This document shows positions 1 to 64,000 of a DNA stretch of 64,000 nt, one piece after another (within the stretch, counting starts at the first letter, position 1; every line of letters begins with the position of its first letter). A program made the position numbers and the translations under genes. The stretch covers positions 9,208,424 to 9,272,423 of the forward strand of contig NC_081334.1 of the NCBI RefSeq assembly GCF_022539665.2, read 5' to 3'. Source of the stretch: Daphnia carinata (taxonomy: Eukaryota; Arthropoda; Branchiopoda; Diplostraca; Daphniidae). A model generated the notes under the pieces. That model had not been told where the DNA came from and made no database searches. It was given only the letters and a program-made list of their open reading frames with translations.

Positions 1-663
1 GTTGACAATAAACATCTCGAATTTCTTTTGCGAGTTTGTTCTCGTGTTCTGTTTCAATGCTGATTTTATATTGGTCGTGCATCTTACTTATTTCGTATTT
101 AATCTTGTCGTTGAATTCTTCGATGTTTTTAGGTAGACCGCTTTCCACATTATCATTAATAAATGATTCTTCAGTTTTCTGATCCATTAGCAAGGACTCT
201 GCTGGCGGTAATTTTGGAATGTTGTTCTCCTCGATGGCCTGAATTTGATTTTCTTCTGTTGTAGACGTTGTTTCTGTTGTAGTTAATGGGGTCATCCTGA
301 CTGTCTGTGTTGACGACTGTGGGGTCGTTGAACTCTCGTTTACTGTCGTCGTACTTTGCGTCGTTGTGCTGGGTTGGCGCGTTGTTGTTGAAGCTGTTGT
401 TGTGGAACTCGTCGTAGTGGACATAGTTGTCGTTGACGTAGGCTTAGTAGTTGTACTGGTTGTTGAAGTCGAAGTTATTTTTACAGTTGTCGTAGGCCTA
501 GTTGTAGTGGTAGGTTTAGTGCTTGTTGACGTGATTATTGGCTTTGTAGTTGCTGGGGGTTTTGATGAAGTTGACGTCATACTTGGCTTAGTTGTAATTT
601 TATGCGTTGTTGTGAGTTTGTTTGTTGCTGTGGTTACAAATGGCTTAATTGTAGTCGTAGTTT
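1..663 (-). pseudogene. Element A env-like continuation: Thr/Ser/Pro-rich stalk and heptad region (window edge)
   Basis: Downstream of the break at 664, a different minus-strand frame encodes a mucin-like Thr/Ser/Pro/Lys stretch (about 660-240), then an acidic helical region. At the window edge it carries EHENKLAKEIRDVYC. Element D env carries KHESQLANEVRQLYC, the same H-E-x2-L-A-x-E-[IV]-R-x2-Y-C pattern. This shows A has the same glycoprotein stem as D and that its membrane-anchor end lies outside the window. The frameshift near 664 may be a mutation or a sequencing error. Confidence 0.55.
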
Positions 664-1914
664 TTACCGTTGTTTTTGTCGTTGTTCCCAATGTTGTTTT
701 ATTGTAGGCTTCGTAGTCGTCGTCGCGCTTGTCGTTGTTGTGGATTTCTCTCTTGTGGGCGTGGCACGGGGCGGAGTCAATGCTGCATTCTTTTCGGATT
801 GGTTGTTGACTTCTCTTTGCATTAGTGGTGGAATGTATGGGAGGTTTTTCCCGTCCAATGGGTGTTGAGTGTGTAGTGCAATGATGGCTGCCGCTGAAAG
901 CGTTTTTGGCTGGTGGGGGTTCCGATATTCGAAGCTAAAATGTTGTTTTTGGCTGGAGCCGTGACAATGCCCCAGACTAACACGTCCTACTCTCTGTGTT
1001 AGGCATTTTCTGTCTGATGAAGGTGAATGTAATCCAGTTCTATCTGTTGCCATGAGTTGTCCTGTGTGTTCGAATGTGCCCCAGATTGAGCTGGTGTTAG
1101 CGCATTCTTGAAGAACAAGCATTGTCGTATTTGCTTTAACACAGGGGTTTGTGTTGAACGGTCTGATGGTAACATCAGATGTGTATTCGAAAGCTTGTCC
1201 TCGTTCTGTTGTTCTGCTGCAGTTAGCAACTGTAGTTTGTGATTGCACCAATGGGTCGTTACTGGTTACCAGTGTTCTTAGTTTTTCTTGACATTTGGTC
1301 CAATCCGCGTCGCATTCTTCTAGTGTCATCTGTTTGTTTACTCCGTGGTGTGTTAAACATTTTTCATTCGGTGCTTTTCCATTCTTCAATAGTCCCCAGG
1401 CAATCATGTCCCAGATTATATTTCCACTACCGTGATTAGTTTTTAAAATTCCTCCAAATAGTGGTGAATTAATCGTGGTTGTGATTGCCTTCCGTTGTTC
1501 TTGCTGAATTTCCTGCATTTCTGCTAAAGTTGTGTCTGGGAAATTTTCTATGATGTTTGGATTGGTGTTTACAGTTTCGAAGATCCATTTTTGTGTTACG
1601 CTGTTCTTATCATCTCTGCATTCTGTCAATATGATAGCTTGGTATGTTCCTAGTGTAATACAGAGATACGATTCTTGTGAAATTAATTGATAGATTAGTC
1701 GGCTTGCTTCTCCTTCCGTGATACAGATATTACTGTTCTGGACTCTTATTGTTTGGTCAACGATGTATTCGAATTCCGATCGTTGAGGAAGTGGATCATC
1801 GTTTTTGAGACGAAAGTGAGCGGTTAACTGAGGAGGGTTGTTTGGTAGGGATATTGTGTTTACTGCATTGGACGGTGGTTCGGGTTGTTGATACGTGCCA
1901 TATCCGTCCAACAT
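664..1914 (-). CDS. Element A env-like glycoprotein with ricin-type (QxW) repeats
   Basis: A 416-residue frame with two similar blocks: FEYIVDQTIRVQNSN near residue 48 and FEYTSDVTIRPFNTN near residue 241. Each is followed by Cys pairs and Q/H-x-W/F endings such as QKWIFE and QKQHFSFE. That spacing (I-R-x-x-N, C-L, C, QxWxF) looks like R-type lectin beta-trefoil repeats. The C-terminal end becomes Thr/Pro-rich. The frame breaks at 664, and the Thr-rich stretch continues in another frame. The link to env rests on element D, whose env shows a similar YNVVDRLFALKDN...CDSSQKIQEWIF block and a shared heptad motif. The track start is within a few bases of the gag zinc-knuckle stop. Confidence 0.55.
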   Translation of the reverse strand: MLDGYGTYQQPEPPSNAVNTISLPNNPPQLTAHFRLKNDDPLPQRSEFEYIVDQTIRVQNSNICITEGEASRLIYQLISQESYLCITLGTYQAIILTECRDDKNSVTQKWIFETVNTNPNIIENFPDTTLAEMQEIQQEQRKAITTTINSPLFGGILKTNHGSGNIIWDMIAWGLLKNGKAPNEKCLTHHGVNKQMTLEECDADWTKCQEKLRTLVTSNDPLVQSQTTVANCSRTTERGQAFEYTSDVTIRPFNTNPCVKANTTMLVLQECANTSSIWGTFEHTGQLMATDRTGLHSPSSDRKCLTQRVGRVSLGHCHGSSQKQHFSFEYRNPHQPKTLSAAAIIALHTQHPLDGKNLPYIPPLMQREVNNQSEKNAALTPPRATPTREKSTTTTSATTTTKPTIKQHWEQRQKQR

Positions 1915-2290
1915 TCTCGTGCAATGTGGCCTCTTTTATTGCACTTGTAGCAGATAATAATCTTACTCCCCTGAGTGTCGTGGGTGTTCGGCTGGTTTTG
2001 CCGTTGCTGTGGGTATTGTCGAGGATAACCTGGGTTTTGGTGATACACTTGTTGATTGTTGCTCGGTTGAAAGTGTGGTTGATTGTAATGGGTCGGTCCG
2101 TTGTTGTACGAAGGTCTCTGCGTTTGTTGATAAGAAGGGTAATTGGGTTGTCGATACCCTGGAGAGGTACCTTGTCTTCGTGGTGAAGTATAATTGTTGC
2201 GGTATGGGCTGTTCTCCCTGCTACGATTGAAATTTCGGTCACTACTGGGGCCTCTGCTATTTGATCTTTCGTTGAATCGAACTCACGGAT
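1860..2290 (-). pseudogene. gag: Element A gag C-terminal tail with CCHC zinc knuckle
   Basis: In a frame different from the gag core, the minus strand encodes a basic, Pro/Gln/Tyr/Asn-rich tail. It ends in CYKCNKRGHIARECW, a canonical C-x2-C-x4-H-x4-C nucleic-acid-binding knuckle. Element B gag has the same order, an Arg/Ser/Tyr-rich tail and then CHRCLNAGHIAKDC. The frame stops at 1860, inside the beginning of the env-like ORF (1914) in another phase. Confidence 0.7.
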
Positions 2291-2403
2291 TTTGTGATCT
2301 GGAGTATCGATCACTCGATCGTGAGGATCTTGGTTCGTATCGATCTGCTGCTGCTATGGTTATATCGGTATCCTGTGCCAAGTTACGATTTTTATTAGTT
2401 TTT

Positions 2404-3890
2404 TCAAAGTTCCTGAATTTTTTGTTTTAAGAATTCAATTTCTGTCTTTTGTTGTGAAAGTTCGTTGTCTTGCTGTTTCTCGTGATGCGTTATCCCTGCT
2501 ATTACCGCATTCATTTCCTTGTCTTCTGCAGTTTCCTTGCTATACAGGATACCTTCGGATATGATTAGTTGTTTACAAAGCTGATCAAAATCTTCAGGGT
2601 CTTCGGGCATTCGAAAATAGAGCTCAGCTCGGAATTTTGGTAGTATGCCTTGCATTAAAATTTTGATTTTTGTATGATCTCTCATCCTCTTGACTGTGTT
2701 CATGAGTCGGCCTTCGACGATGGTTTGATTTTGGTCCGATTTTTCTTCTTTTCCTTCAATGGATTCGTAGAGACTGTTTATTCTTGAAATAAAGGCTTTG
2801 CATTTCTCTTTTGGTTTTTGTTTTAGCATTGAAAGTTTTTTACGTTGTGCTGCTAAATCATACGCATCCTGGAACCTTGTGATTATGGCTGTTTTCCATT
2901 CGTCGTAACTCAGATCGTCACCTTCCTCTTCTACGTAGTTTCTGTGCCAGTCTAGGGCATCGCCTTTCAGTCTGTCGGAGAAGAATCGTATTTTTTGGTT
3001 GTCGTCCCAGTCGTTGTTGCGTGCTACATGCTCTGCGTCCTTTAACCATTCTGTTATTAATTTATCAGTATTTTTCCCTTTGAAAATTGGAATTGACTTA
3101 TTGTCTTCTCTCGAAAATAATTCTCCTAATGCTTTCACAATCAGTTGGGTTGTGGACGTATCGATGTCATCGCTATTGGTTGTATCACGGTCAATTCTTG
3201 AAGTTTCTTTGTGTGAAAGTCCCATTTTGATTTTGTTTTTGAGAGTCTGGTACTTTCGTTCTAGTTGAAGAAGGTTATCGTTTTGGATCTCGATTTGGTT
3301 TTGTAGGTCGTTGTTGAGTTGCTGTAGCTTTTCGACTTGTTCCGGTTCTAACTCGAAGTGAAGGGATTTGTCTCCTTCTGTTATTGGGGTTAGGTCGTTT
3401 ATCTCACTCACTAATTTCGTTTTCTCTCTCGGTTCGTTGGAGTTGTCTAAGTCTTCGGTTTCAGCGAATGTTACCTGTTGCTTTCTATATTCTTTTATTT
3501 TTTCTTCCAGATACTTAATTTTTTCTTCTTGGTCTCTTGCCTGTACGTTGGTTTTTTGTAATTCCGTTTCAAGATTTTTATTCTTTGTAGTACTATCTAT
3601 TAAACTTCTTCGTAAGCCGGCTTTTTCTGCTAAGGTTTTTTCAAGGATCTCTTTTGTTTCTTTTGTTTCTGTCTGAAGTTGTTTGTTTGTTTCTAGAGCT
3701 GCTTTTATCTGTTGCTCGGCGGTTTCTAATTTCGTAACCAGTTGTTTTCTTTCGCTTTCAAGTTTGCTAATTATTTCTTGCCCTTCTCTCTCAACAGCTA
3801 TGATATTGTCTTCTTTTTTCCGTAAAAGGTTTTGTAGTTGGTTTTCTGTTGATGTGGCACTTTCAAGGCTTGCTTCTAATTCGTTGATTC
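2404..3890 (-). pseudogene. gag: Element A gag, coiled coil plus retrotransposon gag core
   Basis: The frame is open from about 3890 to a stop at 2404. A long heptad-rich coiled coil is followed by a Retrotrans_gag-type core (about 3150-2560). Recognisable segments are ITEWLKDAEHVARNNDWDD, LKGDALDWHRNY and ARFQD-like helices; the last two match LKGTALQWHIDRL and neighbours in element B gag. This domain assembles the particle. The stop at 2404 separates it from an Arg/Ser/Tyr/Gln-rich tail and zinc knuckle that continue in another frame, so the gene is broken at least twice. Confidence 0.7.
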
Positions 3891-4508
3891 GATTGGCAGA
3901 TTTTTCATGGAGTTTTTTAGTGTTTCGTTACTTTCTTGGAGTTGTTCAAGGGAACTACTTAAGGTGTATTTGGAACTCTTTGCCTTTTTCTTGTTGCTAT
4001 CTAGCTGTTTTCGTAAGCTCTGTAACTCGAAATTGAGGTCAAACGAATATTTTTTCTCTGTAATCTGAACAAGTACTACTGCTCTTTGTAAAATACGGCT
4101 GATACCTAATAGGAATTCTTTCTCTTTACCATGTACAATGCTAATTTGCTGCAATAAACTGTCAAGGTTTTCGGTGTTGCCACCAAGGGATTCTACGTAA
4201 TTTTTAAATGTTTTTGTAGTGTTTGTAATAGTTTCTGCTGTTATACCACTTGGTACCTTCAACGATTGTTCTAACAACGTATATGAATACAATTGTAATG
4301 CGTTGTGGGACTCTTTAATAACTTCTTGCTTCTTGGATTCTATTTGTTGGATTTTTGCTTCTGTTGTGGTAGTCTGATAGGTTTTGTTTTGTTCTAACTC
4401 TTGTTCAAATTCTAAGTCCACAAGATTTTTCCAGTGGTCTAAAAAATTTTCTCGAGGATAGTTGGGATTTTGGTTGGTTGTGTCTGTTTCGGGAAGTATA
4501 GGGTACAA
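3876..4508 (-). pseudogene. gag: Element A gag, N-terminal part
   Basis: A 210-residue alpha-helical, Gln/Glu/Lys-rich reading frame with no recognised enzyme motif. It ends in a coiled-coil stretch at the position where an equally helical frame opens in another phase (about 3890 down to 2404). The natural reading is one gag polyprotein broken by a frameshift near 3890. Element B carries the same layout, a long N-terminal coiled coil ahead of the gag core. The start at 4508 is the first in-frame start in the track and is not otherwise supported. Confidence 0.6.
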
Positions 4509-4799
4509 CGGTGGAGATGATTTGACAACAATGTTTGGCTACAAGGTATTCTCTTTACGAGTAGTCTCTGGTACAATATGATCAAGCGGCATTCGCTTAC
4601 CTTTGATGGTGTTTCTTGGTCTAGTAGAGTTGTTGGAGACTCGTCGGGGAAGTGTAGAGCACAATCACTGAAATAAGGTACGGGTAAGAAACTTTGTACT
4701 GGACAACAAGTGTGAGTTTCGTTGGGATCTCCTATTGTAAAGTTTCGAACCTCGTGTATTACAGTGGATTTGCCGAAACAATTCCGAATTACAAGGTAC

Positions 4800-4820
4800 A
4801 AACATGCGGTATTTATACTA
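4800..4820 (-). promoter_or_regulatory. TATA box of element A LTR-like region
   Basis: The minus strand reads TAGTATAAATACCGC, a good TATA match about 300 bp upstream of the gag frame, inside the presumed 5' LTR. Positional inference only. Confidence 0.35.
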
Positions 4821-6026
4821 CTAAAGAACACACATATTGAAGGTAAAATGGGCGGAGACGTTCACTTTCACTTGTGAAACGCTTGAGGGATGTAAGAGGT
4901 GTGGCTGTCTTTGGATAGCCTTTGGGCTCGTTACACTCTATTGTAAATTGCCACCTTCCACGGAGCCAAAGATTCTTTGTTTAAGCAGCGGGCAAGAGAG
5001 GGTTGGGAACAAGGTATCAAATAAAACAATAGAAACACGGATTGCGCAAATAGCCTATGCTGGCGCCACACCAGTCAGTTTTAATTTATTCCCCAGAAAA
5101 ATCTTTGTTGTGGCAATCACCTCTTTCTTTCTTCGTTAGCGTCCAATGTGCAGCGTCTGTTAAACGTTTGGGCAGTTTCTCGAATCCATTTTTTGCTATT
5201 TGTGGAACGAAATCATTTCAATAAATCTAGAAATCTTTGAACACGAAATGTGTGACGTGACTCACCCTGTTTGTGACCCAATTGGACGGGACGGGCTCCG
5301 TGAAGAGTTAAAGGATCAGGTTTACCACTGCGTTTCAAATTGAACTAAAAAGCTGCCCCGCCTCAGACAGGTTTGACCGCGACGTCAGCCCGCAGGAAAG
5401 CCGTCGACCCACCGCGTTCCACGTCGTTAAGCTGTCGAATCGAATGACAATGGTGATCACTTCGATATAAAATGATGCGTTTTATGATCCTGCCAAATGT
5501 TTCTACCCATCCATCTGTGTAATTACCTATACCGAATAGCCAGCCGCAGAAACGGTAGAAGAAAATTGGAAATATCATCGAAAAAAAGCAGAACCTTGCG
5601 GTTAAAATATTGCAGCGTGACTGAAACTGTGTCTAGTACAGCTAACCGCAGACTCCAATAAATTGACGAACAATAGAAGAACAGACTTAAGGTACTTGTC
5701 TTTTCACCAGGTGCTCACCAGAAGTACGAAAATAAAGTTTCCCATAAACATCATAATACTTCACTGGTTATTGGGGTGGATCTCTTAACGAACCCGTAAA
5801 CCATGCGAGAGAAAAAGGCCCTTAATATTAGAATAGCAAAGGCAGAACCACAGCCAAACCCAAACACGAAAAGAAACAAAGAGGGGGCGCGTGAAAAATG
5901 GCTTCAATATGCCGATGTAACAGTCTTCGACTTAAATTGAACGTTCGGCATGAGCAGCGAGAAACATGCCACATGGAATTTGGTCCATGAGGGACAACCG
6001 TCTAATACTCACGTGAAACATAAACG

Positions 6027-6687
6027 TTGCTTGCCTTGAAAGAAAAGAGTGGCATCTTTCATTGCAAATCATTTATTACTGCGATTATGTCAGCACTGGA
6101 GACTCGATTTTCTTATTGCTTCCAAGACGACGACTTAGTTCTTTCCGCTCTATTGCATCCGAAATTCAAATTGAATTGGCTAGACGAGACAGAAAAACCC
6201 TCTGCTATAAAAAAACTGGAGGAACACTATCAAAGTTTCGTACAAGAATTAACTTCGGGAAAAAGCGGTCACAGGTATATTATTATTGTCTTAAATTTCT
6301 AAGTATTTCAAAAGCTTAATTTAACGTTTTTGTATATTTAGATTGGACACAGCCATTATGTCGGAAAGAAGTGAAGACAGCGACATTAGCTGTCCCACAA
6401 AAAGGAAGAAAAATTTTTTTCGGTCACTCAACGTTTCGACTTTTAAAGACAATTGTGGTGAAGTTGTCGCTTTTCTTGGAGATCCATCAACTAGTATTTC
6501 GAGTTTGACGAAATACTCGTCAATAAAAGCGATGTTCCTTAAATACAACGCACCACTGCCTTCGTCGGCCTCAGTCGAAAGGCTTTTCAGTGTCGGCGGA
6601 AACATTTTTCGTCCAACTAGGAATCGTCTTTCTGACGCAAATTTTGAGAAAATGTTGTTTTTGAAAGTAAATAATGATTTACAATAA
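6027..6687 (+). pseudogene. hAT transposase, C-terminal part
   Basis: Two exons joined across a 67-bp GT-AG intron (6275-6341). Exon 1 carries LHPKFKLNWLDE, typical of the hAT core before the dimerisation domain. Exon 2 carries SSASVERLFSVGGNIF and RPTRNRLSD...MLFLKVNNDL, the diagnostic hAT C-terminal dimerisation domain. The catalytic N-terminal half (BED finger and first Asp residues) is absent, so it cannot encode an active transposase. Confidence 0.85.
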
Positions 6688-6854
6688 AAAGAAACAATAA
6701 AACTAATGCAAAAAATATACTATTGTATTTATATTTGTTAGTGAAATGATAAGACAAAGCGTAGGTCCCAATAAAACTGCGATAGCTGAAATGCTGATCA
6801 ACGCCATCTATCGAAAATTTTAATTAGTTATAAGTTTCACTCCTAGATGGCGTT

Positions 6855-6965
6855 GAGAACGAAAAGTATCGGTATCGGTAACGCATGCGATATTTGAAAA
6901 ATAGTATCGCGATATATTTTCGAAAATTGAAGTATCGGTATCGCGATACCGATACTTTTTCTTAG
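6855..6965. repeat. Subterminal GTATCG repeats of the hAT element
   Basis: The last 130 bp hold several copies of GTATCG or its complement in both orientations (AGTATCGGTATCGG, ATAGTATCGCGATA, AGTATCGGTATCGCGA). Clustered subterminal hexamers are typical transposase-binding sites in hAT elements; binding here is inferred. Confidence 0.5.
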
Positions 6966-8465
6966 TATCGCTTCCAACCCTGCGCCCATTGCACGTTCAT
7001 GAGGTGGCATCTGTCCCAGCTGTGAATGGTACCATTAGGGCCGCATAAAGTATGTCAGTCATGTCAACAGTGCAAGGTTTAGTTTGAGAAAAGAAGAGTT
7101 GAACAAGTGCGAAATTTAATGATGAGTTCATTTCAAATTCTGTAAATGTCTGGACATTGAAACTTAATCTTCCGTTAAAAGAATAAAAGACTTTATCGTG
7201 ATAAATCGTGAAGCGTAAACGGACGATTAAATAAAAAATATGGTTCGTTTACTTTTGCTAAAGTAAACGTGTCCAACGCGATAAAAAGATCCTCTTTGTT
7301 TGCGCTAAAAAGACATTTTCCAAGCCATCGTGGAATCTGTTACCACTGCCACAATTAAAGAGATCGTCTCAAGGTGACCGCCAACAAATATGGTACCGAT
7401 GGGAATGAAAACGCGATCATTGACTGAAAATGCTTCTTGTTCTGGTTGCCTACATCGTTGCAAAAACGCGTCCACTACTGGAAACAAGGAGGAACAAGGA
7501 TCCCTCATAATTAAGATGAAGGGAAATTCTACTGGCGCATCACTAGTTAGAATAACAAGAAAAAAATTCATAGTTGCCTCGAAATCCGCTTTGCCTTTCA
7601 TTATGTAGTCGTGATGAGGTGCGTAATGACCACCGATCCCGTAATTAGCAACCTAGGCATAAACGGAATAATTACGAAACAATTTCAGTAAGTGAAATGA
7701 GTTTTAAGAAACGAACTTGAAGTAGCTCAGCTTCGTCGTGAATGGGATTTGTTTTCAAGCCAGTAATAAGCGAAATTCGACGAGATAAACGGTTTAACAG
7801 TGGATGTAGTCCTTCAGCAAACCAGGCCGTTTTCGAAGTTCGGACGTTCGAAAATGTCCGGCCCCAGTTCTTCCTTGCACCATCGATCGAGCCAACTGCA
7901 TTCAATTCATTGTTTTTCGGATCACACATTCATCCTCTCCTAAAGAAATCTAGTTACCAATGGTTTGGCCAATTCTTTGATCGTTTCGATTTCATCATCA
8001 CTCACAGGACATCGGGAAAAGTGTACATGGCTGGCTCCATTGAATTCTGTTGGATTTTGATAGACATAAGAAGAAAATAAGGCTGGCGACGGGAATCGTA
8101 CCAGCATTTCAGCTGCGCCAATCTCTTGTCGTTCTAAAATTACAGGAAACGTATTATAACGTCAATCTTATATTTTTTTTTAATATTTGCGGTTATACCA
8201 GAAGCGTTTCGCCCCTACACAGGGCGTTGAAATTTGTGGCATCGTCTTGATCGGTGATGTGCTTTCCGACGTTGTACTTTCGCCTGCGGATGATTTCACT
8301 GCGCTGAACGCCCACCGATTTCTTCAATGGCAATCGGAACGAGTTGGTGTGCGATAGAACAGCCAACGGATGTCGTTTTTTCGTTTGTTGCAAAGTATGT
8401 CGTGCTGCGTCATTGAAACGTTCAAGCAGTGCATTTATATTAACTGCGTTAAACAATATCCCCAA

Positions 8466-11290
8466 AGGTAATACAGAAGCAAGGTGAAGACAAAAGGAAG
8501 GGTTATAAGGAAGGGCTAGGTTATAATACTAGCAATAGTCACCTAGGGTTAGCCATTTAAATCAATGTTAAAAGCGATGTTACAATATGAAGGTGTAGAT
8601 GCAGGGCACGAAAAACAAGAAAGTGAACTAAATGATACAATCTCTTCTAGATCTATATGAATACCTAGAGGCAACATCAGAAGTGCCGTTAAACGATATT
8701 ATTTTTCTACGGCAAGGCCAAAGGACTATGGATATTTAAAAGACTTATATATTCAGCCTGTGTTCTGCCTTTTGCAATGGTTCCTTCATTTTCCATAAGG
8801 CAAATAACATTGCCGTACGACGTTGAACCGGTAATCCTTGCAAAACAATCACAATAAACCCAATTTTTGAAAACCCCGCACGTCAGGAGTGGAACCATAT
8901 TTTACGAACAAACATATGATCATACAAAATCACACGTCTGCTTAAGGTGTTACATACGGTTCGAATGTGAGAGTATAAAACCGAGAACTAGATGCTCACA
9001 TAAATCTTGTCAAGCATCTGATTATGAGTCGCTCGCTAAATGGCTTGAGCTTAACGTGGTGGTATACAGGTTGGGAAATCCAAAAGGATTCCACAGGTAG
9101 GATTTTAGTCCAGCAGCCTTGACATGCATGTGTGTCAGTCACGTACATAACACTGCATTTGCACATATTTTACCAAATGTGTTTATTAACAATTGCTGAA
9201 ACGTGCATTCAAGAAGTTGTGACTATTTAAAAATAAGGAGCAGTTAGTCTGCATTCAGGTATATGGCTTTCTCTACTGTACTTAAATCAACAATCGGGGC
9301 AATAAAAATTTGCGATTTTGAAACGATTGCCATTTAATCATTCTAGTTATTCTCAAGTAAGTTCTTTCTCGTCAGCTTCTGATTTGTACTAGTTAATCCC
9401 GTATTGCATTCAATTTGCGATTCATTTAATTGCTAAAACTAGCCTTTTCAGTGCCGTCCATTACTAAGCGCAAAGTTTCATGCTTTCTCTTTGGCCGCAT
9501 GGCCCCATATTCGTCATGTCCATCGTGCTAGTATGCAGTTGAATCGAAATGATTTCGCGAAATAAAAGCGGAATTAAAAGTTAATTATTATTTTTTTATT
9601 TAAAATTTTTTTTACGGCACGAAAATCGGCATTGTGAATATGGTGCTATCCATTTTTGTTGTATTGGCGGCATTCTCAATCACGGTCAGTTGACGCGGAA
9701 GTAACGAACAAGACATTATTTCCTCTCCGATTAAATGGGCAAGAAGTTAGTGTGCTTCGCAACTGCCACCTTTCTAGGTTACGGTATCGACAACCGTTTA
9801 ACTCCGAGTTGGTCTTCTGTGTAGCTATCTGCATTAAGAGCAGCAAATATACTGTAGCTCCTTCTCGTGGGGAAGAGTTGGAAGAGAAAAAATATTTGCA
9901 TACCTAAGAATAATCCAAGCGTTCCCGGACCAATTGGGGGTGGCGGTTGCTACGGGGATGTGAAATCCAAATTTGCATGGAAGTAAAGCCTCCTCAGTTT
10001 TTCGTGAACAATCTGAACGACCATTGAATCCAAGCAATAAGGAAACCAGCCATAATGGCAACAACGTCTGCAACACCTAACATTTGATTGCTTGTCTTAG
10101 GTAGCAGTGGTAGGCTGTGGGAAGAGGGTAATCCGAATAGTTATCTGCTCCCATTGTATGCTATCTCCGCCCTAGTTATCAATACAAACTATGAATTAAC
10201 ATTATTACTGCGTTTTAAATATAAGGCATGAAAGCAGTGACATAGGCCTATTCTTCACTGAACCATCAATTCATAATATTGTGCAACATCATTGTTCGCA
10301 ATAGAAGTATGTTTTAATTAACTGCCATCACAACAAATTCTTGTCTAAACCAGCTCTCTGTTGGAGTTAGCAGCTGCTTACCTATTCAAGCTAACTTTTG
10401 GTCTTTCAAAACAAAACTATCTGCAACATTTCTGCAAGGGATCAATGTAGTGATTTGAATCAAAAGGTTCGTAGGTATGAACCGTAATTCTTATTGTTGG
10501 ATGTGACAGCCCCAGCCCCATTCTTCAAACTAAGGTAAACGAGGGAGCCTGTCTTTGCTTAAAGTGTAAAGTATCCACATAAGTGTCGCTGCTGTTTGTT
10601 GAGAAAACTCATGTAACCTAACGTCACCATCACATTCAAAAACTATTAAAAATGAGTTTACCTGATGATGCGAATAGGAAAACCATCACGGACGTATTCG
10701 AAAGCACAACGCTTAAAATTGAACTATCCATTACGAATGCATCTTAATCACAGAGGTAATGTAAACGAATTCCTCATACATGGTAAAAACGTAGCTCAGT
10801 CTTCCGCGGTAACTTTTCGAGGTTGAGACTGAAAGGTGAGACAATATGATAGAAGAAAAAAAAAAAAGAGCAAAAAAACAAGGCAGTGGCCATTATGGAT
10901 TTTCTGTGACCCGTCCCGCAGTTCTGGTTGCTGACAAATCCATGATAAAGAAAATGGTACAGTTTCTCGGAAACCGTCCAGTAAAAAAAAAAGAAAAAAC
11001 AGAAGAAAGGAAAAAAAAACAATGGCCAATGAGATATAAAAAAAAAAACAAGAGAAGAAGTAAACTAATAAAAAGAAAACAAGACGCCAGAGCTGTTTTT
11101 CGTTATCAGCTTATTTCAGCAAATTCGCTATTTAATGCCAAGATTTGCTGTCAGAGGAGACTTAGACTCTACGCTTAAAATTTTAATTGAGAATCCGGAT
11201 GATCGAATATGACAAATAATTTTGATTAGTTACTGTATTACGCACTTTCTTAATCGTCAATCTCTCGGTCGGTTTTTAATCAAAACCCAG
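8466..11290. other. No gene recognised; includes A-rich stretch
   Basis: About 2.8 kb without a recognisable gene. A minus-strand frame at 9834-10076 starts MLQTLLPLWLVSLLLGF, which looks like a signal peptide and could be a first exon of a secreted protein, possibly of the hydroxylase relic, but nothing downstream supports it. 10850-11080 is A-rich with runs of 7-10 A. Confidence 0.4.
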
Positions 11291-11291
11291 C

Positions 11292-11525
11292 ATGGTTTCA
11301 CATCACGTTGCACCTACACATCATTCAGTCGCATCACGATACTCCCACACAACAAACCAACGCCAAACACCCAACATCAACGCAACAACTCAATTTCATG
11401 AAGAACTAGCCTACATTAAATTTCAAACAAACACGTTTGCTAGATGGTATCGATTTTATTTTTACACGTTTTTACACCGAGAGCAACAGAGGCGTAAGGC
11501 ATAGATGCAGGACTTTAAATTATTT
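11292..11525. repeat. Duplicated 235-bp segment (partner 24327-24562)
   Basis: The segment starting TGGTTTCACATCACGTTGC is repeated almost exactly at 24327-24562, where it joins the truncated 5' end of hydroxylase copy 2 to the 3' flank of the cuticular gene. It marks a rearrangement breakpoint. No coding function is evident. Confidence 0.8.
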
Positions 11526-11742
11526 AATCAAAAAAATCAAAGAAAGAACAAACAGCTCCCTTGATTATGAATGTCGGTAACTAAATCAGTTCCTAGTTGT
11601 TATTTGTAAAATCAAAAATAACTAAGGTTTCTTAAACACAGGACCAAGACTCGCAGGCAACTGTATGGGATTTTACGGTAATTCTGACATTAATTTCGAA
11701 TAATTTTTGCATTTAACACGGCATTCACAACCATTTTCTTGT

Positions 11743-13048
11743 TAGATTCTTATCGGGCTATAGAAGAAGACGAACTAACCGATGAAAAGCCGACTGAAAC
11801 GAAAAGCCCACCAACAGTTTCCAAATTAACATCTCTGGGAAGATCTTTGTCATCTATTGAAATTGCTCCTCTATGGGCTGAGATGGTGGGCGTCGTTTGG
11901 CCGATAGATCCTCTTCAAAGAGTTGAGACTGGCGATGGATTAAGATTCAAGCTGGAATGGAAGATGATTTGGTGCGACGACAATCAGTATACCAAAGTCA
12001 CCTGTGTGGCATGCAACCCACAAGACCGGGTATGCAATTTTTGCATTTAAAATACGGCCCAAAATGATTGATGTTTGCAATATTAAATGTCCTACGTCAC
12101 GTTCCTAGATGCCCTTTGCTGTAGCGTATCAGAACCTGAGCACCCACAGAGGCTTTATCACTTGCTGGAACGTGCAAAACGTAACTTATCCGGAACTTGT
12201 TATTTCCTCTAGCACCAACCCAACCACCGTTAAATTCTCGATTGGAGGTTTTTACTGATAATTCATGTTGTTCACAGTTATTGCAGAATTGCAACCGTCC
12301 TACTATCATCTGGAACTGCCAAGGTTGATCGAACTGACTTTGCTCTCACAACCGGACTGTCTGCCTTCACCGGCTGCTCGGTGTTGTGTGGAACCGCTTA
12401 AAAGCGATCCGGATCGATTTATCATCGGCTCCGAAGATGGTTCTCCTCACACCGTACGAATCCTGAAAATTTGTTTTGATTTTTTCGAAACTTCATTTTA
12501 ATTTAACATTCTCCTTTAGTTTTCTTTCCTTCAAAGTTATGTCCCACTCTTGACGTATCAAAGACATGTCGGGGTAGTTGTTCACATGGAAAGTATGTTT
12601 TACATTAATGAAATATAAAATTTTTGTAACACTTAGAACAGTGATGTAGGATAGCTTTCATTCCCTGTTAAGCACTAAATTTAACATTTTTGAGCAGTTC
12701 GAAGTAAAAGCAATTTGTGGGAAGGATTATCATGGAAGGTGTGATAGGTTTAGATGACAAGATTTGTTTCATCACAGGGATAGATTATGAAGGCAAGGAA
12801 TTCCTCATCTCCCTTGGAAATGATAACATGATATACGTAGAGACACTGCTAATAGGAGAGAAGAGTCAAGTTACACCTTTATTTCTGGAGCCCTTGGTAA
12901 AAATATTTATTTTACCAACCTAATAATGCCGTATGAGTAATGCACAATGTTTTTGTGATGTCAAACAGGGATCTATCATCAATTTCACGTGTAATCCTGA
13001 TACTCCAGAGTTGATGGCCATCTTGAAACCTGATTCAATCGAACTGTG
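11743..13048 (+). pseudogene. WD40, dynein-intermediate-chain-like exons (gene or relic)
   Basis: Exon-like blocks with GT/AG borders. 11743-12028 ends with YTKVTCVACNPQDR before GTATGC. The next, starting at about 12109, reads MPFAVAYQNLSTHRGFITCW and continues NVQNVTYPELVISS, then stops at GGFY*. A block near 12285-12460 contains SDPDRFIIGSEDGSPH. 12720-12898 continues across a GT...AG intron into GSIINFTCNPDTPELMAILK and a stop at 13048. The V-T-x-x-x-x-N-P / AVAY / G-x-I-x-C-W pattern is that of WD repeats in dynein intermediate chains. I cannot join all blocks in one frame: the third needs a frame change and the last two are not clearly WD40. It may be two genes or a decayed one. Confidence 0.4.
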
Positions 13049-13489
13049 AAAAATATTTCCAGCGGCCATGTTTTTAATCAGCGCTCGCAGATTGCCTGAT
13101 CCCGCCTGTAAAACTTCACGACTCACTACCGTTTGCTTCCTTCCTTATTCAAAGGTGAATCAATAAATCAGTACTTTAATTTTTAATTGCCTTAATTCCA
13201 GCTTCGGATTTCTATTTGTTGTATAGGCCCTTCTTGTAGGCGATGACATTGGCAAAATCCATGTTTATTCACATAACTAACTTACATATCGTGAAACTAA
13301 CATGTATTTATTGTAATCGTACACACCAACCTTGGCGTGTTTTTAAAGTAAACTATTACAAGACAATCACAAATCGGATACTCTCATCAAACAGAAATAT
13401 TCAATTGCTAATCGTTTTGTTACCAATAAAAGGATTTCATTTTTAAATGAATAAAGAAAATTTAATTAATTCTTGATTAGGCCAACTTA

Positions 13490-14337
13490 AACACAAACCA
13501 TATTACTCGAATATATATTCACATGAAGCCAAATTGCTTTTATTACGTGTAATTACAATTAAGGGACAGCGGTGACATTTTCCGCATTGAAACGGGCAAT
13601 AAAACAACTTCCATTGGTCTATTCAAACGATTGCGAAAAGCGGCTAACTGGGCATTGGGAAACGGGGGTTTTACGAATAAGAGTGTATTATATTGCCCAA
13701 GTAGGATTGCCTTATCAAATGCAATATCCAGAATCCGAAAAAGAGCAAAAATATTACATACCAATAAAGTTGGACAGAGGTATTAGCACCGTGAAACGAA
13801 GCTCATCGTAAATCTACTTGTGTCAAGTTTGTACCGCAACATGGTGAGTTAACTAGCACTATAGTACTATTTAGATGCGAGAAGAAGGCGAAAATTACAA
13901 TTATATTGCTTTGCGTTGATAGAATATGACAGCAAGCCGTTCGGTACGCAAACATTCTGTTAAAAGGTAGCGATGTTTTCTTGCGTTTCAATTGCCATCC
14001 CACTGCCATGATAAATTCCCGAAAATCCAATTTCCTTATTGTTTAATTCTTTTTGATACCCACCATATATTAATTGAGCAATGCCAACGACGTGCTGGGC
14101 TTGGTGCATTCGGTATAAATACTCTGTATATAAACAAGTTCTTGCATGAAGGTCTGTTCGCACGGCAGAGAACCACTACAGTAAGCAAGGCCCTAGGAAG
14201 AAATTTGCTAACAAAAAGTATTGAAATATTTTTAATACTCATATTATCTTTACACTGTATAGATTCATCTGAATTACATAGCCTTATGTTTCTCTTTTCC
14301 TTGTTAAGGCGATTGACCAACCATATTCGTGCTGAAG
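13490..14337. repeat. Tandem duplication upstream of the C1q genes, copy 1 (partner 17060-18042)
   Basis: The 5' flanks of the two C1q genes are homologous along about 850 bp, including GGACAGCGGTGAC, TATTGCCCAAGTAGGATTGCC and the TATA region. Short frames inside (13572-13811, 17213-17479) are similar to each other but are not supported as genes; they look like diverged leader sequence or an old exon. Confidence 0.75.
14114..14121 (+). promoter_or_regulatory. TATA box of C1q gene 1
   Basis: TATAAATA, preceded by CATTCGG, lies about 220 bp before the ATG at 14338. The identical motif and spacing recur before gene 2. Confidence 0.6.
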
Positions 14338-16748
14338 ATGGAAGTACCAAGTAAAAAGAGTACTCAGTTAACTGTTGCACTTTTAGTTCTCGCATGGATT
14401 TCAAGCATCAACTTGGCCACGGCGGCTACAGCTGAAAACACTGATGGCGTATCGACTAGCAATTCGTCCTTAACGCGAGCAGCTGCGAGTGATTCTACGG
14501 TCGAAGACAGCAGGTTTGGTAGAAGTGCGGCCGCCTTCAGTAGCGCATTGAGCGAAGGCTCTTCGAGCGTCGCACAAGAAGCAGGAGCCTCCTGGACAAA
14601 GCTTCAAATATCGCCACTTGCTCTAGGATCAATGCCGTACGGTGCGTTCAGAATTAACATTTACGAGCACTCGGCCAATCTACTGGCCAGCACTCCCGAG
14701 TCACGCAAACGATACTACTACGCACCGATTGCTCTCTTGGACCACATCAGCGTCTTCAGTTGGTTTAACAACGTTACTGGAGTGCCTGAATTGCGATTCC
14801 GCGTACAGCTCTGGCAAGACGAAATCGAGAAGAAAATTACAACTTACACCACCAAACTGTTGCAAAGAACGATTTTACAGGAGCAGGTCGAGGTGATCCC
14901 ATTCAACAAGGTGATCCTCGTCACAACGTCTCCGTCAAAAGCTTACTGGCCGTCGAACGACTGGATTCCGTATCAATTCCACCAGTCGATCGAGTTCCAA
15001 CTAACCTGCAACGAAATGATCAAATGTCACCAACTCGCGATCAATATGCGCGTAAATCCCTATCAGTTCTCTCACTTCAAATTGCTTTTTAGTTTGGACT
15101 CGCAGACGACGCAGAGGCGCGAGACTGTCATCCGCGTGGAAAGCATTTTGTCTGGCGAAATGATGAGCACACTACATCAACGATACCCAGGCAAGCCCGA
15201 CGCTCTTTTAACAGCTCAGGACGAGAAGCGATTGTTGACCGAATCGGCCACCAACGTCATTGTCGATTCTTTCGACGATTCCGAGGTCATCACGTCCACG
15301 TCCGAAACGCAGATCTATAGCATGTTGAAAGACATGCTCATCAGCGCACGAACAACGATCAAAGATCAGGGAGACGAAATGTGGGAGTCAGTATTCTGGA
15401 ACGAGGACAACTACAGGCCTGACAAAGCAACCAAAACATGGAACGAGATATACGACAAACTGGACACGGAAACGCAACGTCTCCTAAGAGAGGAGTTCAG
15501 CGATTCAAACAGTTACAGTCTTTCAATAGACGTACGCCGACGAATAGTTAAGGTGGCCACATCTGTAAGCGCATCCTGGAGTTCGAGTGGTTTAACCGAA
15601 AGCGAAGCCATAGATAAATTCTACCAAGAAACCAAGAACTCTGTGCAATGGGAAGGTGAACAGTTCAAGCCGAAACAAATGGATTTGAGCCGAGTGAACC
15701 TGAATGCTTTTCGAGACTCGCAGAACTATCACGACCGAAGTGTTCGCGTTAGTTACTCGATGGCCGTTTTGTCCATCGGAATCAATTTTGCCGAGTACAG
15801 TGACCTTCAATCCAAGAACATTATTTTCCAGCTCCAGAAACAAGTTGACGGTAATTGCGTTTGCCATGCCTATATTTTGATGGATTTGGCCCTACCTAGT
15901 CCTAAGCTTGTACTTAATTAGATCAAATTTAAATGTACTTTTGAACTTTGTAGATTTGAAATCCTCTCAGAACGCTACTTCAACGAGTAAGTATTTTTTT
16001 TTAATTGTATAGGCTACAGTTAATTTCAACTGGGTTGTTTTACATTGTCTACGATTGTTGCCACTTACTTTTACACTTTACCTTTATCTCATTCAAAATG
16101 TTTCAATTCGTTCAAGTAAGTATAATTTCTTGCAAAAATACGATTTGTGTACTAAACTAAGGCGGTACATGTTGCCGCTTAGTGGATCGCTTTACTATTG
16201 CCAATCTGGCCAAAAGTCTACATGTCCTTACATAAATAGTTTAGAGATGGATATGCATTATAAAATTGTATTTAAATCCTTGAATTCAAGGAATGGCTAC
16301 CAACGAAAACCGACTCACTTTTCTCGAGACGAAGAAACCTGCCGTCTACTTCAGCGTCTACAGAAATACGTCCTTTAGCATTCAAAACGGGGTCATTCCT
16401 TTCCATGGCGCTCGTCTTAACATTGGCAATGGAATGAATACTAGAACAGGAATTTTCACGGCCCCTGAAGCCGGCATTTACGCCTTCCATTTCAACGGGT
16501 TCAAATACAAACCATCCGACGGTGTACTAACTGGCCAAAACGGCGCAGTTTACATTGGTTTCTATTTGAACGAGCAGCAGATAGGGAGAGCAGACGGTGG
16601 ATTGGCAACCGAAACGGGAACACTCGACTACAGTACAATTCTAGAACTCAAAGCTGGTGATCAAGTCAAGCTGATACTTCTCTACGGAATCCTTCACGAT
16701 TCAGGAATGTACACCCGGTTCTCAGGAGCATTGTTGACAGGGAATTAA
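14338..16748 (+). CDS. Secreted C1q-domain protein 1
   Basis: Exon 1 (14338-15850) begins MEVPSKKST and has a signal peptide (LTVALLVLAWISSINLATA). I chose this ATG because the upstream in-frame codon is GTG here and ATG in gene 2. The roughly 500-residue body is not a family I recognise: mixed alpha/beta, few Cys, with YYYAPIAL, VPELRFRVQLW and QTTQRRETVIRVESILSGE. Exon 1 ends at KQVDG before GTAATT, and reading through gives a stop soon after. A 33-nt micro-exon (15954-15986) and a C1q exon (16291-16748) follow in phase 1. C1q hallmarks are VYFSVYRN, GIFTAPEAGIYAFHF and STILELKAGDQVKL. A secreted, trimerising recognition protein is inferred; the ligand is unknown. Confidence 0.75.
15954..15986 (+). 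other. 33-nt micro-exon, C1q gene 1
   Basis: The sequence between TTTGTAG and GTAAGT encodes a short Ser/Thr/Asn linker (LKSSQNATST). It is symmetric phase 1, so it can be included or skipped without changing frame. A second micro-exon-like block near 16105-16115 ends in GTAAGT but has no AG acceptor and looks lost. Confidence 0.65.
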
Positions 16749-17059
16749 TTCGATACGCAATCGTGACTGTATTCATCTTCTATAAAAAAAAATGACATGT
16801 ATCTTTTATTTGTTAAATACAAAATGGGTGAAGGTCTATATTCATTTAGGAACGTAGGGTGCTAACATCAGATTTGATGAAGCAAATGGGTTAGTATAGT
16901 TCTACTGCTATAAAGTGAAAAATATAGCAATTTCTGCTACTATATTCATGCGGATTTCTGTTTTTGTTATTACAATAAGGCAATCACAATTCGAATACAT
17001 TTGGTATGCAGGAATACTCAATGGTGAATAGTTTTGTTGCCAATAAAAGGATGTCATTT

Positions 17060-18042
17060 TTAACTACATAAATAAAATTTTAAAAATTCTTGACCAGGTC
17101 GACTTGAAACAAAAACCAGGTTCTAAAAAAAAAATATACAATGTATTCACGTTTATACTGTATATATAACGTGAAATCAAATTGTTTGAATTACTACCTG
17201 TAATTACAATTAGTGGACAGCGGTGACCTTTTCCGAATTGAAACAGGCAATAAAACAATTATATGTCGGTCTATTCAAACGATTGAGAAAAACTGCAAAC
17301 TGCATATGGAAAGCGGGGTCTTACGAATAAGATTGTCTTATATTGCCCAAGTAGGATTGCCTTATGAATCAATGCAATCTCAAGAACTTGAAAAAGAGCA
17401 AAAAAAAAAAGATTGCATACCAAAGTACATACCACGTAGCGACAGAGGTATTAGCACCGAGAAACGAAGTTCATCGTAAGTTCATGCTAGTGGCAGCTCA
17501 ACACGGTGAATTTCGAAAATGTTTTGCTGTCTTGAGATATAATAAAATTATGACAGAATTATCCTTATATACTGTACATCGTATATCAACTCTAAGAACA
17601 AACAAGTAAACTAGCACTAAAGTTCTATTTAGATAAGATAAGAAGGCGAAAATTAATATAATATTGCTTTGCATTGGCAGAATATGAAAGCAAGCCGGTA
17701 GGTCAGTAAAAGTTCTGCCATCCCACGGTCATGGCACATTCATGCGAGACCAATTTGATTTATTGTTTAATTGTTTTTAATACCTGCGTATTATTCATTA
17801 TTTTAATCCGTATATTAACTGAGTAGTGCCGACGGCGTCAGCTTCGCGCATTCGGTATAAATATTCCGTATATAAGCAAGTGCTTGCATGGAGGTCTGCT
17901 AACGCGGAAGAGGTCCCAGGAAGAAATTGGCTAACAAAAAGTATTGAAATATCTTTTATACTCATATTATATTTACACTTTATAGATTCATCTGAATTAC
18001 ATTTTCTCTTTTCCTTGTTAAGGCGATTGACCAATCATATTC
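17060..18042. repeat. Tandem duplication upstream of the C1q genes, copy 2
   Basis: Homologous to 13490-14337, including the TATA region, with substitutions and indels. It shows that the C1q gene was duplicated together with its promoter. Confidence 0.75.
17856..17863 (+). promoter_or_regulatory. TATA box of C1q gene 2
   Basis: TATAAATA, in the same context as gene 1 (CATTCGG before it, CCGTATATAAGCAAG after it), about 185 bp before the ATG. Confidence 0.6.
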
Positions 18043-21000
18043 ATGATGAAGATGGAAGTTACAAGTAAAAAAAGTATTCAGTTAGCTGTTGCACTCCTAG
18101 CTCTCGCATGGGTTTCAAGCATCAACTTGGCCACGGCGGCTCCAATCAAAAACACTGATGGCGTATCGACTACCAATTTCTCATTAGTGCGAGCAGCTGC
18201 GAGTAATCCCACGGCCGAAGACAGTAGCATTGGTAAAAGTGCGGCCGCCTTCAGTAGCGCATTGAGCGAAGGTTCTTCACAATCATCCGGTGTCGCACAA
18301 GAAGCAGGATCCTCTTGGACAAAGCTTCAAATATCGCCACTTGCTGTAGGATCAATGCCGTACGGTACGTTCAGAATTAACATCTACGAACACTCGGCCA
18401 ATCTACTTGCCAGCAGTTCCGAGTCACGCAAACGATACTACTATGCACCGATGGCTCTAATGGACCATATCAACGCCTTCAGTTTGTTCAACAACGTTAC
18501 AAGAGTGCCTGAATTGCGATTCAGCGTACAGCTCTGGCATGACGAAATCGAGAAGAAAATTACAACTTACACCGCCAAACTGTTAAAAAGAACGGTTTCA
18601 CAGGAGCAGGTGGAGGTGATCCCATTCAACAAGGTGATCCTCGTCACAATGTCTCCCTCAAAAGATTACTGGCCGTCGAACGAATGGATTCCCTATCAAT
18701 TCCACCAGTCGGTCGCGTTTAAACTGACTTGCAACGAAGTGATCAAATGTGAAGAACTCGCGAACAACATGCGCGTAAATCCCTATCAGTTCTCCCACTT
18801 CAAATTGCTTTTTAGTTTGGATTCACAGACGACGCAGAGGCGCGAGACTGTCATCCGCGTGGAAAGCATCTTGTCTGGTGAGTTGATGAGCACACTTAAT
18901 CAACGATATCGAGACGAGGCCGATGTTCTACTAACAGCACAGGACGAGAAGCGATTGTTGACCGAATCGGTTACCAACGTCATTGTCGATTCTTTCGACG
19001 ATACCGAGGTCATCACATCCACATCCGAAACGCAGATCTATAACGTGTTGAAAAATATGCTCATCAGCGCCCGAACAACGATCGAAGATCAGGGAGACGA
19101 AATGTGGGAGTCGGTATTCTGGAACGAAAACAACTACAGGCCTGACAAAGCAACCAAAACATGGAACAATATGTATAGCAAACTGGACAAGGAAACTCAA
19201 CGTCGCCTAAGAGAGGAGTTCAACGATTCAAACAGGTTTAATCTTTCAGCAGAAGTAAACCTATCACTAGTTCAGGTGGCCGGATCTGCAAGGGCAGACT
19301 TGAGTAAGAGTGGTTTAAGCAAAAGCGAAGCCATGGATAAATTCTACGAAGAAACCAAGGACTCTGTGCAATGGGAAGGTGAACAGTTCAAGCCAAAACA
19401 AATGGATTTGAGCCGAGTGAACCTGAATGATTTACGAGACTCGCGGAACTATCAAGAGCGAAGTGTTCGCGTTAGTTACTCGATGGCTGTTTTGTCCATC
19501 GGAATCAATTTTGCCGAATACAGTGATGTTCAAACTAACAGCATTATTTTCCAGCTCCAGAAACAAATTGATGGTAATAGCCTTTGCCATGCCTATATTT
19601 CGATGGGTCCTAAGCTTGTACTCAATTAAATCAAATTGAATTGTACTTTTGAATTTTGTAGATTTGAAAAGCTCTCTTAACATTACTTCAACGAGTAAGT
19701 ATTTTTTTTATTGCATAGGCTAAGTTAATTTCGACTGAATTTTTTTACATCGTCTAATGAATGTTGCCGCTCTTCACCTTTATTTCACTTACAATGCTTT
19801 AATGCGTTTTCAGGTTTGAGAACTTCCCAGAACGCTTTAGCTTCAAGTAAGTACAATTGCTTTTCAAATTTGATTTGTGCACTAAACTATTAAGGCGGTG
19901 CATGTTGCCGCTAAGTGGATCGTTTTACTATTGCCAACCTGACCAAAGGTGCACATATCCTTTTGTCCATAAGAATCGATTTTTCCGAGTACAATGATGT
20001 TCAATCTAACAGCATTATTTTCCAGCTCCAGAAACAAATTGATGGTAATAGCCTTTGCCATGCCTATATTTCGATGGGTCCTAAGCTTGTACTCAATTAA
20101 ATCAAATTGAATTGTACTTTTGAATTTTGTAGATTTGAAAAGCTCTCTTAACATTACTTCAACGAGTAAGTATTTTTTTTATTGCAATGAATGTTGCCGC
20201 TCTTCATTTCACTTACAATGCTTTAATGCGTTTTCAGGTTTGAGAACTTTTTAGCTTCAAGTAAGTACAATTGCTTTTCAAATTTGATTTGTGCACTAAA
20301 CTATTAAGGCGGTGCATGTTGCCGCTAAGTGGATCGTTTTACTATTGCCAACCTGACCAAAGGTGCACATATCCTTTTGTCCATAAGAATCGATTTTTCC
20401 GAGTACAATGATGTTCAATCTAACACCATTATTTTTCAGCTCCAGAAACAAATAGACGGTAATAGCGCTGGCCTTGCCTAGATTTCGATGGGTTTGGCCC
20501 TACCTAGTCATAAATTTGTACTTAATTAGATTAAATTGAATTGTACTTGAAAATCTCTCTTGACTTTGCTTCAACGAGTAAGTATTTTTTCTTAATTTTA
20601 TAGGCTGAGTTAATTTTAACTTGTTTTGTATTGTCCAACGAATATTGCCGCGTACTATTGCTCTTTACCATTATCTCATTTCCAATGTTTTAATACGTTT
20701 TCAGGTTTGAGAACTTCCCAGGACGCTGTAGCTTCAAGTAAGTATAATTTCCTTTAAAATTTGATTTGTGCACTAAACTATTAAGGCGGTACATGTTGCC
20801 GCTCAGTGGATCGTTTTACGATTTCCAACCCGGCCGGCCAAAAGTGGCCATATCCCTACATAAATAGTTTAGAGATGGATATGCATTAGAAAATTGTATT
20901 TAACGCTTAAATTCTTGATTTCAAGGAATCACTACTAACGAAAAACGACTCACTACTAACGAAAAACGACTCACATCTCTCGAGATAAAGAAACCTGGCG

Positions 21001-21407
21001 TCTACTTCAGCGTTTACAGAAGTTCGTCCTTTAGAAGCCAAAACGCGGTCATTTCCTTCCAGTACGCTCGTCTTAACATCGGCAATGCAATGAATATTGG
21101 AACAGGCGTTTTCACGGCCCCCCGAGCCGGCATTTACACCTTCCATTTCAACGGGATGAAACACAAACCATCCGATGGTGAACTAAGGGGCCAAAGCGGC
21201 GCAGCTCACATCGGTTTCTATTTGAACGGGCAGTTCATGGGGAGAACAGAAGCTGGAAAAGGAACCAAAATGGGAACACTCTCCTACAGTACAATTCTAG
21301 AACTCAACGCTGGTGACCAAGTCAAGTTGAAGCTTCTTTACGGAATCCTTCACGATTCAGGTAATCTTCACACTCGGTTCTCAGGAGCATTGTTGAAAGA
21401 GCATTAA
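18043..21407 (+). CDS. Secreted C1q-domain protein 2
   Basis: Paralogue of gene 1. Exon 1 (18043-19573) starts MMKMEVTSKKS, has the same signal peptide and unrecognised domain, and ends at KQIDG before GTAATA. Micro-exons at 19662-19694 (LKSSLNITST) and 19814-19846 (LRTSQNALAS) are both 33 nt and phase 1. The C1q exon (20926-21407) reads VYFSVYRSSSF, GVFTAPRAGIYTFHF and STILELNAGDQVKL to TAA. The C1q exon opens with a 21-bp in-frame repeat (TTNEKRL twice). Between exon 1 and the C1q exon, a block containing the exon-1 tail and both micro-exons is repeated two more times. All borders are GT-AG. Coexpression with gene 1 is likely, given the shared promoter. Confidence 0.75.
19490..20830 (+). 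repeat. Three tandem copies of exon-1 tail plus micro-exons in C1q gene 2
   Basis: Homologous units start near 19494, 19965 and 20376, each spanning the end of exon 1, the first micro-exon, the intron and the second micro-exon. Unit 2 keeps micro-exon 1 (20133-20165), but its second micro-exon is cut to 23 nt (20238-20260), which breaks frame. Unit 3 has lost the first acceptor but keeps a full second micro-exon (20705-20737, SLRTSQDAVAS). Confidence 0.75.
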
Positions 21408-21894
21408 TTCTGTACGCAATCGTGGCTGTATTTATCTTTTATGAAAAATGGCATGTATCTTTTCTTTCTTAAACACCAAATGAGTGAATGTCTATATTCA
21501 TTTAAGAACATAGGCTAGTAACATCAGATTTGATGAAGCAAATGGGTTAGAGGTTCTACTGTTATAAAGTGAAAAATATAACAACTTCTGCTACTATATG
21601 ATGCGGGTTTCTTTTTGTTGTCTTATTACAATAAGACAATCACAATTCAAATACATTCATCACACAGGCATATTCAACTGTGAATCGTTTTCTTGCCAAT
21701 AAAAGGATTTCACTTTTGAATGCATAAAGAAGATTTAGTAAATTCTTGACTAGGCCAACTTAAAACAAAAACCAGATTTCAAAAAATAATATACTATTAC
21801 GTGTGACAACCTTGAAGCAATAAAAACTAATGTCAAAACAATATCCATATGCCACAAATTCATAACCTTACATATACGTACCAATAATATAGTC

Positions 21895-24326
21895 GGTTTT
21901 AATTTATTCTCCCCGAAAAATATTTTTTGTCGCAATGACCTCTTTCTTTATTCGTTGGCATCCAGCGTGCAGCGTCTGTTGAAAGTTTGGGCAGTTTCTC
22001 GAATCCATTTGTTGCTAACTGTGTAACGGAATCATTTCAATAAATCTAGAAATCTTTGAAAACGAAATGAGTGACGTGACTCACCCCATTTGTGACCCAA
22101 TAAGACGGGACAGGCTCCGTGAAGAGTTAAAGGATCAGGTTTTCCACTGCGTTTCAAATTGAACCAAAAAGCCGCCCCGCCTCGGACAGGTTTAACCGCG
22201 ACGCCAGCCCGCGGGAAAGCCGTTGACCCACCGCGTTCCACGTCGTTAAGCTGTAATCGAATGACAATGGTGATCACTTCGATATAAAATGATGCGTTTT
22301 GTGTTCCTGCCAAATGTTTCTACCCATCCATCCGTGTAATTACCTATCCCGAATAGCCAGCCGCAAAAACGGTACAAGAAAATTGGAAATATCATCGGAA
22401 AAAGCAGAGCCTTGCGGCTAAAATATTGCAGCGTGACTGAAATTGTGTCTAGTACAGCTAATTGCAGACTCCCATAAATTGACGAACAATAGAAGAACAT
22501 ACCTAAGGTACTGGTGTTTTCATCAGGTGCTCACCAGAAGTATGAAAATAAAGCTTCCCATAAACATCATAAAACTTGACTGGTTATTGGGGTGGATCTC
22601 TTAACGAACCCGTAAATCTATGCGAAAAAAAAGGCCCTTAATATAAGAATAGCAAAGGCAGAACCATAACCAAACCCAAACAAATACGAAAAGAAACCAG
22701 GCGGGAGTGCGTGAAAATGGCTTCAACATGCCGATGTAACAGTTCCCGACTTAAACTGAACGTTCGACATGAACAGCGAGAAACATGCCACATGAAATGT
22801 GGTCGATGAAGAACAACCGTCTGATACTCATGTAAAACATAAACGTTGCTATCCGATCACCAGCTGGAAGCTCTCGATGATGCATGTATTTCTTTTTCGC
22901 CTAAAACAAAAAACGAAATTGCGAAAGAACTAAGCACGGCATTCAATCAGAAAAAAAAAAAAAAAGTTAGTTCAACCAAAATAAAATCCATTGTTTTTCA
23001 CATGTTCCGGAGGAAGCGTGTTAAAAGCGTGAGAAAAAGGTCTTTGTGTCTACTGTCCGTTGCCAGGGAAGAAACTATTATTTTTCTATTCGAATTTTAT
23101 ACACGTCGATCTACCCCCTTTTTTAAACATCTAAAGTCTTTTATTTTTTTCGACTTACGTAAAACATGAAAGTAGATATTCTGTCGCCCATTGCAAGTTC
23201 TTGAGGTGGCATCTGTCCCACCTGTGAATGGGACCATTAGGACCGCATAAAGTATGTCAGTCATGTCAACAGTGCAAGGTTTAGTTTGAGAAAAGAAGTT
23301 GAACAGGTGCGAAATTTAGCGATGCGCCAGCGAATTCATTTCAAATTCTGCAAATGTCTAGACATTGAAACTTAATCTTCCGTTAAAAGAATAAAAGACT
23401 TTATCGTGAGAAATCGTGAAGCGTAAACGAATGATTAAATAAAAAATGGCTCGTTTACTTTTGCTAAAGTAAATGTGTCCAACGCGATAAAAAAGATCCC
23501 CTTTGTTTGCGCTAAAAAGACATTTTCCAAGCCATCGTGGAATCTGTTACCACTGCCACAATTAAAGAGATCGTCTCAAGGTGACCGCCAACAAATTTGG
23601 GAACGATGGGAATGAAAACGCGATCATTGACTGAAAATGCCTCTTGTTCTGGTTGCCTACATACGTTGGAAAAACGCGTCCACTATTAGGAACAAAGAAA
23701 AACACGGATCCCTCAATTTAGATGAAGGGAAATTCTACTGGCGCATCACTAGTTAGAATAACAAGTAAAAAATTCAAAGTTGCCTCGAAATCCGCTTTGC
23801 CTTTCATCATGTAGTCGTGATGAGGTGCGTAATGACCACCGATCCCGTAATTAGCAACCTAGGCACCAAAGCAATAATTACGAAACAATTTGAGTAAAAA
23901 AATTAAGTTTAAAAAAACGAACTTGAAGTAGCTCAGCTTCTTCGTGAATAGGATTCGTTTTCAAGCCAGTAATAAGCGAAATACGTCGAGTTAAACGGTT
24001 TAACAGTGGATGTAATCCTTCAGCAAGCCAGGCCGTTTTTGAAGTTCTGACGTTGGAAACTTCATGTCCGGCCCCAGTTCTGCCTTGCACCATCGATCGA
24101 GCCAACTGTATTCAATTCAATGTTTTTCGAATCACACACTCATCTTCTTGTAAAGAAATCTAGTTACCAATGGTTTGGCGGATTCTTTAATCGTTTCGAT
24201 TTCATCATCACTCAGGACATCGTGAAAAGTGTAGATGGCTGGCTCCATTGAATTCTGTTGGATTTTGATAGACATAAGAAGAAAATAAGGCTGGCGACGG
24301 GAATCGTACCAGCATTTCAGCTGGAT
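21895..24326. repeat. Segmental duplication, copy 2 (partner 5075-8125)
   Basis: Carries the better-preserved hydroxylase exons. It ends abruptly at 24326 after CAGCTG, where copy 1 continues with the start of that exon. The segment 22857-23190, replaced by the hAT piece in copy 1, contains an A15 run and no recognised gene. Confidence 0.85.
21948..24326 (-). pseudogene. Prolyl 4-hydroxylase alpha subunit, 5'-truncated copy 2
   Basis: Exons on the minus strand: 24326-24168 (CWYDSRRQPYF...DVLSDDEIETIKE), 24105-23923 (LARSMVQGRTGAGHEVSNV...SLITGLKT), one starting 23858 (VANYGIGGHYAPHHDYMMKG, with the HxD iron ligands), 22250-22085 (LNDVERGGSTAFPRAG...KPDPLTLHGACPVLLGHKW, with the distal His and the Lys/Arg-type 2-oxoglutarate region) and 22018-21948 (VSNKWIRETAQTF to TAA). 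Frames join cleanly, but the short exon normally between FEA and YLNDVERGG was not found. All N-terminal exons (peptide-substrate domain, signal peptide) are missing beyond 24326. It cannot make a normal subunit, though the catalytic block is well conserved. Confidence 0.8.
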
Positions 24327-24562
24327 GGTTTCACATCACGTTGCACCTACACATCATTGAGTCGCATCACGATACTCTCCCACAACAAACCAACGCCAAA
24401 CACCCAACATCAACGCAACAACTCAATTTCATGAAGAACTAGCCTACATTAAATTTCAAACAAACACGTTTGCTAGATGGTATCGATTTTATTTTTACAC
24501 GTTTTTACACCGAGAGCAACAGAGGCGTAAGGCATAGATGCAGGACTTTAAATTATTCAATC
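24327..24562. repeat. Duplicated 235-bp segment (partner 11292-11525)
   Basis: Near-exact copy of 11292-11525, placed between the cut 5' end of the hydroxylase copy and the cuticular gene's 3' flank. Confidence 0.8.
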
Positions 24563-24685
24563 AACTTAGGTTTCATTAATTTAGTAGATTTTGTAGCCTT
24601 TGTCGTTGAAAAGGATATGTACAGGGGCGACTGGAAATTCGTATTGGTGGACGAGTGCGACGGGCAAGTGATCTCCTTTGGGTCG

Positions 24686-24787
24686 TGTTGTATAGTCAGC
24701 TGACACTGACTAGTTGTCCGGTAGAGGGCTTGAACAATACAATTAGTCTCAACCAGAACTTAGAGCAGTGCAGACTCCTTTACTACA
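24686..24787 (+). repeat. Element H 5' LTR
   Basis: 102 bp, TG...CA ends, followed immediately by TGGTGTCAGAAG (putative PBS; tRNA not assigned). Element E uses the same TGGTGTCAGAAG next to its 5' LTR. Confidence 0.9.
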
Positions 24788-24824
24788 TGGTGTCAGAAGT
24801 AAATCTGAAAATATCCGTGCAATC

Positions 24825-25706
24825 ATGGCAGAGTTTGGTCTTCGACCTCCGGGAGCATTTAACTTCGATGATAGTGATCAAGCTTCACAGTGGGATTCGT
24901 GGAATTGGTTTTTAAAGGCAACAAAGAAAAACAAGGAGGACGAAGATGTTCAAGTCAGCGTGCTAATCACGTGTCTGGGCCTTGAAGGGGCAAAAATGTA
25001 TGACTCGTTTGTTTTTGCTGATCAAGGAGACAAACTGAAAATCAATCCGGTACTTCTTCAATTTGAGAATCATTTTCGGCCACAGAAAAGTGAAACGTTC
25101 GAGAGATTCAAGTTTATGTCTCACAGATAAGCAGTGGACGAGCCGTTCGACAAATTTTTGGTAGACCTCAAAAGTTTAATAGCATCGTGTAACTACGATA
25201 CGCAACAAGACTCATTATTGAGAGACCAGATAGTGTTTAGCATCGTTGACAACGACACAAGAGAGCAGTTGTTGTGCCAATCAACACTCGATCTAAAAAA
25301 AACTGTAAAAATTTGCCGAGCACGCGAGTCAGCAAGAAAATTGGTCTGTCAAATGCAGCAGGGAACAGAAGCCAGTCAAGCACAAGCGCATGTGAACTTA
25401 TTGAATTCCAGTAAAGGGTTTTCGAGTACTAGGAAAACACACAGTGCCAAGGAAAGTGCCAACGGATTTCCTTGCCGATACTGCGGAAATCAGCACCCAA
25501 GGGGGAAGTGCCCCGCGTATGGAAAGACGTGTGCCAAATGTGGCTTGGAGAACCATTTTGCAAAAGTGTGGAACAGTCAGCACATCACCAAACTTAGCGG
25601 GGACAGCCGAAACGCCTTGATAGAACAGAAGGAAAATATAACAATCAACAGCAGCAGAACCAAGCTAACAAAAACTGTTCGTCTCTGCAAACCGATACGG
25701 AGGTAA
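24825..25706 (+). pseudogene. gag: Element H gag
   Basis: Starts at MAEFGLRPPGAF just after the leader. The helical core (WNWFLKATKKNKEDEDVQVS, FENHFRPQKSE) is cut by one in-frame stop at 25128-25130 and continues EPFDKFLVDLKSL. The C-terminal double knuckle reads CRYCGNQHPRGKCPAYGKTC and CAKCGLENHFAKVW. In the second knuckle the last Cys is replaced by Trp (TGG for TGC/T), so one zinc site is lost. The frame then drifts before protease. Confidence 0.8.
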
Positions 25707-25747
25707 CAACGGAAGAATTTCTTATATCATCAATTGTTTCCACAGAC

Positions 25748-27004
25748 ATGGAAAACTCATGGTTTGTAGATGTACATGTAGATGGAGTATCAGTAAAGTT
25801 CAAAGTGGACACGGGGGCACAATGCAATGTGATGCCCAAACACCTGTATGATTCTGTTGTAAAGACCAAAGTGTTGCAGCCAGGCCCACGAGTGACGGCA
25901 TACAATCGTCAACCGGTGAGAGTGGTGGGACAACAGCGACTAAACGTCACGTATAAAGGCCTCCAGTTTAAAGTGCTGTGCGTAATAGCTGAGGAGGTGG
26001 ACATACCAGTGCTGTGGTTGCCGTCATGCAAGCAAATGAACGTTGTTAGATTAGTTGACTCATTGAAAACTCCCCAGGCACTGAACAGCGGTTCGGAAAA
26101 GTCAAGGCAAGTCTCAATTAACACTCTTCTCAACTAGTACGTAGCAGTGTTCAAAGGAATCGGCAAACTACCTACCAAACATCACATTCAACTCAAGCAA
26201 GGAGTCGCCCCAGTAGTTCGTCCGGCTCGACGAATACCATTCAAAATCAGAAGTGCAGTGTTAAATAAACTAAGTGAAATGGAAAACCTGAGGCTAATTC
26301 AAAAAGTCAGTGAACCAACGGAGTGGGTAAATCCAATGGTGGTCGCTAGGAAGTCAAATGGGGACATCAGAATATGTCTTGACCCATATGACCTAAATAA
26401 AGCGATAAAACGTCAGCATTTCCAAGTTCCGTCGGCTCAGGAAATATTTTCAAGAATAGGAAAAGCCCGCTATTTTTCAACACTGGACGCGACATCCGGG
26501 TTTCTTCAAGTTCAGTTAACTGAGGAGTCGACATTTTTAACCACCTTGGCCACTCCATTCCGAAGGTATCGTTTCTTACGGTTGCCATTTGGGTTATCAT
26601 CTAGCCCTGAAGCGTATCAGCAAATGATGACAGAATTATTTGGCGACTTACCGGGTGTGGAAATATACTTTGATGATTTTTTTGTGTGGGGGGAAACCCT
26701 CGAAGAACATAATTCCCGACTGGAGTTACTGTTCGAACGCTGTGCGAAAGTCAGTTTGAAACTAAATATGGATAAGTATAAGTTCATTCAACCAGAAATC
26801 AACTACATTGGTCACATAATCGGCAACAAAGTCCTGAAACCGGATCCTGAGAAAGTGGCCGCTATAACGTCTTTCAAACAGCCTGAAAATAAACAAGATA
26901 TTCAGCGATCTCTGGGGATGGTCAATTACTTGGTCAAATTCTGTGATACACTCTCTGAAAGAATGTCTCCCCTACGAGTGTTACTCAAAGCGGACACGGA
27001 GTGA
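25748..27004 (+). pseudogene. pol: Element H protease and reverse transcriptase
   Basis: The protease (25748-26137) has KVDTGAQCNVMP, the aspartyl active site, before a stop. RT resumes at 26147: GKLPTKHHIQLKQG, WVNPMVVARKSNGDIRICLD, YFSTLDATSGFLQVQL and LPFGLSSSPEAYQ. The catalytic box is IYFDDFFVWG (YFDD rather than YVDD/YIDD). A TGA at 27002-27004 ends the frame in the connection domain. RT of this K02A2.6/Mag type copies element RNA in the cytoplasmic particle. Confidence 0.85.
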
Positions 27005-27898
27005 CAGTGGGATGCCAATACTGACAAAGTGTTCGAGAGTATCAAAAGTTCATTGTCTAAATTTCCAGTTCTACGCTTGTTCGACTCATCTCTTCCGGTG
27101 GTTTTGTCCGTTGATGGCTCTCCAATAGGTGTTGGTGCGGTGCTTATGCAAATAAGCCAGCCGATAGTTTGCATCCAGAACTCTTACTGACACTCAGCAG
27201 AGATACGCCCAGATAGAGAAGGAGCTATTGGCTGTGCAGTTTGGACTACAACATTTTCACCAATACGTCTACGGTCAGACAGTTTCAGTCGAAACGGATC
27301 ACAAACCGTTAATCGGCATTCATCACAAGCCAATTGCATCGTGCAGTCCTCGCATTCAGCGAATGAGACTTTTAATGCAAATATATGATTTTGAATTAGT
27401 GTATAAACCTGGAAAAATGTACACGTGGCAGACGCTCTCAGCAGAGCACCGGAGACACGACAATATGTGGAGGATCCCGCTCAACGCAGTGACGAGTGCG
27501 TAAACATGGTAGTCTTGTCTTTAGCAGTGACACCAACTTCTCAGGAAAAGTTTGTAGCAGCAACAGCAGCCGATCCAACTCTAAATATGGTAGCAGATTT
27601 AGTTCGCAAAGGTTGGCCAGAACACAAGAAGAATTGGCATCCCGCGGCTAAACCATTCTGGTTACATCGCAGTGATCTAAGTGAGTGTGGAGGTCTACTC
27701 CTTAAAGGAGAACAAATCGTTGTCTCAGTGGCCCTCCAACCAGAGGTTTTACGACAGATACATGAAGGGGCACCTCGGAATATCCAAATGCATTGAACGA
27801 GCGAAGCTAACGGTGTATTGGACAAACTACGTTGACCAAATAACAAACATGGTCGAGGCCTGTAGCATGTGTCAAGAACATAGACATCAGAACTCTAG
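27005..27898 (+). pseudogene. pol: Element H RNase H and integrase zinc-binding region
   Basis: Continues as LSVDGSPIGVGAVLMQ (RNase H), then through a frame change to FHQYVYGQTVSVETDHKPLI and FELVYKPGK. Another change leads to IN N-terminal HLGISKCIERAKLTVYW and CSMCQEHRHQNS. The frame is interrupted in the codon after HQNS by a solo LTR at 27899. Confidence 0.8.
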
Positions 27899-28643
27899 TG
27901 TAACGAAGCCAAATAGACATCTTCAACATATACTTCTTCTTCAATCTTTATTAATCATCAAGGGTGAACATATTAATTGCACCACAACATACGCAGCCCG
28001 GCTGACCTAGATGAACACCTGCAAGCTGATTCACGCAGACGATACGTCACCAATGTCACACCATATTGAACGCGTCTTTTGATTGGTTAACCGCGTGAAG
28101 CCTACAAGCTCCTCCCAATCACGCCACTTTACAAGATGCAAAGTTTCTTGGTTAACCCAGCATCTGAGGAAGATCAGACTAAAACTTCCAGCCGATTCGA
28201 GTAGTTGCCTGAAAGCATTTCCTTACTTTATTAATGTTATTGTGCTTGAATTTGTGCCGTTTACTTAACATTTTATTCGCCGAGTCAGTCCAGTAAAACT
28301 GTTTAGACTTAGAATTATTCGCGGTGATTTGATTGTCTAGTTCCATTTATTTTGAACAATTGTTTGTGTATCGCTCTCGTGGAAGTTGCATATCACGTTC
28401 GCCTTGTGTCGTTTTTCTTCTCGTTCTCTATACGTGTGAACACGGTAAGACCCAATTATATTTGTTTCTTTTAACTTGTTTCTTGAATGTTTCTTCTTCT
28501 TCTTTGTTCTTTGTCTTTTTAACCCTTGTGTCTTAGCTGATATAATACATACATCATTGTGGGTAAAACGCTTGAGTTCGGTGTATTTCCTTATTGTCTT
28601 AAATACGTAAAGTCGATCTTCCCACACGGGAAGATGCTTTACA
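27899..28643 (+). repeat. Solo LTR I inserted in element H integrase (TSD CTAG)
   Basis: Begins TGTAACGAAGCC and ends GATGCTTTACA, flanked by CTAG at 27895-27898 and 28644-28647. Removing it restores the host integrase reading at this point. The inverted 29624-30360 segment is the same family. No internal region is present, so it is a recombined solo LTR. Confidence 0.85.
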
Positions 28644-28647
28644 CTAG

Positions 28648-30542
28648 TCAGCCGTGCTTCCCTGTCGCAATTCCCGATTACGCCTTTCATAAAGTGGCAA
28701 CAGACCTCTATGAAATACCAGGAGTTCGTTATCTCCTAGTGGTAGATTATTCTAGCAAGTGGCCGTGCGCGGCTCAGTTACGTGGAATTTCTAGTGCATC
28801 GGTGGTGGAAGAACTCAACCGCATCTTCGTTGACTTTGGCTTTCCTGAACAACTTGTCTCAGACAATGGAAAACAGTTTGATTCGTCGGAGTTCCGGCGA
28901 TTTTGCAGCCGTCATGACATCCGTTTAACAACATCCAGTCCTGAGTATCCTAAATCAAACGGATTAGCGGAAAGGACAGTGCAGACTGTCAAAGAATCCT
29001 TCATAAAATCAAAAGGCGAAGGCAAAACCCTCCTCCATGTACTACAAGTCCTTCGGTCCACACCAGTGGGCAACGGGTTGCCAACTCCAGCTGTGTTACT
29101 CCAAAAGCGCAATCTTCATGGCGGGTTGTTGTTCACTAAACGAGCTCTGACGTTCAAAGAAGTTGATGAGTAAGCCGTGAAAGCCCTACTCCAACGCCGC
29201 CAAGCAAATCAAGCGTTTAGTTCGTCAATGCAGACAAAGGCCCTTCCCGTTCTGACGGTAGGCATCCCCGTTCGGGTACGGATCTAAAAAAAATGGGTTG
29301 AGGGCGTGGTGAAGTCAGTGTGCCCGCAACCGAACTCGTACATCGTGAGCACCAATTGTGGCCGTCTATTAAGGCGAAATAGGCAGGCGATAAATGTAAG
29401 CAAAGCGGCCCTGAGTCAGTTTAAAAAACCGACAACTGTGGGAACCGAAGATTCTCAACGGCCTCGTCCAGTTAACACATCTAGAGTGATCAGAGCATCG
29501 GCACCCTTTCTGAGGGATTGGAACTCAACAGTTGTAGATCCCTATGCAACAACATTCACAAACCGCAATGTCAATCTGGACCAACACCAAGCGGTTGAGA
29601 ATCTGAACAGCCCGGAGGACTCCAGGGAAGCGTCTTCCCGTGAGAGAAGACTGACTTTACGAATTAAGACAATAAGAAAATACACTGAACTCAAGAGGCG
29701 TTTTTACCCACAATGATGCATGTATTATTCCAAGCTAGGACATAAGAATTAAAAGGACAAGAGAACAAGGAAGAAGAGGGAACATTCGGGAAACAATTGG
29801 AAGAAAGAGACAATCGTAATTGGGTCTTACCGTGATCACCCGTATAGGAAAACGAGAAGAAAACGACACGAGGCGAGCTTGGCAACTCAACTTCCACACG
29901 AGCGATACGCAAAAAATAGTTCAAACAGGCAAGACTGGTCAATCGAATGTCAGGAATAATTCTAGGTGTGAACGAGTTTAAACTAAACTGACTTAGCTAA
30001 TGAAACATCAAGTAAGGCACAATATAACTAATAAAGTGAGCGGAATGCCGCTAGGCGACTACTGGAATCGGCTGCAAGTTCTAGTCTGATCTTCATCAAT
30101 AGCTGGGTTGACCACGGAACTTTGCATATTGCAAAAGTGACGTGATTAGGCGGAGCTTGTACACTTCACGCGGCAGCCAATTGAAAGACGCGTTCGACGT
30201 GGCATGGTGTTGTGACGTATCGTCTGCGTGAGTCAGCTGCAGGTGTTCGTTTAGGTCAGCCGAACTGCGTACATGGTGTTGCAATTTCCATGTCCAGACT
30301 TGCATGTACTACTGAAGCAAAGCGAGAGATGTTAAAAGTATTGTATTCCGCTTCGTTACAGTTCCATGGGTTTGAACCAGCAGCCCAGAGCCCTTCCCCT
30401 ACTAGAGGGTCCTCAAGACGTTCAAATTCCATGGAAGCAAGAGTCTCATTCCAGAATCAACAACGCCCAAATAGATCTCGCTCGGTGTGTTCGGGCGATG
30501 AGAGAGTGACCCGTTCCGGTCTTAGATATGGAATCAACAAAT
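28648..30542 (+). pseudogene. pol: Element H integrase core and C-terminal tail
   Basis: The core reads VATDLYEIPGVRYLLVVDYS, VSDNGKQFDSSEF and SPEYPKSNGLAERTVQTVK, the D,D35E integrase signature. A stop occurs at 29171-29173. The C-terminal region (29306 on) is Arg/Ser-rich, is interrupted by solo LTR J (29624-30360), and ends RVTRSGLRYGINK before TAG at 30542. Confidence 0.8.
29624..30360 (-). repeat. Solo LTR J, inverted relative to LTR I
   Basis: Read on the minus strand it begins TGTAACGAAGCGG at 30360 and ends near 29624 (GGGAAGACGCTTCCC, where LTR I has GGGAAGATGCTTTACA). It matches LTR I over most of its length with many substitutions. The left edge is eroded and no clean TSD is seen. 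Confidence 0.7.
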
Positions 30543-30698
30543 AGCCCTAATAGTAATTCAATACGGTCAAGAATCAAGTTAATCTCTATCCCAGACTAGC
30601 GCTCCACCAAGTAATATTGTCAACATTCACTGTATGTCTATTGACTCAGATTGTATTGTTTTGTTTTGTTCCTTGTTTCGTTAATAAAGAAAGGGAGA

Positions 30699-30800
30699 TG
30701 TTGTATAGTCAGCTGACACTGACTAGTTGACCGGTAAAGGGCTTCAACAATACAATTAGTCTCAACCAGAACTTAGAGCAGTGCAGACTCCTTTACTACA
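30699..30800 (+). repeat. Element H 3' LTR
   Basis: 102 bp with three differences from the 5' LTR. Preceded by the polypurine tract at 30686-30698. Confidence 0.9.
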
Positions 30801-31453
30801 GGTTGGAAACCGGCTTCATCAGCGGCCCAGGTCAAAGTGATTTCTTGGCCTTCAGGAGAAACCCAGTAAGAGAATCCCTTGTTGGTGTTGCCTAGGATTT
30901 CACCATACAATTCTTTGCCGTAAGAATCGTAAGTGACTCCTTGCATCTTCTTCTGGACCTGAGACTCTACAAGAGTTGTGTAGTCAGACTGGGCATCGCT
31001 GTGGGTTAATAGAATTTATTTTTTTTAATATATGGATATTTTAAAACCATATGTTGGTGAGTATAAGGTAATGCACCTATCTCCATTGACTGCTGACATT
31101 GAGGTTGCGCTCGTCAGATTGGCTAGTGATGGTAATGTCGATGTATTTGTTTTCCTTGTTGTAGCTTGGTGCAGGGTAGGCTGGTTCAATGTAGGTTGGT
31201 GAAGGGTACTTTGATGCAGGGTAGCTTGGGGCAGGATAGCTGAGAGCTTTGTATTCCGGCTTGTAGCTGGATGGTACGGCGGCAGCAACAGCTAAGAATG
31301 CGGCGACAAAGAACTGTCGGGAATCTCGTCGTTAGCTTAAAGTTCAAAGTTTTTCCACTTTAAGAAGAATTAAAAATAAAAGCCTTACCAGCTTCATGTT
31401 GTACTATGTTAGTTTGGTAAACAACTGATGGTTTTTTGTTCTCCGTTTCTGGG

Positions 31454-31461
31454 CTTTTATA
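31454..31461 (-). promoter_or_regulatory. TATA box of the cuticular protein gene
   Basis: The minus strand reads CACTATAAAAGCCC, about 60 bp upstream of the ATG at 31397, the usual spacing for arthropod cuticle genes. Confidence 0.65.
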
Positions 31462-32570
31462 GTGATGTGGATGGTACGTAATATGCAGTCGGGCATTGAG
31501 TTGACCTAGTTGTTTTGGCTGCCAGCTTTCGTTCAAGTAGTATATGCTTGGGCGTTGTGCAAAATATTCTGCATTTTCACTTTTCATACTAACCACTTTA
31601 TAAAATGTTTCTGTTCCTCGCGATAATCTATTCTACCACACCGTCAACATTTTTACACTTCAACAGCCCAGTTTCAGTCAAAGGTACTAAAACGTGTCAA
31701 TGCGTTGTATAAAAGTACTGCATTTCTTAAAACTGGGCATTTTGATTTCCGGTTCTTCTTCAAAATGAAAATCTTTGCGGAAATCAAGAGAACGGTTGTT
31801 AATTCCTCAATAAACAACTGCAGAAGTATAAGTACAACCACGGAGATATTGCTAGCTATTCGATTCATGCAATCAGTGCACTGCAAGAGCTATGGCCTGG
31901 AATGTAAACTATAGTTAACCACCATAGGCGTATATCCTGCCCCAACTTATTTTACATGCTATAATATTTCATAACTTTCCAACACGTAACTCGAACAGGT
32001 TACTTTGATTTGTGACTTTGATGTGCGTGATTTATTTAAATATAATAAAAATATTTGTGAAGTTCAACAAACCCATCAGAGTGGGATTGGTTGTCATATC
32101 CGTATTAATTCACCGTTTATAATTCATGTGGGCACCTAATTTCCTCGTTATTTAAACTGTCGTGACAATTGCGCCACCCTTTACCGCCATTCTCATTTTC
32201 CCTTGCAATTAGAATTAGATCGACATTCATCAGTAGAGCTTATATACGCAGCAACGGTGCTAGCGAACCAACACCGTTGCCAAACATAACTCCAAAGAGA
32301 AGACATTTACTGCAACAAAGCCAAATAAGTATTATTTTTTTTAAATTAAATAGTGGTTTAAAGTACAGGATAAATGACGAATTTAAAACAGTTCCAGAGC
32401 CTATGCAGCTAGAAAGACCGCGCTCTACGATAATTGCATTTTACAAGCCCCTGACGGGTAACAGCTTTGCACTTGTGACTATACAAGAAAGCAACGTGGT
32501 AACAAGAAAACATTCATATTCCATTAAAAATGTAAACAATATGTTTCAATAATTATACATCTGCTTGTAG
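31462..32570. other. Intergenic, no gene recognised
   Basis: AT-rich sequence between the cuticular promoter and the EXD2-like exons. A 127-codon frame (32169-32552) ends just before the first EXD2 acceptor, but I see no exonuclease motif in it. Confidence 0.4.
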
Positions 32571-33396
32571 GTACGTTGCAAAAGTCCGAGGTGAAGTGGT
32601 TAGCGAGAAACCAATGACAGTCCGTTTGAATTTTGAACCGTCTGGACGACCATCGTCAGAATAGGATCGATATTATCTTACGGACAAAGTTAACAAGTGT
32701 GTTGTGTGTGGTCAATCGGAGTCGTTTCTTAGGAAAAACATCGCTCCTCATGAATATCGAAAACATTTTCCCGACCACTTGAAGGTATTGAATTATTTCA
32801 CATCAAATGTTTTTTTCTGTTTATCAATTCCTTTTTCAGTAGGACCATAAAAGTCACGATATGTGGCTGCTTTGCATTGAATGCCACACAGTTTGCTACA
32901 GCCATGAGAACACTATAAGGAATGATTTGTCATTGAAGGTCGACGCTCAAATTGGTACCGAAAGGGACGTTAAGGTTAGTCACCTCCGTTTGTGAATTTT
33001 ACCACTGCGATATTTTTAAAAAATTCAATTTTAGTAGTATAGAAAGTTTTTAACGAATCATTCTTTTTCTATTTTTAGACAAAACTCGATAAAAGACTGA
33101 GTGGTGTCCAGAAAGCTGCAAATGCCTTAATCCTTAACCGACATGCAATTCCATCTGACAGAGCAGCAGTATTAGAGGATGTCATAAAAATTTACTATGA
33201 AGTAGAAAAGCTGACACCAGAGATCCTGGAGATGACCAAAATTCTCGAAGTTCATTTGCCCAATTCTGACTACGTTCCTCATGGTTTAAAAGTAGTTCGC
33301 TATTTTGAACAGGAGCATCATGGTGGATTGTTGGCATCGGAACGCCTGTGGGTGTGCATTAGTAAAGTCCCTGGGATCAGTAAAGCAATCGACTGA
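32571..33396 (+). pseudogene. EXD2: EXD2-like 3'-5' exonuclease, C-terminal part only
   Basis: Three exons with GT-AG borders. 32571-32784: YVAKVRGEVVSEKP, VRLNFEPSGRP, KCVVCGQSESFLRKNIAPHE. 32843-32975: DHKSHDMWLLCIECHTVC. 33079-33396: QKAANALILNRHAIP, DYVPHGLKVVRYFEQ, and GGLLASERLW to TGA. The CxxC...HEYRKHFP...CxxCH block is the HNH-like zinc region characteristic of EXD2 after the exonuclease domain. A TAG at 32662-32664 interrupts exon 1, and the DEDDy exonuclease exons upstream are not seen. Probably a 5'-truncated, decaying duplicate. Confidence 0.85.
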
Positions 33397-33977
33397 TGAT
33401 GATGAAAGGTATTGTACGTGTCGCCAGGAAATCCACCATTAATAGACAACGTCTTCACCTTTGTGAAAACTCCTCTTTGCTCCGCCATTTAGACTGAGAA
33501 ACACGTTCGCTATCACCTTGCTCTCAACATAATTTTGAAAATCAAACTGTTGTATCAGCAAATACATGTGCTCTAGTAGTTAAATTATAAAATAATTTAA
33601 AGCAAATTCGGAGTTTTTGAAATCATAACAAAAATCAAGGTTAATGACAAGGTCATTAAAGAATATACAATAATTTCGAACTTTTTGCATGAAAAAAAAG
33701 GTTCGTGAAAAAAGGCGATTCCTGAAGTTGCCCATCGGCACTGACGGTTTAAATCGGGTTGACCCATGGGGCTCCGTCAAGAGAAGGGTTGATTCGGGTC
33801 GAAAACTGACCTTGAAATAAGGGTGTGTTTCGAGATAAGCCCGCGAATCCCATAATTTTTCATGAGTGTTGTTCAAAAGGAACAGAAACCTATGTTCAGC
33901 GAGCGCAAAGCGAACTAACTACCGGCAACTATGTCTTCGCCAATGGGCTATCCTACAATTTTAGCACTTTACTATAT
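33397..33977. other. Intergenic, nothing recognised
   Basis: No supported coding or repeat feature between the EXD2-like stop and the solo LTR. Confidence 0.4.
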
Positions 33978-34409
33978 TGTCACGCGTAGAAATTGTACGT
34001 ATCCCAAACGTAGTTGGGATAGACGTTTGTTTATCGTAAGCATGATTTGTACGAAGTAAGTAGAGACGTTTATTGCCTGTGTGAGAGTTTGGTTGGTTTG
34101 GGAGCGTGTGCGTGTGTGTGGAAGTTGGCTCTGTGCTACGAGTTGGCTGTGTATTAGTATGTGTGCACGTGTAAGAGTTTGATTTGTGCCCTATCCGGTT
34201 TATGCTAGTATGCCTCGGCATGTGTGCTTGTGTTCTTTGACGCGGTGGGGTGACGGACACTATTAGCGTAGTTGAGTGTGTAGTAGTCGCTGACAGTGGA
34301 GGTAGGTCAGTGCGCTGTGCTGTCGTATTGTGATCAGCCAGTGAACTGACTGGCATCCTCGTCGGGAACTTTAGCAACGTGAACGGCCCCTGATTGCGTA
34401 ATCGTGACA
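33978..34409. repeat. Solo LTR, TGTCACG...CGTGACA, TSD ATAT
   Basis: 432 bp with perfect 7-bp inverted ends, flanked by ATAT at 33974-33977 and 34410-34413. The structure and the TGTCACG end fit a gypsy-type solo LTR. The interior is GT-rich on the plus strand, and short frames within it are not genes. Confidence 0.75.
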
Positions 34410-35548
34410 ATATTTAAACTAGAATAAGCTTAAGGTATTCACGGTTGAGTGCCTTCGGGAACTGCCCCCGAGGCCATGCCCGTGCTCCTTTTTGGTCCGT
34501 AGACCGAGGCGGAAGTAAGTTCCTCATACAATGGAATAAAATGTACTTGCTGCCACCTAGTTTTTACCACCCCCAGGTTTTGCCACCCAGTTGCATGCCA
34601 CACAATTTGCTACAGCCATGCATATAAAATAAAATTTATTTGCTACAAGTTTTCAATTAGATTTTTCGTAATTTTTCAAGTTCTTGTAGCTACCAACTAC
34701 AAATTTTATGTTCTCAAGATTTTATGCTTGCTTTAATACTATGAGCGGGTACTGAGTCTTTGCAACGCGTGCTTGTTATTAAAACACCGTTTAAACTTGT
34801 GTCGGACGTTATTTTCATCAAATAGTAAAAAAAAAAAGTTTTGAAAATGAAAACTCAAGTCGCATTCTGTTCCTTTACCTGTGTTCATCGGGTACTTTTC
34901 GTCTCCGATAACGTTGTCTGGTAAACGGGTCGAATAATTTCTTGCGTCAGTGAAAACAACGTAGATACGCATTTGCACACATCTGGCACTTTTAATTTAC
35001 TTCAATGCGTCACGGAGAAAACATAACATGAAATTGCTTACTACGTTTCATTCTTGTATTGCGTCATTCCATGATTTTTCTACGTTCTAGGAACTCATTT
35101 AGGTAACAGGTTTTTTTCATTTAGTGAACTTAAAAAATACATTGCAAGAGAAAATTTGAGGCTGCCAGGAACACATAAACTTTTATTTATCTAGCCATTC
35201 TTCTTTCGACATCTGCATTGAAAATGTTTCTGAAATTTTTTTCAAGGTAATAGTAAACCATTTTCACGCAAACTCCGTACCAAGAAGCTGAAAAGATAAA
35301 CAGGGTAGCAGCAAGATTTCCATTTTCTTAAAACAAAATTATTTTTTTTTAAACCATATAAACTGACTCGTAGCAGTTTATTTTGATTTGCAATAGAAAT
35401 TAAACATAGGGAGTCGATACATTCCTTTATTTAGACTATGGAAATATACTTGAAAATTTTTCTCACATTCCATTTTGCCAATTCTCTTTTAAAATATGAG
35501 TCACATTTTATCACTTGTTAGCTGGTGCCCGCTGGTTGTCCCCATTTA
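34410..35548. other. Intergenic, no gene recognised
   Basis: AT-rich. Around 34595-34620 it holds a 25-bp near-copy of the EXD2-like exon segment GCCACACAGTTTGCTACAGC (32891 on). No other feature is supported. Confidence 0.4.
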
Positions 35549-36312
35549 TTAGCATGCACCGTTGCGAGCAACAGTTACAGACGACTTGATCGTTCCACAT
35601 TTAGTGATTTCGTTTTTGAAACAATCTATGTTAGAGTACGTATTGCCATCAGTACCGCAAACTGGGGCATAATACTGTGCACAAGCACACATTTTTTCTG
35701 ACGGTTTGTTCACTTGCTTGCATTCTCCATCATAGGCCTTCTTAACCGTTGAATCAAGAACAGTCCCGCATTTGGTAATTTCAACTTCCATGCAGTTCTC
35801 ATTGTCGTAGGTTTTCCCGTCCGTGCCGCAAACAGGGGCGTGCAAAAATGTACACCCGCATTCAGCAGCTTCTCTTCTTCCTCTTTCCTTCGCCTGTTTG
35901 CATTCACCGTCATAAGCTTTGCCAAGGCCAACGGCAGTATTTTGTTTTGTTAGGCACTGGAGGGCACACGCATTACCGTAAGTATTCCCGTCCGTACCGC
36001 ACACTGGATCATACTGTAACGTGCAGATGCATACGTCTGGCTGATCAATCGAAGCTGCATAGTTATAACATTATCAGCTTTATTAATGGAATCGGTTATT
36101 TTCCTGAACAAATCGTACCTCCGAAAACACTAGGCTGATTGCTGGTTAGAACGATGAAGGCGATTAAGACCGAAGCAGGGCTGAAAATTATCTATTAGCA
36201 GAAATACAATATTGCGTGTATTTTAGTTAGAAATAAAAATTCGTTTGCGATGTTTTTGGTACTTGAGAGTTCGCGCACAATGAGTACGTACCTGTGAAAC
36301 GACTTGACGCAT
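35549..36312 (-). CDS. Secreted three-domain Kazal protease inhibitor
   Basis: Exon 1 (36312-36292) encodes MRQVVSQ, exon 2 (36191-36119) IIFSPASVLIAFIVLTSNQP, and exon 3 (36054-35549) the mature protein; 199 codons plus stop, all frames consistent. The exon 2 acceptor is the first AG (CTAATAG) because the next one would shift frame. Three Kazal domains follow: C-x-C...DPVCGTDGNTYGNAC, APVCGTDGKTYDNENC and APVCGTDGNTYSNIDC, each ending in a GxC-type Cys. Such secreted inhibitors block serine proteases in gut or haemolymph. The P1 residues sit in the short loops before the PVCGTDG strands. It ends at RNGAC and stop. Confidence 0.85.
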
Positions 36313-36396
36313 TTTCAAGTTTTAAAGTTGAAATATCAAGAGTGGCAAGGAAGACAGGAGTTTACAATGTGAAAAGGCCATGTGGCAATAGATACC

Positions 36397-36406
36397 TTTA
36401 TATATA
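36397..36406 (-). promoter_or_regulatory. TATA box of the Kazal gene
   Basis: The minus strand reads GGCTATATATAAAGG, about 90 bp upstream of the ATG at 36312. Confidence 0.65.
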
Positions 36407-36419
36407 GCCGTCCCAAAAT

Positions 36420-37024
36420 GACGATGTCATGGCGTTCGTGCTCGTTCAATAACAAACGCCCAGCGCCCTAGGGGAAGGTTTCCAACAAATCCAAGAATAG
36501 AAAATCCGCGTTTTATTATTGTAATAACCCGGCAATGACTGCAGTTTCTGTTACTTCTTTCAGTATTACCGATTCTGGGAAGCAATGTGAGGTAGGCTAA
36601 TCCCATTACCCAACTTTTCGTTCATGAACCAGTTGTAACGTCCACTGCCATCGAGGGGTGGATCTCAACATTATATACTACTACTAGTGTAAAGGGAAAG
36701 CCTTCAACGTAAAATTGTGCAAAACAAAATGCATTTTTCAATCATAAAGCCTGGCGACTACTTTTAAACGTGGTGCGCCGATGAACAAGAACAGAATTAT
36801 GAATTATGCTGTACGAAATATATTCACAAGTATGACAACATATATTTTTAATAGAATGGTCAGGGGGTAGAGACGAACTAGACACCCCTTTGGCATCGGT
36901 TGGTTGCAGTTGGATCTTCATCGTCTCTATTGAATCCCCAAATAACATTTTGTCTGATCCAACTTCGTTTTTCCCTAAACCTGGGATCGCATGACAATGA
37001 AAACTGGTTTTGGCAACATGGTCT
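36420..37024. other. Intergenic, nothing recognised
   Basis: No supported gene or repeat between the Kazal promoter and the inverted-repeat segment. Confidence 0.4.
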
Positions 37025-38362
37025 CAGTACATATGTACTAAATAGTACATAGTTGCAGATGCACTTTTTCTTATGGGCTAAACGCGCAAGGCGTTATTCA
37101 ATTGTTTTTTGGTATGCTGTCTGCTTGTAATTTTTCCGCGCGGAGGGCGCGATAAAACGTAGTTTTCCACGCGGAAGGCTCGATAAAACGTAATTTTCCA
37201 CGCGGAATGTGGAAAAAAGATCCTTAAAATTGTAAATTAAATGAGAACCGTCGAAATAAATTTGTTTAACTTATCTTAGTTAATTTCTGCGATTTTCTAT
37301 CTAAGACGGATATTAAGATTCCCTAGCTGCAAACAAAATTTAAATACTTACTTATAATTACAATTTTTTACACCTACTTACAATTTGAACTTGGCGCGGT
37401 AAGAAAATGGCCGCCATACTGATTTGTCAAAAACCACTTTTTCAAGCGTAATTTTTGGGGTTAAATGTAGCATCTTAAAATCAATCGTTTATGTAACAAC
37501 TTTTTCCTGGAATCACCAGCAACAAAAATATTATAATGATTTCATATTTTGACGAAGATTACGCATCAAACGACCAATGCAAAGTTTCGTCTTTTTCACA
37601 CACCCCCTCCCCTTTCTAAAATCATAAAAGCCTTGAATAATTATGTACGAGGAAAATAAACAGTCAAAATTGACAAATTTTGCATCAATCGATAGCTCTT
37701 TTCAACAGCTATCTATTTCTATGAAATTTATGTTAAATTTTCAGAAAAGGAAAAAGTTTAAGCGTAATATCTATTTTTTTGTTTTTATCAGTTGTGTCCA
37801 TTACAACCTTAGATGGAAAAACAACAAAAACACATTTTGCCTTTAAGATTTTTCTATTTGAAAATGTTGATTATAATTACCTAAAAATGGATAGCCCTTA
37901 CCAAGGGCTATCGATTTATATTATGTTTATATTATTTATATATTAAATCAGCGAATATCGTAATTAATTTTGCTGACAAATAATTAAAAATTTGTATCTC
38001 TTATATTCGTTTATTTCAATTACTATAACTATTGTACATATATATAATAGTAATATATATATTATAATTGTATGTATGTATAAATATATATATATAATTG
38101 TAATATACTGTATATATGTGCATTTATTACATTGTAGTATTTATATACATTATCATAGTATTGTAAATATAAATTTATATAAAACGAATTCATATTATTC
38201 GCTTCGAAAAAATTAAGACATGCGCTACACGCATTTTTGTTTAACTGGTTTAACTTTAACGGTTTAACCATTAAAGCAACCAAATCAAAGCCCTAGGGGC
38301 GACAACACACACTTTCCCCATAAAGAAAACTGTAGGCGCGATTATGTACTAAGTAGTACATA
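37025..38362. mobile_element. AT-rich segment with palindrome-tipped imperfect inverted ends (possible non-autonomous DNA transposon)
   Basis: The left end, TATGTACTAAATAGTACATA (about 37030), and the right end, TATGTACTAAGTAGTACATA (about 38343), are each palindromic. Reading inward they continue as similar imperfect repeats: GTTGCAG...CTTTTTCTTATGGG on the left, and ATCGCGC...GTTTTCTTTATGGGG on the right (minus strand). The interior is AT-rich with a (TA)n stretch (38030-38170) and no transposase. No clear TSD beyond a possible TA. Confidence 0.4.
38030..38175. repeat. AT-dinucleotide-rich low-complexity tract
   Basis: Long runs of TATATA with interspersed GTA. No coding potential; frames through it are Ile/Tyr-rich artefacts. 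Confidence 0.7.
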
Positions 38363-39439
38363 TTGCCTCGCGACCAGCCTGAGTTTTGGAGGTCGATGCG
38401 TACTCCGAGATTTCAACTTTCACATACCAAATTCAGCCCGAGGCTATAACTCTAAGCCAATAGCATAACAGTGAAAAACAATAACTACATGTGCAAAACG
38501 AAATGAAGGTATATCGCTTCGTGTTATCTTCTGCGTCCAGCGCAGTATGAAAAAAGTCGGACGAACATTTTCGCCTTCCAGACGCGATATGATCGATTAA
38601 CCTTCAAAAGCCCGCAGATTTTCCAAGGTAAACAAACCACACGTGCGTCTAGCGTGGAAGACGAATGGCAACTTTCAAAACGAATCAACGTTTGCTACGC
38701 ATTGCGAAAAGTTAGTAACATGCTGCTCATGTTTCAAACTAAGACCATGGCCGTTTATTTTGTTTACGACACCATTTCTCCGCCAAGATTTTCCGAGAAA
38801 ATCGAGCAAATTTCACATAGGATGATTAGTTGTGGACATTGCATCTGTGTTTGTGCAGGTATCATTAAACAATTTCCAATGATATACCCATATTGCCTTA
38901 AATCTTCCTGGTTTATGAAAACAAACGTTTTTTTCTGAACAGTTTTTAACAACTTGCCAAAAGGCCCTTAGGCGTTGTATGCAAGCAGCTTGCGATAGTT
39001 GAGTGGCTCCAAAAGTGAATCCGAAATGACGTCTTGAACAGCAGAAACACGGCTTTCCTTCACATTTAACCCGCCATCTGTTTGCCTCGCATAGTAACAA
39101 GCATATCGGAATTGCATTAAATTAAAAACTTAATCGTCTTTCGAGTAGACTACAAGCCCCAGAGCACTTGTCTTCGTTTAAAAGCATTTCTTTTGGTGTC
39201 TTTTTTTTTAATGCCAAAGGAACGGGTTCCGAATATCTATTACTGTCATGTTTCTTTTTCGCAGTGCATCGTAATTAGAGCTACCTGAAGCCAAAGTGGA
39301 GTACAGTATGGTTGCATTTCATCCAATTTCGTTGAGCTTACTTGGAGATATAACAACAACCCGTTTTTGAAATTTACGTTTCTTTAATTAGAAGGCCAAA
39401 AAATAAAAACATTTACGTTGCCATTTACGGCAGAAAAAA
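38363..39439. other. Intergenic, nothing recognised
   Basis: Overlapping frames on both strands near 38640-39100 are mutual shadows with no family motif. Confidence 0.35.
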
Positions 39440-39640
39440 AAAGTCCAGTGGTCTTCAAGCTTCGACTGGAGTTTTGCATTCCCCGTCGTGAACCTTCGTA
39501 ACAGATGGCTGCGTTTCCGCACAAACCCTTTGTCTTGACACCCAACATGCATTCGTTAGACTACATTTTCCCATCTGTTCCACAGACTGACTGAAAGCGT
39601 TTGTTACAGCTGGGGTATTGATTCCGTGGCCCTGAATGAC
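39440..39640 (-). pseudogene. Kazal-domain relic
   Basis: The minus strand reads YPSCNKRFQSVCGTDGKM followed by an in-frame TAG, then SNECMLGVKTKGL, and after a frame change SVTKVHDGEC. That is the Cys order of a single Kazal domain, close in style to the third domain of the 35.5-kb gene. Stop and frameshift make it a pseudogene; no signal-peptide exon was seen. Confidence 0.75.
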
Positions 39641-41857
39641 TGAAATAACAAAATAATGAGACGTTATTAGATATTAATAGGTCATATAATGGAAAAAAAT
39701 AAAAATAAAAATAATGTAATAGAAAACACCTATTTCCTTGAACGTCTGACAGGTTGCTCAGAAGCATAAAGGAAATGAGGATGATGAAAAATACAGCTGT
39801 ACTTAAGTGTTTCTGTATTTTTTAAAATCCCACTTTCAAATTCAGCAGAATCCCAGTTTGTTAAACTTCTAGGAGAAAACACTTTTAACACTTCTAAGTA
39901 AAAATAAACCATTTTGAATTAAACGGTGGCTTTGGTAGGGCTGTCGTTATAGCTGCTGTGAAAAAAGGGAAAACGGTTCCTGTTTTGGAAACTTGACGAG
40001 TAGGTTTCACCGTCGCACAAACAAGGATAACTGAGATCAGTTACTATCCAAAAGGCTTTTACTGACTAGATACTTTTACTCTACGTCTCACATTCTATGG
40101 AGGAAGCAGTAGTCTATAGGAGATTGTAAACGCCCAACGCTAGCGGGCTCTATTTTGGTTCGCGAAGGCTTACAAGGACTTTTCTTATGGCGGAAAACAA
40201 CAACTATGACTCCTACAAACCGAGAGATGCTTGGGATCATCGAAAGAGACAGCTTGATTTCAGCATCACTTCTAGTCAACTTGCGTGTACACGAGAATCA
40301 AATCAGTTGTGAAACCCTCGATGTTATACAATCCGCTTTCGATATTTTGTTATTTCTGTAGATCGAGACATGACGTTGCATAGCATCAATCGGCGTCAGC
40401 TTACTCATTCGTTATTTGATACAATTTTTTCAGATATGATTGCATTGGTATTCGTTTTTTCAATGTTTTACCGGAAAGTTTCTGTTTAATGTTGTAAGGA
40501 ATGATTTGATAGTCACCAGCTCGTCTGTGGTTGCTAAACAATGAAACGGACACCACAGTGTTAACCCAAAGTAAATGTTTGCCATTTTGCTAAAAACGTG
40601 GCAAAAATGAAAATGCTGAAATTCTTTAAGAATCAAATTTATAGGAAATGTAACTTGGGAGTTCTAACTGAGATTTTTTATCGTTGCTTCCACTTTTCTT
40701 ACGCTAGAAACCAATTGCGTCAAGAAGAAAATGCCGATTAGACCTATCACCATAATAATCTCGGCTGCACAGTGTCATCGTTTTTTGTAGATTTAGTGTA
40801 AGTTGACGGAGAAAGCCACAGTGGTAAGGATCCTGGATTGGACGCGTGTCCAGAATAGAAGGGCATGTCAGAAACGTCGACTTGGCAAAATTGCAACTTT
40901 CTGGAGCTGACAGATGTAAGGGAAGAAATTCATGCAATTATCATTCTTCTTAATCTAAAAAAAAGACGTAGAAATGTAAAAGTGAGGGATTACACTACAT
41001 GCAAATACTTTTCTGTTTTGACTATTCTAATGGACGTCATGTGGGCACGAATATTCAAACTACGAAGAGCGCCATGTAAAAAAAATGTTGAATCTAGGCC
41101 ACAACCTGTATAAAAATGTTAACCCATGTTGACAATTTTGGGCCAAACACCATTGTGAATTTAAACCCAAATTTATATTATCGTACACATTGCCAGGGAG
41201 TGGCCAACCCCACGGATGACATCAAGTCTACCGGTAAAGTCGACATCTGTTTAATATTGCGACTTTACCTTACACTCTACTGTAACTTAACCTTACACTC
41301 TAATAAAGGCAGGAACTTGTATAGTTATTTTTCATCCTTTACTTATTTATTTTCAAATTAACAGATTAATTCTATTCTGCCGTGCAGCAACAAACGAGAC
41401 AGTGGAACAAAAATGAAACACCGAAATAGAATTTAAAACACGGGAAAAAATTCTGTATAAGTTGAAAGACATGTAATTATATGCTGTTTACATGTATTTG
41501 CTACTCATGTCTCTTTGCAACGAAAAATAGTTAAAAATCCCATAGCTTTGCTGTAACGTTTAAAATTTTTTTTTTTAAGTAGACATCCACGATAAAGTTT
41601 CAAGTATTTCATGCATCAACTAATTGCGGAGCGTGATTATTCAGTGTACAATTTGAGGTTCAACAATTAGGTTGGGTTAGGTTTGGTGAAACAAATTATT
41701 GTTTTCACGTTCGCAATTAATAAAACTTTTGAGTATCACAAATAACAAGTTAAATACAGCGAACGGCAATGGTTGCAACAATCCAAACAACAATGCCAAA
41801 TTCCTCTATGTTTGTCGTTCCGTTATAGTCGCAGCAGTACAGGCGTTCAAAGTAGTT
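39641..41857. other. Intergenic, nothing recognised
   Basis: About 2.2 kb of AT-rich sequence with only short, unsupported frames on either strand. Confidence 0.35.
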
Positions 41858-42160
41858 TGTTGTATCCTAAATAACACTAAAGTTTGGGATACACGTAGCT
41901 CGGAGAAAAGAGAAAGTTGTACAAGACACGTCAAGCCATCACCGCAGGCTAAGACACGTTCGACCGTGGCGTGCCATCATTGGCTGTCCCATTTTCAACC
42001 ATAGCATGCGCAAACGTCACGAAGCCCCAGGCTACTATTCCTAGCAAGCAGCATTGATATAAAATACCTGTGTGTTTTGCAGTCAGACTTGTTTCTGCCC
42101 TCCTTCTGTGCTGGTGTTTGTACTCTAAAGGAAAATAAATACTGAGCAATAGATCTTACA
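41858..42160 (+). repeat. Possible orphan LTR followed by PBS-like site
   Basis: Starts TGTTGTATCC and ends AGATCTTACA. Contains GATATAAAATACC (TATA-like) and AATAAA near the 3' end, and is followed by TTGGTGGTTTCAGCGAG, which resembles a primer-binding site. No partner LTR is seen, and no element ORF follows in this orientation. Confidence 0.35.
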
Positions 42161-42487
42161 ATTGGTGGTTTCAGCGAGACAATGCACTGCGAAATTGTAC
42201 GATCTACTCCTTTGTGTCTTTATTATTCTTTTAACCCGGCGTATTTGTAGCACTTTATTTTCACACAGTGACGGTTTTGGAAAAAACGTTCCGATGAGGC
42301 CAAGGAGAGTCGCTTTAGATCTTGCATTCCTACCCCTGCTTCCCTTTTTTCTTGGCCCCCCGGTTTCTTGGCCTCCTGGCTGTCTAGCTGTTTGCTATAA
42401 CTTTTGTGTGAAGCAGAACATTCTTAAAAAGAAAGTTCACAACTGGTTTTACATCCAGGTTTACCATTTTAAACCAGGGATTCTCCG

Positions 42488-43400
42488 TTAGATTCCTGAA
42501 TTCTGCCGATTATTTATGAAAGAATATGCTAAAGGACTTGCTCTAAGGCTAGGGTGGCTGCATAGTGCGGTGCATGGTGCTTTCTTTCTCGTAAAAATTA
42601 TAACAATTTTTTCGTTTCGCTTGGGCTTCTCAGAAAGACATCCGTCATTCCAACATAGACCTTTGCCTGGGATGGTTTGCGCGCAAAAAACGCTGCTTGT
42701 ACAGTTGGTTTTGTCAGTAAGGGCTAACATGGGGATGTCTTTTCTTAGCGTGATGCGAGTACAAAAATGATAGATGCCCAAATGACGACGAGGTAAAACT
42801 CCATACCCACTCACATCCGTATGCAAAATGAAAGAGCGCACGAAATCCGGGTATGCGAAGGTAGGTGCGGAGCATAAACAGTCCTTTATGCCCTGGAAAG
42901 CGCTATCTTCCACCTGCCGCCATTGCCATGGTACTGTGCCTCTCCTGAGCTGCGTAAGCACATGGACTTCATCCGTGAACTGATTGATGAAACGTTTGTA
43001 ATAATTCGCTAGACTTAAAAATGCTCTAACATAGTCGGCGTTTTTCGGTGCCGGATACTTTTTTACTGCTTGTATTTTATTGGGTCCACCATGACTCCCT
43101 TCTGTGATACAATGTGTTCTAAATATTCTACCGCGCTTGCAGCGAATTTTCACTTCTGAATCTTTACTTTGAGGCCATTTGCCTGAAAATGGCGAAAGGT
43201 CAAAGTCACATATTCTACGTGTTCGCTTATGTTTTTGCTATGCACGATGATGTCATCGATGTAAACCATTTCGCATATTCCGATCAGAGTTGTCGAAACG
43301 ATCTTCAGTATACACAAAACAGAGCAAGCGTTGAAAATAATTTCGTAGATTTATACAAACCGTCAGCTCTAGAAAACGATTAACAACCAACTTCGAAAAC
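42488..43400 (-). pseudogene. Element F fragment: RT/RNase H fused by deletion to env tail
   Basis: The minus strand begins with a broken RT palm, continues to KKYPAPKNADYVRAFLSLAN and PTFAYPDFVRSFILHTDVSG (RT connection/RNase H), then switches to KDIPMLALTDKTNC and TIPGKGLCWNDGCL. The latter matches the C-terminal env tail of element D (QEIPMLAHKTC, IIPGKGLCWNDGCL). Everything between RNase H and the env tail is missing, so an internal deletion joined pol to env. It belongs to the same family as B, C and D. Confidence 0.75.
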
Positions 43401-43477
43401 GAAAATTGTATTCTGATACAAGGAAGAAAAGGAGACGAAAACATCCAGACAACGTCGAAAAGAAGAAGAAATCATTT

Positions 43478-43844
43478 TCATGCCATTGGTTCTTGCCGAC
43501 GCGAAGGCTCGCCAAGAGAAGATAGTTGATGAGCTAGTCGATAGTCTAATGTTCCGGGCGATCCTCGAATTCCTACTGAAGATGCTCCTGCGTCAACCGT
43601 GAGAAAGTCGAGGTGGGGGTATGTGCTCTGTACCGACGCCAACCACCAGAGGAATCGGGAGAAACGGATCGGGTACACATCACGATAACGAGCATACCCG
43701 ATATGGTTCCTTTAAAACAAAATAGAACATGACTGACGAATCAAGAAAAAAAAACCACGCTACTTACATATAGTAATAGTCGTTGATCCGAGCGCGTTTG
43801 AACGCGACAATGCACCGACTCTCAAATAGGCCACATGTTCTCAT
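43478..43844 (-). CDS. Antisense-type accessory gene, copy 3 (divergent)
   Basis: Two exons: 43844-43768 and 43709-43478, with a 58-bp intron (GTAAGT...AG). Exon 1 starts MRTCGLFES and ends RINDYYY. Exon 2 starts HIGYARYRDVYPIRFSRFLWW, aligning residue for residue with copies at 46225 and 54769 at the same phase-2 splice. After LWWL the sequence diverges (ASVQSTYPHLDFLTV...) and ends at TGA, about 102 residues. I do not recognise the family. Its start overlaps the opposite-strand ORF at 43835 head to head. Expression is unproven. Confidence 0.55.
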
Positions 43845-44314
43845 GGTTCGACAAGTTGAAAATAATAAGTCTATCAGTGATTGGATTCATACTTTTCCTC
43901 GTATGTCTACGGATCTTCATTGTGTGCAACCCTTTCCCGAAGATTAAGGACCATATCCGCAGAGGTGGAAAGACGAGAAGATACGAAAATAGCTTGGAGG
44001 AAGAACATGAAATCACTTCGATGATACCAGCACGAGAATCAACGTATCATCCAGACATGGTTATTGAACAGACGTTCATAAGAACATCTGCACCCGCACC
44101 GTTGACAACAGAAAGACGAGGTCCAATACGTCCACCACGACCAAGCGCACCAAGTCAAGGAATCTATCCCTCTATAGAAGAGTCAGAATCACCAAAAAGG
44201 TGCACAGGAAAACATACTACGTGCACTTACGTCGTCGGATATGTTATGGTCCGGGAAAATCTATGCCGTTGCATGCCGGAAACTGATATTAGCGGCTGTT
44301 TTGGCTATTCCTAA
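43835..44314 (+). CDS. Membrane-anchor ORF, env-tail-like
   Basis: 159 codons with one strong transmembrane segment near the start (IISLSVIGFILFLVCLRIF), then a basic patch (HIRRGGKTRRYE) and a Pro/Ser/Thr-rich tail (PAPLTTERRGPIRPPRPSAP). The frame is open a few codons upstream of the ATG. Its shape fits the anchor and cytoplasmic tail of an env glycoprotein from a plus-oriented relative, but no ectodomain precedes it. The last 40 bases run antisense across the integrase fragment of element C. It may be chance coding. Confidence 0.35.
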   Translation: MFSWFDKLKIISLSVIGFILFLVCLRIFIVCNPFPKIKDHIRRGGKTRRYENSLEEEHEITSMIPARESTYHPDMVIEQTFIRTSAPAPLTTERRGPIRPPRPSAPSQGIYPSIEESESPKRCTGKHTTCTYVVGYVMVRENLCRCMPETDISGCFGYS

Positions 44315-45176
44315 GTGACCTGCCAATTTGTGGTCATGATATAACTTGTAATGTGCATAATATTAGAAGTGATAGTAATTAATGCACATAGATGATTCAC
44401 ATGAATGTATTTACCTTCTTGACACAGCACGATACAGCATACACTTATAAGTCACGGTGGTGTTACTCCTAATGATGCAATGACGAACCGCGTCTTTTAT
44501 ACAAGACGCGGATGCGAGGATGAAAGGTTGCACGAAATCTGGGTACGCGAGGGTAGGGGCGGAACATAGACACTCTTTAATGCTTTCGAACGCGTTCATC
44601 TCTTCATGCCCCCATTGCCATGGTACCGCGCTCCTCGTGAGCCGCGTTAGCGCATGGACTTTGTTAGCGAACTGGTCAATAAAACGTCTATAATAATTAG
44701 CGAGGCCTAGAAATGCTCTGATTTGATCGGCGTTCTTCGGTGTCGGATATTTCTTTACAGCTTTGATTTTATTAGGATCAACCATAACTCCCTTCTCTGA
44801 CACAGTATGTCCTAAGTACTAGCAGCAAACCTACACTTCTGAATTTTTACCTTGAGGTCATTTGCCTGCAAGAGGCGAAAGGTCGAGGTTAGGTGATCTG
44901 CATGTTCTTCCATGTTTTTACTGTACACGATGATATCATCGATATACACCATGACACATTTCCCTATTAAAGGTTTGAGAACGATCTCCATCGTTCGCTG
45001 AAATGTGCTAGGGGCATTGCATAGTCCGAACGGCATCCTAATATATTCAAAATGTCCGGCTTCTGCCGTAAAGCAGTTTTGTGTATATCTTCTTCTTCTA
45101 TTTCGATCTCCAGTAACCACTGAACAAATCTAGCGTCGAAAATAATTTGGCTCTATGTAAGAGGTTTAGTGTGTCC
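44276..45176 (-). pseudogene. pol: Element C, left part: RT palm, RNase H start, integrase zinc fragment
   Basis: Minus strand, directly left of element B: RT continues with HFEYIRMPFGLCNAPSTFQR and MVYIDDIIVYSKN (45120-44812), then KKYPTPKNADQIRAFLGLAN and PTLAYPDFVQPFIL (44803-44520). The frame then leaves the family, and a short integrase fragment, YHDHKLAGHLGIAKTAANIS, follows at 44345-44276. Most of RNase H and all of the integrase core are deleted. It joins, across element B, to the RT fragment at 53462-53837. Confidence 0.85.
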
Positions 45177-45622
45177 TGTAACGTTGGGTTTCTGAATAAC
45201 TCGCGACTCAATTCACTAGATTCTAAGTGTATTTATCAAGACTAAAACAGACTAATCACACAGACGTAGATACAATAATAGATTTTCTAAGAACTCTAAC
45301 ACACTCGCTAAGCTCTCTAACACGGACACTTAATACACTCTTAACACACTAAACACAGACCCCGAGCCCCCCTTTTGTCACAGCTTTTATCAGTTATTAT
45401 GAGGTCACTCTTGACGTCAATGGTGACCTCCGAGAGATGTGACGTGAAGACGAAGTGATCGTAGGGGTGAAGAGCTGCCTGATACTGGTTTGGCGTGGGA
45501 AGACTCCGTGAGGATGAAGGACTGTCTGATACCAGTTCGCCGTGGGATCATCCAAGGCTGGAATCTATTAATTAGCTAAGCTAACTAATTGGTGGCGTTC
45601 TTCGGTATATGTCCTCATCACA
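45177..45622 (-). repeat. Element B 3' LTR
   Basis: TG...CA ends (TGTGATGAGG...GTTACA on the minus strand). Bordered by the polypurine tract on the internal side and GTCC on the outside. Confidence 0.95.
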
Positions 45623-45636
45623 TTCCTCCCTTTTTT
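45623..45636 (-). other. Element B polypurine tract
   Basis: AAAAAAGGGAGGAA on the minus strand directly abuts the 3' LTR. Element D has AAAAGGGGGAGGAA at the same place. Confidence 0.85.
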
Positions 45637-45964
45637 ACAGAAGTTGCCTTCGGGGTTACAGGGTTGGAGAATATATTTATGTCTAAGGAAGCTATAATGA
45701 TACCGATAGGTCTACAAAATTTTCTAAGTCTAATTTATGCAGTTGTTTTTTTTCTCTTCACCGTAAGAATTATAATTGTTAAACATTTCTTGTTAGTAGG
45801 AGAGTGGAATAGTGGAGGAGATAGGTAAGGGGTTATTATTATTATTTTATTTTATTTTTATTTTTTTTTTTTTTTTTTTTTTTCGATGCGAACCTTATAA
45901 TTGTTGTTTTTTGTTCCGGTGTGTTTCATTCGTTTCTTGCCCTTCGCCGAGCTCCCTCGTGCAT

Positions 45965-46465
45965 GATGGAATTTGACTTTACGTGCGTCTCATCGTGCTG
46001 CCATCGATACTGCTTTGTGGATTTTCGAAGTTATAGCGTATCACAAGTCTCATTTGCTCTTCCGAAGATTTCTCTCCACTGATCGAGGACTTTTCGATGA
46101 GTGTTGAAAATTGTCCTCCTCTTGACTTCGGGTACCGACGAGTCAGTCCTACCGACCGTTACTATATGTAAGTCGGAAAGTGGTTCTTTTCTTAGCATTC
46201 TGTTGACTTGTTTTTCTTTTTCAGTCAGTTTCCAGGCTATGCTCGCTACTGCGACATTTACCCAATCCGGTTTGCACGATTACTCTGGTGGCTAGAGTCT
46301 GGTGAGGATATCTATCACCGCAACTGGCGTTCATCACTCTTCTTGAAGGAACAATTGCAAGAAGAATCCCATCATTCAGTGGCAATGCAGAACGTACACC
46401 GTCTTCTCCGTCAACTTCTGATTGGCACCGATTTTATGCTGGTTAGTTCCTTGTATTTCCAGTAG
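45965..46465 (+). pseudogene. Antisense accessory gene, copy 1 (in element B)
   Basis: Plus-strand gene between env and the 3' LTR of B. The homologue of copy 2's ATG is at 45965 (MEFDFTCV), but exon 1 carries indels and a stop relative to copy 2. A later ATG at 46097 (MSVENCPPLDFGYRRVSPTD) is in frame to the splice site. The 57-bp intron is 46168-46224 (GTAAGT...TTTTTCAG). Exon 2 (46225-46465) encodes QFPGYARYCDIYPIRFARLL, SGEDIYHRNWRSSLFL, QNVHRLLRQLLIGTD and SSLYFQ. Either a shortened roughly 105-residue protein or a decaying copy. Its last 23 bp overlap the 3' end of the env fragment on the other strand. Confidence 0.65.
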
Positions 46466-46682
46466 AATACACAACTTTAATAGGTCCTTTGTTTTTGGTT
46501 AAAAGTCGGTAATTAATTTTAGTTGGAATTTCTACTGGTTCAGGATGTGAACAGTAGTCGGGATCGTCTAAATCTAAAATACCTTTTATTACTGGTTGTG
46601 AGCAGTTGCAGGTGTTGATGGTTAGTGAGTGGGCTAGTCCTACAGCTATAACAAGGACGAGAGTTGCAATAACGTTACTCAT
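46443..46682 (-). pseudogene. env: Element B env N-terminal fragment
   Basis: The ATG lies 7 bases after the pol stop. A signal peptide (VIATLVLVIAVGLAHS) is followed by a Cys-rich start, NTCNCSQPVIKGILDLDD and then DYCSHPEP. It ends after 79 codons, right at the antisense gene. No ectodomain or anchor follows, so most of env has been deleted. The C-x-C...LDL...C opening fits the N-terminus of the same glycoprotein type as element D env (inference). Confidence 0.6.
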
Positions 46683-46688
46683 CTGTAA

Positions 46689-48623
46689 TTATATTTCCGT
46701 AATCAATCTTTGTGGCTTTTTAATCGCTTGTCTTAGCGACCTTCTAACAGGTATTTCGATATCATTTTGCCTTCTCCGTCTTACTCTAGGTTGTTCAGTT
46801 TGTGCCTGACCACTTTCAGCTGATAACTGTGCTGCTTCTTGCCGATTGCTATCTTCCATTTCTGTTTGAATATTCAGCTCCTCTTCTCTATTGTCAACTC
46901 CGATTTCACTCTGTGTTTCCTTTTCTTCACTTTCTAATTCTATCCTAGGGCTACATTCGTTATCGCTGTTGTTTCCCTCTCTTTCTTCAGCTACTTTTCC
47001 CGCATCTTCCTTGCTTTTCCATTTCTTGAGGCGATTTACATGCACGACTGTAGTATGATTTTCCGTTGTTCTCCTAATCAAGTAATTCAAGTCAGATAAC
47101 TTATCTACAATAGTAAAAGGACCATCCCAACGCATACAAAATTTTCCTGTTTGTGGGTTCATTTCCTTTAAAAGCACTAAGTCTCCTGGCTCAAACGAGC
47201 ATTCTTTCGATGAACGATCGTAATTCGCTTTTTGTCTTGACTGTGCGATGACTAACTTACTTTTAGCGAGTTCTAACGCTTCATGCCACTGTTGCGTATA
47301 AATATTGTTTTGGTCTTCTAAAATCCTATTTCGCATTGGGGGTCTCAAATCCGATGGTTCTAAGGCATCTCTGCCTTTTAGAAGGTAAAAGGGAGTTTCA
47401 CCGGTGCTGGAGTGAGGCGTCCGGTTATAAGCCGCAACTACATAATCAAGATGCTCATCCCACAAAGATGGGTTGTGAGCTACGTGTGCGGTTAGCATAT
47501 CCCCTAATGTCCTATTGAACCTTTCTACCGCGCCATCTGTTTGCGGGTGATACGCTGTAGTCCTTAACTGTTTTACTCCTAATTGCTTACATAATTCGGT
47601 CATTGCCTGTGACTGGAAATTAGAGCCTCTATCCGTTAGGATCTGCGAGGGTAATCCCTCACTGTTGACAACGTGCCGAATGAATTTCCGGATGATTGTC
47701 TGAGGGGAAATTTCCTTCAGTGCAATGGCTAATATATACCTAGTTGTATACTCCATTATTACTAGAATATATTTATTCCCTTTTTCGCTTTCTGGGACGG
47801 GACCTATAATATCCATGGCCAATCTTTGCCCGACATAGTCTGTAACAGGGATTGGCTGGAGTGCGGCTTTGCACGATCCAGAAACCTTTCTTTTTGCACA
47901 TGTTAAACAGTTAAGCACGTGCGTCTTGATATCATTTGCCATTTTCGGCCAAAAATACTTTTTGCTAATATTAGCAGTGGTTTTAGTTATTCCCAGATGA
48001 CCAGCTAACTTATGGTCATGATAAAGTTCCACGATCTGTTTACGTAGCGTCGCCGGCACTACAATTTTTGCCCTAGCTGTGGTTAAAAGTCCGCTAGGTA
48101 AATATTGGAATTCATCTTCCGTTTCTTTGGATGTAGTCTCTAATGTTTTTGCCACCTCTCTACAAAAGGTATCCTCTTGTTGAGCAATTAACCAATCGTC
48201 AGCCACGACTTGCTGCGATACTATAACATTATCCGGTATTCTGCTCAACGCATCTGCGTTTTGATGCAGTTTACCTGGTCTATATTGAATCTCCATTTCA
48301 AATTGTTGTAAGAAGAAAAACCATCTGGCTAGTCTCCCTGTCGGTTCCCTAACCTTTTGGATATACTGAAGAGGCCTATGGTCGGTCACTATTACGAAGT
48401 TAGTGCCATATAGGTAATGGAAGAACGCTTTTACCGAATGGATAATTGCGTATGCTTCCTTCTCCCTTGTACACCATTTCAATTGAACATCCGTTAGGTG
48501 CTTAGAGGTATAAGCAATTGGGTGCTCTAGAGACTTACTCCAATCCTCTGTCGATTCGTCGACTACTCCTGAGTCATTTATTGACTCCTCCTTGGGCCCT
48601 GGGTTGGCATTCGGATGGGGCAT
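46689..48623 (-). CDS. pol: Element B RNase H (3' part) and integrase
   Basis: 644 open codons. The RNase H remainder (HPIAYTSKHLTDVQLKWCTR, ADALSRIPD) is preceded by an acidic insert of about 40 residues after the ILSQ-like strand. Integrase: zinc domain HDHKLAGHLGITKT...CLTCAKRK near residues 205-250, catalytic core MDIIGPVPESEKGNKYILVI, TDRGSNFQS and DGAVERFNRTL (D,D,E), then a GPF module (MRWDGPFTIVDKLSDLNYLI). The acidic tail ends in a basic, Arg/Lys-rich segment (VRRRRQNDIEIPVRRS). All catalytic residues are present. Two stops lie upstream, at 48721 in RNase H and 49003 in RT. Confidence 0.95.
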   Translation of the reverse strand: MPHPNANPGPKEESINDSGVVDESTEDWSKSLEHPIAYTSKHLTDVQLKWCTREKEAYAIIHSVKAFFHYLYGTNFVIVTDHRPLQYIQKVREPTGRLARWFFFLQQFEMEIQYRPGKLHQNADALSRIPDNVIVSQQVVADDWLIAQQEDTFCREVAKTLETTSKETEDEFQYLPSGLLTTARAKIVVPATLRKQIVELYHDHKLAGHLGITKTTANISKKYFWPKMANDIKTHVLNCLTCAKRKVSGSCKAALQPIPVTDYVGQRLAMDIIGPVPESEKGNKYILVIMEYTTRYILAIALKEISPQTIIRKFIRHVVNSEGLPSQILTDRGSNFQSQAMTELCKQLGVKQLRTTAYHPQTDGAVERFNRTLGDMLTAHVAHNPSLWDEHLDYVVAAYNRTPHSSTGETPFYLLKGRDALEPSDLRPPMRNRILEDQNNIYTQQWHEALELAKSKLVIAQSRQKANYDRSSKECSFEPGDLVLLKEMNPQTGKFCMRWDGPFTIVDKLSDLNYLIRRTTENHTTVVHVNRLKKWKSKEDAGKVAEEREGNNSDNECSPRIELESEEKETQSEIGVDNREEELNIQTEMEDSNRQEAAQLSAESGQAQTEQPRVRRRRQNDIEIPVRRSLRQAIKKPQRLITEI

Positions 48624-49715
48624 CTGAGAGAGTATTCCGCCTACTCCATACCCGCACGCATCCGTGTGTAGGATGAAAGGGCGCGCGAAATCCGGATAAG
48701 CGAGGGTAGGGGCGGAACATTAACATTCTTTTATGCCTTCAAAAGCGCTTGTTTCCTCTTGCCCCCATTGCCATGGTACTGCGCTCCTCGTGAGCCTTGT
48801 CAGTACATGGACTTTATTGGCGAATTGATCTATGAAACGTCTGTTATAGTTAGCTAATCCTAGGAATGCCCTAACCTGATCTGGATTTTTAGGTGCTGGG
48901 TACTTCTTTACCGCCTTAATCTTATTTGGGTCTACCTTTACCCCTTCGTCGGAGACTATATGACCTAGATACTCAACTGCGTTGGCCGCAAACTTACACT
49001 TTTAAATTTTCACCTTAAGGCCATTTGTCTGCAAAAGACTAAATGTCGAGGTGAGATGTTGTACATGTTCGGCTATGCTCTTGCTGTAGACAATGATATC
49101 ATCAATGTATACCATTACGCATTTACCTATGAGAGGTCTAAGGACGATTTCCATCGTCCTTTGAAACGTGCTAGGCGCGTTGCACAGTCCAAACGTCATC
49201 CTAATATATTCAAAGTGACCCATTTCTGCCGTGAATGCAGTTTTATGGATATCTTCCTCTGCTATCTCGATTTGCCAATACCCACTAAACAAATCGAGGG
49301 TGGAAAAGAATTTAGCTCCACTTAGCAGGTTTAGTGTTTCTTCTATCCTTGGTAGCGGATAACGATCCTTTACCGTTACCGTGTTTAGGTCCCTGTAATC
49401 TACACAAAATCTGAGTTCTCCAGATTTCTTTTTCACCATTACGATGGAAGCTCTAAAGGCACTATGACTTTCCCGGATAATGCCATATTTTAACATCTCT
49501 TCTATTTGCTGTTTCGCTATTGGCTTGATAGCTGCTGGCATGCGATAAGCACCTCTTAACTTCGGTTGTGCCGTCGTTATAATCCGGTGTTTAAGTACTT
49601 TAGTGCATCCTAACTCAATTAGCTGGGATGCGAAAACGGGTTTGTGCATGTTCAAAACTCGTTCCATTTCTACTCTAGCTGTCCCGTGCAAATGGGATAG
49701 TTCAAAGGCTATCAT
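48624..49715 (-). pseudogene. pol: Element B reverse transcriptase and RNase H (5' part), two stops
   Basis: RT fingers and palm run from 49715: [56 protein letters not shown] and VMVYIDDIIVYSK (YIDD active site). A TAA at about 49002-49004 follows LKVKI; the frame continues KCKFAANAVEYLGHIVSDEG, a second stop falls in the EC-CSAPTLAYPDF block near 48721, and HTDACGYGVGGILSQ (RNase H) leads into the 644-codon ORF. Apart from these two codons it is well preserved. Confidence 0.9.
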
Positions 49716-50284
49716 TGGCTTTTCTTTAATGGTATATATAGGAGTTGCAGCAGTTCGAAGGTCACTGTTGAGCTTTCTTTAATGCTATATATCGGAATGT
49801 TAATCTTCTTAAGGCTGATTACGGATTCTACCCCGTTCAATGATAAGGTTAGTGTTTTGTTTGCTATATCTATTTTTGTTTTATACTTCTTGAAAAAATC
49901 TAACCCTAAGATACATCCTTCTTGTGTTTCAGGCAACACAAAGAAGTCATGCTCCAAACTGCAATTAGGTGTTAACTTAAAACTTATTTTGAAACATCCC
50001 AAAGGGTACATGATGTTCCCTGACGCAGATTCAAATGATTGATTAGGTGTTGTTTCTAACTCAGTTACAATTGCTTTATGATGTAATAAGGCAAATTTTT
50101 CAGAGGACATAATACTAGCTGCTGCTCCTGTGTCGATTAAAGCTTGTGTTTTTTGATTACTAAATTCTACGGGTATCCTAATTAGTCTACATGTTTGTTT
50201 TATTTCATCTATTCTGTTCTTGATTGAAACCTTTTCGGATTTCTGGTCCGACAATCTTTCGCTATATGTCCTGCGTTGAGACAT
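49712..50284 (-). CDS. pol: Element B aspartic protease
   Basis: 190 codons overlapping the end of gag by about 75 bases in another frame, so expression probably needs a frameshift. The retropepsin active site is QALIDTGAAASIMS near residue 50, and GCILGLDFFKKY is the conserved ILG strand near residue 130. It runs to the start of RT with a 4-base overlap (49712-49715) in another phase. Confidence 0.9.
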   Translation of the reverse strand: MSQRRTYSERLSDQKSEKVSIKNRIDEIKQTCRLIRIPVEFSNQKTQALIDTGAAASIMSSEKFALLHHKAIVTELETTPNQSFESASGNIMYPLGCFKISFKLTPNCSLEHDFFVLPETQEGCILGLDFFKKYKTKIDIANKTLTLSLNGVESVISLKKINIPIYSIKESSTVTFELLQLLYIPLKKSQ

Positions 50285-52860
50285 CTATGGCAAGTAATAG
50301 TATTGTCTCTGCTATTACCACTTGTCCTTTGTTTCCTTGCTGGGTCCGCTGATGGGTGGGGACTCTTAGAGCTTGGACGCTCGTCGTAACGTCTCGTCCG
50401 CGAATCGTTTCTATCCCTGTTGTGATAGCTTCTGTTTTGGTATCGGTCTCGACTGTATGGTCGCTCTCGTGATTCGGAGCGGTTCCTGTCGTACGATCTG
50501 TTTCGGTTGTAAGAGTGATCTCTACGGTCTCTACTATACGAATTATCCCTCGATCTCTGTCTATCTTCCCACTTTACGTTATTATATCTTGACGGGTCCC
50601 TACCTTGCTTGTAAGTGTCAATATTGCTTAAAGATCGTTCTTGTCCTGTTTTCGATGTTGTACCTGACAGATTCAATTTAGTTAGATTATTCTTTAGATT
50701 TTCTAATTCCAACTTTGTCTGGCTTAATTCGGCTTCTATGTCTCTAGTTGGTTTTAATATATCTAATTTGAAAACTGGTTTAACTTCTAGTGCTTGTGTG
50801 TTATAAGCAATTTCCTCAGCCTCCAGAGCAGCTTGCTTAAAATTTTGCCAATTTGCGGTGGTTGGGTACTTATTGTGGAAAAGAATTGTTTTAATTGGTG
50901 GAAGTAGTCCATCTAATAGCATTTTAATCAGAGTGTCGTCTTTAAGAGCTGTGAGTTCCGCACTTTGAAATTGCTCTTCGTCTCCTTCTTTATAGATTGC
51001 GTTATAAGCCTGCGTTATTTTGTCTATAAAATGCCTAACTGGTTGGTTAGGGGATTGTTTTACCGTTAATAACTTGGACTTCTGTTTTGCTCTATCCGCT
51101 GGGTGTTTAAAATGATCTTTTAATGCATTCCGCCAGTCGGTATAAGATTCTCTCGGTGCTACTCGTAGCCTATCGATATGCCACTGCAATGCTGTTCCCT
51201 TTAACCTTGTGGCTAAAATCTTTTTGGTGGATTCCCTAGGCCATTCGTGAATCGTTGCTATCGCCTCCGCATCTCTCAACCATACCCCTATTGGTTGATC
51301 ATTCACGTTGCCACTATAAATAGGGATGTTCTGTGTTTCGTCTCTACGCGTAATGGCTACTGCTAATGCTCGTATATCATCGTTAGCTGCCATTCTAGGT
51401 GCTTCGTTAGTTGTGTCAATTGTGTTAGCTGGTTGTGCTAGTTGTTCTAATAGTGTCTGGTTGTTTCTATTTAGTTGTTCTATGTTTCCTCTAAGATAAT
51501 TGTTTTCGGTATCCAGCTTAGCTGCTCGCTCCGCTGCTTGGCTCGCTAACTGGAGCGCTTGTCCCAGCTCCGTTAATTCGTTTTCTAAGGACACAATCCT
51601 TCTATTCTGTATGGCTAAGGTGTGTTGTGCTATCTCTAACTCGTTTGTGCTTGCGGCTCCCGCGATTGTTTGTTGTAGCCTTCTAAATTTGTCTTCTAAC
51701 GATTGATTAGCTGTCTGTAATGTTGATATTTCTATTATTTGCTTAGTTTGGTTGTCGTGTAAGGTTGTTTCGTTAATCTGGCTAATGTTCAAATTGTGCT
51801 TAAGTTGATTGTTTTCTGACTGAATTGTAGCAATTTTAGTCGTATAATCTAATTGTTCTTGCTGATGTAGATGTAGCCTTATTTGTCTTTCGTTAATAAA
51901 TTCCTTTAGTTGGGATATTTCGTTTTCTTTGTCCGCTACGTTTAAGATTAGCTTTTTCTGTTCTGTTTGTAGAATCTGAATTTCGTTTTCTTGGTCTAAG
52001 CTCTTTGCCTCAAGAGTTTTGTGGTCTGATTGTAACTTTTCTAGTTCGGCCTGAGTAATGCTATACTTGTTCAAAAGAACGGTTCCTTCTTGGAGAAGTT
52101 GAGCTTCCCTCTGTTTTAGCTTTTCTACCTCCTGTTGGAGTTTAGACTTGTCTTTAACTAGCTTCGTCCTTACCGATGTATGCTCGGACTCAACTTTGCG
52201 TATCGTTGTTTCTAAGGTTTGCACGTCCTGTGTCTTCTTAACAAGCGTGGATATTAAATTCGTTTTCTCCTCCTGAGTTTGTTCTAATTGCTGGGTCAAA
52301 TTACTGGCTTGATATTCTATTGCATGTTGCTGGATTGTAGCTGTCTGTAATAAAACTAAACCTTGACTTTCAAGTTCTTGGATTTTAGCTTCAGCTGCAA
52401 TTAGTTTTTCAGAAATCAACTTGTATTCTAAGTCTTATTCTTTCAAACGTGTTTTCAGCTGTTTAGTGGTTGCCTTATCTTTAGTTGTTTCTAATTCTAA
52501 TTTACATTTATTTATTGCTTCGTGGATTCCTATCAATGCGGTTTTCAGAAAATCTCTCTCCTCTAACAGTTTGTTTCTCTTTCTGCTAGGCAAATTTTCT
52601 TTTGAATTATACCTTACTAATTGTTTTTCTTCGTCACTTTCTCTCGGGCTATCTCCCGCACTTCTAGTTCTTTTAAAAGGAACAATTCGGACTTCTGCTA
52701 TCTCATTTTTCTGTTCTTTATCTAAATTAGGATATACTCTTGGCGTCGTACGCTTAGAGTCAACTACACTACGCCTTCTAGGACGTTCCTTTACTTCTAC
52801 TATCTGCTCTGTCGGGGCGGATGGCGTATATTTGTCTACAGTTAAATCTTCAGTTGACAT
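50209..52860 (-). pseudogene. gag: Element B gag, one in-frame stop
   Basis: From ATG at 52860 (MSTEDLTVDK...) the frame runs to a TAA at about 52435 after RLKE, then continues in the same frame from DLEYKLISEK to 50209. The layout is a basic/acidic N-terminus, a very long coiled coil (about 52420-51380), a Retrotrans_gag core (VWLRDAEAIATIHEWPRES, LKGTALQWHIDRL), an Arg/Ser/Tyr-rich tail (RDRRDHSYNRNRSYDRN) and a CCHC knuckle (CHRCLNAGHIAKDC). At about 880 codons it is much longer than usual gypsy gag; the extra length is the coiled coil, which element A shares. One base change would account for the break. Confidence 0.9.
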
Positions 52861-53014
52861 TGAAACAACTTACCCTCTGCGCGGGGAGTTCAAGACGATT
52901 GCCGATCGTCTGCAATGTTATGCGGTAGGCCTTTCGGTCCGCTAGTTGAGCCGCTGGGCAGGAGTCTGGGTTGGTCACAGTCGAACTAAGTTCAACACTG
53001 GCACGTTCACCAAA

Positions 53015-53461
53015 TGTAACGTTGGGTTTCTGAATAACTCGCGACTCAATTCACTAGATTCTAAGTGTATTTATCAAGACTAAAACAGACTAATCACACA
53101 GACGTAGATACAATAATAGATTTTCTAAGAACTCTAACACACTCGCTAAGCTCTCTAACACGGACACTTAATACACTCTTAACACACTAAACACAGACCC
53201 CGAGCCCCCCTTTAGTCACAGCTTTTATCAGTTATTATGAGGTCACTCTTGACGTCAATGGTGACCTCCGAGAGATGATCACGTGAAGACGAAGTGATCG
53301 TAGGGGTGAAGAGCTGCCTGATACTGGTTTGGCGTGGGAAGACTCCGTGAGGATGAAGGACTGTCTGATACCAGTTCGCCGTGGGATCATCCAAGGCTGG
53401 AATCTATTAATTAGCTAAGCTAACTAATTGGTGGCGTTCTTCGGTATATGTCCTCATCACA
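53015..53461 (-). repeat. Element B 5' LTR
   Basis: Near-identical to 45177-45622. The internal side continues TTTGGTGAACGTGCC on the minus strand, a putative primer-binding site whose tRNA I cannot assign. Confidence 0.95.
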
Positions 53462-53837
53462 GTCCTCAATTCTTGGTAGAGGGTACCGATCCTTTATTGT
53501 TACCGCATTTAGATCTCTATAGTCAACGCATAGTCTCAATTCACCTTTTTTCATTTCATATTTTTTCTTAACCATAACGATTGATGCTCTGAAAGCACTG
53601 TGGCTTTCCCTTATGATATTGTACTTGAGCATTTCTTCGATTTGTTGCCTTGCTATCGGTTTGATTGCTTGGGGCATTCTATATGCACCTCTCAATTTGG
53701 GATTTCCTATTGTTTCTATTCTATGTTTAAATACACTAGTTCTACCTAATTCTATTAATTTAGATGCAAATACATCTCTATGACTGTTTAAAACTTGACT
53801 AATTTTGACTCTGTCCTTCACATCTAAGTGTGACAAT
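53462..53837 (-). pseudogene. pol: Element C, right part: RT N-terminal segment
   Basis: The minus strand encodes [51 protein letters not shown] and [20 protein letters not shown], which ends at the element B insertion (TSD GTCC). It carries a short extra segment (KYEMKK) in the fingers compared with B. The right end is cut by element D's 3' LTR at 53838. It continues at 45176 on the far side of B. Confidence 0.9.
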
Positions 53838-54213
53838 TGTAATATTGTGGTTTTAAATGAATCAAAACTCGATCACTAGATACTAAGTGTATTTCACAAG
53901 ACTTCATATGACTAATCACACGGACATAATAACAGTGTAAACTCCCTGGCGAGGCTCTACGAGTCTCGCCTTATATAGATATTAACCAGGTCACTCTTGA
54001 CGTCAAAGGTGACCTTCTAGAAGTCATCACGTGAAGACGGAGTGATGATGGTGTGGAGATGATGCTGACCGATACCAGTTTATCACGTGATGGCGACGTG
54101 TTGTTAAGAAGCTGACCGATACCGGATTGTGGTGAAGATCGCCCAAGGCTTGGTATCTGGTCATTAGCGAGTCTTGCTAATTGGCAGCTTCTTCAAGATG
54201 TGCCCTCATCACA
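53838..54213 (-). repeat. Element D 3' LTR
   Basis: 376 bp, TGTGATGAGG...ATTACA on the minus strand, homologous to the element B LTR (shared TCACTAGATNCTAAGTGTAT and GACGTCAA...GGTGACC blocks) but clearly diverged. The adjoining polypurine tract on its right shows that it ends an element extending to the right. The TSD partner is outside the window. Confidence 0.85.
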
Positions 54214-54230
54214 TTCCTCCCCCTTTTAAA
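54214..54230 (-). other. Element D polypurine tract
   Basis: AAAAGGGGGAGGAA on the minus strand, directly abutting the LTR. Confidence 0.85.
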
Positions 54231-54493
54231 GAAGTTTCTTCCGGAGCTACAAAGTCAGAGGGTATGTTTTATTTATGTGGAAAAAGATTATAATGAGATA
54301 GATAGGTCTAACAAAATTTTTTTAATATTTTCTTTGCCCCTTTACCTTCACCAAAGAGTTTGAAATTACTTTTAATATATTACTTATTAGTATGAGGGTT
54401 GGTTAATGGATAGGTAGGTAAGGTTTTTTAGTTGTTCTTTGTTCCAGTGCTTTTCCTTCTTTTCTTAACTTTCGTCGAGTTCATTCGTGCGAG

Positions 54494-55009
54494 ATGGAGT
54501 TTGATTACATGTGTGTGTTGTCTAACCGTGCTGCTGTTGATACTGCATTGTGGTTTTTTGACGTCGTGGCGTATCAACGTCCCTTCCGACTATTTTATTC
54601 GTTTGATCGTGATCTCTTTTTCACTTTGTACCGGCCATCCTTGATTGTTGAGACTGGTATCCCTTTCGATTTTGAGTTTCGGCGTGTCTGTCACACCGAC
54701 CGATATTATTCGTGAGTCGTATGGCATTTTCCTCTTGGTGTTCCTCTTAGTTTCTTTTTCTTCTGTAGTCGTTTCCCGGGTTATGCTCGCTATCGCGACA
54801 TTTTCCCGATTCGATTTGCTCGGCTCCTCTGGTGGTTGGATTCTGGTGAAGATGTTTTCCATCGGAATAGCCATTCGTCTCTTTTCTTGGCTGAACAGTT
54901 TCAAGAGGAAGTTATTGATCAAATAGTGATGCGCAACGTTCATCGCGTTCTTCGACGACTTTTGGCGGACACCAACCCCTTGCTGACGACTTACTTGTAT
55001 TTCCGCTAG
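54494..55009 (+). CDS. Antisense accessory gene, copy 2 (in element D), intact two-exon gene
   Basis: Exon 1 (54494-54711) encodes MEFDYMCVLSNRAAVDTALW, YQRPFRLFYSFDRDLFFTL and DFEFRRVCHTDRYY. A 57-bp intron (54712-54768, GTGAGT...TTCTGTAG, phase 2) follows. Exon 2 (54769-55009) encodes RFPGYARYRDIFPIRFARLL, SGEDVFHRNSHSSLFL, MRNVHRVLRRLLADTN and TYLYFR to TAG. Total 152 residues, aromatic- and Arg-rich, with no signal peptide, membrane segment or Cys cluster. I recognise no family. It reads out of the 3' LTR side, convergent with env (190 bp between stops). Conservation of exon 2 and of intron position and length in three copies argues that it is real and carried by the element. Possible roles (transcription control, antisense regulator, nuclear factor) are guesses. 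Confidence 0.75.
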
Positions 55010-55060
55010 AATACACTTTTCCAAGGTTCCTTATCCATTGACTTTCCCTTTTCCTTCCTT

Positions 55061-55082
55061 TTTTTTTTTTTTTTTTTTTTTT
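55061..55082. repeat. T22 homopolymer after the antisense gene
   Basis: A run of about 22 T between the antisense gene's stop and the env stop. It could be a polyadenylation remnant on the minus strand or simple slippage. Confidence 0.5.
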
Positions 55083-55198
55083 AGGTTTGAACAGGTTTGG
55101 ATAAAAGGTAGGTGTGTTAGTTACATGAATACTACAAAATTTTCCTTTAAGTCATAACATATTGCATAATTGTGTTTTGGATTGCTACTGGGCATATT

Positions 55199-56577
55199 TC
55201 AGTTTTGGGGTGCAATAAGACATCCGTCGTTCCAACAGAGTCCTTTACCGGGTATAATTTGCGTATCATTGTGTATATTGGTACAGGTTTTATGTGCTAA
55301 CATAGGAATTTCTTGTTTAAGATTTTTAGGGTTTTTCTTTCTTTTACATAGACTAATGATTGCAGTGAATGGTATAAAGGCAATACAAATATAACTAATT
55401 AGTATGGTTATTGCTATTACGACTACGGCTAAAATTCCATATTTAAATATTGACATCCAACTGGTCATATCCCAGAAATTTACCTGGGATCTATTATCTA
55501 AAACTAATCCAGAAAGTGAATTAGTATTAGATTGTTGTATTCTACTGACTAATTCTGTTAAAACATTTAACTGTTCAACACTATTTTCCTCGTACATCGA
55601 GTGATGTTGGGGCAAATAGTCATAAGATTTGAGAGGCAAATCCTCAAATGCTTTAATTAGTTTCAATTTTAAAACATGGATAGATGGCTCCTGCATTTTC
55701 CATTCACCATTTATCCAAGTATATGTCTTGTCATTTAAATTGACATATTGTCCATTCCAGAAACAGTCTTGGAATGGGTGTAGGGACCAACCATCCTTTC
55801 CAACGGTGAAATTGGTATTCGGGTCCGTTTGAAAAAATGGTTGATAGCCGCATTTTGTTTGTACGGCTGTTATCTTGATTGTGACAGTTTCGCATTGCTG
55901 CAAAACTAGGCTTTTACCGTTTCCGGTTATTCTACTACATTCATTTAGATTTAACGCGCGGGCTGCGAGCAGTCCGTTCGTTTGTGCTAGAATCATTGCT
56001 TGATTCCGCTGTAATGAAGTGATTTTGCAATATAACTGTCGCACTTCGTTGGCTAATTGCGATTCATGTTTTATTGCTTGGCCCTCGATGTACTGTCTAT
56101 TTTCGATATCCAACAGCGCACGAACGCTGTCCACTATCTGAGCCTTTGTCTCATTACTCTGGATGTTTCGAACTTCGCTGGAGTCGTTTAGCTCGATTAG
56201 CCTTTCTCGTCTCTTCCTGTTTCTTTCTTCTCTTCGCTTCTTAATTGCATTTGCATCTTCTATTACATCTAGAGGCAGGAATGCAGGTGCTAGTGTTCTT
56301 TGAAAAATCCATTCTTGTATTTTTTGTGAAGAGTCACAGGGTACTGCTCGCACCGTTTTATCTTCATACAGTGGAACTAAGCAAAATGGATTATCTTTTA
56401 ACGCGAAAAGTCTGTCCACTACATTGTAGTTCCACAATGTTCTATTGCTAAGCTCGCTGTTGCATGGTTGCGTCGTCATAGGCATTACGCAGTTTGATGT
56501 TGACAAAACTCCTAATTTCCCGTTTACATAACCAAAATCCTGTTTAGGGTAACCATCGGTCGAACTACTTTGATTAC
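55199..56577 (-). CDS. env: Element D env glycoprotein, C-terminal part
   Basis: The frame is open from the element E insertion at 56577 through the nominal start at 56506 to 55199. Features in order: a Cys-containing block YNVVDRLFALKDNPFC... CDSSQKIQEWIF, a basic patch RNRKRRER (furin-like), heptads, KHESQLANEVRQLYC, QTNGLLAARALNLNEC, LQQCETVTI, KCGYQPFF, FTVGKDGWSLHP, a transmembrane helix YGILAVVVIAITILISYICI and a tail with IPGKGLCWNDGCL. I associate the order QTNGLLAA / LQxC / CGxQPF / GxDGWS / TM with chuvirus-type class III glycoproteins, also seen in some arthropod LTR elements; this is recall, not a search. The gene is interrupted by element E and continues at 63950-64000. Confidence 0.75.
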
Positions 56578-56934
56578 TGTTATGGATATTGCCGGCGTCG
56601 GACCCAGGTCGTGAGCAGCTGGTAGGATGGGGCAGATAATTCAGCAGATGGAAAGGAATAATAATCCAACAGATAGCCGAGACAAGTATATTTTACCCGA
56701 TACACTTAACACAGTACACCTTCACTTTAAGGGTTACGCGAAGGGAAGCCAGCAAGATGCAGAGCTCCTTCTTAGGACCACTTAGTAGACGGCGAGGTAA
56801 CTGACTGCCCTAAACCATTGACAGCAGACGACCCCGTCGCATACCCTCCGGTCTGCCATCTATCAAGGGGAGATATAATCGGGACACGAGATGGGGATAC
56901 ATGACAATAGTTATGGGTTATGACACTTGTAACA
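56578..56934 (-). repeat. Element E 3' LTR
   Basis: 357 bp, TGTTACAAGTG...CCATAACA on the minus strand. A short purine-rich tract (AGGAAGGGCCGAA) lies on its internal side. Confidence 0.95.
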
Positions 56935-57049
56935 TTCGGCCCTTCCTGACTCGAAGTTCCATACGAATAACACAAATAAAACACAGGGGTTTTCTGGAAC
57001 TTCGAAATTGCCTCCAAGGAAAAGAAGATAACCGAGGAATGAAAACAAA

Positions 57050-57105
57050 AACAACAAAAAAAAAAAAAAAAAAAAAAAAAAGGAAAATACTCCCAACTAC
57101 TGACC

Positions 57106-57142
<37 letters not shown>

Positions 57143-57355
57143 GAGAGAATGGGAAAAAAAAAAAAATTCCTCCCTGAGGCTCACGGCTCTTCACACCCAC
57201 CCAAATGACGGCGATTTATCAAAGCAAAAAAAAACAATTAACAAATAACATCACCACCCCCCCCCCAAAAAACAAAAACAAAAACAAAAAAAAAAAAAAA
57301 AAATACCATGACAATCCCAACAATTCCCCCCACACACAAAAAAAAAAAAAAAAAA
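57050..57355. repeat. A-homopolymer-rich 3' non-coding zone of element E
   Basis: Runs of 15-23 A, and a C run near 57258, between the pol tail and the 3' LTR. Frames here (poly-Lys or poly-Phe) are artefacts. Length calls in these runs are unreliable. Confidence 0.8.
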
Positions 57356-57385
57356 ACACGATAGCGAAAGAAGAGCGTGTATGTT

Positions 57386-57760
57386 TTATGTGTTGTAGTC
57401 GTTCATCCATGCAGGTCTTCTTGTCCGTCTCCCAGCTCTTGTAGTTGTTGTTGGCATGTCTCCTTGTGGAGGCTCTTCCGACTCGGACGAAGATGAGTCG
57501 CTCGAAGAAGACGAAGACGAAGATGAAGATGAAGACTCGTCGACTGCCACATCTTCCGAAGCGTCCCACTCCACATCCGACCGACCATTGAAGCGACGAA
57601 TCTGGCAGACGTGGACGTTAAAACGCCTATACGTTGATTTCTTCCGTTGCGCGGGCAGGTCTTCGACTAGGTAGGTTGTTTGCGACAGCTTTCGTACTAC
57701 CTGGAATGGCCCCATAAATTTAGGAAAAACTTCTTGGTGGAATTTTTCTTTCTTGGCTTC
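57386..57760 (-). pseudogene. pol: Element E integrase C-terminus (GPF module and acidic Ser tail), frameshifted
   Basis: GPFQVVRKLSQTTYLVEDL is the GPY/F module that should follow the integrase core. It is in a different frame from the 1264-codon ORF, which ends 18 bases inside it. The module is followed by VHVCQIRRFNG, a run of Ser with Asp/Glu, and a basic end, GRRTRRPAWMNDYNT. A one-base indel near 57760 is the likely cause. Confidence 0.85.
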
Positions 57761-60700
57761 CGTCTAACTAGAACAAGGTCACCCTGGAGAAACTCGGGTT
57801 CCGGCTTCCGCCTTCGATCCGTTCTTTCCTTACTTTTTCTTTGTTTTTCCATGATGCGCAAACGAGCTGACGACCTCCATTCTGAAACGCGTGACAAGAA
57901 AGTTGCATGTGGTTCTTCTTCGTTCTTTGGCCAAGGAAAGAGATTTTCTATGGCTAGGACTGGTGGACGACCATTCACTAGTTCAAACGGCGTTACCTCG
58001 GTTGTGGCTTGTCGGGCAGTATTGATAGCATACGTTGCGGCTGCTAAATGTAAGTCCCAATCCGTATGCTCGGGGTTGACAAAGGCGCACAATGCAAGTG
58101 TTAGCGTACGATTAACTCTTTCCACTAATCCATTAGTCTCCGGATGCTCTGCAGTGGCCAAAATGTGTTTAATATGCCAGCGCGTCACCCATTCGGCGAA
58201 CATCTGGGACGTGAAGGCTGATCCCTGGTCGCTAACGATACGTTGCGGTGTACCATGGCGAAAAATAATGTTCGTCTCGAGGAACGACGTAACAAATTTT
58301 GTTGAAGTGTCAGGTACAGCAGCCACCTCGACCCACTTCGACAAATAGTCTATTGAGACGATTATGTGACGATGTCCAGAAGCAGTGACTTTAAACGGGC
58401 CCAAGTGATCGATTCCGATCAGCTGGAACGGAGAAGTTGGTGGTTCGATGGGCTGTAGTCGACCAACCACCTGACCAATGGCGTGTTTGTGTGTTTGGCA
58501 AAAAGAACAAGATTGTACAAAAATTTTTACGCTCCTACCCAGCCGTGGCCACCAAAATCGACCTTTAATTTTAGAAAGAGTTCTGTCCACACCCTGATGG
58601 CCAGAAGAAGGAGAATCATGACACGCTTCCAAGATTTTTCTACGAAGGATAGAGGGAATAACGAGTAGCAACTTCCTGCCAGAATGTTTGTTTTTTTTAT
58701 ACAGAATTTTACTACGGATGACAAAATCTTGGGAAATTTTACAGGGCGTAAGGGTGTCTAATGCAACAAATATTTTCCGTAGCTGGCCGTCTTGTTGTTG
58801 CAAGAGGGCGAGCTCTTTTGAGGCATAACCCACTTCGGGTTCTTTTACAATGACTGCTAGACAATCATCTGGCCGGGAAACAATGCCGTCGGCAGGGTTC
58901 CTGGACAGTGTGTCCGCAACAACATTATCCGTACCTTTCACGTGCTCAATCGTGAAGATAAACTCCTGTAACTCAAGCACCCATCTAGCAAACTTCCCCT
59001 TTAAATCCCTTTTCCCCATCATCCACTTGACGGCTGAACTGTCCGTCTTTACAAAAAAATGTCTCCCATAAATATACGAGCGCAATTTTTTGAGTGCCCA
59101 CACCACCGCCAAACATTCCAGTTCATTGGCGTGATATCTAGTTTCGGTGTCCGACAGCCTTCTGCTGATGAAAGTCACAGGTCGATGTCCTTCACCAGCA
59201 TCTTGCGTCAACACTGCTCCTAGACCAGTTTGACTTGCGTCAGTCTGAATAGTAACTTCTAGAGCGTCATCGAAATGAGCCAGAACAGGAGCAGTCGTAA
59301 GACGCGCTACAATACTGCTCTTTGCGTCTTCGTGACGTTCCGTCCATCGCCAAACAGCATTCTTTTTGAGGAGAGCGTGCAAAGGGTGAGCCAATGACGC
59401 AAAATCAGGGACAAAACGCCGATAGTACGACGCAAGTCCAAGAAAACCTCGTAGTGATTTCAAATTTGTAACAGGCATGGAAGTCAAGGCGCGCACTTTC
59501 TCGCCTTCCGGGTGAATACCTTCCGCATCAATTACGTGTCCCAGATGGGATACCTTGGTGGCGCCGAAAACGCATTTGTCAATGTTCAGTGTCAAATTCG
59601 CTCGCTCTAGAGCTGTTAACACCAACTCTAGGCGTGCCAAATGCTCGTCAAAAGATCGGCCAAAAACCAATATATCATCTAAATAAACTAGGCACATATG
59701 CCACTTCAACCCAGCCAAAACTCTATCCATTAAACGTTGAAACGTCGCCGGAGCATTGCTCAACCCGAACGGCAAACGTTTAAACTGATAAAGACCGTCT
59801 GGAGTGACAAACGCTGTCTTCTCCCTATCTTCCAACGCTACAGGCACCTGCCAATATCCACTGGCCAAATCCAAGCAAGAAAAAAATTGTGTACCTGCTA
59901 GCCTGTCCAAAACATCGTCGATGCGAGGTAACGGATAAACATCACGTTTCGTCACCGCATTTAGACGTCTAAAATCAATACAAAAACGATAGTCACCAGA
60001 TTTTGCTTTACGAACTAAAACGACGGGCGAACTCCACGGACTAAAAGATTCTTCGACAACACCGTCTTCTAACCTTTCCTCAACCTTTTCCGCAATAATC
60101 TGACGTTCGAACGCTGATACCCTACATGGTGCAGACTTCACCGGACAAGCATTCCCCGTGTCAATATGATGTTCAACTTCAGTGGTTTGCCCAATTTCCC
60201 TTTTTGACTTCGGAAAGCATTTTCGTCGACGTTCAAGCATACCCATAAGTTTTTCACGTTGACCAGAGTCTAGTCCCTCCCCAATATAAACCTGAGTGAT
60301 GGATTTGGCTTCATCACCTACTGGAAGAACGGTGGCACAAATTTCAGACTCCCCGTCTGTCAAAGTAGACAACACGGCGTCGTCGTTCAGTTCAACAGTA
60401 CAAAAGAAATGCCGTCGTCTCAGTCTCAACTCCGCAGGGGAATAATTCACAAGGGGTATCTCCGTTAGTCCTCTATTTACCGTCACGACACTGGCTGGTA
60501 TCACCCACTCCTTTCCCGGCTTCGAACAACAATTAAACTTAACGAAAGCCGTACCAGAGACATCTGTCGACAGTCTTCCCTTCACAAAGACTAGCGAGTT
60601 TGGGGGAACCACCTGGTGTCCATCTGTCTTAACTGGGATCCATCCACGTCGTTTCGAAGGCGATTCCTCCGCAAAAGACTCGATCAGACCGTCGCTTATG

Positions 60701-61491
60701 TCAAAATCTTCTTCATTACTCCCTTCTTCCTCCGAAAATGTTTCCTCCCTGCTGCTTTCCTCGTTAATTATATGCACTTCTTCCGACCATCGCACCTTCT
60801 TTTTCTCCTTCGTCAAAACTTCCTCTATCTTACTTCCTTCGTCCTTTTCGACTTCCCTGTACCCCTGATTTAAATTTCCCTCAATTAATGCTATATCCTC
60901 TCTTTTTACCTCCTTTTCTGCTACGTTACTTTTCTCCCTTACTAAATCTAAATCCCTATTTTCCTCCCCCCTTACACCTTTCCCCGTTATGTTACTCTCC
61001 CCCCTTACTAAATCAAAATCCTTATTTCCCTGCGTCACCACACCCTTATTTTCCTTCTCAACTAACCCTTCCCCGACTAATTCAATTCTCCCTCCCCTTA
61101 CTGCAATGTTAGTTTTGCTATTTACAACCCAGTCGACACCCAAGATTAGTGCGAAGGGAGCGGTCCTTAGAACGGTTACGGACGGTAGGGTTACAAAGCT
61201 GTCCTTCCATTTGATGGATAAGGGTAAGGACCCCTCTACTCGCACAACCTTGTTGTCGACTCCCCTTAACTTAGTTTTTGTGACTTTACGCAGCGGATCT
61301 AAAAACTTACGGACGACGCTTAGCCGCACGGCACTGACGCTAGCACCTGAGTCGACAAGTGCTACTACTTCTCCTACACTTTTTATCCACACCTTGATAA
61401 GAGGCAAGGCTGGGCGACTTTCAGTGACAAAAAATCCCTTCAAGGGCGCCATTGCCCTCGACGCACTACGCCGTCGTTTTTTGCCGGACAA
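57697..61491 (-). CDS. pol: Element E pol: protease, RT, RNase H, integrase
   Basis: 1264 codons. Protease ALVDSGASVSAV near residue 47; an acidic Glu/Lys-rich linker (about 140-285); RT with SGDYRFCIDFRRLNAVTKRD, FFSCLDLASGYWQVPV, LPFGLSNAPATFQR and CLVYLDDILVFG (YLDD); RNase H VTIQTDASQTGLGAVLTQ and ADTLSRNP; integrase zinc CHDSPSSGHQGVDRT...CSFCQTHK and core IGIDHLGPFK, VSDQGSAFTSQMF, PETNGLVERVNRTL. All catalytic residues are present. The clade differs from B, C and D: separate LTR sequence and no env. It may be active, or recently so, apart from the C-terminal frameshift. Confidence 0.95.
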   Translation of the reverse strand: MSGKKRRRSASRAMAPLKGFFVTESRPALPLIKVWIKSVGEVVALVDSGASVSAVRLSVVRKFLDPLRKVTKTKLRGVDNKVVRVEGSLPLSIKWKDSFVTLPSVTVLRTAPFALILGVDWVVNSKTNIAVRGGRIELVGEGLVEKENKGVVTQGNKDFDLVRGESNITGKGVRGEENRDLDLVREKSNVAEKEVKREDIALIEGNLNQGYREVEKDEGSKIEEVLTKEKKKVRWSEEVHIINEESSREETFSEEEGSNEEDFDISDGLIESFAEESPSKRRGWIPVKTDGHQVVPPNSLVFVKGRLSTDVSGTAFVKFNCCSKPGKEWVIPASVVTVNRGLTEIPLVNYSPAELRLRRRHFFCTVELNDDAVLSTLTDGESEICATVLPVGDEAKSITQVYIGEGLDSGQREKLMGMLERRRKCFPKSKREIGQTTEVEHHIDTGNACPVKSAPCRVSAFERQIIAEKVEERLEDGVVEESFSPWSSPVVLVRKAKSGDYRFCIDFRRLNAVTKRDVYPLPRIDDVLDRLAGTQFFSCLDLASGYWQVPVALEDREKTAFVTPDGLYQFKRLPFGLSNAPATFQRLMDRVLAGLKWHMCLVYLDDILVFGRSFDEHLARLELVLTALERANLTLNIDKCVFGATKVSHLGHVIDAEGIHPEGEKVRALTSMPVTNLKSLRGFLGLASYYRRFVPDFASLAHPLHALLKKNAVWRWTERHEDAKSSIVARLTTAPVLAHFDDALEVTIQTDASQTGLGAVLTQDAGEGHRPVTFISRRLSDTETRYHANELECLAVVWALKKLRSYIYGRHFFVKTDSSAVKWMMGKRDLKGKFARWVLELQEFIFTIEHVKGTDNVVADTLSRNPADGIVSRPDDCLAVIVKEPEVGYASKELALLQQQDGQLRKIFVALDTLTPCKISQDFVIRSKILYKKNKHSGRKLLLVIPSILRRKILEACHDSPSSGHQGVDRTLSKIKGRFWWPRLGRSVKIFVQSCSFCQTHKHAIGQVVGRLQPIEPPTSPFQLIGIDHLGPFKVTASGHRHIIVSIDYLSKWVEVAAVPDTSTKFVTSFLETNIIFRHGTPQRIVSDQGSAFTSQMFAEWVTRWHIKHILATAEHPETNGLVERVNRTLTLALCAFVNPEHTDWDLHLAAATYAINTARQATTEVTPFELVNGRPPVLAIENLFPWPKNEEEPHATFLSRVSEWRSSARLRIMEKQRKSKERTDRRRKPEPEFLQGDLVLVRRKPRKKNSTKKFFLNLWGHSR

Positions 61492-62740
61492 TCTCTAGCA
61501 ATATGGCGTGCCGATTGCACGAATAACACAATCTTGGCGCTGATCCCCTTGGGGTAAACCCTCCACCACCCATCCGCGGAGCACTAGGTCCGGGATTAAC
61601 AGTGAGTCGTGACAGCGACCATGAAATTTGGTTGACCAAGCGGTCTCCCAGACTTTGAAAGAGTGTGGTCAAATCCTGTGTTGCTGGCGCAGGGATAGTT
61701 GACTGAGGGGCTGTTAAAACAGGGGGCGTTGGTTGTAAAAACGGCGCATTTGTAGTCGCTGGCACACTGGGGACTGGAGGCGTTAACCCAAGTTGCTCTA
61801 AGTCTCTGAGTCGCGTCAAAAAGGCCATAAAGTCTACCGGTAAAGGAGAAGTTAAGGCTGCGACGTGAATAGGGTTCGCGAGACCTCTCAGCAACATCTT
61901 GATAACGTCAGCCTCCGGTAACGGGACGGGACAACGTAGGCACAACCGTCGCTTGTCCAACGCGTATTCAAGACAAGATTCCCCTGGTTTTTGTACCCTT
62001 GACTCTACGAGCGAACTCCACTCCAAAAACGAAAGCGCTCGAGCAAAGTTTGTCACTAGTGCGGCTGACCAAATAGCCCAGGTAGCGTGATGGTGTCCCG
62101 TTTGCACGTGCCATTGGGAGGCCGTGCCCTCAAGACGTGTCACAGTAACCAAAAGTCGATTCTCCTCTGTCCAACCCTCTAACCCACCAACGCGTTCCAC
62201 ATGGTCAATAAACCCTTGCGCATCTTCGCCAACAGCACCCGAGAAGCGTGGTATAGAACTGACAGCAATCGTCGACGGACGGACTGTCTGGGCAGCTGGC
62301 AAAGCGGCAGCAAGTGCTTGGAGAGCTTCGTTGTTCTGTTGTTGTTGCACGTTAATAATTTCGACGAGTTGGGCAACCTGATTTTGCCTCGCCGCACCGT
62401 CAGCCGCTGCTACTTCAGCAAACCTATTCAATGCCACGATTAGCTCGTTATTGTCTGCCATGTCCGTTGATGGAGATGCTTCTGCCGCCAGTACAAACTC
62501 TAACTTCGGACAGCTTTTTTTCGTCGCAGGTGAACGCGGCACCGGACGAACAATACGTGCTCTTGCTGTTGTTTGACGAGCTTGTCCCCTCTGATTCCGC
62601 AGGTAGTACTGTGGTTCAAAGCCAAAAAAGGGATCTGGGACGTCGGGATTCAAATCCGACATGCAGAACCAACCGTACGAAAATCCGAAAATACCAAAAC
62701 AAAAAAAGAAAAAAAAGAAAACAAGCGCGAAAGGCCACAA
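61466..62740 (-). CDS. gag: Element E gag
   Basis: About 420 codons. I would start at MSDLNPDVPDP or at MADNNELIVAL rather than at the upstream Phe-rich part of the frame. The Retrotrans_gag core has FSGAVGEDAQGFIDHVERVG, EGTASQWHVQTG and a Pro/Thr-rich linker, then the first half of a zinc knuckle (LCYSCNR). The second half of the knuckle (HIARDC) lies in another frame, and pol begins in the third. The core packages element RNA. Confidence 0.85.
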   Translation of the reverse strand: MWPFALVFFFFFFCFGIFGFSYGWFCMSDLNPDVPDPFFGFEPQYYLRNQRGQARQTTARARIVRPVPRSPATKKSCPKLEFVLAAEASPSTDMADNNELIVALNRFAEVAAADGAARQNQVAQLVEIINVQQQQNNEALQALAAALPAAQTVRPSTIAVSSIPRFSGAVGEDAQGFIDHVERVGGLEGWTEENRLLVTVTRLEGTASQWHVQTGHHHATWAIWSAALVTNFARALSFLEWSSLVESRVQKPGESCLEYALDKRRLCLRCPVPLPEADVIKMLLRGLANPIHVAALTSPLPVDFMAFLTRLRDLEQLGLTPPVPSVPATTNAPFLQPTPPVLTAPQSTIPAPATQDLTTLFQSLGDRLVNQISWSLSRLTVNPGPSAPRMGGGGFTPRGSAPRLCYSCNRHAILLEIVRQKTTA

Positions 62741-63330
62741 ACAAAAAAAAAAGGAGGCCCAAAAAATGAGAGAAAAAAAACAACAAAAAAGCAGAGAAAA
62801 AAAACAAATAAGTACGTACGTACTAAGACGTCTCGACCAAGATCAGGAGGTCGACAAAACAAAGCAAAAGCCAAAAAAAAAAAAAAAAGTTGTTGAACGC
62901 AACCAAAATGGCGAGCCAAAAAAACGCAACACCATAAAAAAAGTACCACAAAAAAAAAAAAAAATACTCTGTGGGTGAGCGAAAAAAAGAAACACAAAAC
63001 GCCGTCAAAACCAAAAAAAAAAAGGAAAAGTGAGAAGCCGAGCGAGGTCTCACAGCGTAATTCGCACACAAAAATCTTTTCCTTGTCCACGCGAAAAAAA
63101 GGTGGAAGAGAAAAGAAAAAAAAAACACTTCCGCACCGTAAATCCAATCGCTAAGGAGAAAAAAAAAAAAAAAAAAAAAAACAAAATATCACACGTGACA
63201 ACAAAAAAAAAACGTGTGAGGCGTTCCAAAAATAAAGAAAAAAACGGAACGTGCAGCACAAAGCAGGGCGGGCAAAAAGCACGCCGCAAAAAAGATACAA
63301 TTTCTACTACACACCGTACAACAAAAATCA
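62690..63330. repeat. A-homopolymer-rich leader of element E
   Basis: About 640 bp between the 5' LTR side and gag, with many A7-A21 runs on the plus strand (T-rich leader in the element's sense). Long Phe-rich or Lys-rich frames on either strand are artefacts of composition. Confidence 0.8.
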
Positions 63331-63593
63331 TGCGTTGGGATTGTTTATTAGATAGCCCGTGGCTATAGGTAACAAGGGTTGAAATACTTACCTGTACCGT
63401 TCCTCCACCCTTCAACAAAGACGTCGCGGCGGGATGGGATCCACTCCCCTTCGGCGTCAGCAAGGACAATCCCCAATGGCGGCGACCAAGTACGCGAAAA
63501 TATCCTATTCACGTGGGCGGCAGGCGGGTCCGATGTGGGCGACTTTATAAAAGTCGTTCGATGGCCTACTAATATCCCTCTTCTGACACCAAT

Positions 63594-63949
63594 TGTTATG
63601 GATATTGCCGGCGTCGGACCCAGGTCGTGAGCAGCTGGTAGGATGGGGCAGATAATTCAGCAGATGGAAAGAATAATAATCCAACAGATAGCTGAGACAA
63701 GTATATTTTACCCGATACACTTAACACAGTACACCTTCACTTTAAGGGTTACGCGAAGGGAAGCCAGCAAGATGCAGAGCTCCTTCTTAGGACCACTTAG
63801 TAGACGGCGAGGTAACTGACTGCCCTAAACCATTGACAGCAGACGACCCCGTCGCATACCCTCCGGTCTGCCATCTATCAAGGGGAGATATAATCGGGAC
63901 ACGAGATGGGGATACATGACAATAGTTATGGGTTATGACACTTGTAACA
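63594..63949 (-). repeat. Element E 5' LTR
   Basis: 356 bp, nearly identical to 56578-56934. TSD ATTAC follows at 63950-63954. Confidence 0.95.
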
Positions 63950-64000
63950 ATTACAAAATTGTAGGGTGAGTGATTGTTGCTCTGTAATTGTTAGACAGTA
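63950..64000 (-). pseudogene. env: Element D env, upstream continuation (window edge)
   Basis: The 51 bases right of element E are open on the minus strand in the frame that meets the 56577-55199 env part once the duplicated ATTAC is counted once. A Cys-Leu start and a Leu-x-Phe-Cys end resemble a QxW-type lectin repeat. It confirms that E sits inside the env coding region and that D continues beyond the window. Confidence 0.75.

What the first reader, a model, noticed from the sequence alone, without database searches (positions are those of the whole stretch)
54494..55009. Spliced antisense gene between env and the 3' LTR of a gypsy element
In element D a 152-codon, two-exon gene runs antisense to gag-pol-env, starting 280 bp inside the 3' LTR and converging on env. 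Splice sites are canonical, and the joined frame is open from ATG to TAG. The protein (motif GYARYRDIFPIRFARLLWW) matches no family I know. Antisense spliced genes read from the 3' LTR side are known from deltaretroviruses (HTLV-1 HBZ), and unspliced antisense ORFs from some plant gypsy elements. An intron-bearing one in an arthropod env-bearing gypsy lineage would be new to me.
Basis: partly seen in the sequence, partly recalled or inferred. Interest (0 to 1): 0.9.

Follow-up and report, generated by a model that had tools for sequence, protein, structure and literature searches.

The report
Spliced antisense gene in Daphnia retroelements
Many virus-like mobile elements in a water flea genome carry a small gene that runs backwards relative to the rest of the element and is interrupted by one intron; sequence comparisons show that it is kept by selection in two distant element lineages, much as some human leukaemia viruses keep a backward gene.

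Summary
The two-exon antisense frame is real: exon 1 54494-54711, a 57-nt GT-AG intron, exon 2 54769-55009, 152 aa. Its 3' LTR is 53843-54213; a 98.4% identical partner lies beyond the window. One correction: the gag-pol at 57697-62740 belongs to another element nested inside this element's env. The genome is probably Daphnia carinata (inferred). I compiled 144 matching places. In 20 tabulated copies the intron has the same phase-2 place, GT-AG in 19, and lengths in all three classes modulo 3. Selection on the joined frame is purifying: pN/pS 0.24-0.53 in 21 pairs, 0.22-0.49 in a second lineage. The gene lies antisense just after env at 54 of 97 env matches and at 35 of 49 loci with an unrelated Baculo_F env; upstream of env at none. 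Annotated D. carinata and D. magna proteins read across the same junction. No RNA evidence was reachable; splicing, promoter and an HBZ/APH-like regulatory role are inferred. Nearest precedents: deltaretroviral HBZ/APH and plant antisense ORFs.

The parts
53843..54213 (-). 3' LTR of element D
   Evidence: 98.4% identical over 371 columns to L021 8044-8409, the 5' LTR beyond the window
54214..54230 (-). polypurine-tract-like run beside the 3' LTR
   Evidence: the plus-strand string CACATTCCTCCC recurs in front of the antisense gene in 14 of 18 loci examined; L037 has a shortened form further away, L022, L035 and L040 do not show it (L022's upstream stretch was short)
54494..54711 (+). exon 1 of the antisense gene, from ATG
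54712..54768 (+). 57-nt phase-2 intron, GTGAGT...TTCTGTAG
   Evidence: same position in the 20 copies tabulated, GT-AG in 19 of 20
54769..55009 (+). exon 2 of the antisense gene, to TAG
55199..56576 (-). C-terminal half of element D's env, cut off by nested element E; ORF listed to 56506
56578..63949 (-). nested gypsy element E (gag and pol at 57697-62740), not part of D
   Evidence: LTRs 56578-56934 and 63594-63949, 99.4% identical; Pfam RT, RNase H, integrase
45177..53467 (-). element C, related to D by pol, without detectable env
   Evidence: LTRs 45177-45628 and 53015-53467, 99.1% identical; no env match between integrase and LTR
45988..46462 (+). antisense gene copy of element C; reading frame broken in exon 1, splice sites kept

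Best explanation
It is a conserved, protein-coding, two-exon accessory gene carried antisense between env and the 3' LTR by env-bearing Ty3/gypsy elements of Daphnia. SHOWN by sequence: the same intron place and phase, exons that join in frame only when the intron is removed, purifying selection on the plus-strand frame in two lineages, and a repeated antisense position just after env. INFERRED: a polymerase II transcript starts antisense in the 3' LTR or in the leader between LTR and ATG (about 270-355 nt in 14 loci). The host spliceosome removes the intron, and an about 150-aa soluble, arginine-rich, probably helical protein is made. Because the intron is readable only in the antisense transcript, the sense genomic RNA keeps it through reverse transcription. 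The antisense promoter can also act when sense transcription is shut off. INFERRED, less certain: the protein works like HBZ/APH, as a regulator that tunes sense expression or counters host silencing so that the element persists.
For: Joined frame. 158 genome matches for the protein. Intron at the same phase-2 place in the 20 copies tabulated, GT-AG in 19 of 20, lengths 57-78 nt in all three classes modulo 3; the same junction with GT-AG in three copies of a distant lineage, L045-L047. In D the first 50 residues of exon 2 have no in-frame ATG before them, so they need exon 1. The plus frame has the lowest pN/pS of six frames in 26 of 28 pairs; in 21 of 21 pairs of the seven most distinct copies it is below 1, with 0.1% of bootstrap replicates at or above 1 in one pair and none in the other 20. 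In the second lineage pN/pS is 0.40-0.49 in exon 1 and 0.22-0.30 in exon 2 for 3 of 3 pairs. Stops in the plus frame in 1 of 15 copies in each exon, against 6 to 15 of 15 in the other frames. Geometry: 54 of 97 env matches have the gene antisense within 2.5 kb downstream, none upstream; 35 of 49 Baculo_F-type env loci, gaps 136-369 nt, all 35 antisense, none upstream. Proteins annotated by others that read across the same junction: LOC130697633 of D. carinata, OUZ56_033781 and OUZ56_030076 of D. magna. A full element with 99.8% identical LTRs keeps the gene unbroken although its integrase and env are partly deleted (L031).
Against: No RNA data could be reached: splicing, promoter and protein are all inferred, and the exon coordinates behind the annotated proteins were not seen. 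The protein of D has no Pfam match at E 0.1, one of seven relatives has a weak DUF4129 match (E 0.036), PDB sequence matches are not significant. Both models are poor (mean pLDDT 41.7 and 54.5) with no fold match, so the regulator role rests on analogy. 54 of 144 antisense places were not found next to either env type: degraded copies, other env types or something else. 42 of 97 env matches of the first type and 14 of 49 loci of the second have no antisense match; one of the 55 matches is on the same strand. 8 of the 20 copies are broken by my reading. In the second lineage 3 of 6 fetched copies do not show an intact junction: L048's GT is displaced by one base, L050 has lost its donor, L049 has no recognised exon 1. 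Antisense and env histories disagree in places: D and L024 differ by 6% in env but 25% in the antisense protein, so the gene is exchanged between elements.
Confidence: 0.82

Rival explanations
1. The protein is real, but acts on the host or on other elements rather than on its own transcription: for example it blocks a small-RNA or immune pathway, or interferes with superinfection by elements with the same env.
For: It sits just after env in elements with two unrelated env types. Elements with a related env carry a sense ankyrin-repeat ORF at the same place instead (L041, L044), which looks like a slot for exchangeable accessory genes.
Against: No domain or fold supports any target. Element C keeps the gene without env, although its frame is broken.
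Confidence: 0.35
2. The useful product is an antisense noncoding RNA that pairs with the element's sense RNA; the reading frame is incidental.
For: Antisense noncoding RNAs of retroelements are known (passages of PMC7264820).
Against: Selection acts on the protein frame. Splice sites and phase are conserved while intron length varies freely.
Confidence: 0.05
3. The coding frame is on the other (sense) strand, where D has a 144-aa ORF at 54590-55024.
For: That ORF is open in D, and one complementary frame has the second-lowest pN/pS in most pairs and the lowest in 2 of 28 (D-L024 and L022-L024).
Against: Every minus-strand frame has stops in 6 to 15 of 15 copies over exon 1 and in 9 to 15 of 15 over exon 2. 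The plus frame is lowest in 26 of 28 pairs. The annotated Daphnia proteins use the plus frame.
Confidence: 0.02
4. It is a host gene fragment captured once and carried as a passenger.
For: An intron inside a retroelement gene suggests an origin from cellular DNA, and the origin of the protein is unknown.
Against: Copies as far apart as 32% identity in exon 1 keep the same structure, in two lineages whose RTs are 43% identical, both under purifying selection, so it is neither recent nor a passenger. No homologue clearly outside elements was found, though the context of the D. magna and D. pulex proteins was not seen.
Confidence: 0.05

Closest known systems
HBZ of HTLV-1 and APH-2/3/4 of HTLV-2/3/4 (deltaretroviral antisense genes)
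   Same: antisense to gag-pol-env, 3' of env, spliced mRNA; APH-2/3/4 also lack bZIP (passages of PMC10186651; the place 3' of env is recalled)
   Different: no Pfam bZIP match; different virus family and host; the intron is short and inside the coding region here; transcription and function untested
Antisense additional ORFs (aORF-3R) of plant gypsy elements: Grande gene23, RIRE2, Retand TRP28 ORF; Boty of fungi
   Same: [quoted passage not shown] passages of PMC11963269)
   Different: the word intron does not occur in the main text of either paper; no recognised env in the Retand elements of that paper; no TRP28 match here
Antisense mRNA of Steamer-like element 1 of Mytilus chilensis (animal LTR retrotransposon)
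   Same: antisense RNA from the 3' LTR of an animal LTR retrotransposon, with an ORF (passages of PMC10974842)
   Different: 67-aa ORF in an element drawn with gag and pro-pol only; the passages seen report no intron in it and no conservation across families

Membership tests
Spliced antisense accessory gene of a retroelement (HBZ/APH type) | antisense to gag-pol-env, between env and 3' LTR | tested here: met
Spliced antisense accessory gene of a retroelement (HBZ/APH type) | spliced transcript | tested here: inconclusive
   conserved GT-AG intron and annotated proteins that read across it; no reads available
Spliced antisense accessory gene of a retroelement (HBZ/APH type) | transcription from the 3' LTR antisense promoter | not testable with these tools
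   only conserved DNA blocks between LTR and ATG were seen
HBZ proper | bZIP domain | tested here: not met
   no bZIP match in Pfam at E 0.1 for D or at E 1 for seven relatives
Deltaretrovirus | Retroviridae gag-pol | tested here: not met
   element C, related to D by pol, matches Retrotrans_gag, RT_RNaseH and Integrase_H2C2 models; that these are gypsy-type is recalled; no RT tree was made
Plant Retand antisense ORF | TRP28 domain PF04195 | tested here: not met
   no match
Env-bearing Ty3/gypsy element (metavirus/ERV) | LTRs, gag, protease, RT, integrase, env with signal-like and membrane segments | tested here: met
   element C proteins in Pfam; gene order in L025 and L032, LTR pair in L031; open env frames with hydrophobic ends in L030, L032, L033 and a furin-like site

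The most novel reading that the evidence does not exclude
Arthropod endogenous retroviruses of the gypsy kind evolved, independently of deltaretroviruses, a spliced antisense regulatory gene. It is an old module that has been kept while env was replaced by an unrelated one, or has moved between gypsy lineages, and it is the persistence gene of these elements.
Probability: 0.5. Interest if true: 0.9.

Novelty: new variant of a known kind. Interest (0 to 1): 0.8.

Why it matters
[quoted passage not shown] Here is a large, selected, intron-bearing family of such genes in a genus that is kept in laboratory culture (recalled). It would make antisense regulation in retroelements a recurrent solution rather than a deltaretroviral oddity, and it is directly testable with stranded Daphnia RNA-seq. 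It also shows how a retroelement can keep an intron: by placing it on the strand that is not its genome.

Tried and rejected
Minus-strand coding: rejected on stops and pN/pS. Host-gene fragment seen once: rejected by multi-copy families. Homology to Pfam, PDB or IMG/VR: nothing usable (where 19 pattern hits were all unconfirmed). Structure: two ColabFold jobs with 5 and 11 sequences gave low confidence; Foldseek against PDB with the second model gave 0 matches. IQ-TREE codon models ran, but omega was not printed, so none is reported. Tight co-evolution with env: only partly; distances correlate (r 0.68 with env over 10 elements, 0 of 2000 permutations; r 0.48 with integrase over 8 elements, 31 of 2000), but the elements are mosaics. 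Lysine-poor protein (0 Lys, 19 Arg in D): about 1.75 Lys are expected from the T-rich composition, so not striking. Core promoter: conserved blocks seen, none assigned. The D. pulex protein P0007 as a query found only the same places. A PF12259 search of the genome was asked for three times and not answered.

Full report
OBSERVATION. The finding holds as written. Exon 1 is 54494-54711, the intron 54712-54768 (GTGAGT...TTCTGTAG, 57 nt, phase 2), exon 2 54769-55009, joined 152 aa. The frame is not open through the intron (one TGA), and in D the conserved start of exon 2 has no in-frame ATG of its own.

WHERE IT SITS. The window is contig C4:9208424-9272423 of a 108-Mb genome. The homologous protein P0002 is named as Daphnia carinata and lies on a contig of 13,273,426 bases, the length of C3 of this genome, so the species is inferred to be D. 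carinata. Element D is read on the minus strand. Its 3' LTR is 53843-54213 and its 5' LTR is L021 8044-8409, 98.4% identical. The ATG is 281 nt inside the LTR edge. env follows (C-terminal half, 55199-56576). The env N-terminal half and an integrase that fits D lie in L021. Element C in the same window also has an antisense copy, without env and with a broken frame.

A GENE FAMILY. tblastn of the protein gave 158 matches, of which only part is listed. With two further queries I compiled 144 places for the geometry test. Some are probable assembly duplicates, such as C56 of C4 and C37 of C49, and were not removed; a few rest on exon 1 alone. At base level I tabulated 20 copies that have both exons. 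The near-duplicates L009, L010, L012, L013 and L019 were not tabulated, and L034, L038 and L039 had no exon 1 match. In these 20 the intron is at the same phase-2 place, GT-AG in 19 (L037 has lost the donor), with lengths from 57 to 78 nt in all three classes modulo 3. Nine of the 20 are near-identical members of one family (L017, L018, L026-L032). By my reading, 12 of 20 show no stop or frameshift. In a second lineage 6 copies were fetched: L045, L046 and L047 have the same phase-2 junction with GT-AG; L048's GT is displaced by one base, L050 has lost its donor, and L049 has no recognised exon 1.

SELECTION. For eight representatives (28 pairs) pN/pS in the plus frame is 0.22-0.53 and the lowest of six frames in 26 of 28; in two pairs one complementary frame is slightly lower. 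For the seven most distinct (21 pairs) the codon bootstrap gives upper 97.5% limits of 0.39-0.67, and both exons are below 1 in every pair. Jukes-Cantor dN/dS, where dS was finite, is 0.17-0.34. In the second lineage (L045-L047, 3 pairs, exons apart) pN/pS is 0.40-0.49 in exon 1 and 0.22-0.30 in exon 2, with upper limits of 0.40-0.73. Stops: plus frame in 1 of 15 copies for each exon, other frames in 6 to 15 of 15. Of the 20 copies, five (C, L017, L028, L037, L040) were left out and twelve out because they were broken, cut or near-identical; this favours the plus frame somewhat.

GEOMETRY. For D-type env, 55 of 97 matches have an antisense-gene match within 2.5 kb downstream, 54 of them antisense and 1 on the same strand; upstream 0 of 97. 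The 42 misses include many env copies about 40% identical to D's. Four stretches beside such misses were fetched: L041 and L044 hold a sense ankyrin-repeat ORF at this place, L043 a broken one, L042 an unrelated integrase. The second lineage has a Baculo_F env (L051, E 3.4e-22). D's env fragment has no match at E 1e-3 in L041-L053. With a full env frame as query there is none in L051, and two stray matches, one in L053 (E 0.38) and one of 72 residues in L052 (E 4.9e-5) about 3 kb upstream of its integrase match. Using the env C-terminus of L045 as query, 35 of 49 merged loci have the gene 136-369 nt downstream, all 35 antisense, 0 of 49 upstream. The RT of that lineage (L053) is 43% identical to that of element C. 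Together 90 of the 144 places lie just after an env, 89 of them antisense; 54 were not placed.

RELATIVES. Proteins in public data: D. carinata P0002; D. magna P0003, P0004, P0005 and shorter or chimeric ones; D. pulex P0007 and P0017. P0002-P0004 read across the junction. 16 proteins passed E 0.1 in the widest search; the 14 with a source name are all Daphnia, and two (P0012, P0016) bear none. P0012 stops where exon 1 ends, so it is no transcript evidence. IMG/VR has none confirmed. Pfam and PDB show nothing convincing.

HISTORY. Antisense and env distances correlate (r 0.68, 0 of 2000 permutations), less so with integrase (r 0.48, 31 of 2000). The elements are mosaics: D matches L024 at 97-98% in parts of env and at 81-86% in the antisense gene. 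So the gene is a module exchanged by recombination. Presence with two unrelated env types in two gypsy lineages means either that it is older than the present env genes or that it has moved between lineages; I cannot tell which.

MECHANISM. Shown by sequence: coding, intron, antisense place, selection. Inferred: transcription from the LTR side, splicing, translation. Least certain: function. I favour an HBZ/APH-like regulator made when sense transcription is off (about 0.45 within the coding reading); the main rival is a host-directed factor. A retroelement can keep an intron only where the genomic RNA is not spliced, which the antisense strand guarantees; this follows from the replication cycle of LTR elements (established knowledge).

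LITERATURE. Ten searches (one search was about ankyrin repeats) listed 5 to 20 papers each; no listed title or abstract reports a spliced antisense gene in an animal gypsy element. The library lacks most subscription papers. Seen: passages of PMC2996953 (the word antisense does not occur), passages and section 5 of PMC7264820, passages of PMC11963269, PMC10974842 and PMC10186651. HBZ and APH details are from the last.

On re-reading the calls I moved L048 from the copies with an intact junction to those without, corrected the polypurine-tract count to 14 of 18, and added, because selection in the second lineage had not been tested before.

Noticed in passing
L041 949-2376 (+), L044 402-1655 (-): Sister env-bearing elements without a detected antisense gene carry a sense stop-to-stop frame of 476 or 418 aa with ankyrin repeats (Pfam Ank_2 E 8.9e-25 and 6.9e-29) right after env; a broken relative is in L043.
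   Followed up: partly
L030 1492-4344 (+), window 55199-56506 (-): The D-type env frame (951 aa in L030) matches the ricin-type beta-trefoil lectin family (E 2.4e-8, 2 stretches) and has a furin-like RQKR site, which seems unusual for an env.
   Followed up: partly
L051 2-1501 (-): The second gypsy lineage with the antisense gene has a Baculo_F env (E 3.4e-22), unlike D's env.
   Followed up: yes
54214-54493: DNA blocks between LTR and ATG are shared by six aligned copies (such as TATAAT, GATAGGTCTA, TTAGTA), possible antisense promoter parts.
   Followed up: partly
44842-45187 and 53462-53842: Pieces of one reverse transcriptase flank element C, so C appears inserted in an older relative; E is inserted in D's env.
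   Followed up: partly
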